Position numbers and translations under genes: made by a program. This document shows positions 1 to 64,000 of a stretch of DNA of 64,000 nucleotides, piece after piece. The DNA comes from Rhizobium leguminosarum (lineage in GTDB: Bacteria; Pseudomonadota; Alphaproteobacteria; Rhizobiales; Rhizobiaceae), in contig NZ_LWBS01000086.1 in NCBI RefSeq assembly GCF_001652265.1, positions 1 through 64,000 of the forward strand, read 5' to 3'. The notes under the pieces were generated by a model. The model had not been told where the DNA came from. It searched no databases and saw nothing but the letters and a program-made list of their open reading frames with translations. Every line of letters starts with the position of its first letter. The stretch's first letter is position 1.

Positions 1-807
1 GGCCAGCCGCAATTCCTTGACCAGCCGATCCTGCAGCGTCCGGTTCATCCGCTCGACGCGGCCCTTGGCCTGGCTTGAGTTTGCGCAGAGAATCTCGATG
101 TTTAACTCTGAAAGCGCCCGCCCGAACTGGGTCATGCCCTGGCCGCCCTTGGCATCCTTCTTCGTCACCCGGAACACCGAGTGCTTATCGGAATAAAAGG
201 CGATCGGCGCCCCGTGATTCCTCAGATAAAGCTCCAGTGCGTCGAAATAGCTGAAGGCGCTTTCCGAACGGACAAAGCGCAACTGCATCAACCTGCCCGT
301 CGCATCATCGACGAACACCAGCAGCGAGCATGGATCAGCGCGATCCTCGAACCAGCGATGTTCCGATCCGTCGATCTGCACCAACTCGCCATAGGCCTCG
401 CGTCGCAGCCGCGGCTGATGGAACGTCCGCCGCTGCTTGCGCGACAGCCAAAGCCCAGCCTCCGACATCCATTGGCGCAGCGTCTCGCGCGACACATGCA
501 ATCCATCGCGCCCGGCAAGCTTCTCGGCCGCCAGCGTCGGACCGAAATCCGCATAACGTTCGCCAACCAGCGTCACCGCATAATCCCGAACACCATCGCT
601 GATGCGGTTGTTCGACGGTCGGCCGATCGCCTTATGCCGGATCGACGCCGCACCGGCCGTTCTGATCCGATCCAACAGCCGTCGCACTTGGCGCTCGCTC
701 AGATCAAGCACATGCGCTGCCGACACCAGCGTCATCCGGCCGGCGATCACCTTCGATAGAATCTCGATCCGTTGCAGGTCGCGCTCGCTCATCGCTATCA
801 GTCCCAT
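1..807 (-). CDS. ISNCY-family transposase, 3' part beyond window edge
   Basis: This minus-strand frame is open from an ATG at 805-807 to base 1 (269 codons) without a stop. An N-terminal helix-turn-helix region lies around residues 10-50. It is followed by a DDE (RNase H-like) integrase core with D146 in QIDGSEHRWF, D207 in YSDKHS and E252 in GRVERMNRTLQD, so all three catalytic acids lie inside the window. This layout is typical of ISNCY-type transposases of rhizobia (about 400 residues or more), so roughly the C-terminal third is missing here. An alternative start is the ATG at 790-792. The protein would cut and join the ends of its own element. The gene may be intact outside the window. 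Confidence 0.85.
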   Translation of the reverse strand, partial: MGLIAMSERDLQRIEILSKVIAGRMTLVSAAHVLDLSERQVRRLLDRIRTAGAASIRHKAIGRPSNNRISDGVRDYAVTLVGERYADFGPTLAAEKLAGRDGLHVSRETLRQWMSEAGLWLSRKQRRTFHQPRLRREAYGELVQIDGSEHRWFEDRADPCSLLVFVDDATGRLMQLRFVRSESAFSYFDALELYLRNHGAPIAFYSDKHSVFRVTKKDAKGGQGMTQFGRALSELNIEILCANSSQAKGRVERMNRTLQDRLVKELRLA

Positions 808-1149
808 CCGCAATCTCCACCGTCATCAAACCCGGGGAGAGTGACATTCCAACTTTGCAGAAACAGGACATTCCAACTTTGCGGCTACATGTCAAAGTGG
901 CGTAATCAACATTATGGAACCGAAGGAGGCGGATCCTTTGGCTCGCTCATCCTGTCTAGGAGCCGCCGTGTCGAATCAGCAGAATCGAGGTGGAAGCAAA
1001 TCTCTCGAAAATCGACAGACAGTCGCGCCTGCGCCGAAGGTTGGGCTGTTGTTGCGGGTGTTGAACCGCCACAGTCGGCTTTAAAGTTTAGCGCCGAGCG
1101 CGCAATTGTGGTCACAGTCAACATTTGCGCTAGGACCGAACCACTCACT
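808..1149. other. Intergenic stretch including the IS end
   Basis: About 340 bases without a convincing gene. The left part holds the IS promoter region and terminal repeats. From about 900 onward it is ordinary flanking DNA. Several short open frames cross it on both strands, but none shows a recognisable protein or a good ribosome binding site. Confidence 0.5.
843..882. repeat. Tandem subterminal repeats at the IS end
   Basis: The 16-mer GACATTCCAACTTTGC occurs twice, at 843-858 and 867-882, separated by 8 bases and just upstream of the transposase start. A weaker reversed relative (TGTCAAAGTGG, 890-900) follows. Repeated GCAAAGTT-type motifs at the ends are typical of this transposase group. 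I infer that they are transposase-binding sites and that the element ends near position 900. The other end is outside the window, so target duplication cannot be checked. Confidence 0.65.
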
Positions 1150-1494
1150 TCAGTTGATTGGCAAACGCGCATCGATGTGACCGGGCGGCAAACTTTGCTG
1201 ACCGATCCCGAAGGACTCGCGGGCGGTCAAGCAAGCGCCATCGCCTGGGACGCAGGCGCGGCAGACGTCAGGCCGAAGATCGTACACTAGACAGGATGTC
1301 TCTGAACCGACGCGGCCGACCAGAGCGGAGCAACGCGCACCGTCGCAACGCATTCCCTGCTCGTTTGCGGCTACGAGGTGTGCCGGCAGCAAATCGAGAG
1401 CAGCTTCTGTTTCGGTGGAAAATCTGGGCCAGGTCGGCGAAAAGGAGCAGCAGGCTCCGCAGCTTCGGCAATCAAAATCGATCAGTGATGTCAT
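1150..1494 (-). CDS. YkgJ-type cysteine-cluster protein
   Basis: A 114-residue protein starting MTSLIDFDC with C9, C12, C15 and C16 (CRSCGACC), followed by further cysteines in RCDGARC, SCLVYDLRPDVC and ACVPGDGAC. This pattern matches the YkgJ family (zinc- or iron-chelating cysteine cluster, often eight cysteines); the family has no firm function. An AGGAG sequence about 8 bases upstream of the ATG supports the start. It stands alone between the IS element and the amine oxidase, transcribed in the same direction as the latter. The call rests on the cysteine spacing. Confidence 0.75.
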   Translation of the reverse strand: MTSLIDFDCRSCGACCSFSPTWPRFSTETEAALDLLPAHLVAANEQGMRCDGARCSALVGRVGSETSCLVYDLRPDVCRACVPGDGACLTARESFGIGQQSLPPGHIDARLPIN

Positions 1495-1643
1495 GACCCG
1501 CTCCTAACACACAGCCTGCCAATGATAAAGCTGCCGGTCGACCGCTTTTCCTGGAGCGAGCGCATTCCATCTTCATCAGACTCCTCGTCCTGACGTTAGG
1601 TGAAATTCCACCTCAAGATAAACTAAGGGCAGTGGCCGGGATA

Positions 1644-2873
1644 TCATGTGGGTGGCAGGACAGCTGCGGCCTGGTCGGCGGCCCGCAACCCGCTTTCCCA
1701 TGCGCCATGCGCAGTCGAAAAGTCAGATTGGTGTGTCGCCTCGCCGGCGAAAAACAGCCGGTCGCCGACCGGGCGCGCCAGGACTGGGCGTGCGCTCGCA
1801 TGGCTGGGCAGCGCATGGCTATAGGAGCCGCCTATCCAATCTGTACGACACCAGGAAGATGCTGCCAGGGGCCGCAGGTGGCGGCGAATGTTGCTGCCTA
1901 GCAGTGATGACAGCTGGTCGAGTGCGAAGGCAAATGCCTCTACCAAACCCGCGCGTTCGATGACGATAGCGCCGTTTCCGCCAAAGAAGCCTTCGATGAT
2001 CGGCCTGCCGAACGGCCGGATATAATAGCTGCCGGTCTCGGCATTTTGCGGGTCGCCGAGCAGATGGGTTTCCGGCTCGAGACCATGATTACCATGGAGT
2101 TCCAAAAACAGCTTGTCTGCGAGGCCAAGCGGCAGCTGACTTGCGGAATGGAGGTGGTCGTCGGCCTCCGGATCGAAGATAATGGCTCCGCGGGCCAGAA
2201 CGGTGGTCGATGCCGTGATGATCGCGGCACCTGATGTGACAGGACCGCGGTCGGTCTCCAGCTGGACGCCGTTCACTGCCAATCTCACGCGTCGGACGGG
2301 CGTCGAAAGGCGCAAGGCCACGTCCGGAACGGCCGCGCTGATCAGACTTCCATAGCCTTCATGCACCCGCCAATTGGCGTCGGTCGCCGCATTGTCATAG
2401 GCAAGAAAGTCGGTGACCGACAGCCGATCGAGCGGCGCGCCGTTCAGATATCCGCTGAGGGACTGGCAGTAGGCGTTCCATTCGCCATCTGGCTCCAGCG
2501 CGTCCGACGCCCTGTCGCTGGCGGGAGGATTGGTCCGCATCCGCTCCTTAAGTGCGTTCCAAGCCGCCGCCGCCGCCGCGCGCTCCTCCTGCGTGAAGCC
2601 GAGATCGCGCCACTGGCTTTGCCACGCCGTCGGCCCGCGCTCGATATTGAACCCGGCTGCACGGCCGATGGCGACGAGAGGATTACGCTCGGCAGAGTGC
2701 AGCCAGCCGCAACCCATATCCAGCGGCATTCCGGCCAGTTCGATTGTCCAGGCTCGTCCGCCCACGCGATCGCTGGCCTCCAGGATGATGACCGAGCGGC
2801 CGGCATCGGCCAACCCTTTTGCTGCTGCAATGCCGGCTGCGCCAGCGCCGACAATCGCAACCTCGTAGTCCAT
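1644..2873 (-). CDS. FAD-dependent amine oxidase family protein
   Basis: A 409-residue flavoprotein. The start at MDYEVAIVGAG places the dinucleotide-binding GxGxxG (GAGAAG) at residues 9-14, followed by RVGGRAW, the second FAD motif of the flavin monoamine oxidase family. The C-terminus carries RLFFAGEATH, the typical flavin-contacting end of monoamine and polyamine oxidases. Upstream in-frame starts would add residues of unrelated composition. The substrate is unknown; family members oxidise amines to aldehydes with release of H2O2. It is divergently transcribed from the antiporter with about 100 bases between starts. There is no signal peptide, so it is probably cytoplasmic. Confidence 0.8.
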   Translation of the reverse strand: MDYEVAIVGAGAAGIAAAKGLADAGRSVIILEASDRVGGRAWTIELAGMPLDMGCGWLHSAERNPLVAIGRAAGFNIERGPTAWQSQWRDLGFTQEERAAAAAAWNALKERMRTNPPASDRASDALEPDGEWNAYCQSLSGYLNGAPLDRLSVTDFLAYDNAATDANWRVHEGYGSLISAAVPDVALRLSTPVRRVRLAVNGVQLETDRGPVTSGAAIITASTTVLARGAIIFDPEADDHLHSASQLPLGLADKLFLELHGNHGLEPETHLLGDPQNAETGSYYIRPFGRPIIEGFFGGNGAIVIERAGLVEAFAFALDQLSSLLGSNIRRHLRPLAASSWCRTDWIGGSYSHALPSHASARPVLARPVGDRLFFAGEATHQSDFSTAHGAWESGLRAADQAAAVLPPT

Positions 2874-2976
2874 CGTCGTCGCTCTCCGACGCTGCGTTAG
2901 CAGCTTGATACGACACAAGCTTTACATCGGGGCCGCACCCGCTTCAATGCGCCCGAAAGCCTGCTAGTATGCTGAA

Positions 2977-4518
2977 ATGACGTTCTTCGAAACACTCGTT
3001 GCATTGCTGGCGGTTGCCATCCTGCTGCTGCAGGTCACGCGTCGCATGCGCCTGCCCTACCCCGGCATTCTGGCAGCCGCCGGTGTCGCCGTGGCGATGT
3101 TGCCCGGCGCGCCCACGATCCCGATCGATCCGCCGACGGCGCTCGCCTTGTTCATCGCCCCCGTTCTTGTCGACTCGGCCTATGATTTCCCGGTGGGCGC
3201 GGCGCGGCGCATGCTGCTGCCGCTGTTCTTCTATGCCGTCGTTGCCGTTCTCGTCACGACAGGCGTGGTCGTGTCGATCAGCGTGCTGACTGTCGGGCTT
3301 CCGATTGCGGTTGCGGTCACGCTGGGCGCAATCGTTGCGCCGCCCGATGCCGCAGCCGCCACGGCGGTGCTTTCCAATTTGCCCGTCGCCCGCCGTGTAG
3401 ATGCCCTGCTCAAAGGAGAAAGCCTGTTCAACGACGCGACCGCACTGCTGCTTTTCGGCGCCGCGCTGACTGTCCAGGCGCGGGGTGGGCTGGATGCCGG
3501 GACGGCGCTTCAGGTGGGGTTCGCCGCACCTGGAGGGATCCTGTTCGGCATCGTTTTCGGCTTTATCGTCTCGCGGCTTCGACCGATAACCGAAAATACG
3601 GTTGGTGGGACCCTGCTTCAGTTCGTCTACGCATTTTCGACCTGGCTGATCGCCGAGCATCTGCACCTGTCGGCGGTCCTTGCCACCGTGGCGAGCGCAA
3701 TGACCATCGCCACCCTGTCTTCGGTCGAGGATTCGCCACGGATGCGGGTCCATTCCTTCGCGGTCTGGACGACTGTCGTCTTCCTGTTGAACGTGGTGGC
3801 TTTCCTGCTGATGGGGCTGCAGGCGCGCCGCATCCTCGAGGCGATGTCGGCTGAAGAGTTTCAGCGGGCGATGGGATTTGCCGCCATCGTGGTGGTCGGC
3901 GTCATCCTGGCGCGCATGGCGATGGCGTTCCTGCTTCACGCCGTCGTCGCGTCCCGCCACCGAAGCGGCCATGAACTGGCGCCTTTCACATCCGGGGAGA
4001 CCTTGCTGGTGGGTTGGGCCGGTATGCGCGGCCTCGTTACGCTGGCGACGGCCTTCGCACTTCCTGCCGACTTTCCCGAGCGAGACCTGGTCGTGCTAAC
4101 GGCCTTCACGGTGGTGCTCGCAACCCTGGTCATTCAAGGGGCGACCCTGGCACCGATGATCCATCTCCTGAAACTCGGTCGGCAGGCAGAGGTCCGCGAT
4201 GAACTTAGGGCTGCCCGAAGATCGCTCGCAGAAGCGGCGTTTCAGCGGCTTGAGAAGGAAGACGGTACTGAGGCCGAAGCGATCCGGACGATCTGCAAGG
4301 ATCATTGGACTGCATCAAACGATGCAAACAAGACCTCGCCGCTCGATCGCCGCCGTCACCTGACGATCGCCGCCGTTCTTGCTGAGCGCCAGCGTCTCGA
4401 AGAATTGCGCGACGCAGATCAGATCGGCGCGACGCAATATCTCGAGCTGCAGGAGGACCTGGACTGGAAGCAGCTCTCCGTCGGCTCCGATGAGGATCGC
4501 CGCATCACAGAAAGCTAG
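2977..4518 (+). CDS. CPA1-family Na+/H+ antiporter
   Basis: A 513-residue inner-membrane protein with about 11-12 hydrophobic segments over residues 1-400 and a hydrophilic C-terminal tail of about 110 residues. The conserved antiporter core is visible as AIVAPPDAAAATAVL and LLKGESLFNDATALLLF, which contain the aspartates expected for cation/proton exchange in NhaP/NHE-type carriers. It would exchange cytoplasmic Na+ (or K+) for external protons in pH and salt homeostasis. It is monocistronic and divergent from the amine oxidase. Length and motifs match the family; ion specificity cannot be read from sequence. Confidence 0.85.
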   Translation: MTFFETLVALLAVAILLLQVTRRMRLPYPGILAAAGVAVAMLPGAPTIPIDPPTALALFIAPVLVDSAYDFPVGAARRMLLPLFFYAVVAVLVTTGVVVSISVLTVGLPIAVAVTLGAIVAPPDAAAATAVLSNLPVARRVDALLKGESLFNDATALLLFGAALTVQARGGLDAGTALQVGFAAPGGILFGIVFGFIVSRLRPITENTVGGTLLQFVYAFSTWLIAEHLHLSAVLATVASAMTIATLSSVEDSPRMRVHSFAVWTTVVFLLNVVAFLLMGLQARRILEAMSAEEFQRAMGFAAIVVVGVILARMAMAFLLHAVVASRHRSGHELAPFTSGETLLVGWAGMRGLVTLATAFALPADFPERDLVVLTAFTVVLATLVIQGATLAPMIHLLKLGRQAEVRDELRAARRSLAEAAFQRLEKEDGTEAEAIRTICKDHWTASNDANKTSPLDRRRHLTIAAVLAERQRLEELRDADQIGATQYLELQEDLDWKQLSVGSDEDRRITES

Positions 4519-4658
4519 ATGCGATAACCCCGCAGCAACGGCCGATTGCTGAGCGGCAGCATCCACCGGCGAAGCCCCATGACAGCGCCGTGTCTAGCAA
4601 TCAGGCATCCAAGAGTTTGTTGCTCCGTCACACCGGCGTGTCCAAAGAGGAAGGCGCA

Positions 4659-5717
4659 TTACTCGATATCTTTTAGTGCATCAAGTGGGCCGATCAGCGC
4701 CGTGCGCGGTGGAACGAGGGTCGGTTGCACCAGATGCGTGATTGCCGGGCGGCGGTCTGCATCGAGGATCGTAAACCCCTTGGTAATCATCGCTTCGCCG
4801 TCCTGCCGGATCATGAAAACGGGGAAAGGCAGGAAGGAGCCGAAGGGATCGTAGTCGTAGCAGCCGACGATGATATCGGCGAAGGTCTCGTGCGGATGCA
4901 GCGCGAGAAAGCGCATCAGCCCTTCGAGATTGATCGACGAATTGACGAAGAATGCGCGCGGCAGCTTTCCATGGCCTTCGTAGAAGGCTTCGAAGGCGCG
5001 GGCAGTCATGGCCGGGGAATAGCCTGTCGGCTGGATGCAGACATCCGGATCTGCGCCCAGCAGTGCGCGCTTTATGTGGCGGAAACCGCGAATTCGCTCA
5101 TGACTGGCATGGTCGTTGCGGCCGCCGAATAGGTACAGATCGTCAGGTGAAAGGGGGCCATCCTCCTGCGCGCGCTCGATGATCGCCTGTGTCAGCATGC
5201 GCGCACCTTCATAATTGTCGCTGATGACCGACGGCGCCAGCGTGCCGGGCAGATCGATGTTGACGTGCTTCAGCCCTGCCTTTTCGCAAACCTTGTGCAC
5301 GCCATCCGGATCGGTTGCGCCGGCAATGAAAAGCTCGTCGATCGAATAGGAGATCAGTGTCTCGACGACCTGACGCTCCTCGTCCGGATCGCGACACCCG
5401 CTGACGACGAGGGGGCACTGGCCGCGACTTCTGACCTGTGCCTCGAAAGACTGCGCCATGGAGGAGAAATAGCGGTTGTCGTGCACCGGCAGCAGAAGAC
5501 CGACGAGACCGGAGCGGGACGAACGCAGGCCGCGAGCCTGCAGGTTTGCCGTATATCCGTGCTCGTTCGCCAGGTTCTGAATGAGCTGGGCCGTCGCCTC
5601 CTTGATACGCCTCTTCCGCCAGCTTCCGTTCAGTACGGCGCTTACGGTGGAAGCCGACGCACCCGATAGGATCGAGAGATCGTAGATTGTCGCCTTTTTC
5701 TTGCTGATGTCTGCCAT
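4659..5717 (-). CDS. LacI-family transcriptional regulator
   Basis: A 352-residue regulator. The chosen ATG (MADISKKKATIYDLS) puts the LacI helix-turn-helix at about residues 9-57 (TIYDLSILSGASASTVSAVL). It is followed by a periplasmic-binding-protein-like effector domain (GLVGLLLPVHDNRYFSSM onward). A much longer open frame extends upstream, but it reads through the divergent promoter and is not credible. It is divergent from the sugar transporter operon starting at 5962. A 20-bp near-perfect palindrome in the shared region is the likely operator. I infer a ligand-responsive repressor of the transporter operon; the effector is probably the imported sugar. Confidence 0.88.
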   Translation of the reverse strand: MADISKKKATIYDLSILSGASASTVSAVLNGSWRKRRIKEATAQLIQNLANEHGYTANLQARGLRSSRSGLVGLLLPVHDNRYFSSMAQSFEAQVRSRGQCPLVVSGCRDPDEERQVVETLISYSIDELFIAGATDPDGVHKVCEKAGLKHVNIDLPGTLAPSVISDNYEGARMLTQAIIERAQEDGPLSPDDLYLFGGRNDHASHERIRGFRHIKRALLGADPDVCIQPTGYSPAMTARAFEAFYEGHGKLPRAFFVNSSINLEGLMRFLALHPHETFADIIVGCYDYDPFGSFLPFPVFMIRQDGEAMITKGFTILDADRRPAITHLVQPTLVPPRTALIGPLDALKDIE

Positions 5718-5790
5718 ATCCCGCCTTTCCGTAGTCGTTCCCTTAGAAACAAACCCCTCTTGACGAAAGCCATACCTTGATCGATAGTTA

Positions 5791-5810
5791 TTGCACCATC
5801 GATTGTGCAA
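5791..5810. promoter_or_regulatory. Probable LacI-type operator
   Basis: TTGCACCATCGATTGTGCAA is a palindrome with 9 of 10 pairs matching, centred on ATCGAT. It lies between the regulator start (5717) and the transporter start (5962). A half-site copy, ATCGATTGCGCAAAAA, follows at 5820-5835. Size, symmetry and position fit a LacI-family operator controlling both divergent units; regulator binding is inferred. Confidence 0.65.
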
Positions 5811-5961
5811 AAAAGAAAGATCGATTGCGCAAAAATGGTTCGCCGGAGGAGGCGGGACGGGAGGCAAGGGTATTCCCTCGCCGTGAAGCAACCAGGAACA
5901 ACCTGCCGCAAAGCGGCCGGTGGTCGTCGTTCGCCATGAGCGACCTTGAGGAGGAGTGAAG

Positions 5962-6945
5962 ATGAGGAGACTTATCGTAGCGGCGTTTGCCGCATCGCTG
6001 TCGCTTGCCGGGGCGGTGGTCGCGTTTGCAGAGGACGCGCCTAAGGTCGGCATTGTCGTCAAGATCGGCGGCATTCCGTGGTTCAATGCGATGGAAGCCG
6101 GCATCAAGGAGCAGGGCCAGAAACTCGGCGTCGATGCCTTCATGATCGGCCCGACCAGCGCCGACCCGGCGCTGCAGGTGCGCGCCATCGAAGACCTGAT
6201 CGCCCAGGGCGTCAAGGTCATCGGTGTGGTTCCGAACGATGCCAAGGTGCTCGAGCCCGTGCTCACCAAGGCGCAAGCCGCCGGCATCAAGGTCATTACG
6301 CATGAATCGCCCTCGCAAAAGGGCGCCGACTGGAATTTCGAACTCGCATCTGCCACCGGTTTTGGTGAGGCGCACGGCAAGCTGCTCGCCGAAAAGATGG
6401 GCGGCAAGGGCGAATATGCCGTCTTCGTCGGCTCGCTCACCGTGCCCCTGCACAATGCCTGGGCGGACGCCGCCATCGCCTATATCAAGGCGAATTATCC
6501 GGACATGAAACTTGTCGGCGACCGTTATGGCGTCGCAGAAGATGTCGACAAAAGCCGGTCGACGGCGCTCGATCTCATCGCTGCCCATCCGGATCTGACA
6601 GGCTTCCTCGCCTTCGGCAGCCAGGGCCCGATCGGCGCCGGGCGCGCTATCGAGGAACGCCGCAAGACGGGCAAGATCTTCGTGCTCGGCCCGTTCTCGC
6701 CCGGCCAGGGCCAGAAGCTGATCAAATCAGGCGCGATATCGGGCGGCTTCATGTGGAATCCGAAGCAGGCCGGCGAAGTCTTCGTCACGCTCGCTGATCG
6801 CCTGATCAAGGGCGAAAGCATCAAGGAAGGTGATGACATTCCGGGTCTCGGCGTGATCAAGCCCGTCGGCAACGACATCATCGTCGATCAGCTGCTGCCG
6901 ATCAACAAAGATACGGTCGACGACCTGGCCGCAATGGGCCTCTGA
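5962..6945 (+). CDS. Sugar ABC transporter, periplasmic binding protein
   Basis: A 327-residue protein with a signal peptide (RRLIVAAFAASLSLAGAVVAFA, cleavage near residue 24) and the type I binding-protein fold of the ribose/rhamnose/AI-2 group (KVGIVVKIGGIPWFNAMEAG, then DPALQVRAIEDLIAQGVKVIGV). The ATG at 5962 is preferred over the GTG at 5956 because a GAGGAG ribosome site ends about 6 bases before it. It is the first gene of an operon with one ATPase and two permeases, the arrangement of rhamnose- and AI-2-type importers. It captures the substrate in the periplasm. The ligand is unknown; the downstream epimerase and aldolase suggest a rare sugar or polyol. Confidence 0.88.
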   Translation: MRRLIVAAFAASLSLAGAVVAFAEDAPKVGIVVKIGGIPWFNAMEAGIKEQGQKLGVDAFMIGPTSADPALQVRAIEDLIAQGVKVIGVVPNDAKVLEPVLTKAQAAGIKVITHESPSQKGADWNFELASATGFGEAHGKLLAEKMGGKGEYAVFVGSLTVPLHNAWADAAIAYIKANYPDMKLVGDRYGVAEDVDKSRSTALDLIAAHPDLTGFLAFGSQGPIGAGRAIEERRKTGKIFVLGPFSPGQGQKLIKSGAISGGFMWNPKQAGEVFVTLADRLIKGESIKEGDDIPGLGVIKPVGNDIIVDQLLPINKDTVDDLAAMGL

Positions 6946-6964
6946 GGAGGCCCCCTCCCCGGGT

Positions 6965-6994
6965 GTCGGGCCGGTCGACATGGACCGGCCCGAC
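6965..6994. other. Intra-operon hairpin
   Basis: A perfect 12-bp inverted repeat (GTCGGGCCGGTC, loop GACATG, GACCGGCCCGAC) lies 19 bases after the binding-protein stop. No T-tract follows, so it is unlikely to be a full terminator. Hairpins here commonly protect the binding-protein part of the mRNA or attenuate transcription of the membrane components, which are needed in smaller amounts. Confidence 0.7.
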
Positions 6995-7070
6995 GTTCGG
7001 GAAAACGAGCGGTATCCACCATGGCTGGACCATTGACCTTTGATGGCATTCGACTGGACAGGCAACCGGC

Positions 7071-8585
7071 ATGAGCATGGCAACGGATGATGGTGTGAAG
7101 GCCCAGCCGCTTCTTTCGCTTCGCGGCATCAACATGACATTCGGCGGTGTGAAGGCACTGAAAAACGTCTCCTTCGAAGTCTTGCCTGGCGAGGTGCATT
7201 GCTTGGCCGGCGAGAATGGTTCCGGCAAGAGCACCCTTATCAAGGTGATCTCCGGCGTCTATCGGCCTGCAGACGGCGCCGAGATCGTCTTCGACGGTGA
7301 GGCGATATCCCACATGACGCCGGGCATGGCCCAGTCCCGCGGCATCCAGATCATCTGGCAGGACCTCGCACTCTTTCCGGAAATGAGCGTGGCTGAGAAT
7401 ATCGCCTTCCAGACCCTTTCCGGTTCGCGCCCGCGCTTCGTCAATTATGCCGCGATCCGCGGCATAGCCGAGGAGGCGCTCGCCCGGCTTGGCATCACTC
7501 TCGACGTCGATAGACCTCTCAAGGACTTCGCCATCGCCCAGCGTCAGATCGTCGCCATCGCCCGCGCGCTGGTCGGAGAGGCCCGGATCGTCTTCATGGA
7601 CGAGCCGACCGCCTCGCTCACCCAGTCTGAGACCGATCATCTGCTGGCGATCGTGCGCACGCTGTCGGCTTCGGGCGTTGCCGTGGTCTTCGTCAGCCAT
7701 CGCCTTGCGGAAGTGCTGGAAATCTCCTCGCGCATCACGGTACTGCGCGACGGTGCGCTGGTCGGGGTCTATCCGGTGGAGGGCATGACCCAGTCTAAGA
7801 TCACCGAGCTGATGACCGGGCGCACCTTCGACCAGAATGTTCTCGCCCGCGACCTATCGCAGAACCCGGTCCTGCTCTCTGTCAGCAAGCTTTCCCGGCC
7901 TGGCGAGTTCGAGGACATCTCCTTCGATCTGCGCCGTGGCGAGACGCTTGGGATAACCGGCCTGCTCGGCTCCGGGCGCACCGAACTTGCGCTTACGCTA
8001 TTCGGCATGCGCAAGCCCGCCGCCGGAACGATCGTGTTGGAGGGAAAGCCGATGCGCTTTGCCTCCAACCGCGAGGCGATCACATCAGGCGTCGCCTATC
8101 TCTCCGAAGACCGCCTGTCGCTCGGTCTCAACCAGCCGCAATCCATCGCCGACAATCTGGTCATGGCCTCGCTCAATCGTATCCTGAGCGGCCGCCTCAT
8201 TTCGCCGGAAAAGAAGCGCTCGCTGGTCGCGCGCTGGATCGCCGATCTCGGCGTCAGGATCGGTAAGCAGGACGATGCGATCTCGACGCTTTCGGGCGGC
8301 AACCAGCAGCGCGTTGCGATCGCCAAATGGCTCGCCACCGATCCCAAGGTGCTGATCCTCGATGCGCCTACCGTCGGCGTCGATGTCGGCGCCCGCGCGG
8401 GCATCTTCGAAATCGTTGCACGCCTCGCCGAGGCGGGGCTTGCGATCATCCTGATTTCGGACGAGGTGCCGGAGGTCTATTTCAACGCCGATCGGATCAT
8501 CCATATGGAAAAGGGCCGCATCGCCGGCTGGCACGATCCGCGCGCGACCACACTGAAGGACCTGGAGGCGGCGGTCTATGCGTAA
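7071..8585 (+). CDS. Sugar ABC transporter, duplicated ATP-binding protein
   Basis: A 504-residue ATPase of the RbsA/XylG type made of two fused ABC domains. The first half has Walker A GENGSGKSTL, a divergent signature (AIAQRQIVAIARAL) and Walker B VFMDEPTASL. The second half has the degenerate Walker A GLLGSGRTEL and the signature LSGGNQQRV, as usual for monosaccharide importers. It powers uptake through the two permeases encoded next, and its 3' end overlaps the first permease start by 8 bases, suggesting translational coupling. The length is normal for the family. Confidence 0.92.
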   Translation: MSMATDDGVKAQPLLSLRGINMTFGGVKALKNVSFEVLPGEVHCLAGENGSGKSTLIKVISGVYRPADGAEIVFDGEAISHMTPGMAQSRGIQIIWQDLALFPEMSVAENIAFQTLSGSRPRFVNYAAIRGIAEEALARLGITLDVDRPLKDFAIAQRQIVAIARALVGEARIVFMDEPTASLTQSETDHLLAIVRTLSASGVAVVFVSHRLAEVLEISSRITVLRDGALVGVYPVEGMTQSKITELMTGRTFDQNVLARDLSQNPVLLSVSKLSRPGEFEDISFDLRRGETLGITGLLGSGRTELALTLFGMRKPAAGTIVLEGKPMRFASNREAITSGVAYLSEDRLSLGLNQPQSIADNLVMASLNRILSGRLISPEKKRSLVARWIADLGVRIGKQDDAISTLSGGNQQRVAIAKWLATDPKVLILDAPTVGVDVGARAGIFEIVARLAEAGLAIILISDEVPEVYFNADRIIHMEKGRIAGWHDPRATTLKDLEAAVYA

Positions 8586-9606
8586 GCTGTTCCTGTCCCA
8601 TACGACGGAATTCGTGTTGTTTGCCGTCATCATCGCGATGAGCGTTGTCCTGGCCTTTATGACCGACCGTTTTTTTACGCTCGGCAATGTCTTCGACCTG
8701 CTCAATATCAGCGCGGTCAACATCATTTTTGCCGTCGGCCTGCTCGTGGTGCTGATATCAGGTGGGATCGACATCTCCTTCGCCGTCGCCGCCTCGATCG
8801 TGCAATATGTCACTGCACTTGCGCTCGAGCGGATCGGCGGGGGCGGCTGGCTATCCGGCTTCCTGATTGCGGCCGGCATCGGCATCGTGCTCGGCGTGAT
8901 CAACGCCTTCCTGATCCACCGCTTCCGCATCATCTCGATCGTCGCGACGATCGCGACCTTCAACGTCTATTTCGGCTTGCTGATGTTTTTCACCAAGGGG
9001 GTGTCGATCTACAATCTGCCCGACTGGTTGACGAGCCGCGTCATCATCTACGAGCGCGAAATGGCCGATGGCAGCTGGGCTGAGATCACCTTGCCGGTTG
9101 TCGTCATGGCCGTCTGCACGCTCGCCACCTGGCTCTTTATTACTCGCACGACGACCGGCCGGCAGCTCTATGCCTTCGGCGACAATCCGGAAGGCGCGCG
9201 CCGCTTCGGCATCAATATCGGCGCCATGCAGTTCATCGCCTTCGGCTGGCTTGGATTGATGGCAGGCATCGCCGGTCTCATGCAGGCGCATTATGCGCAG
9301 GAGGTCGTGCCGAACGCACTCTATGGCCGCGAGCTCGATGTCCTGGCCGCCGTGGTGCTCGGCGGCGCGCGGCTAGGCGGCGGCAAAGGCTCGGTGCTTG
9401 GTTGCGTGCTGGGCGTGCTGCTCGTCTCGATCACCCAGAACGGCCTCAACCTGATGGGCGTCTCGCCCTTCGCCTTCAAGATGATCGTCGGCGCGATCAT
9501 CCTCGTTGCAATCACCTTGTCGAGCGCCCGCATCGGCAATCTGGTGCCGGTGTTTGCGACCCGCAAATCGACCGGTGACAGGCCTGCAGACCGGAGAGAG
9601 AGCTGA
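8578..9606 (+). CDS. Sugar ABC transporter permease 1
   Basis: A 342-residue inner-membrane permease of the RbsC/AraH family with 8-10 hydrophobic segments and the conserved loop AAVVLGGARLGGGKGSVLG near residue 260, the contact region for the ATPase. It overlaps the ATPase gene by 8 bases and the second permease by one base (TGATG), so the block is a tightly coupled operon. It should form a heterodimeric channel with permease 2, as in rhamnose- and AI-2-type importers. Confidence 0.9.
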   Translation: MRKLFLSHTTEFVLFAVIIAMSVVLAFMTDRFFTLGNVFDLLNISAVNIIFAVGLLVVLISGGIDISFAVAASIVQYVTALALERIGGGGWLSGFLIAAGIGIVLGVINAFLIHRFRIISIVATIATFNVYFGLLMFFTKGVSIYNLPDWLTSRVIIYEREMADGSWAEITLPVVVMAVCTLATWLFITRTTTGRQLYAFGDNPEGARRFGINIGAMQFIAFGWLGLMAGIAGLMQAHYAQEVVPNALYGRELDVLAAVVLGGARLGGGKGSVLGCVLGVLLVSITQNGLNLMGVSPFAFKMIVGAIILVAITLSSARIGNLVPVFATRKSTGDRPADRRES

Positions 9607-10592
9607 TGAACGCACTCGCCGCCCGCTTCAACTCCGTCTTCGGGGCCGACATGGCCGGTCCCCTCGCCGCGCTGGCGGTCGTGCTCATTGTCTTCAGTTT
9701 CGCCTCGCCGCATTTCCTCACGGGCGCGACCTTCGGATCGGTCGCCTTTCAGCTTCCCGAGCTTGGCATCCTGACGCTTGCCATGTTGATGCCGATCCTC
9801 ACCGGCGGCCTCAACCTTGCGATCACCTTCACCGCCAACATCGCCGGCCTGACGCTCGCCTGGACGCTGCAGGCCAATGGCGGCATCGAAGCTGGTCCGG
9901 TCGCCTTCCTGCTCGGCTCGTTGCTGGCACTTGCCGTCGGCGCGGCAAGCGGCCTGGTCATGGGCCTCGTCATCGCCTTTACCCGCGCCCATCCGATCCT
10001 CGTTTCGCTGTCGATGATGATCTTCCTGCGCGGCCTCGGCGAGTTCCTGACGCGCGGCGGCGATATCTCGGGCTTTCCCACCTTCATCGCTCCGATCGGC
10101 CACGGCAGTATTCTCGGCATCCCGGTACCTTTGTTGATCCTGATCGCCTGCGTGATCGCCAGCCACGTCCTGCTCTCGCGCTCCAAGCTCGGCTTTTCCA
10201 CCTACATGATCGGCTCCAATATCGAGTCTGCCCGCTATTCCGGCATCAACACCCGCAAAGTCCTGGTGCTGGTCTACATGCTCTCCGGCGTGATGGCTGC
10301 GGTTGCCGGCATCATCATGCTTGCGCGGTTCAATTCGGTGCGCGTCGGCCACGGCGAGTCCTATCTGCTGATCACCGTGCTCGCCTGCTTCCTCGGCGGC
10401 ATCAATCCCTTTGGCGGCTTCGGCCGCGTCCTGCCCGTCTTCGTGGCGCTCATCGTGCTGCAGCTCCTCTCTTCGGGGCTCAACCTGCTCGGCGCCAACC
10501 AGCACCTCACCACTGCCGTCTGGGGCATCCTGCTCATCGTCGTGATGGTGCTGCGGTGGTTCTCGGCAAAGTTCATCAGAATCGTGAAATAG
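9606..10592 (+). CDS. Sugar ABC transporter permease 2
   Basis: A 328-residue permease of the same family as its upstream neighbour. It has a run of transmembrane segments and the loop ITVLACFLGGINPFGGFGRV, the counterpart of the conserved permease loop. The ATG overlaps the TGA of permease 1. Two separate permease genes distinguish this system from the single-permease EryEFG importer elsewhere in the window. The epimerase gene follows 11 bases later, so the enzyme is co-transcribed with the transporter. Confidence 0.9.
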   Translation: MNALAARFNSVFGADMAGPLAALAVVLIVFSFASPHFLTGATFGSVAFQLPELGILTLAMLMPILTGGLNLAITFTANIAGLTLAWTLQANGGIEAGPVAFLLGSLLALAVGAASGLVMGLVIAFTRAHPILVSLSMMIFLRGLGEFLTRGGDISGFPTFIAPIGHGSILGIPVPLLILIACVIASHVLLSRSKLGFSTYMIGSNIESARYSGINTRKVLVLVYMLSGVMAAVAGIIMLARFNSVRVGHGESYLLITVLACFLGGINPFGGFGRVLPVFVALIVLQLLSSGLNLLGANQHLTTAVWGILLIVVMVLRWFSAKFIRIVK

Positions 10593-10603
10593 GAGATACG
10601 ACC

Positions 10604-11452
10604 ATGGAAGGTTTCGGCGTTCACACCAGCATGTGGACCATGAACTGGGATCGCGCAGGCGCCGAGAAGGCGATTGCCGGAGCCGTGCATTACAAAATGG
10701 ACTTCATCGAGATCGCGCTGCTCAATGCGCCGGCCGTAGATACCAAACACACCCGCGACCTGCTCGAAAAGTACAAACTGCGCGCCGTCTGCTCGCTCGG
10801 CCTGCCGGAACATGCCTGGGCTTCCGTTCGCCCGGATGCGGCGATCGAGCATCTGAAGGTCGCGATCGAAAAGACCGCGGAAATGAATGCGGAAGCTCTG
10901 TCCGGCGTCATCTTCGGCGGCATCGGCGAGCGTACCGGCGTGCCGCCGACGCAAGGCGAATACGACAACATCGCCAAGGTGCTCGACGCGGCGGCAAAAC
11001 ATGCGAGGAAGTACGGCATTCATCTCGGCGTCGAGGCGGTGAACCGCTATGAGAACCACCTGATCAACTCGGCGCAGCAAGCCGTCGACATGGTGGAGCG
11101 TGTCGGCGCGGATAACATCTTCGTTCACCTCGACACCTACCACATGAATATCGAGGAAAAGGGAGCGGCAAACGGCATCCTGATCGCCCGCGATCATCTC
11201 AAGTACATCCATCTCTCTGAAAGCGACCGCGGCACGCCGGGCTACGGCAACATCCCGTGGGATGCGATCTATGCCGCTCTCGCCGCAATCGGCTTCAAGG
11301 GCGGACTTGCCATGGAAAGCTTCATCAATATGCCGGCGGAAGTGGCCTATGGCCTGGCTGTCTGGCGCCCCGTTGCGCGCGATATGGAAGAGGTCATGGA
11401 CAAGGGCCTGCCGTTCCTGCGCAATAAGGCGGAACAATACGGTCTCATATGA
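10604..11452 (+). CDS. TIM-barrel sugar epimerase, D-tagatose/D-allulose 3-epimerase-like
   Basis: A 282-residue xylose-isomerase-like TIM barrel. The four metal ligands expected of ketose 3-epimerases are in place: E144 (VEAVNRYENH), D177 (HLDTYHMN), H203 (YIHLSESDRG) and E238 (AMESF). Their spacing equals that of known D-tagatose and D-allulose 3-epimerases with a constant offset. E144 and E238 would also be the acid/base pair that inverts C3. It is the last gene of the transporter operon, 11 bases after permease 2. It could act on the free imported ketose or, like D-allulose-6-phosphate 3-epimerase, on a phosphorylated ketose. The exact substrate is unknown. Confidence 0.8.
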   Translation: MEGFGVHTSMWTMNWDRAGAEKAIAGAVHYKMDFIEIALLNAPAVDTKHTRDLLEKYKLRAVCSLGLPEHAWASVRPDAAIEHLKVAIEKTAEMNAEALSGVIFGGIGERTGVPPTQGEYDNIAKVLDAAAKHARKYGIHLGVEAVNRYENHLINSAQQAVDMVERVGADNIFVHLDTYHMNIEEKGAANGILIARDHLKYIHLSESDRGTPGYGNIPWDAIYAALAAIGFKGGLAMESFINMPAEVAYGLAVWRPVARDMEEVMDKGLPFLRNKAEQYGLI

Positions 11453-11797
11453 TGCAGTGCCGGAATTCCGGATTCCACTGTTGGCCGACTGCCATCAACC
11501 ACAAGCCATAACAGCCAGCGGCCGCACGGGTGTTATGGCTGAAGAATTCTCGCCATCGCCGGCTAGGGGCATGACGCCCCATCTCTTCAGCACAGGCCTG
11601 AATTTCATTCGGCTCACCTGCGGAATGACTCTTGAGAAATATCATACTCGTTGTGATATTGTTATTATTGCTTGTTACATTCCTTCTGCTATGCCATTTT
11701 GCCTATTAAAATAAGACGCTTGAACGGCTCACGCCCGGGCTCTAGTTTCGAAGAGATGGCGGCGTTTCGATCGACCATCGATATGGGGGAATCTTGG
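11453..11797. other. Intergenic region upstream of the aldolase gene
   Basis: 345 bases without a recognisable gene. Besides the inverted repeat above, it holds an AT-rich stretch at 11636-11710 with an interrupted palindrome, ATATCA-N9-TGATAT (11639-11659). This is a plausible promoter/operator zone for the aldolase gene. The gene could therefore be transcribed separately from the transporter operon. Confidence 0.45.
11504..11540. other. Inverted repeat downstream of the epimerase gene
   Basis: Perfect 10-bp arms AGCCATAACA (11504-11513) and TGTTATGGCT (11531-11540) with a 17-base GC-rich spacer. It sits 51 bases after the epimerase stop. It could be a weak terminator of the transporter operon or an operator for the aldolase gene; no T-tract follows. 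Confidence 0.45.
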
Positions 11798-12862
11798 ATG
11801 GCACGCATTACGCTGAGGCAACTGCTCGACCATGCTGCGGAGGAAGGCTACGGCGTTCCCGCTTTCAACATCAATAACATGGAGCAGGCGCTCGCCATCA
11901 TGGAGGCCGCTGACGCGTGTCATGCGCCGGTTATCATGCAGGCGTCGCGCGGAGCCCGCGCCTATGCCCATGACATCATGCTGAAGCACATGATGGATGC
12001 CGTCGTTGAAATCTATCCGCATATTCCGGTCTGCGTGCATCTCGATCACGGCAACGATCCCTCCAACTGCATGACGGCGATCCAGGCGGGCTTCACCTCG
12101 GTGATGATGGATGGTTCGCTGAGGGCGGACGCCAAGACGCCTGCTGACTGGGCCTATAATGTCGGCGTCACCAAGATGGTGACGGATATGGCGCATTTCG
12201 GCGGCATCTCGGTGGAAGGCGAACTCGGCGTTCTCGGTTCTCTGGAGACTGGCATGGGCGAGGCCGAGGACGGCCACGGCGCCGAGGGCAAGCTTTCGCA
12301 TGACCAATTGCTGACCGATCCGGACGAAGCCGTGAAGTTCGTGCGCGAAACCAAGGTCGACGCGCTCGCCATCGCGATGGGCACATCGCATGGCGCTTAC
12401 AAGTTCACCCGCAAGCCGGACGGTTCGGTGCTGGCGATGAACGTCATCGAAGAAATTCACCGTAAGCTCCCGAACACGCATCTCGTCATGCACGGCTCGT
12501 CCTCGGTCCCGATCGAGCTGCAGGAGATCATCAACAAATATGGCGGTCAGATGAAGCCGACATGGGGAGTGCCGGTCGAGGAAATCCAGCGCGGCATCAA
12601 GAACGGCGTGCGCAAGGTCAACATCGATACCGACGGCAGAATGGCGATGACCGGCCAGATTCGCCGCGTGCTGCAGGAGGACCCGAGCGAGTTCGACCCG
12701 CGCAAATATCTGAAGCCGGCGATGGCGGCGCTGACCAAGCTCTGCAAGGAGCGCTTCGAACAGTTCGGCACGGCCGGTATGGCAGGCCGCATCACGCCCC
12801 TTCCCGTTTCGGAAATGGCGAAGCGTTACAAGTCCGGTTCCCTCGATCCGGCTTTCTCCTGA
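11798..12862 (+). CDS. Class II (zinc) fructose-bisphosphate-type aldolase
   Basis: A 354-residue class II aldolase resembling the Calvin-cycle subtype. The metal ligands H84, H198 (GTSHGAYK) and H232 (VMHGSSS), the catalytic D83 (HLDHGND) and E142 (VEGELGVLG) are all present. The start at MARITLRQ has a GGGGA site 8 bases upstream; a longer frame upstream lacks support. The family cleaves ketose 1-phosphates or 1,6-bisphosphates to DHAP and an aldehyde. Between a rare-sugar transporter/epimerase and a kinase/GlpD-like pair, I infer a catabolic role on a ketose 1-phosphate rather than central glycolysis. An ordinary spare FBA remains possible. The next gene is convergent, with a RIME between. 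Confidence 0.85.
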
Positions 12863-12869
12863 AACTGGG

Positions 12870-12924
12870 CTAGATGATGATGCCGAAAAGTGTGAAGCGG
12901 TTTTCGGACGACATCCTGTTCTAG
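12870..12924. repeat. RIME-type repeat, shortened mosaic copy
   Basis: It runs from CTAG at 12870 to CTAG at 12921-12924 and contains the core GCCGAAAAGTGTGAAGCGG and the matching TTTTCGGACGACAT arm. It then jumps to the CCTGTTCTAG end seen in the longer copies at 19403 and 60827, so the middle of the element is missing. It fills the gap between the convergent aldolase and GlpD-like genes. Its outer CTAG supplies the TAG stop of the latter. Confidence 0.8.
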
Positions 12925-14672
12925 CCCGAGGCCGGGCGGGGTGCCTTTTCCGGCTCGGCGGCGACAGGTCCGCCCGTCAATGCTTGGCCGTGGAAGCGGC
13001 TCAGCTGGCTGACAACGTCCTCGATTTCGCTTGCCGTGCGTTCGGCATTCCAATCGAGCGCCGCCCCGGCAACGCCGGCGATTTCGCTCAGGCCTTCCAG
13101 CGTCAGCCGGCCCTCGATCGCAAGCGTCGTGCGGCGCATGACGATGTCCGACAGATGGACGACGAGTTCGTTCCGGGCGATCCAGTCGATCTCGCGGAGA
13201 CTGTAACGCGGCGCACCCTTTAGGCGCTGCTCGTCGGAATAGCTGGATGCAGAAGAAAGGTGCGCCGCAGCCGTCGTGCCGTAGCGGCCGAGCAGTTCGT
13301 CGGCTCGCTCGGCAACGAGGCCGCTGCGCGTCACGGCATCCCTGATCCAGGCGCTACGCTGCTCAGCATCAACCGGAAAGGCCTTGCCGCCGCCGATCGC
13401 CAAATAGCGTGTCGACTGGCTGCGGCTGCGCTGCAGCCGGGAGAGAACGGTGTCGGCGACCTCTTCGGCAAAGCCGCGGAACGTTGTCCACTTGCCTCCG
13501 ACCAGCGAAATGATCGGAAACGATCTGCCCTTCTCTGGCTCCTTCACCGGCGCGGAGTGATCGCGGCTGATCAACCCCGGCGCGGCCGCATCCGATGCCG
13601 GTAGCGGGCGGATGCCGCTATAGCTGTAAACGATCTGATCGCGATCGAAGCGGAGGGTCGGCAGCAGCGAGCGGACGCTTTCGAGGAAATACTCGGTTTC
13701 CGGCTCTTCGCAGCGGACATTGTCCGGATCATCAGCCGGAATGTCGGTCGAACCGACCAGTGCCAGCCCGAGATAGTCGTAGACCAGGCAAATGCGGCCG
13801 TCGTCGGCCTCGAAATAGATCATGTGGCCGTTGAGGCTTCGTACCAATTCGGGATGGTCAAGCAGGATATGGGAACCCTTGGTGCCGCCGATCAGGCGCG
13901 ATGGAGCGCCGAGCAAAGCGTTGACGTGATCGATCCAGGGACCTGCCGCATTGACGACCAGCTTGGGAGCAACGGTGAACGCGTGACCATCGGGCTGCCG
14001 GAAGGTCAAACGCCCTTCTAAAACGGTAGCCAGTGTCGCGAAATTTGCCGCGAGGCTTCTCTCGTTCGCGTCGAGACCATCACGCACGAGCTCATAGACG
14101 AGCCGTTCCGGCCTGCTGATCTTGGCGTCGTAATAGATGCCGCCGGCGACGATGGCGGGGGTGACATGCGGCATTTCCTTGCGCGCCTGTTTCTTCAGGA
14201 TCAGCCGGTGGCGCGGCATGACCTGGTCGCGTGAACCGAAAAAGTCATAGAGCCGAAGCCCGATCTTGATGAGAACGGCACCACGGCTGCGTGGCGCCGT
14301 CTTCGACCCGAAGAGCGTCCGGATCGCTGCCCAGATGCCGCGGGTCCAGGAAAAGACCGGAATGAAGGTCGGCAGCGGCTCGACGCAATGCGGCGCGTTC
14401 TTGAGCAGGAGGTTGCGCTCAAGCGTCGACTGCGCAACCAGTCCGAACTCACCCGTCTCCAGATATTTCAGGCCGCCGTGAATCAGCCGCGATGGTGCGG
14501 CGCTCGTGCCGGAACCAAAGTCGGCCTTGTCGACGATCAGGCAATTGACACCCTGTATCGAGAGGTCGCGGAACAGGCCGGCGCCGTTGATGCCCGCCCC
14601 GATGATCAAAACGTCGATATCGCTCTCGCCGAGGTTCGAGAAGCGCTGCTGCAAATCGGGGGTCATGCTCAT
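12921..14672 (-). CDS. GlpD-like FAD-dependent polyol-phosphate dehydrogenase
   Basis: A 583-residue flavoprotein of the glycerol-3-phosphate dehydrogenase (GlpD/GlpA) family. The FAD motif is DVLIIGAGINGAGLFRDL near residue 18, followed by SGTSAAPSRLIHGGLKYLE, the substrate/FAD region conserved in GlpD and EryB. A C-terminal GlpD helical domain follows. It is about 80 residues longer than EryB in the same window, mostly at the two ends. It lies 37 bases after the FGGY kinase gene in one operon. By family chemistry it would oxidise a polyol 1-phosphate at C2 to a 2-ketose 1-phosphate and pass electrons to quinone at the membrane. Plain glycerol 3-phosphate is the alternative substrate. Confidence 0.85.
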   Translation of the reverse strand: MSMTPDLQQRFSNLGESDIDVLIIGAGINGAGLFRDLSIQGVNCLIVDKADFGSGTSAAPSRLIHGGLKYLETGEFGLVAQSTLERNLLLKNAPHCVEPLPTFIPVFSWTRGIWAAIRTLFGSKTAPRSRGAVLIKIGLRLYDFFGSRDQVMPRHRLILKKQARKEMPHVTPAIVAGGIYYDAKISRPERLVYELVRDGLDANERSLAANFATLATVLEGRLTFRQPDGHAFTVAPKLVVNAAGPWIDHVNALLGAPSRLIGGTKGSHILLDHPELVRSLNGHMIYFEADDGRICLVYDYLGLALVGSTDIPADDPDNVRCEEPETEYFLESVRSLLPTLRFDRDQIVYSYSGIRPLPASDAAAPGLISRDHSAPVKEPEKGRSFPIISLVGGKWTTFRGFAEEVADTVLSRLQRSRSQSTRYLAIGGGKAFPVDAEQRSAWIRDAVTRSGLVAERADELLGRYGTTAAAHLSSASSYSDEQRLKGAPRYSLREIDWIARNELVVHLSDIVMRRTTLAIEGRLTLEGLSEIAGVAGAALDWNAERTASEIEDVVSQLSRFHGQALTGGPVAAEPEKAPRPASG

Positions 14673-14709
14673 CGTCCTAAATTGCCCGCCGCAGCAAGCA
14701 TTTGTCTTT

Positions 14710-16239
14710 TCAATTTGCCGATTGCTCCGGCGCAAGCGCGGCAATCCTAGGCCAAAGGGGGATCATCGCGTCGGCAATGTCGCAGAACACCTGGTAACGC
14801 TTTTCATAATCCGCGCTGCGCGCCGCATCGGGCCGGCAAGTCTTTGCGATGGAGGCCGTGTCGCGCGGATCGCTCTGCGGATCGGCAAAGATACCGGCGC
14901 CCGACCCAGCACAAAGCGCAGCACCCCAGGCGGCCGCCTCATCCGTCTCGGTTACCGTGACCGGCATGCCAAGCACATCGGCAAACATCTGCACGACGGT
15001 AGGATTGCGCGAGACGCCCCCGGCGAGCCGCGCCTGATCGAAGGCAAAGCCGTCGCGAAGCGCGTCGACATGAATGCGATGATTGAAAGCGATGCCCTCA
15101 AGCACGGCGCGCAGCATGTCGCCGCGGTCGTGCCATCCACCGAGACCGAAGAAACCGGCGCTCGCCGCCGCGCCATAAGGAGAGCCGAACAGATAGGGAT
15201 GGAAGAGCGCCGTCGAGGGGCGCTCGAAGGCGGCGTCAATCTCGGGCGCCAGCAGGGCGTGGATCGAGTTGCCTTGCCCCTCGCCATTCGTTCGCTCGGT
15301 AGCGCAGAGCGTATCCAGAAACCAGTCGTAATTGGCTGTCGATGCAGGGGAGATCGACATGCTGTTCCAGATGCCGGGCGCAATCCCGTTGCGGCAGAAC
15401 CAGCGTCGGTCGACACGCGGTTCCGACGAAAGCGTCTCGTTGATCGAATAGGTCCCGGCAATGACCGCGACAATGCCCTTGGCATAAACCCCTGCCCCGA
15501 GCGCCGAGGCCGTGACGTCGTGCAGACCGGCAACGACAGGCGTTCCCTCGGCAAGGCCCGTCAGCTGCGCGGCTTCACGAGTCACGTTTCCGACGATCTG
15601 GTCGGAGCGCGAGGCTGGTGGCAGGGCGTGGACGAGATCCCGCAATCCAAACAGCCGAAGAGCGTCCTCACTGTAGTTCTGCGTTTTGACATTGGTGAAG
15701 GAGGTGCTGGCTTCGGTGCGGTCCGTACCGACGACCCCGGTCAGGCAAAACCGCAGCCAGTCCTTGCAGCTGAAGAAATGGCCAATGCGCTTGTAGCGCT
15801 CAGGCTCCATTTCGCCGATCCAGGCAAGCAATGCCGATGGCGCGGAGACGTGCGGGATCTGTCCTGTCAGTTCGATCGCCAGGTCGGCGACGTCGCTTTT
15901 CGTCCACCGGTCGACGATCGCCCCTGCCCGGCTGTCCAGCGAAAGAATGGCTCGGCCGAGCGGCTTTTGGGCGTGATCGAGCAGGTAGATGCCGTCTCCA
16001 TGCGCGGTCGCGGCAATGGCCTGTATGTCGCTTGCCGGCCGCCCGCTGAGCGAAATCGCCTCGCGGATGGCATCCGCCGTCGCGTTCCACAACTCATTCA
16101 TGTCGCGCTCGATATGGCGGGCCTTCGGAATGAACTGCGTGACGCGGCGGCGCGCGACTGCAAGCGGCGTGCCGTCGATATCGAAGATGACCGCCTTGGT
16201 GACTGTCAAACCACTATCGATCCCGAGCAGTGTCGGCAT
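14710..16239 (-). CDS. FGGY-family carbohydrate kinase
   Basis: A 509-residue kinase of the FGGY family with the N-terminal phosphate-binding loop GIDSGLTVTKAVIFDIDG and the TAHGDGIYLL segment that corresponds to TGQGDGTWLV in the erythritol kinase EryA of this window. The C-terminal half has GLHDVTASALGAGVY and ARLAGGVSRNPTVVQMFAD, the usual ATP-binding elements. Length is typical. It sits between a DeoR regulator and a GlpD-like gene, the same kinase-dehydrogenase pairing as eryA/eryB. I infer phosphorylation of a polyol at a terminal hydroxyl. L-xylulose or another ketose cannot be excluded. Confidence 0.88.
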   Translation of the reverse strand: MPTLLGIDSGLTVTKAVIFDIDGTPLAVARRRVTQFIPKARHIERDMNELWNATADAIREAISLSGRPASDIQAIAATAHGDGIYLLDHAQKPLGRAILSLDSRAGAIVDRWTKSDVADLAIELTGQIPHVSAPSALLAWIGEMEPERYKRIGHFFSCKDWLRFCLTGVVGTDRTEASTSFTNVKTQNYSEDALRLFGLRDLVHALPPASRSDQIVGNVTREAAQLTGLAEGTPVVAGLHDVTASALGAGVYAKGIVAVIAGTYSINETLSSEPRVDRRWFCRNGIAPGIWNSMSISPASTANYDWFLDTLCATERTNGEGQGNSIHALLAPEIDAAFERPSTALFHPYLFGSPYGAAASAGFFGLGGWHDRGDMLRAVLEGIAFNHRIHVDALRDGFAFDQARLAGGVSRNPTVVQMFADVLGMPVTVTETDEAAAWGAALCAGSGAGIFADPQSDPRDTASIAKTCRPDAARSADYEKRYQVFCDIADAMIPLWPRIAALAPEQSAN

Positions 16240-16276
16240 TTAAATCTACCTCACGAGGAGCAACCGGCCCGCGCCG

Positions 16277-17119
16277 TCAGGAGCGCCCTCCGGCGCCCTT
16301 GGCGATGACCACGTTGATATCTCTGGACCGCATGCGGTCGATGTGCACCGGCTGGGTCTTGTCGTCGACGATAACGACGTCGAACTCATCCAGTGCTGCG
16401 AAACTGTGGAGTGCACGCCGTTCGAACTTGGTATGATCGGCAAGCAGGATGCGTTTTACGGAACAATCGAACATGGCGCGCTTAGTATCGACTGTCTCAG
16501 GAGACTGGTGCAGCACCGTGCCATCGCTGATCGCCGACATCGAGATGAACGCGACATCGGCCCTGAGAGCCTTGATCTCGTTGATGGTCATGCGACCCAT
16601 GAAGGCATTGCACCAATTGTAATACTGGCCGCCGAGGGCGAGCAGCGTCACGTCGTGCAGGCCCGTCAGCGCATTCATCAGCGTCAGGGAATTGGTGATT
16701 GCGGTGACCGGCGCCTTCGAAGGCAGATGCGCCGCCATCTGAAGAACCGTGGTCGAGTCATCAAAAAAGATTGCCTGCCCCGGTTCGACGAACTGCATTG
16801 CCGCCTCGGCGATCAGCTTCTTTTCCACCGACTGACGGTTCGAGCGATAGACGTCGCTGGATTCGATGAGATTGGTCGCCGCCGCCGTGACGATGCCGCG
16901 CGTCTTCCTGAAGAGGCCGCGGCTGACGAGTTCATCGACGTCGCGGTGAGCCGTCATCAGGCTGATCCCAAAGCGGTCGGTCAGGTCTTCAATCCGCATC
17001 GAGCCTAAACCCATCACGGCCTCTGCAATCATGCGGCGGCGCGCGATCTGGCGCGTCTGCCGGCTGTCGCTGGTGAGCTGGTCCAACAGATCGTCGTCCC
17101 GGCTGATCTTCTGTGTCAC
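16277..17119 (-). CDS. DeoR-family transcriptional regulator
   Basis: A 280-residue regulator with a DeoR helix-turn-helix around residues 35-70 (RIEDLTDRFGISLMTAHRDVDEL) and the sugar-phosphate-binding DeoRC domain after it (AIFFDDSTTVLQMAAHL, AITNSLTLMNALTG). DeoR regulators usually respond to a phosphorylated intermediate of the pathway they control. It is the first gene of the operon with the FGGY kinase (37 bases downstream) and the GlpD-like gene, and is separated from eryG upstream by a hairpin terminator. It probably controls this second polyol module. Confidence 0.88.
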   Translation of the reverse strand: MTQKISRDDDLLDQLTSDSRQTRQIARRRMIAEAVMGLGSMRIEDLTDRFGISLMTAHRDVDELVSRGLFRKTRGIVTAAATNLIESSDVYRSNRQSVEKKLIAEAAMQFVEPGQAIFFDDSTTVLQMAAHLPSKAPVTAITNSLTLMNALTGLHDVTLLALGGQYYNWCNAFMGRMTINEIKALRADVAFISMSAISDGTVLHQSPETVDTKRAMFDCSVKRILLADHTKFERRALHSFAALDEFDVVIVDDKTQPVHIDRMRSRDINVVIAKGAGGRS

Positions 17120-17238
17120 GGGTCACCCCTGTCGCTGAATTATGGATCCCAGCTTCGTACAGTGATTGCCGCGCCAAGGCAAAAAGGCGAAACGCAATCG
17201 AAGATTGAATCTCCGACCATCGCTCCAGCATGAAAATG

Positions 17239-17260
17239 AGGGCGCTCTTACGAGCGCCCT
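17239..17260. terminator. Bidirectional-looking terminator after eryG
   Basis: A perfect 9-bp stem AGGGCGCTC/GAGCGCCCT with a 4-base loop lies 8 bases past the eryG stop. On the minus strand it is followed by CATTTTCA, and on the plus strand by TTTTA. It separates eryEFG from the downstream DeoR-kinase-GlpD unit. Confidence 0.75.
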
Positions 17261-17268
17261 TTTACCGT

Positions 17269-18216
17269 TTACTGCGCCAGAACGAACGGGCCGGTGTACT
17301 TGTCGATGTTGTCCTTGGTGATTAACAGGCAATCGAAGAGCTGCTTCTCGCTCTTGGCACCGGTGTTACCCGTCTTGATCAGGTTGTCGGCCTGTTTGAC
17401 GGCTTCTTCGGAGAAGACGGCAACCGGTTGGAGGACGGTGTATTGGAGTTCGCCCGCCTTGATGGCAGCAACGGCATCCGGCGAACCGTCGAAGCCGCCG
17501 ACCTTCACATTGGCGAGCTTGCCGGCTTCCTTGAGCGCGGCGATCGCACCGAGCGCCATTTCGTCATTGCCCGAGATGACGCCGACGATATCCGGGTTGG
17601 CCTGCAGCATGGACTGCATCTTGTTATGGCCCTGGGTGCGGTCCCAGTTGGCAACTTCCTTGGCGGCCTTCTTCAGATCCGGATACTGCGAAAGGACAGT
17701 CTCGTATCCGTTCGACCGCGTTGCCGCGTTGTTGTCGGACGGAGCGCCGAAGAGCTCGGCATAGTTGCCCTTGTCGCCGATTGCTTCGACCCATTGCTGC
17801 GCACCGAGAGCGGCACCCTGTGCGTTGTTGGAAACAAGCTGCGCCTTCGCCAGGCCTTCCTGGTTGATTTCGGCGTTGACGAGGATGACCGGGATGCCGG
17901 CTGCAACGGCCTTCTTCACCGCACCGACGGAACCGTCGGCGTTTGCCGGGTCGAGGATGATCGCCACCGACTTGTTGGTTATCGCCGTATCGATCAGGTT
18001 GCTTTCGGTATTGGTGTCACCCTTGTGGGCGTTGACCGAAGCCGTGTAGCCGAGCTTCTCGGCAGTTGCCTTGGCGACATTGCCTTCCGTCAGCCAATAG
18101 GGATTCGACGGATCGTTGACGATGATCGTCATCATGCCCGCTGCCCAAGCCGAGCTTGCAAGAAGCGGTGCTACGGCCGCGGCGGCCAGAAGTATGCGCA
18201 TGCCTTTCTTAAACAT
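17269..18216 (-). CDS. eryG: Erythritol ABC transporter, periplasmic binding protein
   Basis: A 315-residue ribose-type binding protein with a signal peptide ending near SSAWA-AGMM (about residue 25). Visible family blocks are PSNPYWLTEGNVAKATAEKLG, AIILDPANADGSVGAVKKAV, VVSGNDEMALGAIAAL-like (GVISGNDEMALGAIAALKEA) and GFDGSPDAVAAIKAG. Gene order (an ATPase gene, a permease gene and this gene, divergent from eryABCD) matches the erythritol importer of R. leguminosarum, which is why I use the symbol. It captures erythritol in the periplasm. It is the last gene of its operon and is followed by a hairpin terminator. Confidence 0.82.
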   Translation of the reverse strand: MFKKGMRILLAAAAVAPLLASSAWAAGMMTIIVNDPSNPYWLTEGNVAKATAEKLGYTASVNAHKGDTNTESNLIDTAITNKSVAIILDPANADGSVGAVKKAVAAGIPVILVNAEINQEGLAKAQLVSNNAQGAALGAQQWVEAIGDKGNYAELFGAPSDNNAATRSNGYETVLSQYPDLKKAAKEVANWDRTQGHNKMQSMLQANPDIVGVISGNDEMALGAIAALKEAGKLANVKVGGFDGSPDAVAAIKAGELQYTVLQPVAVFSEEAVKQADNLIKTGNTGAKSEKQLFDCLLITKDNIDKYTGPFVLAQ

Positions 18217-18327
18217 AGTCTCTCTCCCATTCGTGAGTTCAGTTATTGCCGGGGATCCGGCAGTGCTTTCCCCAATCGGCTTCGTGGACTCCAGCCTGCC
18301 GTCGTGGATAAGTTTCGGTCTCAGCCG

Positions 18328-19380
18328 TCAGGACGATTTGACCCGGCGGCCGTATTGGATGCTGTTCATGAGGACGGCGAGAACGATCACCGCGCCGGTG
18401 AATACTGTCTGCCAGTAGGCCGAGACGCCGATGATCACGAGGCCGTCCGAAAGAAAGCCGATGACGAAAGCGCCGAGCATGGTGCCGCGAACCGTACCGC
18501 GGCCGCCGGTCAGCGCCGCCCCGCCGATGACCACGGCTGCAATCGCCGTCAGTTCGTAGGTTGTGCCTGCCGTCGGGCCGGCGGAGGTCAGCTGCGAGGA
18601 GAGGACCAGGCCGGCGATTGCGGCACAGACGCCCGAAAGCACATAGACGATGATCTTCACGCGCTTGACCGGAACGCCGGAGAGATCGGCAGCACGCTCG
18701 TTCCCACCTGAGGCATAGAGCCAGCGGCCGAAGGCGGTGCGGCTCAGCACGATCCCGCAAATGATGGCGAGAACCGCAAGCACGATGACGCCGATCGGAA
18801 TGCCTGCGAGGCGGTTGAAGCCGAGCCAGTCGAAGCCGGTATTGCCGAGTTCCGGACGGCCACCGAGATTGTTGTAGGTCAGGCCGTTGGTCATCAAGAG
18901 CGCGATACCGCGGGCGACGTAGAGCACGCCGAGCGAGGCGACGAAGGCCGGCACCTTGAGATAGGCGATCAGCACGCCGTTGACCGCACCGACCAGCGCG
19001 CCGAGCGCACATGTGATGACGACGACGGCCCAGACCGGCGGATAGAGGATGACGCCGACATAGGTGAGCGTGACGCCGTGCATCAGGAAACCGGCGATGC
19101 AGCCTGCAAGCCCCAGTGTCGAGCCGACCGACAGATCGATACCGCCATTGAGGATAACGAGCAGCATGCCGATCGCCAGAATGCCGAAGATCGCGACGTG
19201 CGACGCCATGATGAGGAAGTTGTTCAGCGTGAAGTAATAGGGCGACAGGAACGAGAAGACCGCGATGATGACGATCAGCGCGAAGAAGGCCCGGCCCTCC
19301 AGGATGAGACGCACGATATTGGTATTGCGCTTCGGCCCGCTGGAAACTGATTTCTTTTCGGTGACGTTCGTGACTGACAT
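18328..19380 (-). CDS. eryF: Erythritol ABC transporter permease
   Basis: A 350-residue RbsC-family permease. After a polar N-terminus (MSVTNVTEKK) come 8-10 hydrophobic segments, and AIAAVVIGGAALTGGRGTVRGT near residue 275 is the conserved ATPase-contact loop. The chosen ATG at 19380 excludes an upstream extension that would read through the RIME repeat. It forms a homodimeric channel in the family model, since only one permease gene is present. It lies between eryE and eryG, separated from eryE by a complete RIME. Confidence 0.83.
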   Translation of the reverse strand: MSVTNVTEKKSVSSGPKRNTNIVRLILEGRAFFALIVIIAVFSFLSPYYFTLNNFLIMASHVAIFGILAIGMLLVILNGGIDLSVGSTLGLAGCIAGFLMHGVTLTYVGVILYPPVWAVVVITCALGALVGAVNGVLIAYLKVPAFVASLGVLYVARGIALLMTNGLTYNNLGGRPELGNTGFDWLGFNRLAGIPIGVIVLAVLAIICGIVLSRTAFGRWLYASGGNERAADLSGVPVKRVKIIVYVLSGVCAAIAGLVLSSQLTSAGPTAGTTYELTAIAAVVIGGAALTGGRGTVRGTMLGAFVIGFLSDGLVIIGVSAYWQTVFTGAVIVLAVLMNSIQYGRRVKSS

Positions 19381-19402
19381 AATCAGTGCTCCATAATCCA
19401 GG

Positions 19403-19519
19403 CTAGAGCATGATGCCGAAAAGTGTGCGCGGTTTTCGGACGACATCATGCTTTACTTCTTTGATTTAGATCAGGATTCAGATTTTAGGCCGATCGGGCC
19501 TAAAATCATCCTGATCTAG
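19403..19519. repeat. RIME, complete copy between eryE and eryF
   Basis: A 117-bp element with two palindromes. The first is AGAGCATGATGCCGAAAAGT with its arm TTTTCGGACGACATCATGCT. The second is centred on TAGGCCGATCGGGCCTAAAA and flanked by ATCAGGAT and ATCCTGAT. CTAG occurs at both ends. It matches the copy at 60827-60942 closely and fits the Rhizobium-specific intergenic mosaic element. The right-hand CTAG contains the TAG stop of eryE. Confidence 0.85.
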
Positions 19520-21060
19520 TGCGCGACCACGGCTTCGCCGGAGGCGGCCATGATCTTTTCCTTGGTGACATCCGAGCCGAACTCGGCCGATATTCTGCCG
19601 CGGTGCATGACGATGATGCGGTGTGCGATACTCAGGCATTCATTGACTTCGGACGTCGAATAGATGACCGCCAATCCCTGTTTGGCGCGCTCCGCGAGCA
19701 ATTTGAAAACTTCCGCTTTGGCGCCGATGTCGATACCGCGGCTTGGCTCATCAAGCAGGATGACCTGCGGCTGGGTTGCCAGCATCTTACCGATGACGAC
19801 CTTCTGCTGGTTGCCGCCGGAGAGCGAGCCGATCGAAGCCGCACCGCCATCGGTTTTCACATGCACCCGCCGGATCGCGTCATTGACGAGATCGCGCTCC
19901 CGATGGCCGGAGGTGAAAAGCCCTTTGGTGAAGGCACGGATACTCGCAAGCGACAGATTGGAGCCGACCGTCATCGTCTGGACGAGGCCGTCGCGCTGGC
20001 GATCTTCGGGCACGAGCACGAGACCGCTGGCAATGCGCCCGGCGATGCTGAGCCCACTGACGTCCTGTCCTTCGAGCACAACCTGTCCGCCGCTTGCGCG
20101 CAGACGGCCGGCAATGCATTCGAGCAGCTCCGTGCGCCCGGCGCCCATCAGCCCGTAGATGCAGACGATCTCGCCGGCACGCACCTTGAGCGACAGACGA
20201 TCGACTGCATTATAGGCAGCACCGGAGGGACCGAGGACACTGAGGTTTTCGATGGAAAGCGAGACGTTTCCGAACTGGTGACCTTGCGGCGGGCTGCCAA
20301 GGTCGAAATTCTCGCCGACCATGTTGCGGACGATCCATTTGAGATCGATGTCCTTGCGCTCGGCATAGGCCGTCATGTTTCCGTCGCGCAGAACGACGGC
20401 GTGATTGGTGATCTGCAGCGCCTCTTCCAGATGATGCGAGATGTAGACGATCGACACGCCTCGGCTCGTCAGGTCGTGGATGACCTTGAAGAGCACTTCC
20501 ACCTCGGTCGCGCTCAGCGCCGAGGTCGGCTCGTCCATGATCAGGATGCGCGAATTGACGGAGAGCGCCCGCGCAATTTCGACGATCTGCTGCTGGCCGA
20601 GGCGAAGATCCTCGACCCGCGTCAGCGGATCGATGTCTTCCTCGAGCTCTTCCATGAGCGCCCGGGTCTGGCGCTCCTCTTCAGCGAAGTCGACGACACC
20701 GCCCTTGATGATCTCCCGGCCCATGAAAATATTGTCACGGACACTGAGATTGGGGGCCAGGCTGAGCTCCTGGTGAATGATGGAGATCCCGCACTCGCGC
20801 GCATGGGTCGACGAGCTAAAGCTGATCGGCGAGCCGTCGAGAATGATTTCGCCGGAGCTTGCCTGCGCCACACCCGAAAGGATCTTCATCAAGGTCGACT
20901 TGCCCGCGCCGTTCTCCCCGAACAGCGTTGTGACCTGGCCGCGATGAATGTCGAAGTTCACCCCCTTCAGGGCGTGAACGCTGCCGTATGATTTTGCGAT
21001 GTTGCGGGCTGCGAGGACGACCTCGCCTTTCGCCCCGTTGCTGCGTTGCGGCTGGCTCAT
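19516..21060 (-). CDS. eryE: Erythritol ABC transporter, duplicated ATP-binding protein
   Basis: A 514-residue double ABC ATPase. The first domain has Walker A GENGAGKSTLMK (about residue 53), the signature LRLGQQQIVEIARAL and Walker B ILIMDEPTSAL. The second domain has degenerate Walker A GLMGAGRTEL, signature LSGGNQQKVV and LLDEPSRGID. It drives import through EryF. Its ATG overlaps the TGA of the upstream DUF2291 gene by four bases, so translation is probably coupled. Its TAG stop lies in the terminal CTAG of a RIME. Confidence 0.85.
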   Translation of the reverse strand: MSQPQRSNGAKGEVVLAARNIAKSYGSVHALKGVNFDIHRGQVTTLFGENGAGKSTLMKILSGVAQASSGEIILDGSPISFSSSTHARECGISIIHQELSLAPNLSVRDNIFMGREIIKGGVVDFAEEERQTRALMEELEEDIDPLTRVEDLRLGQQQIVEIARALSVNSRILIMDEPTSALSATEVEVLFKVIHDLTSRGVSIVYISHHLEEALQITNHAVVLRDGNMTAYAERKDIDLKWIVRNMVGENFDLGSPPQGHQFGNVSLSIENLSVLGPSGAAYNAVDRLSLKVRAGEIVCIYGLMGAGRTELLECIAGRLRASGGQVVLEGQDVSGLSIAGRIASGLVLVPEDRQRDGLVQTMTVGSNLSLASIRAFTKGLFTSGHRERDLVNDAIRRVHVKTDGGAASIGSLSGGNQQKVVIGKMLATQPQVILLDEPSRGIDIGAKAEVFKLLAERAKQGLAVIYSTSEVNECLSIAHRIIVMHRGRISAEFGSDVTKEKIMAASGEAVVAH

Positions 21061-21713
21061 TTGAGCTCGACCTTCACCGGCGTGACGAGCCAGTTCTTCG
21101 GGTTGATGAGCTTGAAGACGCCGACGACGGTCGCCTGCTTTCCGTCCAGGGCGTCAGGATCCAAGCCCGCAAAAACCGCCTTCTTCATCTCGTTATTGAT
21201 GGCCGAACCGGCATCCTGATATTGGATCTGGTTGGTGAACTGGCCGAATTCGATGGTGCCGGTTGCGTCGCGGAGGTCCGTGCCGTTGACCGCAGGACCG
21301 GTCTGGACACGGACCACCGTCTCGGGAGGCAACCCATCGATCTTCATTTCGTTGGTGTTCGACTTGCGAGTGCCGAAAACGCCGGTCAGCGTGACGGGAA
21401 TGACCGGTCCGGTGCTCGTCGCAGTGCCGTATTTCTCGGCTGCCGCCTTCTTGTCGGCGGCAATGGCGGCCGCGAGATCGGCGGCTGCAACGGCCCGCTC
21501 CTCGACATTTGCCTTGATCTTCGGGAACTGCTCGGCGCCGAAGGTTTCCGGAGAGAATGTTTGCTGGCGGACATCGTTTTCGGAACCGAACTTGACGACC
21601 GTCGTATCGAACGCGATCGCTGCTATGACGATAACCGCCAACGCCGCGCTGATAAGGAGCCCGCGATTGCCGCTGCTCGGCTTTGATGCTGGATAATCGG
21701 GCGATGTACCCAT
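21057..21713 (-). CDS. DUF2291-family protein, first gene of the eryEFG operon
   Basis: A 218-residue protein with one N-terminal membrane segment (about residues 18-36, GLLISAALAVIVIAAIAFDTT) and a periplasmic remainder. The composition matches the DUF2291 family, whose members commonly accompany ribose-type ABC importers and have no established activity. The start at MGTSPDYPASKP gives a short cytoplasmic tail; a longer frame upstream lacks support. The stop overlaps the eryE start (ATGA). Coupling to the ATPase gene suggests an accessory role in transporter assembly or substrate capture, which is inference. Confidence 0.7.
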   Translation of the reverse strand: MGTSPDYPASKPSSGNRGLLISAALAVIVIAAIAFDTTVVKFGSENDVRQQTFSPETFGAEQFPKIKANVEERAVAAADLAAAIAADKKAAAEKYGTATSTGPVIPVTLTGVFGTRKSNTNEMKIDGLPPETVVRVQTGPAVNGTDLRDATGTIEFGQFTNQIQYQDAGSAINNEMKKAVFAGLDPDALDGKQATVVGVFKLINPKNWLVTPVKVELK

Positions 21714-22502
21714 GTCCGGACAGCCTTGGCTTGGAATGGCGAGATGGAGAGGGTTAGCGCGACGATGATCGCAGGCGGGTTGAAGCATTGCGTCGCACCG
21801 GAACAGAAGCCGGCGGGCCACCCGCAAGAGCGCAACTCTGGACGAAAATTCGCATTTGAAGCCTCCTCAACAAGACCGGCGGCCGTCTCCTCCAACCGCC
21901 TGGACCTGTAAATTCTCCATCAGGAAGCGCACTTCCGTGATAGAAGTATGTTATTTATGCCGGAAATGATGTTATAAATTTTACGAGCTGTCAACGGCAC
22001 TTTCGCAGCAACTCGATTAAAAGGCACGGCCTCACATCTTGTTCATCACGCTGCAACGCAGCAAAAAGTGGCAGGAAATGCAGACGCCTTCATGCTTGTC
22101 ATTCGATCGAACGATGGCAGCATCTATCTGTTGTTCATTCAAAATGTCACAGATCGGGCATTGTGCGCACTGCCGTTTTCGATGCCACGCGCCGATAGCT
22201 CGACAGCGCGGAAGTAAACTCCTTGCTCCTCTATTCTAAATGAAAAAAATTACAGCGCTAGAAAAATCTTACTGGCATTGTGGTATCTTTATGTTATGTT
22301 TTCGAGCGAAGTTAGGGAGGTTTCCGCTGCCCTCCAGATCTGGGATTTGCCAAAGGGGGCGCGCTTGCCGTTACCCGTGGAAGGGCCGAAGTTGGCAGAC
22401 GGATGCATTATCCCAGAGTTTAGGGATCGGGAGGACTTCAGATGAATTTGATGCGCGTACTGCCCGCCGCGGCGCTTGCGGTGGTGGCGAAATAGGCCTG
22501 CG
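21714..22502. promoter_or_regulatory. Divergent ery control region
   Basis: About 790 bases between the divergent DUF2291-eryEFG and eryABCD operons. No gene is convincing apart from a 17-codon leader-like frame (22442-22495). AT-rich patches at 21910-22030 and 22230-22320 contrast with the coding GC content and are likely promoter zones for the two directions. The target of EryD is expected here, but I cannot define its operator by eye. A 66-codon open frame at 22039-22239 has no recognisable features. Confidence 0.5.
22442..22495 (+). CDS. Possible 17-residue leader peptide upstream of eryA
   Basis: ATG at 22442 with a well-placed GGGAGGA site 8 bases upstream encodes MNLMRVLPAAALAVVAK and stops with TAG, 7 bases before the eryA ATG. 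The residues resemble the start of a signal peptide. It may be a translated leader that couples ribosomes into eryA, or the stump of a lost exported protein. The strong ribosome site is the main support. Confidence 0.4.
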   Translation: MNLMRVLPAAALAVVAK

Positions 22503-24077
22503 ATGACATCGATCCAGAAGATCATCATTGGCATAGATGCCGGCACCTCGGTCATCAAGGCCGTTGCGTTCGATCTGTCCGGACGCCAGATTGCCACGGC
22601 CTCCGTTCGCAACAGATACACCACCGGAGACGATGGCTCGGCAACGCAGTCGCTGGATCAGACCTGGCTCGATTGCGCCAGCGCGTTGCGTGGCCTCGGC
22701 GAAAAGGTCCCTGATCTTGCATCCCGAACCGCAGCCATCGCCGTCACTGGACAGGGCGACGGCACCTGGCTCGTCGGCCGCGGCAATAGGCCGGTCGCCG
22801 ATGCCTGGCTGGGGCTCGACGCGCGCGCCGCGCCGACGGTTACGTCGCTCGCCGGCGGAACCCAGAACCGTGCCCGCTTCGAGGCGACAGGCACCGGCCT
22901 CAACACTTGCCAGCAGGGCGCGCAACTCGCCCATATGGACCGCTTCACACCGGATCTTCTCGATCGGGCGGAGACGGCGCTGCACTGCAAGGACTGGCTC
23001 TATCTCAACCTCACAGGCGTGCGGGCAACCGATCCATCGGAGGCGAGTTTCACCTTCGGCAATTTCAGAACGCGCCAGTATGATGCAGTGGTGATCGACG
23101 CGCTCGGCCTTGACCACAGACGCGGGCTCCTGCCCGAAATCATCGACGGCAGCGAGATCAGCCACCCGCTGACATCGGAGGCGGCGAAGGCCTGCGGGCT
23201 TCTTGCCGGAACGCCGGTTTGCCTCGGCTATGTCGACATGGTGATGACGGCGCTTGGTGCAGGCGTGCGCAGCGGCGCTCGCAACGCCGCCTGCTCGACG
23301 ATCGGCTCGACCGGCGTGCACTTGCGCGCCAAGTCCGTTGCCGACGTTCAGCTCAATCGCGAGGGCACAGGCTATGTGATCGCCCTGCCCATCCCCGGCA
23401 TCGTCACTCAGGTCCAGACGAATATGGGCGCGACGATCAACATCGACTGGATCCTTAATGTCGCCGCCTATCTCATGGCCGAGGCGGGCAAGCCTGCTTC
23501 GCATGCAGACCTCATTGCGCGCATCGACGGCTGGTTTGCAGAAAGCCGACCGGGGTCGGTGCTTTATCATCCCTACATTTCCGAAGCGGGCGAACGTGGG
23601 CCTTTCGTCAACGCCAATGCGCGCGCGGGCTTCACCGGGCTTTCGATGCGTCACGGTTTCCCCGACCTGCTGCGCAGCGTGATCGAAGGGTTGGGCCTTG
23701 CTACCCGCGACTGCTACGCGGCGATGGGCGCGATGCCCGAAGAGTTGCGGCTCACGGGCGGGGCAACACGCTCTCTCGCCCTTCGCCGTTCACTCTCGGC
23801 CGCCGTTAACGCACCGATCCGCCAGTCGCGCCGCGAGGAGACGGGGGCGGCCGGCGTGGCGATGATGGCCGCGGTGGCTGTCGGCGTCTATTCCGGCATG
23901 GACGATTGCATAACCGACTGGGTGACGCCGCTGCTCGGCGATCTGGAGATACCGGAGGCCAGCGAGGCCCACCGGTTCGACCGGCTCTTTTCTGCCTATA
24001 CCGATGTACGCCAGGCAATGGCGCCCGCCTGGGACAAGCTTGCCGAAGCCGCAACGACGTCGCCGGTGGGCGCGTAA
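22503..24077 (+). CDS. eryA: Erythritol kinase
   Basis: A 524-residue FGGY kinase. The start MTSIQKIIIGIDAG places the nucleotide loop GIDAGTSVIKAVAFDLSG at the N-terminus. TGQGDGTWLV and the C-terminal LTGGATRSLALRRSLS region match the erythritol kinase group. It phosphorylates erythritol to L-erythritol 4-phosphate, the first committed step. It is followed by eryB (32 bases), eryC and eryD in the order known from Brucella and rhizobia, which makes the assignment firm. A paralogue in the window lies at 14710-16239. Confidence 0.92.
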   Translation: MTSIQKIIIGIDAGTSVIKAVAFDLSGRQIATASVRNRYTTGDDGSATQSLDQTWLDCASALRGLGEKVPDLASRTAAIAVTGQGDGTWLVGRGNRPVADAWLGLDARAAPTVTSLAGGTQNRARFEATGTGLNTCQQGAQLAHMDRFTPDLLDRAETALHCKDWLYLNLTGVRATDPSEASFTFGNFRTRQYDAVVIDALGLDHRRGLLPEIIDGSEISHPLTSEAAKACGLLAGTPVCLGYVDMVMTALGAGVRSGARNAACSTIGSTGVHLRAKSVADVQLNREGTGYVIALPIPGIVTQVQTNMGATINIDWILNVAAYLMAEAGKPASHADLIARIDGWFAESRPGSVLYHPYISEAGERGPFVNANARAGFTGLSMRHGFPDLLRSVIEGLGLATRDCYAAMGAMPEELRLTGGATRSLALRRSLSAAVNAPIRQSRREETGAAGVAMMAAVAVGVYSGMDDCITDWVTPLLGDLEIPEASEAHRFDRLFSAYTDVRQAMAPAWDKLAEAATTSPVGA

Positions 24078-24109
24078 TTCTGATGCAGCAGGCATCGAAG
24101 GAGCATGAC

Positions 24110-25621
24110 ATGACCGAACCCGAACTCCTGGATCTCTTCGTCATCGGCGGAGGCATCAACGGCGCGGGGATAGCACGCGATGCCGCGGGCCGCGGCTTGA
24201 AGGTCGTGCTGTGCGAAAAGGACGATCTGGCACAGGGAACCTCGTCACGTTCGGGCAAGCTGGTGCATGGCGGTTTGCGTTACCTCGAATATTACGAATT
24301 CCGCCTGGTGCGTGAGGCGCTGATCGAGCGTGAAGTGCTGCTCAACGCCGCGCCGCATATCATCTGGCCGATGCGCTTCGTCCTGCCGCACAGCCCAGAG
24401 GATCGCCCCGCATGGCTCGTGCGGCTCGGCCTTTTCCTCTATGATCATCTCGGCGGCCGCAAGAAGCTGCCCGGGACCCGCACGCTCAATCTGCTCCGTG
24501 ACCCGGAAGGCATGCCGATCCTCGATCAATACACACGCGGTTTTGAATATTCCGATTGCTGGGTCGACGACGCCCGCCTCGTGACCTTGAATGCGGTCAG
24601 CGCAGCGGAAAACGGCGCTCTGGTGCTGACCCGCTCGCCGGCTGTGTCGGCCCGCCGCGAGAATGGCGGTTGGACCGTGGTCACGAAAAACAACTCCACG
24701 GGAGAGACGCGAACCTTCCGTGCCAAATGTCTGGTGAACTGCGCCGGCCCCTGGGTGATGGACATCATCAATCGCGTCGCCGGTTCGAACTCCGGCCGCA
24801 ATGTCCGCCTCGTCAAGGGCAGCCACATCATCGTGCCGAAGTTCTGGGCGGGCGCCAATGCCTATCTGGTGCAGAACCACGACAAACGCGTCATTTTCAT
24901 CAATCCCTACGAGGGCGACAAGGCGCTGATCGGGACGACCGATATCGCGTACGAGGGCCGGGCCGAGGATGTTACCGCCGACGAGACGGAGATCGAGTAT
25001 CTGCTCCAGGCGGTCAATCGCTACTTCAAGGAAAAGCTGCGTCGCCACGATGTGCTGCACAGCTTCTCCGGCGTGCGCCCGCTGTTTGACGACGGCAAGG
25101 GCAATCCGTCGGCCGTTACCCGCGACTATGTCTTCGATCTCGACGAGACAGGCGGCGCTCCGCTGCTCAACGTCTTCGGCGGCAAGATCACCACATTCCG
25201 CGAGCTCGCTGAACGCGGCATGCAGCGCCTGAAGCACATCTTCCCGAACATGGGAGGCGACTGGACGGAGAAAGCGCCGCTGCCGGGCGGCGAAATTCCG
25301 AATGCCGACTACGAGAGCTTCGCAAACAGCCTGCGCGATACCTATCCCTGGATGCCGCGCGAGCTCGTGCATCACTATGGCCGTCTCTATGGCGCCCGCG
25401 CCAGGAATGTGGTTGCCGGCGCGACAGGCATGGAAGGGCTCGGGAGGCACTTCGGCGGACAGCTCTATGAGGCCGAGGCCCGCTATCTCGTCCTCACGGA
25501 ATGGGCCGAAACGGCCGACGACATCCTCTATCGCCGCACCAAACACTACCTCCATCTGAACGAAGCGGAGCGCGCGGCCTTTGGCGAGTGGTTTGCTTCA
25601 ACCCGCCTTGCCGCCGCCTGA
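24110..25621 (+). CDS. eryB: Erythritol-phosphate dehydrogenase, GlpD family
   Basis: A 503-residue FAD enzyme with DLFVIGGGINGAGIARDAAG near residue 9 and QGTSSRSGKLVHGGLRYLE, the family FAD/substrate block, then a C-terminal GlpD domain. The ATG at 24110 has AAGGAG 7 bases upstream, which favours it over the ATG at 24083. In the erythritol pathway it oxidises L-erythritol 4-phosphate to L-3-tetrulose 4-phosphate and reduces quinone at the membrane. Because it resembles GlpD it is often mis-annotated as glycerol-3-phosphate dehydrogenase; position between eryA and eryC decides the call. Confidence 0.92.
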   Translation: MTEPELLDLFVIGGGINGAGIARDAAGRGLKVVLCEKDDLAQGTSSRSGKLVHGGLRYLEYYEFRLVREALIEREVLLNAAPHIIWPMRFVLPHSPEDRPAWLVRLGLFLYDHLGGRKKLPGTRTLNLLRDPEGMPILDQYTRGFEYSDCWVDDARLVTLNAVSAAENGALVLTRSPAVSARRENGGWTVVTKNNSTGETRTFRAKCLVNCAGPWVMDIINRVAGSNSGRNVRLVKGSHIIVPKFWAGANAYLVQNHDKRVIFINPYEGDKALIGTTDIAYEGRAEDVTADETEIEYLLQAVNRYFKEKLRRHDVLHSFSGVRPLFDDGKGNPSAVTRDYVFDLDETGGAPLLNVFGGKITTFRELAERGMQRLKHIFPNMGGDWTEKAPLPGGEIPNADYESFANSLRDTYPWMPRELVHHYGRLYGARARNVVAGATGMEGLGRHFGGQLYEAEARYLVLTEWAETADDILYRRTKHYLHLNEAERAAFGEWFASTRLAAA

Positions 25622-25632
25622 AGGATGCCGCC

Positions 25633-26565
25633 ATGCCGCTGACCCTTTCGCTCAACACCAATCCGCTGGTGAACCGCTTCGCCGACCCTGACGATCTGAT
25701 CGATATGGTTGCGCATGATTTGCGGATCCGCGACCTTCAACTGACCCACGAATTCATTAATCCGAGCTGGCAGGCGCCCGTGATTAGCCGCCTGACGCGT
25801 ACGATGAGCGCTGCGCTGAAGCGCACCGGCGTGCGTGCTACCTCGGGCATGACGGGCCCCTATGGGCGCCTCAATCATTTCGGACATCCGGATGCCGATG
25901 TGCGCCGCTACTACGTCGACTGGTTCAAGACCTTTGCCGACATCACCGCCGATCTCGGCGGCCATTCGGTCGGCACGCAATTTGCGATCTTCACCTACAA
26001 GGACTTCGACGATCCGGCCAGACGCGAGGAGTTGATCAAGATCGCCATCGATTGTTGGGCTGATGTCGCCGAGCACGCGCGGGCCGCAGGCCTCTCCTAC
26101 ATGTTCTGGGAACCGATGAGCATCGGCCGCGAGTTCGGCGAGACGATCGGCGCCTGCCTGTCGCTGCAGGAGCGGCTGACAGCCGCCGGAATGGCCGTCC
26201 CGATGTGGATGATGGCGGATATCGATCATGGCGACATCACCTCCGCCGATCCCGATGACTACGACCCCTATGCCTGGGCGCGCGCCGTCCCGCCGGTATC
26301 GCCGATCATCCACATCAAACAGAGCCTGATGGACAAGGGCGGGCACCGGCCCTTTACCGCCGAATTCAACGCCAAGGGCCGCATACAGCCGGCACCTCTG
26401 CTTCAGGCGCTGGCCGAAGGTGGGGCGAAGGACAATGAAATCTGCCTGGAACTCTCCTTCAAGGAACGCGAGCCGAACGATCGCCAGGTCATCCCGCAGA
26501 TTGCCGAAAGCGTCGCCTTCTGGGCGCCGCATATCGACACCGGCGTCGATGACTTGAACATCTGA
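25633..26565 (+). CDS. eryC: Tetrulose-phosphate isomerase/racemase of erythritol catabolism
   Basis: A 310-residue TIM-barrel protein of the xylose-isomerase-like superfamily (MPLTLSLNTNPLVNRFADPD start, HEFINPSW, SYMFWEPMSIGREFGET, MWMMADIDHGD, CLELSFKERE). The acidic residues in these blocks are candidate metal ligands. EryC was first called erythrulose-1-phosphate dehydrogenase. Work in Brucella assigns it the conversion of L-3-tetrulose 4-phosphate to D-erythrulose 4-phosphate. An AAGG site lies 8 bases upstream of the chosen ATG. It is co-transcribed between eryB and eryD. Confidence 0.9.
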   Translation: MPLTLSLNTNPLVNRFADPDDLIDMVAHDLRIRDLQLTHEFINPSWQAPVISRLTRTMSAALKRTGVRATSGMTGPYGRLNHFGHPDADVRRYYVDWFKTFADITADLGGHSVGTQFAIFTYKDFDDPARREELIKIAIDCWADVAEHARAAGLSYMFWEPMSIGREFGETIGACLSLQERLTAAGMAVPMWMMADIDHGDITSADPDDYDPYAWARAVPPVSPIIHIKQSLMDKGGHRPFTAEFNAKGRIQPAPLLQALAEGGAKDNEICLELSFKEREPNDRQVIPQIAESVAFWAPHIDTGVDDLNI

Positions 26566-26635
26566 GGCGGAGATCTTTAAAAGGCAGCACTGCGATACGG
26601 CGGAATCGCCGCATGACCTTCGAAAAGGAGCCGTG

Positions 26636-27571
26636 ATGACGGACGCCGATGATACGCTTGCCGTGCGTGCTGCCTGGCTTCACTATGCCGGTGGCCTGAC
26701 GCAGTCCGACGTCGCTCGCCGCCTCGGCGTGCCGTCGGTAAAGGCCCATCGCCTGATCGCAAGAGCAGTTGCCGATGGCGTCGTCAAAGTCACCATCGAC
26801 GGGGATATCGTCGAATGCGTCGAGCTGGAGATGCGGCTTTCGGAACGGTTCGGGCTTCAATATTGCGAGGTCGCACCCGATCTCGGCGAGGAAGGCTTGC
26901 CGCTCCGAGCACTCGGTCATGCCGGCGCCGGCTATCTCAAGCGCGAGATCGAGCGCGGCGACAACACGGTCATCGGCCTTGGTCATGGCCGCACGCTTTC
27001 CGCCGCCGTCCAATATATGCCGAGGGTGAGCGCGAAGAACCTGCGCTTCGTCTCGTTGCTTGGCGGGTTGACACGAAACTACGGCGCCAATCCCTATGAC
27101 GTGATGCATCGCATCGCAGAAAAGACCGGCGCCCATGCCTATGTGATGCCGGTTCCCTTTTTCGCCAATACCGGCGAAGACCGCGAAGTGCTGAAGGCGC
27201 AGCGTGCCGTCAAGGAGGTCTTCGATCTTGCCAATAATGCCGATCTGAAGCTCGTCGGCCTGGGCACTGTCGATGCCGAAGCGCAGCTCGTTTTGTCCGG
27301 CATGGTCGAACCCGGTGAAATCGACGACATTGCCGCTGCAGGCGGCGTCGGCGAAATCCTCGGACATTTTTTCGACGCCGACGGCCACATCCTCGACACC
27401 GCGCTGACGGCGCGCACGCTCTCTGCGTCTTTCCCCAAGACCAAGAAAGAGCGGCTTGTGGCGCTGGCGGGCGGGCAGTCCAAAGTGGCGGCCATCCGGG
27501 CAATTCTGAATAGCCGCCGCCTTTTCGGGCTAATCACCGACGAGCGAACCGCGCAGGCGCTGCTGAAGTAG
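26636..27571 (+). CDS. eryD: Erythritol operon regulator, SorC/DeoR-type
   Basis: A 311-residue regulator with an N-terminal helix-turn-helix (GGLTQSDVARRLGVPSVKAHRLIARA, about residues 18-45) and a SorC-type sugar-binding domain (RFVSLLGGLTRNYGANPYDVMHRIAEKTG; LVALAGGQSKVAAIRAIL at the C-terminus). The ATG at 26636 is preferred over the GTG at 26633 because AAAGGAG ends 5 bases before it. EryD represses the ery operon in Brucella, with erythritol as inducer. Its place at the end of eryABC is conserved. Confidence 0.9.
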   Translation: MTDADDTLAVRAAWLHYAGGLTQSDVARRLGVPSVKAHRLIARAVADGVVKVTIDGDIVECVELEMRLSERFGLQYCEVAPDLGEEGLPLRALGHAGAGYLKREIERGDNTVIGLGHGRTLSAAVQYMPRVSAKNLRFVSLLGGLTRNYGANPYDVMHRIAEKTGAHAYVMPVPFFANTGEDREVLKAQRAVKEVFDLANNADLKLVGLGTVDAEAQLVLSGMVEPGEIDDIAAAGGVGEILGHFFDADGHILDTALTARTLSASFPKTKKERLVALAGGQSKVAAIRAILNSRRLFGLITDERTAQALLK

Positions 27572-27671
27572 CTATGGGAAGACAACAACATTTGATCGCA
27601 AAATAACACAATAAATGTTGATTATCACGCGCACTCCGTTATCTTAACATCGACGAGGGTGGGAGAGCGGG

Positions 27672-28448
27672 ATGAGGCGAGAAGAGCGGCAGCAGTTGAT
27701 CGTCAACCTGCTCGTCGAAAACAAGACCGTCGATCTCGACGACCTTGCCGATCGCTTCACCGTGTCAAAAATGACGATCCATCGCGATCTCGACGATCTC
27801 GAGCAGGCGGGCGTCCTGCGCAAGGTTCGCGGCGGTGCGACCATTGACGCAGGAACGCAGTTCGAAAGCGACTTCCGTATTCGCGAACGCCAGGGCAGCG
27901 AGGCCAAGCTGGCTATGGCTGAGACCGCGCTGGAACTGGTCGAGCCGGGGATGACGGTGATGGTGAACGACGGCTCGATGGCGGCCGTGCTCGGCGAAAT
28001 GCTGCTGCACAAGCGGCCGCTGACGTTGATCACCAACAATGCGGCGATCATGGAGCGGCTGAAAGGCGAAACCGGCATCACGCTGATCGCGCTTGGCGGC
28101 ATCTATTCGGCGAAATTCAACGCCTATCTCGGCGTCGTCACCGAGGAGGCGCTGTCGCGGCTGCGGGCCGACATCGCCTTCATTTCGACGCCCGCCGTCA
28201 GCGGCGGGCGCGCCTATCACATGGACGACAACGTCGTGCGCGCCAAGCGGGCAATGATCGCGTCGTCGACCAGGACCTGCCTTCTGGTCAATCACCAGCG
28301 CATCGGCCACACCGCCCTGCATGTCATGGCGGATCTGGCCGACTTCGACGCCGTTATCACCGACAGCGCACCCGATGCTGCTGTCCTGGAGGAATTCGAG
28401 CAGGCGGGCATTACGCTCACCATCGCATCAACGCAGGATCCGACATGA
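27672..28448 (+). CDS. DeoR-family regulator of the tpiB-rpiB segment
   Basis: A 258-residue DeoR protein. The helix-turn-helix VDLDDLADRFTVSKMTIHRDLDDLEQAGVL-type segment is at about residues 18-45, followed by a DeoRC domain (GMTVMVNDGSMAAVLGEML, LITNNAAIMERL). Its last four bases overlap the tpiB start (ATGA), so the three genes form a coupled unit. The same gene sits before tpiB in other rhizobial and Brucella ery loci. It probably senses a sugar phosphate and tunes the lower pathway, independently of EryD. Confidence 0.88.
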   Translation: MRREERQQLIVNLLVENKTVDLDDLADRFTVSKMTIHRDLDDLEQAGVLRKVRGGATIDAGTQFESDFRIRERQGSEAKLAMAETALELVEPGMTVMVNDGSMAAVLGEMLLHKRPLTLITNNAAIMERLKGETGITLIALGGIYSAKFNAYLGVVTEEALSRLRADIAFISTPAVSGGRAYHMDDNVVRAKRAMIASSTRTCLLVNHQRIGHTALHVMADLADFDAVITDSAPDAAVLEEFEQAGITLTIASTQDPT

Positions 28449-29215
28449 CCGAAAAGCCGCGCTTCTGGATTGGCACCAGCTGGAAGATGAACAAGACGCT
28501 TGCTGAAGCCGAGCATTTCGCGCGCGGCCTCGAAGCTGCCGATGCCGCGCGTGACCCGCGCATCCAGCGTTTCGTGATTCCGCCCTTCACGGCCGTCCGC
28601 GAGGTCAAGGCGATGCTTGCCAAGACCTCGGTGAAGGTCGGCGCGCAGAACATGCATTGGGCCGACCAGGGCGCCTGGACCGGCGAAGTCTCGCCGGGAA
28701 TGCTGAAGGACTGCAATCTCGATCTCGTCGAGCTCGGCCATTCCGAGCGGCGCGAACATTTTGGAGAGACCGACGAGACTGTGGGTCTGAAGACCGAAGC
28801 AGCGGTTCGCCACGGTCTCGTTCCGCTGATCTGCATTGGCGAGACGCTTTCCGACCGCGAAAGCGGAAAGGCCGCCGACATCCTCGCAACCCAGGTGCGC
28901 GGCGCTCTTTCGAAACTTTCGGGCGCCCAGAAAAGCGCCGAAATCCTGCTCGCCTACGAGCCCGTCTGGGCGATCGGCGAGAAGGGCATCCCGGCGACTG
29001 CGGATTACGCGGATGCCCGCCAGTCTGAAATCATCGCCGTTGCCGAAACTGTGCTGGGCCGGAAGATCCCCTGCCTCTACGGCGGGTCGGTCAACCCGCA
29101 GAACTGCGAAGAACTGATCTCGAGCCCGCATATCGACGGGCTCTTCATCGGCCGTTCGGCCTGGAATGTCGAAGGCTACCTCGACATCCTGGCCAAATGC
29201 GCCGCCAAACTCTGA
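28445..29215 (+). CDS. tpiB: Triosephosphate isomerase-like, erythritol pathway
   Basis: A 256-residue TIM. Catalytic residues are recognisable: K14 region (TSWKMNKT), the histidine in [18 protein letters not shown], the glutamate in [11 protein letters not shown] and the phosphate loop [14 protein letters not shown]. In the erythritol pathway this paralogue (EryH in Brucella) isomerises D-erythrulose 4-phosphate to D-erythrose-type phosphate rather than serving glycolysis. It overlaps the DeoR gene upstream and precedes rpiB by 11 bases. Residual activity on triose phosphates is likely. Confidence 0.9.
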
Positions 29216-29226
29216 GGAGAAAGTCC

Positions 29227-29682
29227 ATGAAGCTTGCCATTGCAGGAGACAGCGCCGGCGAAGGTCTCGCCAAGATCCTGGCCGACCATCTGAAGGAGCG
29301 CTTCGACGTCTACGAAGTCTCGCGCACGAGCGCCGGTGCCGATCCTTTCTACGCCAACCTCTCGGACCGCGTCGCCTCAGGCGTCATCGACGGCACCTAC
29401 GACAAGGCGATCCTCGTTTGCGGCACCGGCATCGGCGTCTGCATCTCGGCCAACAAGGTTCCGGGCATCCGCGCCGCCCTGACGCACGACACCTATTCTG
29501 CCGAGCGTGCCGCGCTTTCCAACAATGCGCAGATCATCACCATGGGAGCCCGCGTCATCGGAACCGAGCTAGCAAAGTCGATCGCTGATGCGTTTCTTGC
29601 CCAGACCTTCGACGAGAACGGCCGTTCTGCCGGTAACGTCAAGGCCATGGATGATCTCGACGCGAAGTACAGCGCCCGTTGA
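29227..29682 (+). CDS. rpiB: Ribose-5-phosphate isomerase B-like, erythritol pathway
   Basis: A 151-residue RpiB/LacAB-family protein with the catalytic cysteine in [18 protein letters not shown] and the histidine in [11 protein letters not shown]. The ATG at 29227 follows GAGGAGA. In ery loci the RpiB homologue (EryI) completes formation of D-erythrose 4-phosphate, which enters the pentose phosphate pathway. It is the last gene of the unit; about 215 bases without an obvious terminator follow before the Ku gene. Confidence 0.9.
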
Positions 29683-29898
29683 AGAATGCTGGCGGTGAAG
29701 TCGGATATATCTTGGTGGTTGCCGCCTCGTTCAAACGCACGTTGCGACAGAAAGAGTCATCGAAACAATAACATCTCTAGACTCGGAATACGGGAGATCT
29801 CTTCGTGTTAAGTCCCTGAATTTAGATTCGTTTCGACTCGGAACAATTTGCCAGGTGATTCAGTTGAATCGCGTTGGTTGTGTCAGGGAGTCGCGTAG

Positions 29899-30798
29899 AT
29901 GGTTGCCCCGCGGGCGAATTGGAAAGGCTACATCAAGTTTGGAGAAGTCGCGTTTCCTGTCGCGCTCTACACCGCGGCATCCTCCTCTGAGCGGATCGCC
30001 TTCAACACTCTGAACCGAAAAACCGGCAATCGTGTTCGGCGCGAGTTCGTCGACAGCCAAACCGGCGATCCCGTCGAGCGCGAGGATCAGGTCAAAGGCT
30101 TTGAGATCGAGGATGGGCGATATGTCGTCCTCGAACCCGACGAAGTCGCGGCAGCCATTCCAAACAGCGATAAGACACTTACGGTCGAAGCGTTCATTCC
30201 CTGCGAGGAAGTCGATGATGTCTATTTCGACAAGCCCTACTACCTTGCTCCTGACAAGATAGGCGGCGACGCCTACAAGCTGCTGCGCGACGGCATGAAA
30301 AAGGCCAGGGTTGCGGCAATTGCTCGCACGGTCTTGTTCCGGCGCCTGCGCACCGTTCTCATTCGGCCGCACGGCAACGGCCTGGTCGGTTCCACCTTGA
30401 ACTATGACTATGAGGTCCGTTCGTCGCAAAAGGCTTTCGAGGAAATGCCGGACCTCAAGATCGAAGGTGAGATGCTGGAGCTCGCCAAACACATCATCAA
30501 CACGAAAAAGGGCCAATTTGATCCCAAGCAGTTCGACGACCGCTATGAGGCGGCGGTGGCAGAGCTTGTGAAGGCTAAGATTGAGGGCCGGACGTTGCCG
30601 AAGAAGAAGACGCCCCCGGCATCCAAGCCCGGCGACCTCCTTCAGGCGCTGCGTGAAAGTGCCGGAATGTCCGCGTCCGCCAAGACCAAGCGCTCAGCGG
30701 TTAACGCCAATGCCGGAAAAGGGCGCCAGAAGGCAACGCGTGCGACGTCGGCGAAATCGCGTGGCACCGGTGGCGCTCAACACCGCCGCGCCAGCTGA
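29899..30798 (+). CDS. ku: Ku protein for non-homologous end joining (first copy)
   Basis: A 299-residue bacterial Ku. The N-terminal beta-barrel core is clear (RANWKGYIKFGEVAFPVALY, FNTLNRKTGNRVRREFVD, VKGFEIEDGRYVVLEPDE). The C-terminal 60 or so residues are rich in Lys, Arg and Ser (KTKRSAVNANAGKGRQKATR), as in DNA-binding tails of some bacterial Ku proteins. It forms a ring dimer on double-strand ends and recruits LigD. A second Ku gene follows 12 bases later, so the two are co-transcribed and might form a heterodimer. Confidence 0.92.
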   Translation: MVAPRANWKGYIKFGEVAFPVALYTAASSSERIAFNTLNRKTGNRVRREFVDSQTGDPVEREDQVKGFEIEDGRYVVLEPDEVAAAIPNSDKTLTVEAFIPCEEVDDVYFDKPYYLAPDKIGGDAYKLLRDGMKKARVAAIARTVLFRRLRTVLIRPHGNGLVGSTLNYDYEVRSSQKAFEEMPDLKIEGEMLELAKHIINTKKGQFDPKQFDDRYEAAVAELVKAKIEGRTLPKKKTPPASKPGDLLQALRESAGMSASAKTKRSAVNANAGKGRQKATRATSAKSRGTGGAQHRRAS

Positions 30799-30810
30799 TT
30801 GGAGGATTCC

Positions 30811-31629
30811 ATGGCCCTTCGTCCCCACTGGAAAGGCTACCTCAAGCTGTCGCTCGTCACCTGTCCCGTTCAGATGATGCCGGCGACGTCGGAAAATGAA
30901 AAGGTCCGCTTCCACACCTTGAACCGAGAGACGCAGAACCGCGTCGTCAGCCATTATGTCGATTCCGTCACCGGCAAGGAGGTGAAGGACGAGGACGAGG
31001 TGAAGGGTTATCAGCGCGGCGAGAACGAGTATGTCATCCTGGAAGACGAGGAACTCGAAAACGTTGCACTCGACAGTACCAAGACAATCGACATCGAAGT
31101 TTTCGCACCGCGGGACGGCGTCGACTGGATCTGGCTCGATACGCCCTACTATCTTTCTCCGGACGATCCGGTCGGCCAGGAGGCATTTTCGGTCATCCGC
31201 GACGCCATGGCCGCCGAGAATATGGTCGGCATATCAAGACTTGTAATTTCAAGGCGGGAACGCGCCGTCATGCTGGAGCCACGCGGCAAGGGCATCGTGC
31301 TCTGGACGCTGCGTTATGGTGATGAGGTGCGCAACGCCGACACCTATTTCGAGAGGGTCGATGACGAGGCTGCAGACAGCGAGATGATGCCGCTCGTCCA
31401 GCAGCTCATCAAAAAGCAGACGCAGCACTGGAGCCCGAAGATGGTCTCCGACCCCGTTCAGGACAAGCTCCTCGACATCATCGACGCGAAGAAGAAGCAG
31501 ATGAAAAAGCCGAGCAGGGCAAAGCCCAAGGCTGGGGAAAAGCAACAGCCGGCACCGAGCAATGTCATCAACATCATGGATGCCCTGCGCAAGTCGGTCG
31601 AAGCGGAAAACCGCCCGGGGAGGCGTTAA
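30811..31629 (+). CDS. ku: Ku protein for non-homologous end joining (second copy)
   Basis: A 272-residue Ku paralogue (LRPHWKGYLKLSLVTCPVQM, HTLNRETQNRVVSHYVD, VKGYQRGENEYVILEDEE). The ATG at 30811 is chosen over an in-frame codon at 30799 because GGAGG lies just before it. The C-terminal tail is basic (KKKQMKKPSRAKPKAGEKQQ) but different from that of the first Ku. The pair resembles the multiple Ku genes of Sinorhizobium meliloti, where distinct copies act together. A LigD-like ligase gene follows 8 bases later. Confidence 0.92.
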   Translation: MALRPHWKGYLKLSLVTCPVQMMPATSENEKVRFHTLNRETQNRVVSHYVDSVTGKEVKDEDEVKGYQRGENEYVILEDEELENVALDSTKTIDIEVFAPRDGVDWIWLDTPYYLSPDDPVGQEAFSVIRDAMAAENMVGISRLVISRRERAVMLEPRGKGIVLWTLRYGDEVRNADTYFERVDDEAADSEMMPLVQQLIKKQTQHWSPKMVSDPVQDKLLDIIDAKKKQMKKPSRAKPKAGEKQQPAPSNVINIMDALRKSVEAENRPGRR

Positions 31630-31637
31630 ACCCAATC

Positions 31638-32681
31638 ATGACGCGCCCGCGCCGCCCCATTTTGCCCTTGCTCGACGAGTCCCGCGCAGCGCTGCAGTCT
31701 CGTCCGATCCGCAAACGCGATCCAGATCAGCCCAGCCTGCCCTTCGATCCAATGCCGTCGCGCGTCGAGCCCTGCCTCGCGTTGCTGAAACCCACGGTGC
31801 CCGTGGGACCGGACTGGCTCTATGAGGTGAAGTTGGATGGTTATCGATTGGCAATCCATATTGCGCCGAAGGGCGTGCGGGTCATCACCCGCGGCGGCCA
31901 TGACTGGACCCATCGCTTCCCCACCATCGCTGCCGCAGCGAAACAGCTTGGGGTCACGACCGCCATTCTCGATGGCGAGGCCGTTGTACTCGATGATCAC
32001 GGCCGCTCGGATTTTGGCGCCCTGCAGCGTTCGCTCGGCGGCCGGGGCGGCAAGCGAGTATCGACCGAGTCGATCCTCGTCGCCTTCGACCTTCTCTATC
32101 TTGATGGACACGATCTGACCGGCACCGAGCTTGACGTGCGCCGGCACCTGCTTGAAGATCTGATACCGGACGGCGACGATCAGACGATCCGCATTTCCGA
32201 GGAAATAGACCTGCCAGCCGAAGACCTCCTCGAGCACGCCTGTCATCGTCATCTGGAAGGCGTTATCGCCAAACATCGCGGCCGGCCCTACCGCAGTGGC
32301 CGCACGGGCGATTGGCTGAAGATCAAGTGCGTCCAGAGCGAGAGCTTCATGATCGTCGGTTATGAGCAGTCAGCATCCGCCCGCGGCGGCATCGGCAGCC
32401 TGCTGCTCGCCGGCAGACGAGGTCTCGACTGGATTTACGTTGGCTCCGTCGGAACCGGTTTCAGTGCCCGGGATGCTGATTACCTGAAAAAGACGCTGGA
32501 CCGGTTGAAAACGAGCCGGCCTGCCGTTCCCCTGAAGGGCAAGCGTCTCGTCCTCGTGCAGCCGACGCTAATCGCCGAGATCGAGTTTCGCGGCTGGACC
32601 GATGACGGCAATCTCCGCCATGCGTCCTACAAGGGGCTACGCGAGGTTCAGGACAACGCGGCTGTCTTCGATATGGCCTAG
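31638..32681 (+). CDS. ATP-dependent DNA ligase, LigD-type ligase domain only
   Basis: A 347-residue ligase with the adenylation motif YEVKLDGYR (K65), further nucleotidyltransferase blocks (AILDGEAVVLDDHGRSDF, LVAFDLLYLDGHDL, EGVIAKHRGRPYRSGRTGDW, DWLKIKCVQ) and a C-terminal OB domain. The phosphoesterase and polymerase domains of full LigD are absent. It is the third gene of the Ku operon and would seal ends held by Ku. A full three-domain LigD lies at 42442-45087. Its TAG stop is formed by the edge of a RIME. Confidence 0.92.
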   Translation: MTRPRRPILPLLDESRAALQSRPIRKRDPDQPSLPFDPMPSRVEPCLALLKPTVPVGPDWLYEVKLDGYRLAIHIAPKGVRVITRGGHDWTHRFPTIAAAAKQLGVTTAILDGEAVVLDDHGRSDFGALQRSLGGRGGKRVSTESILVAFDLLYLDGHDLTGTELDVRRHLLEDLIPDGDDQTIRISEEIDLPAEDLLEHACHRHLEGVIAKHRGRPYRSGRTGDWLKIKCVQSESFMIVGYEQSASARGGIGSLLLAGRRGLDWIYVGSVGTGFSARDADYLKKTLDRLKTSRPAVPLKGKRLVLVQPTLIAEIEFRGWTDDGNLRHASYKGLREVQDNAAVFDMA

Positions 32682-32722
32682 AACAGGATGATTTAAGCCG
32701 AGTCGGCCTAAAATCTGAATCA
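32678..32722. repeat. RIME half-element, reversed copy
   Basis: It starts with CTAGAACAGGATGATTTAAG and contains GCCGAGTCGGCCTAAAAT, matching the reverse complement of the second palindrome of the copies at 19403 and 60827. The GCCGAAAAGTGTG palindrome is missing. The TAG stop of the preceding ligase gene lies in its first CTAG. Confidence 0.65.
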
Positions 32723-32813
32723 CCCCTGTAAACAAGCTAAATAGTCGACGAAGCAGGCGAGATCCCGTATGCCGCTCCTATGTCGATCCGACAGGCAACA
32801 GAAAGTCATAACG

Positions 32814-33047
32814 ATGGCAAACTCGCCCCGCAGACCTGTCAATCCAATGGATGCTGCCGAGGCATTGTTCAAACCCGCGAAGAAGAAGCCGGAGCCAGCC
32901 GTTGAGCGGCCGACGCTGCCGAATACAAAGGAGCTTGTTTCGCTCAAGATCGACAGTGATGTGCTTGCATATTTCCAGGAAGATGGCCCCGGCTGGCAGG
33001 ATCGGATCAACGATATATTGCTCGCCGCGATGAAGAACAGGCTCTGA
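32814..33047 (+). CDS. BrnA-like (DUF4415) antitoxin, orphan
   Basis: A 77-residue protein whose C-terminal half, ELVSLKIDSDVLAYFQEDGPGWQDRINDILLAAM (split here by eye into a ribbon-helix-helix strand and two helices), matches the BrnA antitoxin family. The N-terminus is basic and proline-rich. BrnA normally follows a brnT toxin gene. Here no BrnT-like frame precedes it: the ligase gene and a RIME fragment lie upstream. It could be an orphan regulator or a relic of a lost pair. The ATG at 32814 is used because the conserved region begins soon after; an earlier in-frame start is less likely. Confidence 0.65.
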   Translation: MANSPRRPVNPMDAAEALFKPAKKKPEPAVERPTLPNTKELVSLKIDSDVLAYFQEDGPGWQDRINDILLAAMKNRL

Positions 33048-33087
33048 CCCTGTTGCACCCTCTTATGCGCCACGGGTGGTCGCTGTG

Positions 33088-33483
33088 ATGCCGAATGCAC
33101 TGCACCGGCAGCTCCGCAGCGGCGTCGTACATGTTCTCTTCGCCTTTTTGGCGATGGGCAGCTGGGCGGTTTTCGCCAATCGCGCGTACGCCATGCCATT
33201 GCCGCTCTATGCCGGCCTTGTGCAGGGTACGATATCCGCCTGCCTGACGCTTTTCCTGAAATCCATCATCGACTGGCTTTCAAAGCGCTTCGTCGGATCT
33301 GTGCGATTTTGGGCGCCGCCTCTCATTGCCTGTATCGGCTCAGCCAGCATTCTCGTGGCAATCCATGCGGCGACCGGTACGCCGGAAATACTCAAGACCA
33401 TCGCATTTCCGCTGCTCGTATCGACGAGTTACGCGGCAATTTACAATTATTCGATCTCGGCAAGACGAGGTGTCGATACATGA
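33088..33483 (+). CDS. Small membrane protein of unknown function
   Basis: A 131-residue protein that I do not recognise. It has about four hydrophobic segments (HVLFAFLAMGSWAVFANRAYA; LPLYAGLVQGTISACLTLFL; PPLIACIGSASILVAIHAA; AFPLLVSTSYAAIYNY), with a positively charged loop after the second one. It is probably an inner-membrane protein. A GTG at 33076 is the alternative start. It stands alone next to the decayed region that begins at about 33.5 kb. Confidence 0.6.
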   Translation: MPNALHRQLRSGVVHVLFAFLAMGSWAVFANRAYAMPLPLYAGLVQGTISACLTLFLKSIIDWLSKRFVGSVRFWAPPLIACIGSASILVAIHAATGTPEILKTIAFPLLVSTSYAAIYNYSISARRGVDT

Positions 33484-33529
33484 TGGGAAAGCTCCGCTGC
33501 AGGAAGCAAGGGCGTGCCCGCGGTAGACT

Positions 33530-33604
33530 TCACTCCTTCACTGCACCGGTCATCGAGGAGACGCAGTGGTCCACGAAGAACGAGTAGAGCATGACCACTG
33601 CCTG
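33530..33604 (-). pseudogene. 3' stump of a MalG-type sugar permease gene
   Basis: Reading the minus strand, the last codons give AVVMLYSFFVDHCVSSMTGA followed by VKE and a stop. This is the C-terminus of a carbohydrate ABC permease and is nearly the same as the end of the intact permease gene at 35905-36804. At the DNA level, 33536-33600 matches 35911-35975 with 6 differences in 65. The rest of the gene is gone. It marks the left edge of a block of gene debris. Confidence 0.75.
33536..33600. repeat. Left copy of a 65-bp imperfect direct repeat
   Basis: About 91 percent identical by eye to 35911-35975, in the same orientation. The second copy is the 3' end of the intact permease gene. The two copies bracket 2.3 kb of remnants and one intact binding-protein gene. 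Confidence 0.75.
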
Positions 33605-33630
33605 AGGCACACGTAAAGCGTAACCCTTAG

Positions 33631-33903
33631 GAAGAAGCCATCCGCATCGCCAACGACACCGAATACGGCCTGTCCTCCGCCGTCTTCAGCCGGAATGTCC
33701 AACCGGCAATGGCGGTTGCGGCACGGATCGAATCCGGCATCTGCCACATCAATGGCCCGACGGTGCACGACGAGGCGCAAATGCCCTTTGGCGGCGTCAA
33801 GGGCAGCGGCTATGGCCGTTTCGGCGGCAAGGCGGCGATCGCCGAATTCACTGACCTGCGGTGGATCACGGTCGAGGATTCCTCTCAGCACTATCCCTTC
33901 TGA
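33631..33903 (+). pseudogene. C-terminal fragment of an aldehyde dehydrogenase
   Basis: From 33631 the frame reads EEAIRIANDTEYGLSSAVFS, then GICHINGPTVHDEAQMPFGG and GSGYGRFGGKAAIAEFTDLR, and ends SSQHYPF-stop. This is the last roughly 90 residues of an NAD-dependent aldehyde dehydrogenase of the vanillin/salicylaldehyde type. An in-frame TAG directly precedes it, and the catalytic cysteine and NAD-binding parts are absent, so it is a remnant. Confidence 0.85.
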
Positions 33904-33923
33904 GCCCGGTTTGACAGGCGTCA

Positions 33924-33957
33924 CCGTGCCACGACGCCATTTGCGGTCGTGGCACGG
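33924..33957. terminator. Hairpin after the aldehyde dehydrogenase remnant
   Basis: Perfect 12-bp arms CCGTGCCACGAC and GTCGTGGCACGG with a 10-base loop, starting 20 bases after the remnant stop. It is probably the original terminator of the lost aldehyde dehydrogenase gene, although no T-tract follows. Confidence 0.55.
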
Positions 33958-34154
33958 CCTGTGCACAGACCGCAAAAGGGATTTCGCACCGCCCTTAGGA
34001 AGATGCTTCAGCGCTTCGATATGGCGTGGGCCGCGAAATGGCCCGGTGCCTGTTTGAAAAGGTTCCAGGACCTGTTCTCGGGCTCCAGTCCGGAACCAAA
34101 ACTCGTCACACGTATTCGTTCGAGGATGGCTTTCGACCTTATGCGGTGAAACAA

Positions 34155-34501
34155 ATGGCCTTGCACATCAAACGAATCTACGAGCCGAAAGACGATAAGG
34201 ACGGCGTGCGCATCCTGGTCGACAGGCTATGGCCTCGCGGGTTGAACAAACAGGATGCAGCAGTCGATATCTGGTTGAAGGATATCGCGCCAAGCCCGCG
34301 CTACGCCGTTGGTTCGGCCACGACCCCGCCAAATGGACAGAGTTCCAGCGCCGCTATCGAGACGAACTGGAAAAGAACCCATCGACCGTCGAGGAACTGA
34401 AACGCCAGATTGGGCAATCGGACGCGACGCTTCTCTACGCTGCGAAAGACCTTCACCACAATCACGCTATCGTGCTTCGGCGCGTCATCGGCGACGGCTG
34501 A
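34155..34501 (+). pseudogene. DUF488-family gene with a single-base frameshift
   Basis: The first frame from ATG 34155 reads [40 protein letters not shown] and IAPSP. The homologous protein then continues in the next frame as [20 protein letters not shown] and DATLLYAAKDLHHNHAIVLR. Joining them needs one extra G near 34297-34300 (AGCCCG-CGCTACGC). Together they make a normal DUF488 protein of about 115 residues, a family of unknown function with the RLWPRG motif. Either the gene is dead or the base was lost in sequencing. Confidence 0.75.
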
Positions 34502-34600
34502 CACGTCGGTGTGGCCGCATGGATCTACGAAAAATTCGCTCAGTGGAGCGATATCTCCCGCGAATACGTGAATATCGCCGGACTGCAGCCAATGGTGGAA
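34502..34600 (+). pseudogene. Possible epoxide-hydrolase fragment
   Basis: Directly after the DUF488 stop the frame reads HVGVAAWIYEKFAQWSD, which resembles the GLAAWIxEKFxxWSD segment of epoxide hydrolase-like alpha/beta hydrolases. The residues after that are not convincing and the frame runs on to 34759 with unrelated-looking sequence. I treat it as one more short remnant in the debris block. Confidence 0.4.
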
Positions 34601-34796
34601 AAGCTCTGCTCAATCCTCAATCTCCTGAAACCGCGGAAACGACGTGCGCGGGAACTGAACCACCAGGCGCAGTTCTTTTTGCTCGCTGCCGGGACAGAAC
34701 AAAAAAGCGAATCCCGGAGAAGCGGGCTCAGGAGCACGTATAATCTAGTAAAGATGTAGAGACACTTTAATTTGGCGTTGTCTTATTCCGGAGGGT

Positions 34797-35753
34797 ATGA
34801 TGAAGATCACGAGACGAGCTTTCACTGCACTGGTCGCAGGCGCCATCGCGACACCTTTGACGCATGTTCGACCGGCTGGCGCGGCTGACAAGGTCGTGCG
34901 TATCGGCTACCAGAAATATGGAACTCTGGTGCTTCTCAAGGGCAAAGGGTTGCTGGAGAAGAAACTTAAATCCATCGACTACACGGTTGAATGGACCGAA
35001 TTTCCGGGCGGTCCCCAGCTCCTCGAGGCCCTGAACGCCGGTGCTGTCGATTTCGGATCGACCGGCGAAACGCCACCGATCTTCGCCCAGGCCGCGAACG
35101 CTCCGCTTGTCTATATCGCACACGAGCCGCCCGCCCCGCGCGGCGAAGCCATACTGGTCCCTAGGGATAGCCCCATAAAGTCGGTCGCAGAGCTGAAGGG
35201 CAAGAAGGTCGCCTTCAACAAGGGCTCGAACGTGCATTACCTGCTCGTTAAGGCGCTCGAAGAAGCCGGCCTGACCTATGAGGACGTGGAGCCATCCTTC
35301 CTCGCTCCAGCCGACGGCCGCGCAGCTTTCGAAAAGGGCGCGGTGGATGCATGGGTCATCTGGGACCCCTTCCAGGCAGCTGCGGAAGTGGCGATCGAAG
35401 CGAGAGAGCTCAGAAACGGCGAGGGCATCGTTCCTAATCACCAGTTCTATCTCGGCACGAGTGCGCTGGTTGACGGCCACGCCCAGGCGATCGATGTCTT
35501 GATCGACGCCATTTCCGAAATCGACGAATGGACCAAGTCCGACACCGCGGCTGCGGCGGCAGAGCTATCACCGTCGGTCGGCATCCCCGAACCTGTCCTC
35601 GTCAAGGCGCTCGAACGTCAGTCCTATGGGATCAAGAGCCTGGATGACTCTGTCGTCGCGCAGCAGCAGAGCATCGCCGACACGTTTTTCAAACTCAAGC
35701 TCATTCCCAAGGAGGTGACGATTGCGGACGTTGTCCGCAAAGGCAAGGCGTAG
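34797..35753 (+). CDS. SsuA-like ABC binding protein, orphan
   Basis: A 318-residue binding protein of the aliphatic sulfonate/nitrate/taurine group. A signal peptide with a twin-arginine-like start (MKITRRAFTALVAGAIATPL) leads into KVVRIGYQKYGTLVLLKGKG, FPGGPQLLEALNAGAVDFGS and VDAWVIWDPFQAAAE, all typical of SsuA. The gene looks intact and has a GGAGGG ribosome site. The partner ATPase and permease genes (ssuB, ssuC) are missing: a well-placed start codon follows at 35804 but its frame runs into the antisense of the next gene. It may work with a transporter encoded elsewhere or be a leftover. Confidence 0.85.
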   Translation: MMKITRRAFTALVAGAIATPLTHVRPAGAADKVVRIGYQKYGTLVLLKGKGLLEKKLKSIDYTVEWTEFPGGPQLLEALNAGAVDFGSTGETPPIFAQAANAPLVYIAHEPPAPRGEAILVPRDSPIKSVAELKGKKVAFNKGSNVHYLLVKALEEAGLTYEDVEPSFLAPADGRAAFEKGAVDAWVIWDPFQAAAEVAIEARELRNGEGIVPNHQFYLGTSALVDGHAQAIDVLIDAISEIDEWTKSDTAAAAAELSPSVGIPEPVLVKALERQSYGIKSLDDSVVAQQQSIADTFFKLKLIPKEVTIADVVRKGKA

Positions 35754-35803
35754 TGCTCATCGACGTGGAAGACGCGGATGTCCGCCTGTAGGAGGAAGGC
35801 AGC

Positions 35804-35941
35804 ATGACGGTTCCACTGGTCAGCTTGAGCAATCTGTCGACCGAGCCATCCCCCTCGCCTCAGGTCGGACAGCGCGCCGACCGTCAACAAGATCCAGCCA
35901 CCTGTTATTCCTTCACCGCACCGGTCATCGATGAGACGTAG
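35804..35941 (+). pseudogene. Truncated gene start after the SsuA-like gene
   Basis: An AGGAGGAAGG site precedes an ATG at 35804, which reads MTVPLVSLSNLSTEPSPSPQ and then crosses into the antisense of the permease 3' end (from about 35905), stopping at 35941 after 45 codons. I infer that the first 20-30 codons belong to the gene that once followed the SsuA-like gene, now cut at a rearrangement junction. The original product is not recognisable. Confidence 0.5.
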
Positions 35942-36804
35942 TAGTCCACGAAGAACGAGTAGAGGATGACCACCGGAAGCGAACCGAACAGCGCGCCCGC
36001 CATCAGCGATCCCCATTCGAAGACGTCGCCGCGCACTAGTTCGGTCAGCACGCCGACCGGGATGGTTTTGTTTTCCGACGACTGAATGAAAGTCAGCGCG
36101 TAGATGAATTCGTTCCAAGACAGCGTGAAAGCGAAGATCCCGGCTGAAATCAGCCCGGGCACAGCAAGCGGCAGGATAATCTTGGTGAGAATCTGCCATC
36201 TGTTGGCGCCATCCACCAGCGCGCTTTCCTCCAGCTCGAAGGGGATCGAGCGGAAATAGCCCATCAGCAGCCAGGTGCAGAAGGGAATGAGGAAGGTCGG
36301 ATAGGTGAAGATCAGCGCCAGCCGTGAGTCGTAAATCCCGAGCTTGAAGACAATGAAGGCAAGCGGGATGAAGAGGATCGACGGCGGCACGAGATAGGCA
36401 AGGAAAATCACCAAGCCGACCGAACGGGAGCCGGTGAAGCGGACGCGCTCGATCGCATAGGCGCTGAAGACTGAGGCCACCAGCGAGAGAAAGGTGGAGC
36501 AGACAGCGACCAGCATCGTGTTCCACAGCCAACCCGGATAGGATGTCTCGAGGAACAGATATTTGATGTGCTCGAGTGTCGGTCCCACCACCCAGAAGGG
36601 GCTGTAGTTGCTATAGTCGGTCAGTTGGTCGTTCGGCTTCACCGCGGTGATCGCCATCCAATAGAACGGGAAGAGCAGCACAAAGACGAAGACGGCCATC
36701 GGCAGGTAGAGCATCACGATCCGCCGCGGCAGGCGGTTCAGATAGCTCATGCCTTCGGCATTGTCGGTCACGACCTGATCGGCGGCATTTGAATTTATCG
36801 ACAT
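35905..36804 (-). CDS. Sugar ABC transporter permease, MalG type
   Basis: A 299-residue inner-membrane permease of the MalG/carbohydrate uptake family with about six membrane segments. The EAA loop, ESALVDGANRWQILTKIILPLAVPG, is near residue 190 and is the ATPase docking site. The start at MSINSN is used because the extra upstream residues overlap the preceding gene. It is the last gene of the operon gntR, denD, ATPase, binding protein and two permeases. Its 3' end is duplicated as a stump at 33530. Confidence 0.9.
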   Translation of the reverse strand: MSINSNAADQVVTDNAEGMSYLNRLPRRIVMLYLPMAVFVFVLLFPFYWMAITAVKPNDQLTDYSNYSPFWVVGPTLEHIKYLFLETSYPGWLWNTMLVAVCSTFLSLVASVFSAYAIERVRFTGSRSVGLVIFLAYLVPPSILFIPLAFIVFKLGIYDSRLALIFTYPTFLIPFCTWLLMGYFRSIPFELEESALVDGANRWQILTKIILPLAVPGLISAGIFAFTLSWNEFIYALTFIQSSENKTIPVGVLTELVRGDVFEWGSLMAGALFGSLPVVILYSFFVDYYVSSMTGAVKE

Positions 36805-36815
36805 CGTTGTTCTCC

Positions 36816-37748
36816 CTAATCCTGGCCGCCCTGTTGCCATTTGCGCCGCTGCAGGCCGAAGAAGCTAAACATGATCGCGCCGAGCAGGAAGGGCACCATG
36901 GCGACCGCGATGGCCGCGCCCTCGCCGAGCTGCCCGCCGGGGATGCCGCGCTGGAAGGATAGCGTCGCCATCAGATGCGTCGCGTTGACGGGTCCACCCT
37001 TCGTCAGCACGTAGATGAGCTGGAAATCCGTAAAGGTGAAGAGCACCGAGAAGGTCATCACCACGGCGATGATCGGCGTCAGCATCGGCAGCGTCACATA
37101 GCGAAAACGCTGCCAGCTCGTGGCGCCGTCGAGCGAGGCGGCCTCCTGCAGCGATGCCGGAATCGTCTGCAAGCCCGCAAGCAGCGAGATCGCCACAAAG
37201 GGAATGCCGCGCCAGACATTGGCGACGATGACGGATATGCGCGCATTGATCGGGTCGCCGAGGAAGTTGATCGGCCCGCTGATCAGTCCCAGCTGCATCA
37301 GCGACCAGGAGATGATCGAGAATTGGGAATCGTAGATCCACCAGAAGGCCAGCGCCGAAAGCACCGTCGGCACCACCCAGGGAAGCAGCACGATTGCCCG
37401 GAAGAAGGATTTGAACGGCAGGTGCTGGTTGAGCAGCATCGCCAGCCAAAGGCCGAGCGCGAATTTCAGCACCGAGGCGACGGAGGTGTAAAGAATGGTG
37501 TTGAAGACCGACAGCCAGAAGACGCTGTCGTCCATCAGGAACTGGTAGTTCTCCAGCCCGATGAAGATGCCGTCGCGGCCGATCCTCGTATCGGTAAAGC
37601 CGAGCCAGACACCGAGCCCCAACGGATAGGTGAGAAAGCAGACGAGGAAGACGGCCGCCGGCAGCATGAACAGGAAGCCGAGCACATTGTTGTTCTGCAA
37701 GAGCGAAGAGATCGGCCCGCGCCTGTCCTCCGAATTCACCATCGACAT
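36816..37748 (-). CDS. Sugar ABC transporter permease, MalF type
   Basis: A 310-residue permease with six hydrophobic segments (LGFLFMLPAAVFLVCFLTYP first) and the EAA loop QEAASLDGATSWQRFRYVTL near residue 210. It pairs with the MalG-type permease 11 bases downstream to form the channel and lies 85 bases after the binding-protein gene. The substrate is not evident from sequence; the DenD gene upstream suggests a C4 sugar acid or a related compound. Confidence 0.9.
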   Translation of the reverse strand: MSMVNSEDRRGPISSLLQNNNVLGFLFMLPAAVFLVCFLTYPLGLGVWLGFTDTRIGRDGIFIGLENYQFLMDDSVFWLSVFNTILYTSVASVLKFALGLWLAMLLNQHLPFKSFFRAIVLLPWVVPTVLSALAFWWIYDSQFSIISWSLMQLGLISGPINFLGDPINARISVIVANVWRGIPFVAISLLAGLQTIPASLQEAASLDGATSWQRFRYVTLPMLTPIIAVVMTFSVLFTFTDFQLIYVLTKGGPVNATHLMATLSFQRGIPGGQLGEGAAIAVAMVPFLLGAIMFSFFGLQRRKWQQGGQD

Positions 37749-37833
37749 TACCTATCTCCCAGATTGCGTTTGAACTCGCAGAGAACTTGCGGCATGCCGA
37801 GGGGCCGGCATGCCGCTTGCTTTGATGCGTGGG

Positions 37834-39138
37834 TCAGACCCGATAGTAGCGGTTTGCCCGGCGTTCAGCTTCCTTCATCGCATCTTCCGGCGACATCTGG
37901 CCGGTGACGGCGGCTGCATACATGTCGACCAGAACGTAGTCGGCCATGGTCGCTGCAGAGGCATAACCGAGGGGTCCGGCATAGCCGTTCGGACGCAGCT
38001 TTTCCGAGGCACGCGCGTAAGGCGCGTGGATCGGGTCCGATGTCCAGATCGGGTTCTTGGCGAAGGCCTTCAGCGGCTGGCAGCAATAGGCGCTGGAGCC
38101 CTGGATCCAGGCATTCATCTGGTCGGCTTCCATCATGAACTTGATGTAAGCCTTTGCAGCTTCCGGATACTTCGTATGTTTGAAGAGAAGCAGCGAGCTC
38201 GTCTGGCAAAGCTCGACGCTCTGACCGACCGGACCGACGGGGAAATTCGTCGTGCGGATGTCCTTGGCGATCTCGGCGAGCTTCGGGTCGTTCTTGGCTG
38301 TGTAGTAGACCGAGACGCCGTTGGCGATCAGCGACACCTGGCCTGCAAGGAAGGCGCGGTTGTTGTTGACGTCCTGCCAGCTTTCCGTGCCCGGAATGAA
38401 GGTCGCATAGAGCTCCTTGGCGTAGTTGATCGACGCCAGCGTTTCCGGGCTGTTGATCGTTACCTTGCTGCCTTCGTCGACCATCTTGCCGCCATGGCTC
38501 CAAAGCAGCCAATGGGCGTAGTTGTTGCCGTCGCCGACGGCCTTACCATGCGGGAAACCGGCCGGGGTGCCCTTGGCTTTCATCGCCTTGCAAAGCTCGA
38601 GGAAGCCTGCCGTATCCTTCGGGAACTCGCTGAAACCGGCCGCCTTCACGTGAGTGTCGCGATAGACCACCGCATTGCCGATTGCCGTCAGCGGCATGGC
38701 GATGAAGGTGTCGCCGCGCGCGGCATAGCCCTTCACACCGTCATACCAGCCACCATATTTGTTGCCGAGATAGTTGGCGAGCTCGGTCAGGTCGACCAAC
38801 TTGTCGGGATACTGGTGAGCGTCGTCGAACCAGCACATGATGAGGTCCGGACCGGAGCCGACATTGGCCGCGACGGCCGCCTTTGGACGGATATCTTCCC
38901 AGCTTTCCTTGTCGATACGCACCTGGACACCGGTCGCGTCTATGAATTTCTTGGTGTTTGCAATCCAGGCCTCCTCGTCGCCCTTGACGAAGGGTGTCCA
39001 GCGCAGCAGCCGCAGGCTAGCACCGCTTTCCGGTGTATAGGTCGGTTCGGCCTGCGCGAAGGTCGGCCGGATGCCGAGTCCGGCGGCGCTGGCGACGGCA
39101 GCCGAGGCGGCAAGAAAGTCACGTCTCTTAATCCTCAT
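37834..39138 (-). CDS. Sugar ABC transporter, extracellular binding protein family 1
   Basis: A 434-residue binding protein of the MalE-like family 1. The start at MRIKRRDFLAASAAVASAAG gives a twin-arginine signal peptide (RRDFL) ending near FAQA. Typical blocks follow: GPDLIMCWFDDAHQYPDKLVDLTEL, IAMPLTAIGNAVVYRD and FLAGQVSLIANGVSVYYTAK. It captures the substrate for the two permeases downstream. An upstream extension of the frame lacks a signal-peptide character and is not used. Confidence 0.9.
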   Translation of the reverse strand: MRIKRRDFLAASAAVASAAGLGIRPTFAQAEPTYTPESGASLRLLRWTPFVKGDEEAWIANTKKFIDATGVQVRIDKESWEDIRPKAAVAANVGSGPDLIMCWFDDAHQYPDKLVDLTELANYLGNKYGGWYDGVKGYAARGDTFIAMPLTAIGNAVVYRDTHVKAAGFSEFPKDTAGFLELCKAMKAKGTPAGFPHGKAVGDGNNYAHWLLWSHGGKMVDEGSKVTINSPETLASINYAKELYATFIPGTESWQDVNNNRAFLAGQVSLIANGVSVYYTAKNDPKLAEIAKDIRTTNFPVGPVGQSVELCQTSSLLLFKHTKYPEAAKAYIKFMMEADQMNAWIQGSSAYCCQPLKAFAKNPIWTSDPIHAPYARASEKLRPNGYAGPLGYASAATMADYVLVDMYAAAVTGQMSPEDAMKEAERRANRYYRV

Positions 39139-39285
39139 GATACTCCTCCTCTTCAAAACAGCGGGTGGGAACTCTCCGCCATTCACCTCCCGCTTGGTGA
39201 ACGACGGTCCTTGCATCCCTGAACGGGGGTGCCGACTTCCGGGTGATGCGAGGGCTCCTCCGCCCCGCGCGGCCGCCGGTCGGCG

Positions 39286-40353
<1,068 letters not shown>

Positions 40354-40515
40354 ACTCACTCCTCCCAGAAATCGAGCGCTACATGCTATGTCTTCGTATT
40401 TTCGTATATCTCGGCCGCGGCCGTCATCTCCTCAAGTCCCTCAGTCGCCGCAATCCCGCATTTGTGGGCGTGCCCCGGATCCTCCTCCTTTGCGACGGTG
40501 TGGCCCAGCTTGATC

Positions 40516-41502
40516 TCATCCGGGCGCACCCGGAGCGTCTTCGGCGAGGTACACCTCAATCAACTCATCGACGGTGGTTTCGGCGACGAAACCCAGTTGC
40601 GCCGCGCGTTCCGGCGCAAAGGATTTCGGCCATCCGGCGACGATCCCTTCGATGACCTCGTCGCGGCGGCGATCGATCAAGTCCGCTGCCTCGGGACCAG
40701 CAGCACGGCGCAACGCCGCAATCTGGTCGGCAACGGTGGCGGCAACGCCCGGCATGGTGAGCGTGCGCCGAACACCCAGCGCCGCCGTGTCGAGCGTCGC
40801 AGCGTGGATCAGGAACTTGATGGCGGAACGCGGGCTTGCCAGCCAGTGCTTGACGGTCTCTTCGACCGGAAGAACAGCCCGCTGGCCTGCGAGCGGTTCA
40901 CGCAGGATTCCAGAAAAGAAGCCTGATGCGGCGGCGTTCGGCGCACCCGGCCGGATTACGATGGTCGGCAACCGAATTCCGACGCCGTCAATGAAGCCGC
41001 GTCGCGAATAGTCGGCAAGCAGAAGCTCGGATATCGCCTTCTGTACGCCGTAGCTGGTGAGAGGTGCGAGCACGTAGTCGTCGGGAATCGGATCCGGAAA
41101 CGGCGAACCATAGACCGCGATCGACGAGGAGAATACGAACCGGGGAACATAGGCGTGGCGGGTTCCTTCCCGGCGGATCGCTTCCAACAGCGATCGCGTG
41201 CCGTCCAGATTGACCCGGTAGCCGAGTTCGAAATTGCGCTCGGCTTCGCCGGAAACGATCGCGGCGAGATGGAAGATCACGTCGGCCCGGCGAGCCGCCA
41301 GGGCTTCCGCCATACTGCGTTCGGAAATATCGGCAGCCAGCGCTTCCACCGGCCAGGAGACGCCTGTGGGTACCGGCGGAGACGTGACATCGGCGAGCGT
41401 CATGCGCGTGATCGCATGGCGGCCGAGGGACCCGCTGCGCCCCAGTGTGGCAGCGAGCTTGCGGCCGATCATTCCTCCCGCCCCGATGATGAGAATATGC
41501 AT
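40516..41502 (-). CDS. denD: NAD-dependent short-chain dehydrogenase, probable D-erythronate dehydrogenase
   Basis: A 328-residue extended short-chain dehydrogenase. The Rossmann motif is at the very N-terminus (MHILIIGAGGMIGRKLAATL), followed by VIFHLAAIVSGEAERNFELG, VFSSSIAVYG with the catalytic serine region, and the YxxxK pair in TSYGVQKAISELLLADY. The overall pattern fits DenD, which oxidises D-erythronate to 2-keto-D-erythronate in tetronate catabolism. The partners OtnK, OtnC and OtnI are not in the window, so the role is inferred. A different sugar epimerase/dehydrogenase is the alternative. It lies between a GntR regulator and a complete sugar ABC transporter, all on the same strand. 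Confidence 0.6.
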   Translation of the reverse strand: MHILIIGAGGMIGRKLAATLGRSGSLGRHAITRMTLADVTSPPVPTGVSWPVEALAADISERSMAEALAARRADVIFHLAAIVSGEAERNFELGYRVNLDGTRSLLEAIRREGTRHAYVPRFVFSSSIAVYGSPFPDPIPDDYVLAPLTSYGVQKAISELLLADYSRRGFIDGVGIRLPTIVIRPGAPNAAASGFFSGILREPLAGQRAVLPVEETVKHWLASPRSAIKFLIHAATLDTAALGVRRTLTMPGVAATVADQIAALRRAAGPEAADLIDRRRDEVIEGIVAGWPKSFAPERAAQLGFVAETTVDELIEVYLAEDAPGAPG

Positions 41503-41590
41503 TGTGTTCCGTTCCTGTCTTGGACGTCTCCGGCTCAGCGACCGGACCGATTCTTCATGCAAAGCAGATCGCGCGTCGCCTGGCTGCGCG

Positions 41591-42319
41591 CTACGAAAAG
41601 AGCAGTTTGGTCGTCGTATAAATACGGGTTTCGTGGATCGCGAAGGCCGCGGCCGCAGCGTCCGGGTCCCGCGTCTCCAGGCCGGCGAGGATCGTCCGGT
41701 GATCGGCAATGCTCGAGGCGATGCTCCCGGGCTGCGAAACGACGCGCTTTCGCTGGCTCAGGAGATAGGAATAAAGGTCGGCAGCCACATCAGCCAGCAC
41801 CGCATTGCCGCTGGAACGGTAGATGGCCGTGTGAAATTCCCGGTCGCAAATCAAAAAACGGACAGGATCGTCACACGCGTCCTCCTGGGCTGCGATCGAC
41901 TTTCGCAGATAATCAAAAGTTGAAGGCTCCATTTTGACGGCTGCGGCCCTTGCGACCTGTGCTTCGATAAGAAGCCGCGCCTGATGAACGTCGTCGAGAT
42001 TGTAGGCCGCAATGTCGCGATACCGCGCAGCTTGGACAGCCAGTTCGCCGACGTCCACAGAGGCCACCACGGTTCGCAGTCCATGCGCGACGGAGAGGAT
42101 GCCGTGGGTGGAAAGGATCAGGATCGCGCCACGAACGGTCTCTCGGCTGACCGAGAGCACGGAAGCAAGCTCACGCTCGCCTGGCAGTGGATCGCCCACC
42201 TTGAGAATGCCTGTTGCAATGAATGTTGTGATCTTCTGGACGACGAAGTCTTTCATCGAGGTCTTCGGCGCCCCGCCCAGCGTCGCAACGTCGTCTTCGA
42301 GCATCGCTCGGACATCCAT
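41591..42319 (-). CDS. GntR-family regulator, FCD subfamily
   Basis: A 242-residue regulator with a winged helix at about residues 15-75 (VGDPLPGERELASVLSVSRETVRGAILIL) and an FCD effector domain after it; the histidines in DREFHTAIYRSSGN, SIADHRTILAGL and IHETRIYT are typical FCD metal ligands. The ATG at 42319 is chosen because AGGAGGGG lies 6-7 bases upstream, whereas the ATG at 42340 has no such site. It heads the denD-transporter operon and is preceded by a perfect 13-bp palindrome, probably its own operator. Confidence 0.88.
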   Translation of the reverse strand: MDVRAMLEDDVATLGGAPKTSMKDFVVQKITTFIATGILKVGDPLPGERELASVLSVSRETVRGAILILSTHGILSVAHGLRTVVASVDVGELAVQAARYRDIAAYNLDDVHQARLLIEAQVARAAAVKMEPSTFDYLRKSIAAQEDACDDPVRFLICDREFHTAIYRSSGNAVLADVAADLYSYLLSQRKRVVSQPGSIASSIADHRTILAGLETRDPDAAAAAFAIHETRIYTTTKLLFS

Positions 42320-42341
42320 TGCTTTCCCCTCCTCGCCCATT

Positions 42342-42374
42342 GCTCTACTGGTCCGGTTAGTGGACCAGTAGAGC
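42342..42374. promoter_or_regulatory. Palindromic operator before the GntR gene
   Basis: Perfect 13-bp arms GCTCTACTGGTCC (42342-42354) and GGACCAGTAGAGC (42362-42374) with a 7-base spacer. The core TGGTCC-N7-GGACCA has the TGGT/ACCA ends common in FadR/FCD-type GntR operators. It lies just upstream of the GntR ribosome site, consistent with autoregulation of the whole operon. Confidence 0.75.
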
Positions 42375-42441
42375 TGAGCTTACGAAGGTTGTCAACGCTT
42401 CATGTCCGCAACCTGGTCAAACGACATCATCAGCACCGCGT

Positions 42442-45087
42442 TCAAGCCGCTTTGGAGATTCTGCCGAGGCGCTTGATTGACTGTTCCAGCGGACGTTTGC
42501 CATCGCCGTAATTTTCCCAGGCAGAGGACTTCGACAGCAGCGCCGGGACGGTGCGGATGGTGAAGCGCTTGGGATCCAGATCCGATTTGACCTGTGTCCA
42601 GGTAAGCGGCATCGAGACCGTGGCACCCGGCCGGGCGCGCGGCGACAAAGGTGCTACCGCCGTCGCCATGCGGTCATTGCGCAGATAGTCGAGGAAGATC
42701 CGGCCATCCCTCAGGCTCTTCGTCATCTTGATCAAATAAAGCTCGGGATTGTCCCGCGCCATCTGCTGGCACACATCGTGGGCGAAACCCTTCGCTTCGG
42801 TCCACGAAAGCGGCTTGCGCTTGTTGACCGCAAGCGGAGTGACAACGTGCAGACCCTTGCCCCCAGTCGTCTTGCAAAAGCTGATGAGGCCAAGCGCGTC
42901 GAGACGGCCCCGCATTTCCCGGGCCGCTGAAACCACAGCGGAGAATGGCACGTCCGGACCTGGATCAAGGTCGAAGACGAGCCGGCCCGGCACCTCAGGC
43001 TGACGCGGTTCGCAATTCCAGGGGTGCAGCTCGACGGCGCCGATCTGCGCGACGGCCGCAAGGCCTTCGACGCGGTCGATCTGCAGATAGGGCTTCTTGT
43101 CGCCAAAGACCTTGACCAGTTCGAGAAGGTTCGAGGTGCCGGGCATCGCATGGCGCTGGAAAAATTGCTCGCCGCCGATCCCGTCGGGCGTCCGGATGAT
43201 GGAACACGGACGTCCCTTGATGTGCTCGATCAGCCAGGAACCGACGGCTTCGTAGTAGCGGGCCAGTTCCTCCTTGGTGACGGGTTTGCCGTCATTCGCG
43301 TCCGGCCATAGCGGCTTATCCGGGTTTGAAATCAGCACCCCCATGACCTCGGCCTTGGCGCTTTTTCGACGGGTGGGTCCGGCCTTCGCCTGCACCGCCG
43401 GCTGCGGCACGTCAGTTTGCCCGGGCTTCGCCGGCCGTTCAGCCTTGACCTCTTTGGCCGGCTTGTCTTCCCGCAGCCCCTTGAAGGCCGCCTGCCGGAC
43501 AATGCCGTCGGCGGTCCAGCCTGCAAATTCGATTTCCGCCACGAGCTCGGGTTTCAGCCAGGTGACCTCGGCCTCCTTCTTCGGCGCGCCGATGCCGGTG
43601 AACGGCGATTTCGCCGTCTCGAGCGCTTTCAATTTCGGCAGCAGCGTTTCCACTTTCTTCGCGCCATATCCCGTACCGACGCGGCCGACATAGACGAAGT
43701 GGTCGCCGTGATAGACGCCGACCAGCAGGGATCGGAATTTCCCGTTGGTCTTGGCATAGGCGCCGATCACCACCTCGTGGCCGGAGCGGCATTTCGACTT
43801 CGCCCAGCTTTCGGTGCGGCCGGATTGATAGGGTGCATCCGCTTCTTTCGAGACGATGCCTTCCAGTGAGAGCTTGCAGGCAGACCGGAGAACCGCATCA
43901 CCGCCGGTCTCGAAATGCTCGACGAAACGGATGCGCGGATCGCTGCCCGCGCCGGACAGAAGGCTTTGAAGCCGCGCCTTGCGCTCGACGAGCGGCAGAG
44001 ATCGCAAATCCTCGCCTCCCTCATAGAGTAGATCGAAGGCGAAATAGACGAGCTCGCTGGTCTTGCCTTCCGAAAGGGCGGCCTGCAGGGCTGCGAAATC
44101 CGGTGCGCCATTGTCGCCGAGGGCGCAGATCTCGCCGTCGATGATCGCATCGGGCAGTGTCGATGCCGCCTCGGCGATCTCGGGATATTTGGCCGTCCAG
44201 TCGAGCCCTTTCCTGGTCTTCAGCGTCACCTCACCATCCAGCACTCGCATCTGGATCCGGTAGCCGTCGAACTTGATCTCGTGAATCCAGCCGGTGCCAG
44301 CCGGAGGACGCTCCAGGGTCTGGCAGAGCTGCGGCGCAATGAAATCCGGCAGATCGACCTTTGTGGTCGGTTTCGATTTCCGGCCGGCTCTGCCGTCCTC
44401 TTTTCGCTCTTCGGCAGCCAGTCCGCGGTTGCTATCCCAGACCGCATCAGCTTGGACATCGCCGCCCTCGACCATGAAAGGCCTGGGTCTTCGTCCCTTG
44501 CCGGCGGCAATCATTTCCATGGTTCGGCCGGAGGCGACAGAGGTGTCATTCTCCTCTAGGATCGCTTCGCCATTGATTTCGACAGAGAACTCATCGCGGT
44601 GCTTGATCAGCAGCCAGTTTGTCCGCTTGCCGCCGTTGCGATCATTGCGCATGCGCACCAGCACGAAGCTGCCGTGCAGCCGCTTGCCTTGCAAGGTGAA
44701 CTTGAAGTCGCCTTTGGCAAGCGCCTGCTCCGGGCTCTTCTTTCCTTCCGGTTCCCAATAGCCGCGATCCCAGAGCATGACCGTGCCGCCGCCATACTGG
44801 CCTTCCGGAATGGTGCCTTCGAAGTCGCCATAGTCGAGCGGATGATCCTCGACCTCAACTGCCAGCCTCTTGTCGTGCGGGTCGAGGGACGGGCCTTTCG
44901 TGACAGCCCAGGATTTGAAGACGCCATCGAGCTCGAGCCGCAGGTCGTAGTGCAGCCGGGTGGCATCATGTTTCTGGATGACGAAGCGACGGCGATTGCT
45001 GCGGGCGAACTGCGTATCGCCGCTCGGCTCCGCCGTCTTTTGAAAGTCGCGCTTCGACCGATAGGTCGATAGTTTATCACTGGCCAT
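42442..45087 (-). CDS. ligD: Multifunctional NHEJ DNA ligase D
   Basis: An 881-residue three-domain protein. Residues about 35-190 are the 3'-phosphoesterase domain ([39 protein letters not shown]). Residues about 245-560 are the ATP-dependent ligase with K272 in HEIKFDGYR. Residues about 590-881 are the primase-polymerase ([30 protein letters not shown] with the metal-binding aspartates; [15 protein letters not shown]). It trims, fills and seals double-strand breaks with Ku. It is not next to the Ku operon, which lies 10 kb away, and stands as its own unit. Confidence 0.95.
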
Positions 45088-45206
45088 GGTCGTTCCCGAA
45101 AGCAGCCCCGACAGCGAAATGCCGGCTGGCAGCTGGAAGTTCCATCAGGGTGTTTTGTCTGGCGAGATTCGGGGAAAAGCGCGCTTATGAAAGCGGGGCT
45201 AGCGCC

Positions 45207-46268
45207 TCACGCAGCGACGTTCGGAATTGGCAATCCTGCGATTTCGGCATGTTTACAGAGCTTCGCCCAAGCCACGTCGCCGACCGGCACGCCCTCTTCC
45301 AACGCCGACCGGCGCCTTCGCGCTGCGCTGTCACCCGGCATGCGGACGGGGCCATTGTTCCAGGGCGCGGGAGGATTGCTCCGGCATGCAGAGGCGAGAA
45401 AGTCAGACTGCATTGTAAAGGCATCCAGCCCGGCGAAAAAGGCGGGCTCGATGATCTGAAGAAACGCGCTTTGCGAAAAGATGCCGGACGGCGCGTTCGC
45501 CCGTCCCTTGCCGGAAAGCCCCTGCCCCAGTAACTCGACGATCAGCCCGAGCCCAAAGCCCTTGTGTCCCTTCAGCTGGCCGCCGAGAGGCATCATCGTC
45601 CCGCCCCGTTCGGTCACCTCGCGCGGATCATCAGTCGGCTCGCCTGCGGCAGTGAAAGCCCAGGCATCAGGAAATTTCTTGCCGGCCTTGGCCAGGTTTT
45701 GCGTCATGGTCGTGGTGGTAATCGAGGCCGAGACGTCAATCAGGATCGGATCCTTGGACGTCGGGAATCCGGCAGCCATCGGGTTGGGCGTCAGGAGCGG
45801 CTTTGTGCCGCCATAGGGCGCAACGCGGCTCGCCGCGGGATGCGACACCGACAGCTGTACAATCAGGCCCCGGTCGGTCACCTGCCGCATGAAGGCTGAA
45901 AGCGCGCAGGTGTGGTGGCAGTTGCGGATCGCGGCGGTGACGACGCCATAATCGCCGACGCGTTCGCAGGCCTGCTCGATCGCCTTGGTCAGCAGCCATG
46001 CGCCCGGGAGGGATTTGCCGTCCCAAACAAAGGCTGCGCCGCGGTCATTGACGACCTTATAACTGCCGGACTTTGCCAGCGAGCCGTCTTCCAACGCCTC
46101 GACATACCAGTTCAAAAGGCTGACGCCATGGGTTTCGTGGCCGATCATGTCGCCCTCCACCAGGACGGCGGCAGTCGTTTCGGCCTTGTCGGGCTCCATG
46201 CCCCCACGGGTCAGTATCTGCTCGGCGAATTGGGTCAGGGCAATGCGGTCAATCAGGGGCATGGGCAT
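45207..46268 (-). CDS. Ldh-family (malate/L-lactate dehydrogenase-like) oxidoreductase
   Basis: A 353-residue member of the NAD(P)-dependent Ldh_2 family (GDMIGHETHGVSLLNWYVEAL, VVTAAIRNCHHTCALSAFM, LLTPNPMAAGFPTS, LKGHKGFGLGLIVELLGQGL). The histidine in HETHG is a conserved active-site feature. Family members oxidise malate, L-lactate, ureidoglycolate or sugar acids, or reduce imines. It is the last gene of the sugar-acid cluster, directly after the oligopeptide-type binding protein, so a 2-hydroxyacid or sugar-acid substrate is likely. The C-terminal 50 residues (RSNPPAPWNNGPVRMPGDSA) hold the usual closing segment. Confidence 0.82.
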   Translation of the reverse strand: MPMPLIDRIALTQFAEQILTRGGMEPDKAETTAAVLVEGDMIGHETHGVSLLNWYVEALEDGSLAKSGSYKVVNDRGAAFVWDGKSLPGAWLLTKAIEQACERVGDYGVVTAAIRNCHHTCALSAFMRQVTDRGLIVQLSVSHPAASRVAPYGGTKPLLTPNPMAAGFPTSKDPILIDVSASITTTTMTQNLAKAGKKFPDAWAFTAAGEPTDDPREVTERGGTMMPLGGQLKGHKGFGLGLIVELLGQGLSGKGRANAPSGIFSQSAFLQIIEPAFFAGLDAFTMQSDFLASACRSNPPAPWNNGPVRMPGDSAARRRRSALEEGVPVGDVAWAKLCKHAEIAGLPIPNVAA

Positions 46269-46338
46269 TCTTCCCTCGCGTCACGGAAAGCACAGGCCGC
46301 TAGTTGCGGCGGCCCGTGCTTAAGCGCGGCACACCGGC

Positions 46339-47859
46339 TTACTTGAAGCGGATCTGTGACAACTGCAGTTCGGAATTCGTCGCGATCGTCGGCTTGAAGT
46401 CCAGACGCGGCGAGACGCGGGTGAAACCGACCATGTGAAACATCGGGATGTCCGCGATGATTTCGGTATTCACCTTGGCGAACAGCTCCTTCCAGAGTTT
46501 TGTGCGCTCGTCGCCGGTGGCAGACGTCGCCTTGGCGATCAGCGCGTCGACGGCGGGATCGCGAACCATGGAGTGCGAGCCGTCGGTCGCGTATTTCACG
46601 AATGCGGTGAAGACGGGATCGCCGGTCGCATTGTCGTGCTGCGACTGGGTCAGCGTCGGACCGGAATCGCCGACAAAGGGTGCAACGAAGTAGCCATTCC
46701 ACACGGAAACGTCATACATGTCGAGTTTTGCGTTCAAGCCGACTTCCTGAAGCATCGCCATCATCGCTTCCATTGCTTCGGTGGCATTGGGGTATTGCCC
46801 ATTGCGACCGATGATGCGGATCTCGCGATCGACCGGCACGCCGTCCGCTTTCGCTGCTGCGACCAGTTCCTTTGCTTTTTCGGGATCATAGGGCCAGGCG
46901 GGGATATCGGCATTGTAGCCGATCGTTGTGGGCACGACGAGTTGTGTCGCTATCTTCGCCTGTTCGGGGAACAACGTTCCGAGCATCGCCTGACGATCAA
47001 TGGCGAGGTTCATCGCTTCACGGATGCGCCGGTCGTTAAGGGGTGCTGCGCGCGTATCGATGCGCAGCGATGTCGTCTCCGAATTCGGATAGGCGAAATC
47101 GGTTTCCTTGTTGGTGGCATCCTGCACGGATACGGCCGGAACGATATCGGCTTCGCCGGCATCGACCATGGCGGCAGCAACGGCGCTGTCGGAGCGGAAC
47201 AGATAGGTCGCCTGTTCCACCTGCGGTTTTTCCCCCCAATAATCCGGATTGCGTTTCAGCACGATCGACTGGCCGACTTCCCATTTGTCGAACGTATAGG
47301 GGCCAGTGCCAATCGGCTTGCGGGTGAATTCGTCTACCGGCGTCGCCTCGGCCGGTTCCACCGCCATCACGGTCATCAGAAGCGGAAGAATCGGTTGCGC
47401 CGGTTTTGTCGTAATCCGGATCGTGTTGGCATCGGGCGTTTCGAAGCTGAATTCGGTGCCGCCGAAATATTTGCCACCGGTCTCACAGTTGAGCTTCTTG
47501 TTCTTGTTGCGCTCGATGGTGAACTGGACATCTTTGGCGGTGAACGGCTTGCCATCGTGCCATTTGACATTCGGGCGCAGCTTGAACTCCCAGGTGTCAT
47601 CGTCGATCTTCGACCATTCCGTCGCCAGGCGTGGCTTGAGGCCGCCATTGACGTAGTCGAATTCCACCAGCATCTCGTTGACGTTTTCTGAAATGACCCG
47701 GCCAACATCCTGGCGGGCTGCCATACAGGGCTCGACGACATCGACGGTTTCGGCAAGCACAACAGTGACGTTGCTCTTGGCATCCTGCGCCTGAGCCGAG
47801 CCGAAACTCAGCGCGAGCACCGTGGTTGAAAAGCAGACAGTTAACAAATGCAATTTCAT
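46339..47859 (-). CDS. ABC transporter binding protein, oligopeptide family 5
   Basis: A 506-residue family 5 binding protein (DppA/OppA type) with a signal peptide (KLHLLTVCFSTTVLALSFGS, cleavage near SAQA). It has the family signature around VNEMLVEFDYVNGGLKPRLA, EFKLRPNVKWHDGKPFTAKD and VKWHDGKPF. It lies 188 bases after kdgD, with its own motif-bearing promoter, and 8 kb from the permease and ATPase genes of the same transporter type at 56053-59524. I infer that all these genes make one importer that takes up a sugar acid rather than peptides. Confidence 0.88.
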   Translation of the reverse strand: MKLHLLTVCFSTTVLALSFGSAQAQDAKSNVTVVLAETVDVVEPCMAARQDVGRVISENVNEMLVEFDYVNGGLKPRLATEWSKIDDDTWEFKLRPNVKWHDGKPFTAKDVQFTIERNKNKKLNCETGGKYFGGTEFSFETPDANTIRITTKPAQPILPLLMTVMAVEPAEATPVDEFTRKPIGTGPYTFDKWEVGQSIVLKRNPDYWGEKPQVEQATYLFRSDSAVAAAMVDAGEADIVPAVSVQDATNKETDFAYPNSETTSLRIDTRAAPLNDRRIREAMNLAIDRQAMLGTLFPEQAKIATQLVVPTTIGYNADIPAWPYDPEKAKELVAAAKADGVPVDREIRIIGRNGQYPNATEAMEAMMAMLQEVGLNAKLDMYDVSVWNGYFVAPFVGDSGPTLTQSQHDNATGDPVFTAFVKYATDGSHSMVRDPAVDALIAKATSATGDERTKLWKELFAKVNTEIIADIPMFHMVGFTRVSPRLDFKPTIATNSELQLSQIRFK

Positions 47860-47950
47860 TTCGTTTCTCCTCCCATGCGCCTCTGGCGCTCCTCACAGCA
47901 AATCTGCGTTCCGTTTCCGGTGGTCCGACATCAATCTCCTTAAAAATAAT

Positions 47951-47970
47951 CTAATGCATAAGTGCACTAA
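47951..47970. promoter_or_regulatory. Shared operator-like motif, binding-protein promoter
   Basis: CTAATGCA (47951-47958) and TGCACTAA (47963-47970) face each other across four bases, forming an imperfect inverted repeat about 90 bases before the binding-protein start. The same TGCAYYAR motif occurs in the promoters at 54258-54321 and 59642, so it may bind the cluster's GntR regulator. Confidence 0.5.
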
Positions 47971-48047
47971 TATACTAGTTTACGACGGCTTTCAACCTTG
48001 ACGCAGCCTGGTATGAGCTTTCAACCCGGTCTGGGAGCCGCCAATTT

Positions 48048-48953
48048 TTACCTGGCCGAAGCAATCAGTTCGCGCATCATCTCGACTTCTTCGTCGGTAA
48101 GATCCGTCAGCGGCGCCCGTACCGGACCCGTCTCGAAGCCGCGCAAGCGCACGCCTGCCTTGACGGCGGAAACTGCATAACCGGCCTTGCGATCGCGAAT
48201 ACGGGCAAAGGGATAGTAGAAATCGCGCAGCATCTGCTCACAGGCCGCGTCGTCACCGGCGAGGAACGCCTTATGGAATTTCAGCGCCGTTTCAGGCACG
48301 AAATTGAAGACCGCCGAGGAATAGGTCGGCATGCCGGCTCCGCGATAGGCCTGGGCAAACAGTTCGTGTGTCGGCATGCCGCCGATATAGGAAAGGCGGT
48401 CCCCAAGCGCGATCGTGACACGGCGCACCGTATCGATGTCACCGGTTCCATCCTTGAAGCCGATCAGATTCGGGCATTCGTCGGCAAGCTGAGCAAGCTG
48501 CTCGGCCGAAACCCGCGCCTGGCCACGATTATAAACGATAACGCCCATATTGGTGGCCTTGCAAACGGCCCGGACACGCGCGGCAATGCCATCTGCCGGC
48601 GCCTCGGTCAGGTAATGCGGCAGCAGAAGAATGCCGTCACCGCCCGCCGCCTCGATCTCGCGCGCCATGTCGCAGGCAATGCGCGTGCCGTAGCCGCATC
48701 CGGCAATGACAGGCGCATCGCCGGACACGGCACGGGCGGCCTTCACAACCTCAACCACCTCGCCGGGCGTCAGCGAAAACAGCTCACCAGTGCCGCCGGC
48801 AACGATCAGGCCGGCAACGGGGTAGGATGACAGCCATTCCAGATGCGCTGAAAACGGCTTGGCGGCAAACCGGTCCTCGGCATCGAAAGGAGTGACGGGG
48901 AAGGACAGCAGGCCGTTGCGAATGATCTCGCGAAGTTCAGTCGGGGCAATCAA
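48048..48953 (-). CDS. kdgD: 5-dehydro-4-deoxyglucarate dehydratase
   Basis: A 301-residue member of the dihydrodipicolinate synthase/N-acetylneuraminate lyase family. The Schiff-base lysine is K167 (LIGFKDGTGD) and the catalytic tyrosine Y141 (VIVYNRGQ). The N-terminal GLLSFPVTPFDAEDRF and SSYPVAGLIVAGGTGELFSL are typical of KdgD rather than DapA. It converts 5-keto-4-deoxyglucarate, with loss of water and CO2, to 2-ketoglutarate semialdehyde. Its product is the substrate of the aldehyde dehydrogenase encoded 17 bases upstream. Confidence 0.9.
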   Translation of the reverse strand: MIAPTELREIIRNGLLSFPVTPFDAEDRFAAKPFSAHLEWLSSYPVAGLIVAGGTGELFSLTPGEVVEVVKAARAVSGDAPVIAGCGYGTRIACDMAREIEAAGGDGILLLPHYLTEAPADGIAARVRAVCKATNMGVIVYNRGQARVSAEQLAQLADECPNLIGFKDGTGDIDTVRRVTIALGDRLSYIGGMPTHELFAQAYRGAGMPTYSSAVFNFVPETALKFHKAFLAGDDAACEQMLRDFYYPFARIRDRKAGYAVSAVKAGVRLRGFETGPVRAPLTDLTDEEVEMMRELIASAR

Positions 48954-48970
48954 TTTAGCACTCCTCGATT

Positions 48971-50488
48971 TCAGTTGCGCATGTCTTGGGGCAACAGGTC
49001 GGCGGGGAAATTCTGGTAGGCAACAGGGCGCAGAAATCTGCGGATCGACATGGTCCCGACGCTGGTTGCGCCGAAGTTGGTCGAGGCCGGGTAGGGTCCG
49101 CCATGCACCATGGAATCGACAACCTCGACACCGGTCGGGAAGCCGTTGACCAGCACTCTGCCGGCTTTCCGTTCGAGGATTGGCAGCAGGTCGCGGGCAA
49201 GGCCCAGATCGGCATCGTCCATATGGATCGTCGCAGTCAGCTGTCCCTGGAAGCTTTCGGCAAGGGTGAGCATCTTTTCAGGCGAGCCGACGCGCACGAC
49301 GAGGCCGAGGGGACCGAATACTTCTTCGCTGAGCGAGTGATCGGCAAGCCAGGCCGAGCCGTTGGTCTCGAATAGGTTCGGTGCTGCGTCGCGGCCAGCA
49401 CGCTTTGAAGCGAGAACCGGCGCGACCGCATTGCTTGCCCGCAGGCGCTCGACACCTTCGTGATAGGCCGTGGCGATGCCGTTGGTCAGCATCGTCTGCG
49501 GCGCCACCTTTTCAAGAGCCGCCTTGGCGGCACTAATGAACTTGTCCGCCACCGGCCCGTCGACGACGACGGCGACGCCGGGTTTGGTGCAGAACTGGCC
49601 GGCACCAAGCGTCAGGGAACCGGCCCAGCCTGAACCGATTGCCTCCGCCCGGGCAGCGGTAGCGGCCGGCAGCAGGAACATCGGATTAACGCTGCCGAGT
49701 TCCCCGAAAAAGGGGATCGGCTCAGGGCGCTGGGCGCAAAGGTCGAAGAGTGCGCGTCCGCCGGCAAGCGAGCCGGTAAAGCCAACGGCTTTGATGGCCG
49801 GATGCGTCACCAGCGCCGTTCCGACATCTCGGCGGCCGCCCTGGATCAGGCTGAAGACGCCGGCCGGCATTCCAGTGCGCTCGACAGCGGCTGCAACCGC
49901 CTCGGCAATGATCTCACCTGTGCCGGGATGGGCTGAATGTCCCTTCACCACGACCGGGCAGCCCGCGGCAAGTGCTGCTGCCGTATCGCCGCCGGCCGTC
50001 GAGAATGCCAGCGGAAAATTCGAAGCGCCGAAGACGGCGACCGGACCGATCGGCCGTTGCACCAGACGGATCTCGGGCCGCGGCGCCGGTTGCCGATCCG
50101 GTTGGGCTGCATCGATGCGAGCGTCGAGATGCGCCCCCTTGCGGATATGGTCGGCAAACAGTCTGAGTTGCCCGGTGGTGCGAGCGCGTTCGCCGTTGAG
50201 CCGGCCCTCCGGAAGCCCGGTTTCCTGCGTTCCGATGAGGGTGACGGCCTCGCCGCGCTTGTCGATCTCTTCGGCGATTGCCTCAAGGAAAATGGCGCGC
50301 TCCTCGCGTGTCGTTGCCGAAAATGGCACAAAAGCAGCTTCGGCAGCGCGGCAGGCGCGGTCGACCAGTTCCGTTGTGCCGACAGCAAAGTCATGTGCCT
50401 GCCCATGCGCCGGCTCGGATCGAAATGTCGTCGTTCCGGCAATCCACTCGCCGGCGATGAAATGCCTGCCTGAAGGGGTCCAGCTCAT
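48971..50488 (-). CDS. 2-ketoglutarate semialdehyde dehydrogenase
   Basis: A 505-residue NAD(P)-dependent aldehyde dehydrogenase. The catalytic cysteine is in LGAGQFCTKPGVAVV, the glutamate in IPFFGELGSVNP and the cofactor region in VFGASNFPLAFSTAGGDTAA. These blocks fit the 2,5-dioxovalerate dehydrogenases that accompany KdgD. It oxidises 2-ketoglutarate semialdehyde to 2-oxoglutarate, feeding the TCA cycle. The start MSWTPSGRHFIAGEW is preceded by a GGAGAAGAA site. Position between the RraA-like gene and kdgD supports the role. Confidence 0.9.
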   Translation of the reverse strand: MSWTPSGRHFIAGEWIAGTTTFRSEPAHGQAHDFAVGTTELVDRACRAAEAAFVPFSATTREERAIFLEAIAEEIDKRGEAVTLIGTQETGLPEGRLNGERARTTGQLRLFADHIRKGAHLDARIDAAQPDRQPAPRPEIRLVQRPIGPVAVFGASNFPLAFSTAGGDTAAALAAGCPVVVKGHSAHPGTGEIIAEAVAAAVERTGMPAGVFSLIQGGRRDVGTALVTHPAIKAVGFTGSLAGGRALFDLCAQRPEPIPFFGELGSVNPMFLLPAATAARAEAIGSGWAGSLTLGAGQFCTKPGVAVVVDGPVADKFISAAKAALEKVAPQTMLTNGIATAYHEGVERLRASNAVAPVLASKRAGRDAAPNLFETNGSAWLADHSLSEEVFGPLGLVVRVGSPEKMLTLAESFQGQLTATIHMDDADLGLARDLLPILERKAGRVLVNGFPTGVEVVDSMVHGGPYPASTNFGATSVGTMSIRRFLRPVAYQNFPADLLPQDMRN

Positions 50489-50551
50489 TGTTCTTCTCCT
50501 CGGCGGAGCCTCGCTCCGTCCTGATGCGTGAAATTATCAAGGTGCACCGCT

Positions 50552-51262
50552 TTAGCGGCCATTCACCTTCCGCCATTCGGCAAAAAATGTCAGATTGCTT
50601 TGGTCAGTGGCCGGGTAGAGGCCAATGATCGTGTGACCTTGCTTGACGCGTTCGGTGACGAAATCCTCGTAAGCGGTCATCTCCACCGCTTCATCGGCGA
50701 TCTCGTCGGCGATCTCGGCAGGGATGACGATCACGCTGTCGTCGTCGCCGACCATGATGTCGCCCGGGAAAACCGCCACATCGCCACAGCCTATCGGCAC
50801 ATTGATGTCGATTGCCTCGTGCAGCGTCAGGTTCGTCGGGCTGGAGGGGCGGTTGTGATAGGCGGGGATATCAAGGCCACCGATCGTCATGGCGTCCCGG
50901 AAGCCGCCATCGGTGACGACGCCGGCGCCGCCGCGCATCATCAGGCGGGTAATCAGGATGTCGCCGGCAGAGGCTGCGCGCGGATCCTTGCGGCTGTCCA
51001 TCACCAGAACAGAGCCTTCCGGGCACGTCTCGATGGCAAGCCGTTGCGGATGTTTCGGGTTGCGGAAGACGTTCATCGCATTGCGGTCCTCGCGCGCCGG
51101 CATGTAACGCAGCGTGAAGGCCGGTCCGACCATATTGCGGCCCTTCGGCTGCACCGGCCGAACATCCTGGATTGTCTGGTTTCTCAGGCCGCGCTTGAAC
51201 AGTGCCGAACAGAGCGTCGCGACGGAGACACCCATCAGTTTTTCACGGGTTGCGGGGTTCAT
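50552..51262 (-). CDS. RraA-family protein, possible oxoacid aldolase/decarboxylase
   Basis: A 236-residue RraA/HMG-aldolase family protein (VATLCSALFKRGLRNQ, GSVLVMDSRKDPRAASAGDI, GAGVVTDGGFRDAMTIGGLD, DVAVFPGDIMVGDDDSVIVI). The Arg-Asp in GGFRD corresponds to the substrate/metal site of 4-hydroxy-4-methyl-2-oxoglutarate aldolase. RraA itself regulates RNase E, but members lying in sugar-acid clusters usually act as aldolases, decarboxylases or lactone-related enzymes. It sits between the enolase-superfamily dehydratase and the aldehyde dehydrogenase, so a catabolic function is likely. The exact reaction is not known. Confidence 0.75.
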   Translation of the reverse strand: MNPATREKLMGVSVATLCSALFKRGLRNQTIQDVRPVQPKGRNMVGPAFTLRYMPAREDRNAMNVFRNPKHPQRLAIETCPEGSVLVMDSRKDPRAASAGDILITRLMMRGGAGVVTDGGFRDAMTIGGLDIPAYHNRPSSPTNLTLHEAIDINVPIGCGDVAVFPGDIMVGDDDSVIVIPAEIADEIADEAVEMTAYEDFVTERVKQGHTIIGLYPATDQSNLTFFAEWRKVNGR

Positions 51263-51282
51263 TTCCTTCTCCTCGTTCTAAT

Positions 51283-52473
51283 TCAGGCGCCGAAGCTGCA
51301 GGTTTCTACGGTCCAGTCGCGGGCTTTGCCCGTCAAGCTGCAGCCGAGCCCCGGACGGGCCGGCACGATCATCCGGCCGTCCTTGATCTCGAGTTGTTCG
51401 TTAAACAGTGGCGCCAGCCAATCGAAATGCTCTACCCACGGCTCATGCGCATAGGCGGCCGCCAGGTGCAGATGGATTTCCATGGCGAAATGCGGCGCCA
51501 GGCGCATACGTTTCGCCTCGGCGTGTGTGCAGATGCGCAGAAAGGGCGTGATGCCGCCGACACGCGGCGCATCCGGCTGAATGAAGTCGACGGCATCGGC
51601 CCGGATCAGCGCCATGTGCTCGTCGGCGCTTGCCAGCATTTCGCCGGTGGCGATCGGCGTGGCAAGTTCCCGCGCCAGTGCCGCATGGCCCTCGGCGTCA
51701 TAGGCATCGAGCGGCTCTTCGATCCATTCGAGGTTGAGCGGTTCGACCAGCCGGCAGAAGCGCAACGCCGTGGTGCGGTCCCATTGCTGATTTGCGTCGA
51801 CCATCAGCGGAACACGGCCATCGATATGGCTGGTCACGGCATCAAGCCGGCGAAGGTCGATCATCGGGTCCGGCTGTCCGACCTTGATCTTGATGCCGCC
51901 GATGCCGGAGGCGATCGAGTGGTCGATGGCATCGCGGATTTCCTCGACGCTCGATGACAGGAAGCCGCCTGAGGTGTTGTAGCAGGCGACACTGTCGCGA
52001 TGGGCGCCAAGCAGTTTTGCAAGCGGCAGGCCGGCGCGTTTTGCCTTCAGGTCCCAGAGGCAGATGTCGATGGCGGCGATTGCCTGCGTTGCAATGCCGG
52101 AGCGGCCGACCGAGGCGCCGGCCCAGCAGAGCTTGTCCCAGATGCGCGCGGTATCGTTGGGGTCTTCGCCGATCAGGTTGTCGGCAAGCTCGCAGGCATG
52201 TGCGTAAAGGGCAGGTCCGCCTGCCCGCTTCGAGTAACTGAAACCGAGACCGCTGTGGCCGGCCTCGGAGACGATCTCGCAAAATAGAAAGGCCACCTGG
52301 GTCAGCGGCTTCTGCCGGCCCGTCAAAACCTTAGCATCGCTGATCGGCCGCGCCAACGGCAGGTAGACGAGCGACAGGCTGACCGATCGGATGGCGTCCA
52401 GCTTGGACGGACCGGCAGCGAAGCCAGCCTTGGGAGGCTGTTCCGGGATCGTACGTCGATTGGGATCAAACAT
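51283..52473 (-). CDS. Enolase-superfamily sugar-acid dehydratase, galactarate/L-talarate type
   Basis: A 396-residue mandelate racemase/muconate lactonizing family member. The base motif KxK is in GIKIKVGQ. Metal ligands are expected in LMVDANQQW (Asp), WIEEPLDAY (Glu) and TGEMLAS (Glu), and the second base is the histidine in APHFAMEIH. Residue patterns recall L-talarate/galactarate dehydratases, which give 5-keto-4-deoxyglucarate, the KdgD substrate encoded downstream. The start is 9 bases after the IlvD-family gene. Another acid sugar dehydratase is possible, but the KdgD/KGSADH neighbours make an aldarate the best guess. Confidence 0.75.
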   Translation of the reverse strand: MFDPNRRTIPEQPPKAGFAAGPSKLDAIRSVSLSLVYLPLARPISDAKVLTGRQKPLTQVAFLFCEIVSEAGHSGLGFSYSKRAGGPALYAHACELADNLIGEDPNDTARIWDKLCWAGASVGRSGIATQAIAAIDICLWDLKAKRAGLPLAKLLGAHRDSVACYNTSGGFLSSSVEEIRDAIDHSIASGIGGIKIKVGQPDPMIDLRRLDAVTSHIDGRVPLMVDANQQWDRTTALRFCRLVEPLNLEWIEEPLDAYDAEGHAALARELATPIATGEMLASADEHMALIRADAVDFIQPDAPRVGGITPFLRICTHAEAKRMRLAPHFAMEIHLHLAAAYAHEPWVEHFDWLAPLFNEQLEIKDGRMIVPARPGLGCSLTGKARDWTVETCSFGA

Positions 52474-52482
52474 CGTGCTGCC

Positions 52483-54219
52483 TCAGTTGATAGCCGGTTC
52501 CGGCGTCTTGCCACCGAATTCCGTCGTCAGGAAATCAAAGTCGCAGCCTTTGTCGGCCTGCTCGATATGGCTGGAGAACATGAAGCCGTAACCGCGCTCG
52601 TAATGCCGCGTCGGTGCCACCCAGGTGGCCCGCCGCGCTGTGATCTCTTCTTCGGAAACCAGCATGTTGAGGCTGCGCGCCGGAATATCGAGCTCGACCA
52701 TGTCCCCCGTCCTCAGCAGCGCCAGAGGCCCGCCAACATAAGATTCCGGTGCGACATGCAGCACGCAGGCGCCAAAACTGGTTCCGGACATGCGGGCATC
52801 CGAGATGCGAACCATGTCGCGCAGGCCGAGCTTCAACAGCGCCTTCGGCATCGGGATCATCCCCCATTCCGGCATGCCTGGTCCGCCCTGGGGGCCGGCA
52901 TTGCGGAGCACGAGAACGGTGTCCGGCGTCAGCGGGTAGTCGGGATCGTCGATGATCTTCTTCAACTCCGCATAGCTGTCGGCGACCAGCGCCGGGCCGC
53001 AATGGTGGTGGAATTTGGGGTCGCAGGCCGCCGGTTTGATGACCGCGCCGTCGGGACAGAGGTTCCCCTTGAGCACGGCCAGCGAACCTTCGTGATAGAC
53101 CGGGTTCGACAATGGCCGGATAACGTCGTCATTGTAGATCTTCACCTGGTCGAGACCGTCCACCAAGGGTTTTCCCATAACGGTAATCGCAGTGGGATCC
53201 AGCTTGCCCCCGAGCTGCTTCATCAGGGCGCGCAGGCCACCCGCATAAAAGAAATCCTCCATCAGGTAAGTCGAACCGGAAGGCCGGATGTTGGCGAGAA
53301 CCGGTGTCGTGCGACCGATGCGATCGAGATCATCGAGCTCCAGCGGGACGCCGGCGCGTCGCGCCATGGCGATCAGGTGAATGATGGCATTGGTGGAGCA
53401 GCCGGTCGCCATGGCGACCGTGACGGCATTGTCGACGGCCGCGGGAGTGATGATCTGATCCGGCGTCAGATCCTCCCACACCATATCGACGATACGGCGG
53501 CCGCAGGCGGCCGACATGCGCTGGTGATTGGCGTCGGCTGCCGGGATCGACGATGCGCCCGGCAGCGTCAGCCCCATAGCCTCGGCGATCGCCGTCATCG
53601 TCGATGCCGTTCCCATGGTCATGCAATGGCCGTAGCTGCGGGCGATTCCACCTTCGATGCCCTGCCACTCCTCCTGGGTGATCATGCCGGCGCGGCGCTC
53701 GTCCCAGTATTTGAAACCGTCGGTGCCGGAGCCCAGCGTCTTGCCGGCATAGTTGCCGCGCAGCATCGGGCCGGCGGGCAGATAAATGAAGGGAATGCCC
53801 ATGCTGACTGCGCCCATGACAAGGCCCGGTGTCGTCTTGTCGCAGCCACCCATCAGAACGGCGCCATCGACAGGATGGCTCCGCAGCAATTCCTCGGTCT
53901 CCATCGCCAGCATGTTGCGATAGAGCATCGTGGTCGGCTTGACGAAATTTTCGGAAAGGGAAAGAGCCGGCAGCTCCATGGGAAACCCGCCCGACTGAAG
54001 AATTCCGCGCTTCACCCATTCGACGCGTTCACGGAAATGCATGTGGCACGGCTGGGCATCGGACCAGGTGTTGATCACGGCAATGATCGGCTTTCCCTGC
54101 CAATCCTCCGGCGCGTAACCCATCTGCATTGTCCGCGACCGGTGGCCGAACGAGCGCTGATCATCCGGCAGCATCCATCGGGCGGACCGCAATTGCTCGT
54201 AGGTTTTCCTCGCAGTCAC
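52483..54219 (-). CDS. IlvD/Edd-family sugar-acid dehydratase
   Basis: A 578-residue Fe-S dehydratase. The cluster cysteines expected for the [2Fe-2S] aldonic-acid dehydratase group are C58 (SDAQPCHMHF), C126 (MGGCDKTTPG) and C199 (YGHCMTMGTAS). Length and sequence resemble the L-arabinonate/D-xylonate dehydratases of Rhizobium and Caulobacter more than IlvD of amino-acid synthesis. It removes water from an aldonate or aldarate to give a 2-keto-3-deoxy acid. It heads the operon of dehydratase, RraA-like, KGSADH and KdgD genes, and is divergent from the GntR regulator. Confidence 0.85.
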   Translation of the reverse strand: MTARKTYEQLRSARWMLPDDQRSFGHRSRTMQMGYAPEDWQGKPIIAVINTWSDAQPCHMHFRERVEWVKRGILQSGGFPMELPALSLSENFVKPTTMLYRNMLAMETEELLRSHPVDGAVLMGGCDKTTPGLVMGAVSMGIPFIYLPAGPMLRGNYAGKTLGSGTDGFKYWDERRAGMITQEEWQGIEGGIARSYGHCMTMGTASTMTAIAEAMGLTLPGASSIPAADANHQRMSAACGRRIVDMVWEDLTPDQIITPAAVDNAVTVAMATGCSTNAIIHLIAMARRAGVPLELDDLDRIGRTTPVLANIRPSGSTYLMEDFFYAGGLRALMKQLGGKLDPTAITVMGKPLVDGLDQVKIYNDDVIRPLSNPVYHEGSLAVLKGNLCPDGAVIKPAACDPKFHHHCGPALVADSYAELKKIIDDPDYPLTPDTVLVLRNAGPQGGPGMPEWGMIPMPKALLKLGLRDMVRISDARMSGTSFGACVLHVAPESYVGGPLALLRTGDMVELDIPARSLNMLVSEEEITARRATWVAPTRHYERGYGFMFSSHIEQADKGCDFDFLTTEFGGKTPEPAIN

Positions 54220-54257
54220 GGCTTTCTCCCACCTTGTCGCTTATTTATCTCAGCGTT

Positions 54258-54321
54258 TGCACCAACTGATATTTTAGTTTGACATATATATCAATGGAAA
54301 GTTTGCGTTCTTGTGCATTAG
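54258..54321. promoter_or_regulatory. Divergent promoter with shared motifs and a 16-bp palindrome
   Basis: This region separates the IlvD-family gene from the GntR gene. It contains TGCACCAA (54258-54265), TGCATTAG (54314-54321) and, between them, TTGACATATATATCAA (54279-54294), a 16-bp palindrome with 7 of 8 pairs matching. The TGCAYYAR motif recurs upstream of two other units of the cluster. This is a plausible control site for both directions. Confidence 0.55.
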
Positions 54322-54362
54322 GTCGTGCAAAGCTATGAATGGGACTGAAAAGGATGCCTGAC

Positions 54363-55082
54363 ATGAATTCCCAGTTCGCCTCCACATTCGGCCTGACCGC
54401 GCCCGGCTTTCCGGTCGTTGCCGGCAGTACGGTCCAGCGGGTCTATGATGATCTGCGAAAGCGCATCATCACCATTCAGCTGCCGCCGGACACCACGCTG
54501 TCGCGCACCGAGCTCACCGAGACTTATGAAGTCAGCCAGACTCCCATCCGTGACGCATTGCAGCTTCTCAAGCAGGAGGGTCTGGTTCGCATTTACCCGC
54601 AGTCCCGCACTGTGGTGACCAGGATCGACGTCCTGCAAATTTACGAGGCGCATTTCCTTCGCGTCGCACTGGAAACGGAAGTCTGCCGCCGCCTCGCAAC
54701 CGACCCGGACCCGGATCCGAGCGTCATCACCCGCGCCCGGTCGATCATCAAGATGCAGGCGGCAGTCGCCGACGACGCCGATCAGATTGCGATCTTCCAG
54801 GAGCTCGACGAGCTTTTTCACCAGACATTGTTCGCAGGCGCCAAGCGCAGCAGCCTCCACCAGCTGATCCGCGAGCGGTCCGGCCATCTCGAGCGTATTC
54901 GTCGTCTGCATCTGCCCGAAAAGGGCAAGATCGTCAGCATTCTCGATGGGCACCACGCCATCATCGATGCGATTGCCGCGCGCAACGAACAGGGTGCAGT
55001 CGACGCGATCCGTGAGCATCTCAGCCAAACCGTCGCAAAAGTGGAAGACCTGCGGAAGGAGTTCCCGGATTATTTCGTCTGA
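54363..55082 (+). CDS. GntR-family regulator of the sugar-acid cluster, FCD subfamily
   Basis: A 239-residue regulator with the winged-helix segment QRVYDDLRKRIITIQLPPDT and SRTELTETYEVSQTPIRDAL at about residues 20-65, and an FCD domain with the histidines expected for metal binding (LDELFHQTLFAG, GHHAIIDAI, REHLSQTV). The ATG at 54363 has AAAAGGA 9 bases upstream; ATGs at 54339 and 54354 are alternatives. It is divergent from the dehydratase operon and convergent with the hydroxyacid dehydrogenase. It is the only regulator inside the cluster, so it most likely responds to the sugar acid or its keto-acid product. Confidence 0.88.
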   Translation: MNSQFASTFGLTAPGFPVVAGSTVQRVYDDLRKRIITIQLPPDTTLSRTELTETYEVSQTPIRDALQLLKQEGLVRIYPQSRTVVTRIDVLQIYEAHFLRVALETEVCRRLATDPDPDPSVITRARSIIKMQAAVADDADQIAIFQELDELFHQTLFAGAKRSSLHQLIRERSGHLERIRRLHLPEKGKIVSILDGHHAIIDAIAARNEQGAVDAIREHLSQTVAKVEDLRKEFPDYFV

Positions 55083-55108
55083 TCTGCAGCGCTGCGGGTT
55101 TGCCGGAG

Positions 55109-56056
55109 TCAATTGACCGGCGACAGCAGCGGCCTGCCTGCGAAGAAGGCGGCAAGGTTGTCGACCGTCAATTGCGCCATCCTGTCGCGCGTTTCCTCGG
55201 TACCGCTGGCGTGATGTGGATAGAGCACAACGTTGTCGAGCGCTGCAAAGCGCGGGTCGGGATTGGGTTCGTTGAGGTAGACATCGATGCCGGCCGAAGC
55301 GATCCGCCTCTCCTGCAAAGCCTTGATCAAGGCCTGCTCGTCGACCACGGTGCCCCGGGCAATGTTGATGAAGCTGCCCGTCGGTCCGAGCGCATTCAGC
55401 ACGTCCGCCGAAATCAACCCTTCGGTCGAGGGCCCGCCAGGGGTCGCGACGATCAGGATATCGGCCCAGTCCGCCAGTTTTACCGGCGTGTCGAAATAGG
55501 CAAAATCGTTGCTGTCTTTCTTCGTCCTTCCATAATAGCCGACCGTCAGTCCGACAGCTTCGCATCGCCTGGCAATTGCCATCCCTATGCGGCCGAGGCC
55601 GACGATCCCGGCCTTCTTGCCCGACGTCGATGTCGTCAGCGGCATCATGCCCTTCTGCCCCCAATCGCCGGAGCGCACATAGCGATCGCCTTCGGGCAGG
55701 CGCCGGCGTGCCGCCAGCATCAGAAGCAGTGCCATGTCGGCAACGTCATCGCACAGCACCTCGGATGTGTTGGTGAGCTTGATGCCGCGCCGTGTCATCG
55801 CCTCGACGTCCATCTGGTCGTAGCCAGCCGAAGAACAGGCGGCGAGCTTTAATGCCGGCAATTTCGAAAGCAGGGCTTCGTCGATCGTCGCATGGCCGTT
55901 GCAGACCAGTGCGGAAGAGACCGGGCCGGCTTGCCGCAGGAGAGCATCCCGCTCTTCGCCTTTGACAAGATCGAGCCGGTGCAGCGTGTAGGTTTCCTCC
56001 AGCATCGCCATCTGATGGGGCCGGAGCGGATAGGCGACGATAACATCGGGCTTCAT
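55109..56056 (-). CDS. D-2-hydroxyacid dehydrogenase, GhrB/hydroxypyruvate reductase type
   Basis: A 315-residue NAD(P)-dependent dehydrogenase. The dinucleotide motif is GIVGLGRIGMAIARR at about residue 150. The active site is formed by the arginine in NIARGTVVDEQAL, the glutamate in GIDVYLNEPNPD and the histidine in LYPHHASGTEE. The family interconverts glyoxylate/glycolate, hydroxypyruvate/glycerate or 2-ketogluconate-type acids. Its start overlaps the stop of the double ABC ATPase by four bases, so it belongs to the transporter operon and probably reduces or oxidises an acid related to the imported one. Confidence 0.85.
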   Translation of the reverse strand: MKPDVIVAYPLRPHQMAMLEETYTLHRLDLVKGEERDALLRQAGPVSSALVCNGHATIDEALLSKLPALKLAACSSAGYDQMDVEAMTRRGIKLTNTSEVLCDDVADMALLLMLAARRRLPEGDRYVRSGDWGQKGMMPLTTSTSGKKAGIVGLGRIGMAIARRCEAVGLTVGYYGRTKKDSNDFAYFDTPVKLADWADILIVATPGGPSTEGLISADVLNALGPTGSFINIARGTVVDEQALIKALQERRIASAGIDVYLNEPNPDPRFAALDNVVLYPHHASGTEETRDRMAQLTVDNLAAFFAGRPLLSPVN

Positions 56057-57687
56057 GCGGAAACGAATCCTTCCTGTCGTTGGCGGGCGGCGCGTCGGGT
56101 GGCCTGGATCTCAGGATCGGGATCGAGGCTCGCGGCAAGAAGCGCCTGCGTGTAGGGGTGGGATGGCGCGTTGAAGATCTGTTCCACCGGCCCCTCCTCG
56201 ACAATCTCGCCGGCCTTCATGACGATCACGCGATCGGCAAAATCGCGAACCACCGGCAGGTCGTGTGCGATGAAGAGGTAGGACAGGCCGAATTCGCGAC
56301 GCAGGCCCTCAAGCAAGGCAATCACCTGCGCCTGGATCGATACGTCGAGCGCCGAAACCGCCTCGTCGCAGATGATCAGTTTCGGCTCCATGGCGAGCGC
56401 CCGGGCGATCGCGATGCGCTGGCGCTGGCCACCGGAAAACTGATGTGGATACCGGTCGGCCATATCCGGCTTCAGGCCAACCTTGACCAGCAATTCGGCC
56501 ACCCTCTCCTTCCATCTCGCTTTCGGCAGGATATCCGGGTGAATGACCCAGGCCTCGGAAATCAACCGGAACACGCTCATCCGCGGGTTCAGTGATTGGG
56601 TCGGGTCCTGAAAGACCATCTGCAAATCGCGACGCAGTCCGAATATTTCCCTCGGGGTCATCGCAAGCAGATCGTTGCCGCGGTAGAGAACCTGTCCCTC
56701 CTGCGGATCGTCGAGGCGAACGATTGCCCGGGCAAGGGTTGACTTACCGGAACCGCTCTCGCCGACAACGGCAACGGTTTCGCCGGGCATGATGACGAAG
56801 TCCACGCCCTTCAGCGCCTGGAATGCGCCAAAACTCTTCTTCAAGCCGATGGCGCGCAGCAGCGGTTCGCCCTGCCGGTCACGCTCCTGCGCCATCGCGC
56901 CCTTCCCGGGTGCGGCGGCTATCAGCTTCTTGGTATAGGCGTTCTGCGGGTTGCGATAAACTTCGGCCGCGTTGCCGGTTTCGACGACGCAGCCGGAATT
57001 CATCACCACGACCCGGTCGGCGATCTCGGCAACGACGCCCAAATCGTGGGTGATCAGCAACAGGCCCATTCCGGTTTCCTGCTGCAGCTCCTGCAGAAGT
57101 TCGAGCACCTGCGCCTGCACCGTAACATCAAGCGCGGTGGTGGGTTCATCGGCAATCAGGATATCGGGCTTGCAGGCGATCGCCATGGCGATCATCAGTC
57201 GCTGCCGCTGTCCGCCGGAGAACTGGAACGGATATTTTCGCATCGCCGCCTGAGGATCGGTTATGCCGACGCGTCCGATCAATTCGAGCGCCCTCGCACC
57301 GGCGTGCTCCGCCGACTGGCCATGCGTCGTCATCATCTCGGTGATTTGCCAGCCGACCGGATAGACCGGATTGAGGTGGGCGAGCGGGTCCTGGAAGATC
57401 ATGGCGATCTTGGCGCCGTTGATCGAGCGCCGCTCCTCGGGCGTCATTTTCAGCATGTCGCGACCGTTGAGGAGAATGGTGCCGCTGGTGATCTTGCCGG
57501 GTGGCATGTCGATCAGGTTCATGATCGCCGAGGCCGACACGGATTTGCCCGAACCGCTTTCCCCAAGGATCGCCAGCGTCTCGCCGCAATCGAGATGCCA
57601 GCTGACATCCTGCACCGCCGTGACGGTCCCGCTGACGGTGTGGAACTCGACCGAGAGGTGACGCACTTCCAAAAGATGTTCAGCCAT
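56053..57687 (-). CDS. Fused DppD-DppF-type ABC ATPase
   Basis: A 544-residue protein containing two complete oligopeptide-type ABC domains: Walker [20 protein letters not shown] and signature [16 protein letters not shown] in the first half, then [19 protein letters not shown] and [17 protein letters not shown] in the second. The two ATPases that are usually separate (DppD and DppF) are joined in one chain, as in GsiA. Its start overlaps the upstream permease gene by 8 bases. It powers import through the DppB/DppC-type permeases. Confidence 0.92.
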
Positions 57688-58606
57688 TTTTCCTGCCCCT
57701 CATTTCAAGGCGCCAGCGTTGCGTCGGATCGAGTGCGATACGCAGCCAATTCGACAGAAGGTTCAGCGACAGCGTCGTCAGGATGATTGCAAGGCCCGGC
57801 CAGAAGGAAAGCCACCAGGCATTGGTGAGATAGGGTCGTCCTTGTGCAACCATGAGACCCCAGGTGATCTCCGGCGCCTGAATGCCGATCCCGAGGAAGG
57901 AGAGCGAGGATTCCGCCAGCATGACGAAGGCGAAATCCAGCGTCGCAATGGTCACCAGCGTGGGGAAGATCACCGGCAGGATGTGATGGAAGACAATGCG
58001 CCAGTACGAGGCTCCCATGACCTTCGCCGCCTGCACGAACATCCGCTCGCGCACTTCCAGCACTTCGGCACGTGTGGTGCGCAGATAGATGGGAATGCGG
58101 GTGATCGCCAGGACGAGGACGATATTGGTGACCGAGGGCTCGAGCATGTAGAGCACGATCACCGCCAGGAGCAGCGACGGAAAAGACATGATGACGTCGC
58201 CGAGGCGCATGATCCATTGAGCTGCGGAAGAGCGGCTGTAACCTGCGACCAGCCCGAGCGCCGTACCGACGACAGATGATGCGAGCACGGCTGCCGCGGC
58301 AACCAGGATGGTGTTTTGCGCCGCCACGATGACGCGGGCAAGAAGCGGCCTGCCCAGCGCATCGGCGCCGAGGACATAAAGCCATCCACGGGTGATATCG
58401 AACGGCGGCGCGTTCCGGCCCCGCAGGTTCTGCTTGGTGGCGATGCCCTCCAACAGGAACGGGCCAAACAGCGCACAGAGCAGAACGATCAAGAGGAACA
58501 GAGCGGCGAAGAAAGCGAGCTTGTCCGCCCACAGCATCGTCAGCCAGCGCCCGATCGGGCCGCTCGGTTTTTTCTCGGCGAGGATTTGTGTGTCGGTCAT
58601 CGTCAT
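57680..58606 (-). CDS. ABC transporter permease, DppC type
   Basis: A 308-residue permease with an N-terminal membrane segment (LAFFAALFLLIVLLCALFGP) and five further segments of the binding-protein-dependent transport domain. The EAA loop is VLEVRERMFVQAAKVMGASYWRIVFHHILP, typical of DppC/OppC. The start lies 3 bases after the DppB-type stop, and the 3' end overlaps the ATPase gene. It forms one half of the channel of the presumed sugar-acid importer. Confidence 0.9.
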   Translation of the reverse strand: MTMTDTQILAEKKPSGPIGRWLTMLWADKLAFFAALFLLIVLLCALFGPFLLEGIATKQNLRGRNAPPFDITRGWLYVLGADALGRPLLARVIVAAQNTILVAAAAVLASSVVGTALGLVAGYSRSSAAQWIMRLGDVIMSFPSLLLAVIVLYMLEPSVTNIVLVLAITRIPIYLRTTRAEVLEVRERMFVQAAKVMGASYWRIVFHHILPVIFPTLVTIATLDFAFVMLAESSLSFLGIGIQAPEITWGLMVAQGRPYLTNAWWLSFWPGLAIILTTLSLNLLSNWLRIALDPTQRWRLEMRGRKNG

Positions 58607-58609
58607 CGC

Positions 58610-59524
58610 TCAATACCGGATACGCGGATCGAGCAGCGCATAAGCGAGGTCGATCAACAGGTTCATGATGAAGATCGCCAGCGCCGAGACCATGATGACG
58701 GCCAGCACGACGGCAAAATCGCGAAGCAGGATGGAATCGATCATCAGCTTGCCGATGCCCGGAAAGCCAAACACCGTCTCGACGACAACCGCACCGTTCA
58801 GGATGGCGGCCGCCTGGTCGCCGATGACGGTGATCACCGGCAGCATGGCGTTGCGCAGTCCGTGAATGAAGATGATCGAGTTCGAGCGAACCCCCTTCGC
58901 GCGGGCCGTCTTCACATAGGCGGAAGACAGAACACTGATCATCGAGCCGCGGACCACCTGAAGGATCAGGCCGAAGGGCCGGATGAACAGCACGCTAACC
59001 GGCAGGACCCAGTGCCAGAAAGTTCCGGTCCCCGATGTCGGCAGGACATGCAGTTTGACGGCGAAAATGACGATCGCCACGATGGCCAGCCAGAAATCCG
59101 GCGCCGCAGCGCCGATCAGCGAGAAGAAAGTGGCGAGACGGTTGAAGACACCGCCGACGCGAAACGCCGCGAGCGAACCGATGACGATCGCGGCAACGGT
59201 GACCAGCGCCATGGTGATGACAGCCAGCCAGAAGGTCCAGACGAATGCCTCCAGCACGACATCCATGGCCGGACGGGCCTGCCGCAGTGATTGACCGAAA
59301 TTGCCTTGGGCAAGATCCGAGACATAACGGCCGAACTGGATGATCAACGGATCGTTGAAACCGTTCATCTCACGGAATTGCTGGCGCATTTCCGTGGTTG
59401 CATCGATCGGCAGATAGAGGTCGGTCGGATCGCCCGTCAGACGGGAGAGGAAGAACACGATGACGATAAGCACCACGAGCGATACGCCACTGGCGATCGC
59501 GCGTTTGCCGATGAAACTCTTCAT
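58610..59524 (-). CDS. ABC transporter permease, DppB type
   Basis: A 304-residue permease with six membrane segments (ASGVSLVVLIVIVFFLSRLT first) and the EAA-like loop SAYVKTARAKGVRSNSIIFI near residue 200, as in DppB/OppB. It is the first gene of the operon permease B, permease C, fused ATPase and hydroxyacid dehydrogenase. The upstream region carries the cluster's TGCACTAA motif. Confidence 0.9.
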   Translation of the reverse strand: MKSFIGKRAIASGVSLVVLIVIVFFLSRLTGDPTDLYLPIDATTEMRQQFREMNGFNDPLIIQFGRYVSDLAQGNFGQSLRQARPAMDVVLEAFVWTFWLAVITMALVTVAAIVIGSLAAFRVGGVFNRLATFFSLIGAAAPDFWLAIVAIVIFAVKLHVLPTSGTGTFWHWVLPVSVLFIRPFGLILQVVRGSMISVLSSAYVKTARAKGVRSNSIIFIHGLRNAMLPVITVIGDQAAAILNGAVVVETVFGFPGIGKLMIDSILLRDFAVVLAVIMVSALAIFIMNLLIDLAYALLDPRIRY

Positions 59525-59641
59525 GCCACTCCTCCCGAGTGAAACCCATAGGGGCCGTGATGCCTCGTCCTCGTCTGTGCTGCCTGTGATACCCCTCCGG
59601 TAGCAGGCATGGCTCGACGACCAGTCGCTAGAACTGAAATA

Positions 59642-59649
59642 TTAGTGCA
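59642..59649. promoter_or_regulatory. Shared operator-like motif, permease promoter
   Basis: TTAGTGCA (reverse complement TGCACTAA) lies 118 bases upstream of the DppB-type start, in an AT-rich patch (AAATATTAGTGCATCTAAAA). The same octamer is at 47963-47970 before the binding-protein gene, and variants lie at 54258 and 54314. Confidence 0.45.
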
Positions 59650-59678
59650 TCTAAAATTTTTGTGAACCCCAAAAATGA

Positions 59679-60554
59679 TCAGGGCTTGTCAACCGGCGGC
59701 TTGCGTCGCCATGTCATGCCGCGGGTTCCGATAATGGCCGCGCCGATGATCACCGCCGCGCCGATCCACGTCTGTGCGGCCGGAATTTCCGAGAAAAATG
59801 AGAAGGCCATGAGGGCCACGACGGGCAGTCGGAGAAAGTCGAGCGGTGCCAGAACGCTTGCGGCCGCCATACCGAAGGCGCGCGTGATCAGCGTCATGTT
59901 GAGTGCGCCGAGTGCCCCTTGCATAGCAAGCAGCCCGAGTTGGCTCCAGGTCGGCATTGACCAGACCGGCAGCATGACGATCAGGCCAAGCGGTACCGTC
60001 GCTATCAGATTCCATGCAACCAGCCGGTCGGCACTATCCCTCAAGGCCATCCGCCGCAGCATCAATTGGCTGGCCGCCGTCAAGACCGCTCCTGCCAGTG
60101 CAAAAAGCAGCCATTGGTCGAAACCGGACGCTCCAGGGCGAATGATGATCATGACGCCGATAAAACCTGCGACAACGCCGGCCACGCTGGAGATGCCGAC
60201 ATGTTCCTTGAGCACCAGCCAAGCACCCAGAACGAGAAACATCGGCATGGTAAAATTGATCGCCGTGGCATCGGCGAGTGGCGCGTGCGCAAAAGCGATG
60301 AACAATGCGACCAGTGAGGCTAGCTTCAGACCCGCACGCACGACATGCAGAACACGATAGGGTGAGGCTTTCAGGTCGACCCGTGAGACGATCCAGGGCG
60401 TGACGACAAGAAGCCCGAAAAACGACCGGAAAAAGCCGATCATCAATGGATGCACGTCACCGGCCAGTAAACGCACAATGACTGCGTCGAAACTATTTAA
60501 AAAAGCGGCGGCCACCATCAAGCAGACGGCAAGTCCTGTGCGACCAGGCTGCAT
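59679..60554 (-). CDS. DMT-superfamily (EamA) transporter
   Basis: A 291-residue membrane protein with ten predicted hydrophobic segments arranged as two EamA repeats (LAVCLMVAAAFLNSFDAVIV to LGAWLVLKEHVG, and FALAGAVLTAASQLMLRRMA to the C-terminus). The family exports amino acids, nucleosides or other metabolites. The start at MQPGRTGLAV is used because the residues before it are not hydrophobic and no ribosome site supports them. It is monocistronic, and nothing nearby shows its substrate. Confidence 0.85.
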   Translation of the reverse strand: MQPGRTGLAVCLMVAAAFLNSFDAVIVRLLAGDVHPLMIGFFRSFFGLLVVTPWIVSRVDLKASPYRVLHVVRAGLKLASLVALFIAFAHAPLADATAINFTMPMFLVLGAWLVLKEHVGISSVAGVVAGFIGVMIIIRPGASGFDQWLLFALAGAVLTAASQLMLRRMALRDSADRLVAWNLIATVPLGLIVMLPVWSMPTWSQLGLLAMQGALGALNMTLITRAFGMAAASVLAPLDFLRLPVVALMAFSFFSEIPAAQTWIGAAVIIGAAIIGTRGMTWRRKPPVDKP

Positions 60555-60938
60555 CACGCTTCTGACCGAACAAAGGTGAACCCTGCTATATCGGCTATTC
60601 GATACGGCAGTGCGTTGAACCGGCAATCCATGAGAAATAAAGCCTTCCTGGCGTGTCTGCTAATCTCCCACTCCCACGGTTTGCCGCAGCGGAGACCACT
60701 CGTTCTCACCCGGGACTGGCGGCATCCGCTATCCCCCCAGCGCGGATTAACGGCTTTATCTCAATCCATCGGCCGCCGTCCACACTGACAGAGCGCATTG
60801 CTGACGGGGCCGCCCTCGCTCACGGTTAGAGCATGATGCCGAAAAGTGTGAGCGGTTTTCGGACGACATCATGCTCCAACTATTTAATTGAGAACAGGAT
60901 TCAAGTTTTTGGCCGAGCCGGCCTAAAGCCATCCTGTT
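60555..60938. other. Intergenic region with a RIME
   Basis: About 380 bases between the DMT transporter start and the stop of the next minus-strand gene. The right-hand third is a complete RIME (60827-60942). The left part should hold the transporter promoter. I see no other gene. Confidence 0.5.
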
Positions 60939-60942
60939 CTAG
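60827..60942. repeat. RIME, complete copy
   Basis: A 116-bp element with palindrome one (AGAGCATGATGCCGAAAAGT / TTTTCGGACGACATCATGCT) and palindrome two (GAACAGGAT ... GGCCGAGCCGGCCTAAAG ... ATCCTGTTC), ending in CTAG. It is the most regular of the four copies in the window. The terminal CTAG supplies the TAG stop of the adjacent hypothetical gene. Confidence 0.85.
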
Positions 60943-61220
60943 TGGATCACTCCGTTCGTCTTCGCCCGGTTCGAGAACTGGTGGACGAGCATGATGCCCT
61001 GCTCAAGGAGCAATTCGGCCGCCTGCAGATCGCGGGGCGTCATGTCCCCGGATAGTCCGCGAATCGTATTGGCGACGCAGATGGAGTTGGCAACGAAGCG
61101 GGTGTCGCCCTCACCTTGCGCCTCCTCGGCCGTTGCTTCCAAGGCATCGGCGACGGTGTCGAGCAGGCTCGAGCGTTCGACAAGCGTCATGTCGTTCAGG
61201 GTTTTGGAAATGCCGTTCAT
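60939..61220 (-). CDS. Small hypothetical protein, 93 residues
   Basis: I do not recognise this protein. It starts MNGISKTLNDMTLVERSSLL with a GGAGACAAT-type ribosome site and looks mostly helical and acidic, with EATAEEAQGEGDTRFVANSI and DLQAAELLLEQGIMLVHQFS segments. There is no membrane segment or signal peptide. Its TAG stop is part of the RIME edge, so the last few residues may have changed when the element inserted. Confidence 0.65.
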   Translation of the reverse strand: MNGISKTLNDMTLVERSSLLDTVADALEATAEEAQGEGDTRFVANSICVANTIRGLSGDMTPRDLQAAELLLEQGIMLVHQFSNRAKTNGVIH

Positions 61221-61392
61221 GATTGTCTCCTCGCGCGTGCTCAAGGCGGATCGCAGCTCGATCTCTCGATTTCAGTCATATGGCGGTGACTGTCAGATAG
61301 GATGGCTGTCTTCAGAAGCAACTCATGGCTGCCGCGCACCTCACGCATGAGTGAAGCGAGATCGGACGGCTCAATCAATAATTTCGAGCCGA

Positions 61393-61857
61393 TCATTCCA
61401 GATGCGTCAGGAGGTCGGCAAGCATCGGTCGCTGCCCTTTCAACAGCTTTATGGCTGCGTCGGGCGGGGAAAACCACCCCGCCCGATCGACCTCAGGAAA
61501 GCTCTTTACCTGGCCCGACCGTGGTGGCCATTCCATTTCGAATTGGCAACTTTGTATCGCATTCACGTCCAGTATCGGATCGGCTTCGATCGCCCACGCG
61601 ACAACTGTCTTTCCGCCGGGTTGTCGGTATTCGCCCAACCGTGCGAATCTGCCATCGACTGCGAAACCCAGCTCCTCGGTAGTCTCCCTAATGGCCGCCG
61701 CGAGCTCATCTTCTCCAGGCTCGATCAGCCCCTTCGGGATCGACCATGCAGCCTCGTCTTTCCCAGCCCAGAAAGGGCCGCCCGGATGGACGAGAAGCAC
61801 TTCGATGTCTCTGGAAACGCGCCGGTATAGCAGAAGTCCGGCGCTGCGGATTGCCAT
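61393..61857 (-). CDS. NUDIX hydrolase
   Basis: A 154-residue protein with a complete Nudix box, GLIEPGEDELAAAIRETTEE followed by LGF, matching G-x5-E-x7-RE-x2-EE-x-G. The N-terminal SAGLLLYRRVSRDIEVLLVH and WSIPKGLIEPGE resemble the Ap4A/ADP-ribose pyrophosphatase-like bacterial group. It hydrolyses a nucleoside diphosphate linked to another moiety, using Mg2+. The substrate is unknown. It is 21 bases downstream of a small cysteine-rich gene on the same strand and may be co-transcribed with it. Confidence 0.88.
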   Translation of the reverse strand: MAIRSAGLLLYRRVSRDIEVLLVHPGGPFWAGKDEAAWSIPKGLIEPGEDELAAAIRETTEELGFAVDGRFARLGEYRQPGGKTVVAWAIEADPILDVNAIQSCQFEMEWPPRSGQVKSFPEVDRAGWFSPPDAAIKLLKGQRPMLADLLTHLE

Positions 61858-61878
61858 CGCGATGTGCCCTCTTGTGCA

Positions 61879-62046
61879 TCAGGAGGCCAGGCATTCCTCA
61901 CAGATGCCGCAGCCGTCATCGTCCATCCACCGACGCCGGCGCTTACAGCAAAGGCAAGCACGACCATCCGGTTGTTCCTTTGTGTCTTCCGGTGGAATAA
62001 TCTCGATCGTCGTGTCGATTTGAGTGTCGGCCACAAGCTCCGCCAT
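61879..62046 (-). CDS. 55-residue cysteine-rich zinc-ribbon-like protein
   Basis: The minus strand from ATG 62044-62046 reads MAELVADTQIDTTIEIIPPE, then an RACLCCKRRRRWMDDDGCGI block and CEECLAS before TGA. Six cysteines form CLCC and CGICEEC knots around a tetra-arginine stretch, suggesting one bound zinc and possibly nucleic-acid contact. A GGAG lies about 7 bases upstream. It precedes the NUDIX gene by 21 bases. I do not recognise the family. Confidence 0.6.
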   Translation of the reverse strand: MAELVADTQIDTTIEIIPPEDTKEQPDGRACLCCKRRRRWMDDDGCGICEECLAS

Positions 62047-62243
62047 CTCGTTGCTCCATCAGTCTATTCTAAATAAGATAGGAGCGACGATCGATACCGG
62101 CAAGCTCTCGACGCAGGTCGGAGGCCAAATGGCATGCCTAACCACATTCGGCGTCTCAACATCGAGCGCTGGGCCTTCTTGCGACACGTGATATAGTTGA
62201 ATTTCGGTCGTCCACCTGGACGATACGACAAAGGAATTATTCC

Positions 62244-62924
62244 ATGGGAGACCAGAATCGCCCGCTGCAACCAGGAGAAACCGCCCCCGCCTTCGCACTA
62301 GCCACCGCCAACTTCGACGGAACGGTCTCATTCGCCGATTTGAGCGGTCGCCCGTTCGTGATCGGGTTCTTTCGCGGGCTGCACTGCCCGTTCTGTCGGC
62401 GCCAGGTCGAACAGCTTGCTGGCATACAGCCCACCCTGCGCGCCGCCGGAGTGGAGACCGTGGCCGTTATCAACACACCGGTAGAACGCGCTCGCCTGTA
62501 TTTCCGCCACCGTCCGACGCCAGTAACGCTGCTATGCGATCCAGACTGCCTCACACATCGGGCCTATGGTGTGCCCCATGCTGAGTTCCTGCCCGATGGG
62601 AGCTGCGAGCAGCCCGAATGGCCTTATAGCGCGACGATGGCGCAGTTCCAGGCGGCGCGCATCAACCCCACGGGCGAGTTGCCGGAATTGCTACAGCCGA
62701 TGGAAGCCAATACGATACTCAACGCCAAGGACCGCTTCGAGCTTGATGAAGCCGATATGGCGATCTTCTCGAACCACGCCACCCAGCTCGTCGGGCACTT
62801 CCTGGTCAATGCGAACGGCACCATCGCCTGGTCGCAAATTGAGGCGCTGGACGGACCGAACAGCCTTTGCATCTTCCCGACTGCGGCGGAGATCATCGCC
62901 GCCGCCGGCAGCCTTGAACGCTGA
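62244..62924 (+). CDS. Peroxiredoxin/thioredoxin-fold (AhpC-TSA) protein
   Basis: A 226-residue protein with a thioredoxin fold. The N-terminal LQPGETAPAFALATANFDGT and FFRGLHCPFCRRQVEQL contain C48 and C51, a CPFC redox pair at the peroxiredoxin position. The family reduces peroxides; the CxxC pair may give disulfide-reductase character. The C-terminal third, with VGHFLVNANGTIAWSQIEAL, is the usual strand-helix end. It is divergent from the cysteine-rich gene, with about 200 bases between. Confidence 0.85.
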   Translation: MGDQNRPLQPGETAPAFALATANFDGTVSFADLSGRPFVIGFFRGLHCPFCRRQVEQLAGIQPTLRAAGVETVAVINTPVERARLYFRHRPTPVTLLCDPDCLTHRAYGVPHAEFLPDGSCEQPEWPYSATMAQFQAARINPTGELPELLQPMEANTILNAKDRFELDEADMAIFSNHATQLVGHFLVNANGTIAWSQIEALDGPNSLCIFPTAAEIIAAAGSLER

Positions 62925-63018
62925 CCTTCAGCGAACCCTTGGCCAGCGTTGGCGAACTCGTCTCCGACTTGTCATCAGTTTGACCTCCACGTTCCGCCAG
63001 TCCGAAAAAATAGTCACG

Positions 63019-64000
63019 TTAGACAGGCTTCAACCGTTGTTCGGTTCTTGCGTCGAACAGATGCAGTTTGCTGAGGTCTGGGCTAATGACGATTTGGTCG
63101 CCGGCGCGGAGATCAAGGCGCTCTCTCACAGTCGCAACGAGGTGATCCTCACCAAACTTCGTGGTGACCTGGATCTCAGCACCGGTGGGCTCAACGAGGA
63201 CGACCTCAGCGGTAGCAAGACCTTGTCCGATTGTAAGATGCTCGGGGCGAATGCCGTAGATAATCTGCGCGCCGCGTTCCAATGACGCTGCTTCGGGCAG
63301 TGGTAACCTACCTCCGCCGTCCGTAATCAACTCCAGTGGCCCCGAGGTGCTGACTTGGCCTCGAATAAGGTTCATCGCCGGCGAACCGATGAAGCCCGCC
63401 ACGAAAAGGTTTGCCGGCCGGTCGTAGAGGTCGAGCGGCGAGCCTATCCGCTCGACGAAGCCGTCCCGCATCACAACAATCCGATCGGCCATCGTCATCG
63501 CCTCGATCTGATCGTGGGTAACGTAAATAGTCGTTGTCTTCAGTCGCTGATGCAGTTGCTTGATTTCGGAACGCATCTGCACCCGCAGCTTCGCGTCCAG
63601 GTTCGACAATGGTTCGTCAAACAGGAAGACCTGCGGATTTCTAACGATGGCACGGCCCGCCCATCGCCACCCGCTGGCGTTGGCCACCAGACAGGTGTCT
63701 GGGGTATCTGTCGAGCAGATGCTCGAGCCCCAGAATTTCAGCGGCCTCCCGAACACGTTGCCTGGTCTGTTCCTTGGGTGCTTTCGCCAGCTTCAGCGAA
63801 AAACCCATATTCGCCTCGACTGTCAGATGGGGGTAGAGCGCGTAGGACTGGAAAACCATCGCGATATCGCGTTCTTTTGGCGCGACATTGTTCACGACCT
63901 TGCTGCCGATCGATATCCGGCCAGCTGAAATCTCCTCGAGGCCGGCGATCATCCGCAACAATGTCGACTTCCCGCACCCGGAGGGACCGACCAGGATTAC
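63019..64000 (-). pseudogene. Sugar ABC ATPase (UgpC/MsmK type), frameshifted, runs off the right edge
   Basis: From the window edge the minus strand reads [20 protein letters not shown] (Walker A), [13 protein letters not shown] and [12 protein letters not shown], then breaks. The next frame continues with [20 protein letters not shown] and the MalK-like C-terminal domain to a stop at 63019. The break is at 63655-63662, where GCCCGCCC appears to be a tandem duplication of four bases (GGGCGGGC on the coding strand). An intact relative in this window (39286-40353) reads [11 protein letters not shown] there. Unless this is a sequencing error, the ATPase is cut between its signature and Walker B motifs. 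About 30 N-terminal residues lie outside. Confidence 0.85.

Follow-up and report, generated by a model that had tools for sequence, protein, structure and literature searches.

Probable independent modules beside the erythritol locus of Rhizobium leguminosarum, with a candidate threitol branch

Introduction

The closest described counterparts of the region analysed here are the erythritol (ery) loci of rhizobia and their relatives. In strain 3841, mutants in eryB and eryR-tpiA2-rpiB2 fared poorly in the rhizosphere of each of the five plants tried (PMC11103875), and EryG corresponds to pRL120200 (PMC5758756). Genes of the fructose-bisphosphate aldolase (FBA) type at ery loci are likewise already published: the COG0191 gene fbaA at the Brucella abortus ery cluster is erythritol-induced (PMC3522698), and an fba tal double mutant of a Brucella vaccine strain was unable to use erythritol (PMC11508834). 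Threitol pathways are described in Mycolicibacterium smegmatis (Huang 2015, cited in PMC12780249); all of these accounts are drawn from the consulted parts of the sources, and the literature searched showed no threitol pathway in rhizobia.

The window, a stretch of 64,000 nucleotides from R. leguminosarum, carries an ery locus at 17.2-29.7 kb flanked by further sugar genes, for which modularity, gene families, linkage and co-occurrence were computed. On balance, we regard these flanking genes as probably forming three independent adjacent modules: one for rare-ketose uptake (A), a fructose-bisphosphate aldolase (B), and a tetritol branch, most likely for threitol (C).

Organization of the locus

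Every gene that the first-pass annotation had named here (LacI, transporter, epimerase, class II aldolase, GlpD-like protein, FGGY kinase and DeoR) was recovered as an open frame of the family assigned to it, close to where it had been placed. Module A opens with a LacI-family regulator (4662..5717, minus strand; Pfam LacI and Peripla_BP_4), followed on the plus strand by a CUT2 periplasmic binding protein (5956..6942; Peripla_BP_4), a sugar ABC ATPase recognized by family match (7071..8582), two permeases (8578..9603 and 9606..10589; both BPD_transp_2) and a ketose 3-epimerase-like TIM barrel of the D-tagatose/D-allulose/L-ribulose type, recognized by its match to a solved chain (10604..11449). 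Module B is a single plus-strand class II fructose-bisphosphate aldolase gene (11798..12859), pRL120196 in strain 3841. Converging on these genes from the minus strand, module C comprises a GlpD-like FAD polyol-phosphate dehydrogenase (12924..14672; DAO, DAO_C), a candidate threitol-phosphate dehydrogenase; an FGGY kinase (14713..16239; FGGY_N, FGGY_C), a candidate threitol kinase that is 95-96% identical to its counterparts in R. johnstonii 3841 and sister species; and a DeoR-type regulator (16280..17119; HTH_DeoR, DeoRC).

Beyond module C lie the erythritol transporter genes (17272..21060, minus strand), encoding the binding protein EryG, the permease EryF and the ATPase EryE, and then, on the plus strand and in an order identical to that on pRL12, eryA, eryB, eryC and eryD (22476..27568) and eryR, eryH (tpiA2) and eryI (rpiB2) (27672..29679). 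EryI scores 257.0 bits with NF051858, the model for D-erythrulose-4-phosphate isomerase, and so passes its cut-off of 240. Because a terminator-like hairpin follows eryG (17239..17260, minus strand; 9 pairs, 7 of them G-C), the DeoR-kinase-GlpD genes would form a separate transcript from eryG; the hairpin is a consensus match only, one being found where 0.3 were expected.

The kinase and GlpD-like pair

Both proteins of the pair fall outside the families to which they might first be referred. The kinase fails the glycerol kinase model TIGR01311 (138.4 bits against 590.35), and the GlpD-like protein scores below NF008899 (263.8 against 360) and NF009906 (234.3 against 352), the latter cut-off being one that EryB itself far exceeds (871.4 against 352); a glycerol function was rejected on these scores, and the first-pass proposal is therefore not refuted by the pair being a glycerol kinase with its GlpD. 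Recent duplication of eryA and eryB was rejected as well, at identities of 30% (kinase to EryA) and 28% (GlpD-like protein to EryB), and the kinase clade separates from the EryA rows in the tree with a support of 97/93. At the positions of the GlpD-like alignment that we take to be substrate-binding in E. coli GlpD, residues are conserved in 109/109 aligned relatives with the exception of one R-to-K change, Arg54 being Lys in all 108 relatives that have a residue there. It is plausible that the pair repeats the chemistry of EryA and EryB, namely polyol phosphorylation followed by FAD-dependent oxidation of the polyol phosphate. Neither gene had been assayed, or studied for growth or expression, in the literature searched, where pRL120196 alone among pRL120194-pRL120199 was mentioned, in one paper.

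Linkage and co-occurrence across genomes

Of the 326 kinase relatives, the best 80 served for counting linkage; six of these loci were incomplete. Within these best 80, the GlpD-like gene, the ery transporter and eryA were each present in 80/80 and eryC in 79/80; the aldolase lay within 10 kb, on the side of the GlpD-like gene, in 31/80, and the LacI-transporter-epimerase module in only 5/80. Across 150 other genomes of the family, kinase orthologues (E <= 1e-150) occurred in 17, inside ery loci in 16 of them. EryC (E <= 1e-100) was found in all 17 kinase-bearing genomes vs 18 of the 133 others (Fisher p 4e-13, uncorrected for relatedness). A class II FBA was present at genome level in 15/17 vs 55/133 (p 4e-4), though within 20 kb in only 3/17. 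Matches to the GlpD-like protein were found in 23 of 198 other genomes of an order-wide sample (E <= 1e-120) and in none of 384 genomes other than its own in a class-wide sample (E <= 1e-150). EryC (E <= 1e-30) accompanied the pair in 12/12 order-sample genomes judged to hold it, a count that left out 11 further genomes with GlpD-like matches of 41-47%.

In all 29 genomes checked, the pair and eryC occur together, in one of them (G094) about 246 kb apart. At 8 of 29 loci (L029, L031, L156-L160, L163), eryH and/or eryI lie within about 2 kb of the pair and share its strand; at two more (L023, L027) they are its convergent neighbours. At locus L161 an isomerase passing NF051858 (247.1 bits against 240) accompanies the pair, as do Dak1/Dak2 genes, a DeoR gene and a CUT2 transporter; eryA, eryB and eryC are absent from the 20 kb there and no eryH was found either, eryC and eryH being located elsewhere in that genome. 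Altogether, the pair keeps closer company with the EryC/EryH/EryI isomerases than with an aldolase. Nine loci of sister kinases at 40% (the P lineage) were read, and in 6 the kinase has a DeoC/LacD-type aldolase as partner; one of these 6 belongs to the window's own genome.

The aldolase

The aldolase passes the FBA equivalog model TIGR01521 over residues 3-349 of 354 (608.4 bits against a cut-off of 496.35), and its orthologue adjoins eryI at two loci (L037, L038) and the GlpD-like gene at another (L020). A role as ketose-1-phosphate aldolase, which the first-pass annotation had placed at the end of its pathway, was rejected on the equivalog score and because some other genomes, too, have the gene at an ery locus. 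In its own genome, whose assembly has a rated completeness of 93%, the gene is the only PF01116 match, and hence the only class II FBA found; a class I FBA is also present (G000:C208), so that module B does not supply the only housekeeping FBA.

The transporter and epimerase module

The binding protein of module A scores highest against RhaS among NCBIfam models, at 145.7 bits and below the cut-off of 342.25, with LsrB at 114.3 against 384; the rhamnose/AI-2 label earlier given to the transporter thus describes a resemblance only. Its nearest solved chains, 9i1m and 3d02, offered names only and no ligand assignment. Over its full length the epimerase matches 7dz5, a solved chain that carries the name D-tagatose 3-epimerase (520.7 bits); it fails the D-psicose 3-epimerase model NF051856 (158.8 against 300). 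Of the solved relatives considered, the closest with bench data, MetLRE (7CJ4), has free ketoses as substrates (PMC8167858, consulted in part); action on a phosphorylated intermediate, the C3 epimerization step of the earlier scheme, was rejected on this ground, and the epimerase operon also stands alone elsewhere. Among 13 other epimerase-carrying genomes, 6 hold module A as a unit including LacI, and in the stretch read these units are without kinase, GlpD-like gene or aldolase; among the loci read, module A occupies the ery-adjacent position only in R. leguminosarum-type species. A gap of 345 bases separates epimerase from aldolase and contains a promoter-like match (11632-11660), one of two in the 1.65 kb scanned, where 0.7 were expected.

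For module A alone, we put at about even odds that it serves D-allulose, L-ribulose or D-tagatose, in a pathway that has lost its kinase and its ketose-1-phosphate aldolase here or receives them in trans, a reading compatible with the others proposed for the locus. An FGGY kinase follows the epimerase at three loci (L058, L059, L061); Pfam assigns those of L059 and L061 to FGGY_C_2, with the L058 kinase at 69% to it, and a PF00596 fuculose-phosphate-type aldolase also follows in L059 and L061; the closest relative of this epimerase-linked kinase in the window's own genome reaches only 32%. However, the complete modules L060, L066 and L068 showed no kinase-aldolase pair among the queries used, and the epimerase product may simply be a ketose taken by a general kinase.

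Proposed function and alternative interpretations

We infer substrates, stereochemistry and aldolase direction as follows. Module A would be a self-contained uptake operon in which a rare free ketose is epimerized at C3 to a common ketose. The aldolase of module B may condense triose phosphates, or DHAP with erythrose-4-phosphate, drawing erythritol-derived erythrose-4-phosphate into central metabolism, and would not cleave a polyol-derived ketose 1-phosphate. Module C would belong to the ery locus, its kinase phosphorylating a second tetritol, most likely threitol, and its GlpD-like enzyme oxidizing the carbon adjoining the phosphate to give an erythrulose-1-phosphate for the ery isomerases. 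Should the GlpD-like enzyme work with the same handedness as GlpD and EryB, L-threitol would yield L-erythrulose-1-phosphate, the EryH substrate, with EryC skipped; from D-threitol the product would be the EryC substrate, and L-threitol is our best guess by analogy. The most specific version, a phosphorylation-first route from L-threitol through L-threitol-phosphate and L-erythrulose-1-phosphate to EryH and EryI, is offered tentatively and is rather less probable than otherwise; alphaproteobacterial ery loci of this type would then be general tetritol loci, with two stereochemical entry doors opening on the same isomerases and EryC as the switch between the two. Against any tetritol branch, the eryC linkage may reflect block transfer of the locus, and the aldolase partners of the P lineage imply that the wider kinase lineage is not bound to isomerases. 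The missing eryH at L161, the distance between pair and eryC in G094 and the genome-level association of the kinase with a class II FBA count on the same side. Linkage to ery genes is also no proof of a C4 substrate, because EryA of Sinorhizobium meliloti also serves pentitols (PMC3599248, in the parts consulted).

A pentitol such as ribitol, arabitol or xylitol, entering through the ery transporter, is an unlikely though not negligible substrate for the pair. In S. meliloti, adonitol and L-arabitol are likewise catabolized through the ery-linked locus (PMC3599248, in the parts consulted), and XylB is the best NCBIfam model for the kinase, though at 224.4 bits it falls below the cut-off of 380.25; a pentulose 1-phosphate would nevertheless need an aldolase or another kinase, neither of which stays linked in most loci read, and the constant company of EryC in the 29 genomes argues in the same direction. 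It is improbable that the pair forms a redundant second erythritol route, for example one that phosphorylates the other end and bypasses EryC: its position, nearly always inside the erythritol locus, would suit such a role, but both proteins have only remote similarity to EryA and EryB and, as a weaker point, strain 3841 needs eryB for rhizosphere growth despite carrying the pair (PMC11103875, in part). As for the single pathway first proposed, from polyol through polyol 1-phosphate, 2-ketose 1-phosphate and its C3 epimer to DHAP and an aldehyde, its opening kinase and GlpD-like steps plausibly echo ery chemistry, but flow into epimerase and aldolase is unsupported. The adjacency of the genes, the aldolase on the GlpD-like side in 31 of those best 80 of 326, and the row of kinase, aldolase and GlpD-like gene at sister loci (L032-L034, L167-L169), although with a DeoC/LacD-type aldolase, speak for it; the FBA score, the free-ketose substrates of the tested epimerase relative and the 345-base gap, which speaks against a single operon, stand on the other side. 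It fails because the halves rarely co-occur, all four genes being found together in only 5/80 loci (best 80 of 326, 6 of the 80 incomplete), and we consider it very improbable.

The conserved pair of module C, present in the ery loci of many rhizobia and their relatives, could widen the diet to further sugar alcohols and would explain a second set of first-step enzymes in these loci. The region also corrects a tempting misreading, in that a polyol kinase can have an aldolase as its neighbour without the latter being the terminal enzyme of its pathway.

Comparison with known systems

The window conforms to the R. leguminosarum-type ery layout, with eryEFG diverging from eryABCD followed by eryR-tpiB-rpiB, and pRL12 of strain 3841 has the same genes in the same order around all three modules. 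The epimerase aligns over its full length with the solved chains 7dz2-7dz6 and 7erm-7ero, named D-tagatose 3-epimerase, and over nearly its full length with 7cj4 (MetLRE); it falls below the cut-off of the D-psicose 3-epimerase model NF051856. The B. abortus cluster BAB2_0364-0378 (fbp-fbaA, deoR-tpiA2-rpiB, rbsACB-deoR) resembles the window in its COG0191 aldolase at the ery locus and in a DeoR gene after the transporter, and differs in that no kinase-dehydrogenase pair is named after that DeoR (PMC3522698, by description and in the parts consulted).

The proposal shares with M. smegmatis a course from C4 polyols to D-erythrose-4-phosphate via erythrulose phosphates; the M. smegmatis intermediates are D/L-erythrulose and their 4-phosphates, whereas the route proposed here would phosphorylate first, like the ery pathway (Huang 2015, cited in PMC12780249, consulted in part). 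For the R. leguminosarum locus, no second kinase-GlpD pair is named in the examined parts of PMC3599248. The same source describes lalA-rbtABC of S. meliloti, to which the present arrangement is likened by description: there, too, extra polyol genes lie within an ery locus.

Organization and co-occurrence of the gene sets

The genes singled out in the first-pass annotation are present, as three sets in one region. Module A comprises a CUT2 sugar transporter (5956-10589, plus strand), a ketose-3-epimerase-like TIM barrel (10604-11449, plus strand) and a LacI gene (4662-5717) that is divergent from the transporter, epimerase and aldolase genes. The class II aldolase (module B; 11798-12859, plus strand) follows the epimerase gene after a gap of 345 bases and is preceded by a promoter-like site, a consensus match that counts as weak evidence. 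Facing these genes on the minus strand, and separated from one another by 37-base gaps, lie the GlpD-like gene (12924-14672), the FGGY kinase (14713-16239) and the DeoR gene (16280-17119) of module C. Upstream of module C are found eryG, F and E of the erythritol (ery) locus, then the divergent eryABCD and eryR-eryH-eryI, with a terminator-like hairpin between eryG and the DeoR gene, again a consensus match of weak evidential value. The same gene order occurs on plasmid pRL12 of strain 3841, in which RL_RS33910 is the kinase, RL_RS33905 the GlpD-like gene, RL_RS33900 the fba gene and RL_RS33895 the epimerase, and the kinase is 95-96% identical to those of Rhizobium ruizarguesonis, R. laguerreae, R. 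leguminosarum, R. sophorae and R. johnstonii 3841.

Elsewhere in the window, inspection by eye revealed a sugar-acid set at 48048-54219 (dihydrodipicolinate-synthase-like, aldehyde dehydrogenase, enolase-superfamily and IlvD/EDD-type dehydratase genes), perhaps leading to 2-oxoglutarate. Likewise by eye, genes of non-homologous end joining (one Ku-like, two LigD-like) were recognized at 29899-32681 and 42442-45087, and the annotation of strain 3841 has a ligD gene at the corresponding position.

Among the best 80 of 326 kinase relatives, with flanks of at most 10 kb in either direction (L074, L093, L099, L104, L111 and L124 being truncated), the GlpD-like gene, eryE, eryF, eryG and eryA accompany the kinase in all 80, eryB and eryC in 79 and the DeoR gene in 79. 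The LacI-transporter-epimerase set was found in 5 of these 80 loci, all five carrying the names of R. leguminosarum-type species, and the proposal that this set and the kinase-GlpD half belong together is thereby contradicted. The aldolase was present in 31 of the 80. This count is a minimum for its association with ery: when two loci (L037, L038) were extended, the gene appeared past the far end, adjoining eryI.

In 150 other family genomes, the kinase (E <= 1e-150) occurs in 17, within an ery locus in 16; in the one exception (G094) the pair of kinase and GlpD-like gene stands by itself, and the ery locus is on the same contig at a distance of about 246 kb. In that genome (L170, G094:C9, 8373-19805; L030) eryG is still followed by a DeoR gene with 75% identity to the module C one, about 246 kb from the kinase-DeoR-GlpD set. 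The epimerase (E <= 1e-100) occurs in 13 of the 150 genomes, 6 of which hold the LacI, transporter and epimerase genes as a complete unit; within the stretch read, the kinase, the GlpD-like gene and the window-type aldolase are absent from all six. In three of them (L058, L059, L061) the epimerase gene is followed by one for an FGGY kinase, joined in L059 and L061 by a fuculose-phosphate-class aldolase (PF00596), L058 ending at the contig end; this combination is likely a rare-ketose 1-phosphate pathway. Neither gene was found in the remaining three units (L060, L066, L068), nor beside the epimerase in the window, and the best relative of this FGGY kinase in the window's own genome reaches only 32%.

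Role of the class II aldolase

The aldolase scores more than 100 bits above the cut-off of TIGR01521 (FruBisAldo_II_B), and its nearest solved chains are the FBA-named 5u4n and 5u7s. It is the only class II match in its own genome (assembly rated 93% complete), in which a class I FBA is also present. The strain 3841 counterpart, pRL120196, is tabulated beside RL4012 and is neutral for growth on both rich medium and minimal medium with mannitol (PMC5118466); RL4012 is called class I in another paper (PMC5758756). Geddes and co-workers had noted that the ery loci of two Mesorhizobium species contain an FBA gene and that one adjoins rpiB in Brucella (PMC3599248). In B. abortus, erythritol induces both fbp and the ery-linked fbaA (COG0191) (PMC3522698), and a vaccine strain devoid of fba and tal shows no erythritol use (PMC11508834). 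From the model score, the FBA-named structures and these ery-linked genes, we therefore infer that the aldolase assists growth on erythritol and gluconeogenic growth rather than catalysing the last step of a new pathway; the aldolase-terminated polyol pathway, put forward as running through kinase, GlpD-like enzyme, epimerase and aldolase, is not supported. In the family sample, uncorrected for relatedness, a class II FBA (E <= 1e-60) occurs in 15/17 kinase genomes vs 55/133 others (p 4e-4), and within 20 kb of the kinase in 3/17 (G016, G103, G119).

Lineage and probable tetritol association of the kinase-GlpD pair

In a tree built from 54 selected rows, window-type kinases form their own clade (24 rows, support 97/93), and EryA a separate group (19 rows, 87/93). 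Sister to the window-type clade is the P group (10 rows, 88/68), whose kinases adjoin another GlpD-like gene; a DeoC/LacD-type aldolase lies between the two genes in 6 of the 9 P loci read (L032-L034, L167-L169) and is absent in L164-L166. Besides its DeoC/LacD-type aldolase, a second locus in the window's own genome (L032, G000:C327:97000-116999, 7466-19019; relatives L033, L034, L167-L169) encodes an FGGY kinase 40% identical to that of the window and a GlpD-like protein (43%), together with a CUT2 transporter, a SorC regulator, an aldo-keto reductase and a GMC oxidoreductase, and is a better candidate than the window for an aldolase-terminated polyol pathway.

The substrate-binding positions of E. 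coli GlpD (His, Arg, Arg, Lys and Thr) are retained in all 109 aligned GlpD-like loci (80 + 17 + 12, some genomes counted twice). Lys replaces Arg54 in all 108 relatives with a residue there, Arg being kept in EryB and in the sister GlpD-like protein of the same genome. As judged from sequence, this retention and the uniform Lys suggest specificity for a single substrate, with a phosphate ester as the form that is oxidised.

EryC is not known to act outside the tetrulose-phosphate pathway. In the family sample (relatedness uncorrected), EryC (E <= 1e-100) occurs in 17/17 kinase genomes vs 18/133 others (p 4e-13). In the order sample, a GlpD-like match (E <= 1e-120) was obtained in 23 of 198 other genomes; 12 were judged by neighbourhood to hold the pair lineage (L152-L163), and EryC, sought in these 12, is encoded by all of them. 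The remaining 11 have only matches of 41-47%, with P-type kinases in the four neighbourhoods read (L164-L166, L169). EryH relatives (56-82%) are present in 15 of 15 genomes checked. In 8 of 29 loci (L015-L031, L152-L163), eryH and/or eryI are within about 2 kb of the pair and share its strand. The strongest single case for a tetritol link is L161 (G581, 8690-19887), in which the kinase, the GlpD-like gene and an isomerase above the D-erythrulose-4-phosphate isomerase model cut-off face a CUT2 transporter, DeoR and Dak1/Dak2. No eryA, B or C was found in the 20 kb read, and eryC, eryH and an eryA-like gene are located elsewhere in G581; L161 is a possible stand-alone tetritol or tetrulose locus.

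Candidate substrate in relation to the erythritol pathway

No threitol pathway in rhizobia was found in the literature searched, which took in few subscription papers. Erythritol is already served by EryA and EryB; the candidate substrate of the pair is another tetritol, threitol. In both GlpD and EryB, the carbon that is oxidised has one and the same handedness with respect to the phosphate. For threitol, this handedness would fit the L-isomer alone, and L-threitol may on this ground be the substrate. D-threitol would break the rule and yield the EryC substrate, and the Lys/Arg54 change could equally signal an altered handedness of the GlpD-like enzyme. The L-threitol route would give L-erythrulose-1-phosphate (D-3-tetrulose-4-phosphate), the substrate of EryH, and would therefore enter the known erythritol pathway with EryC skipped.
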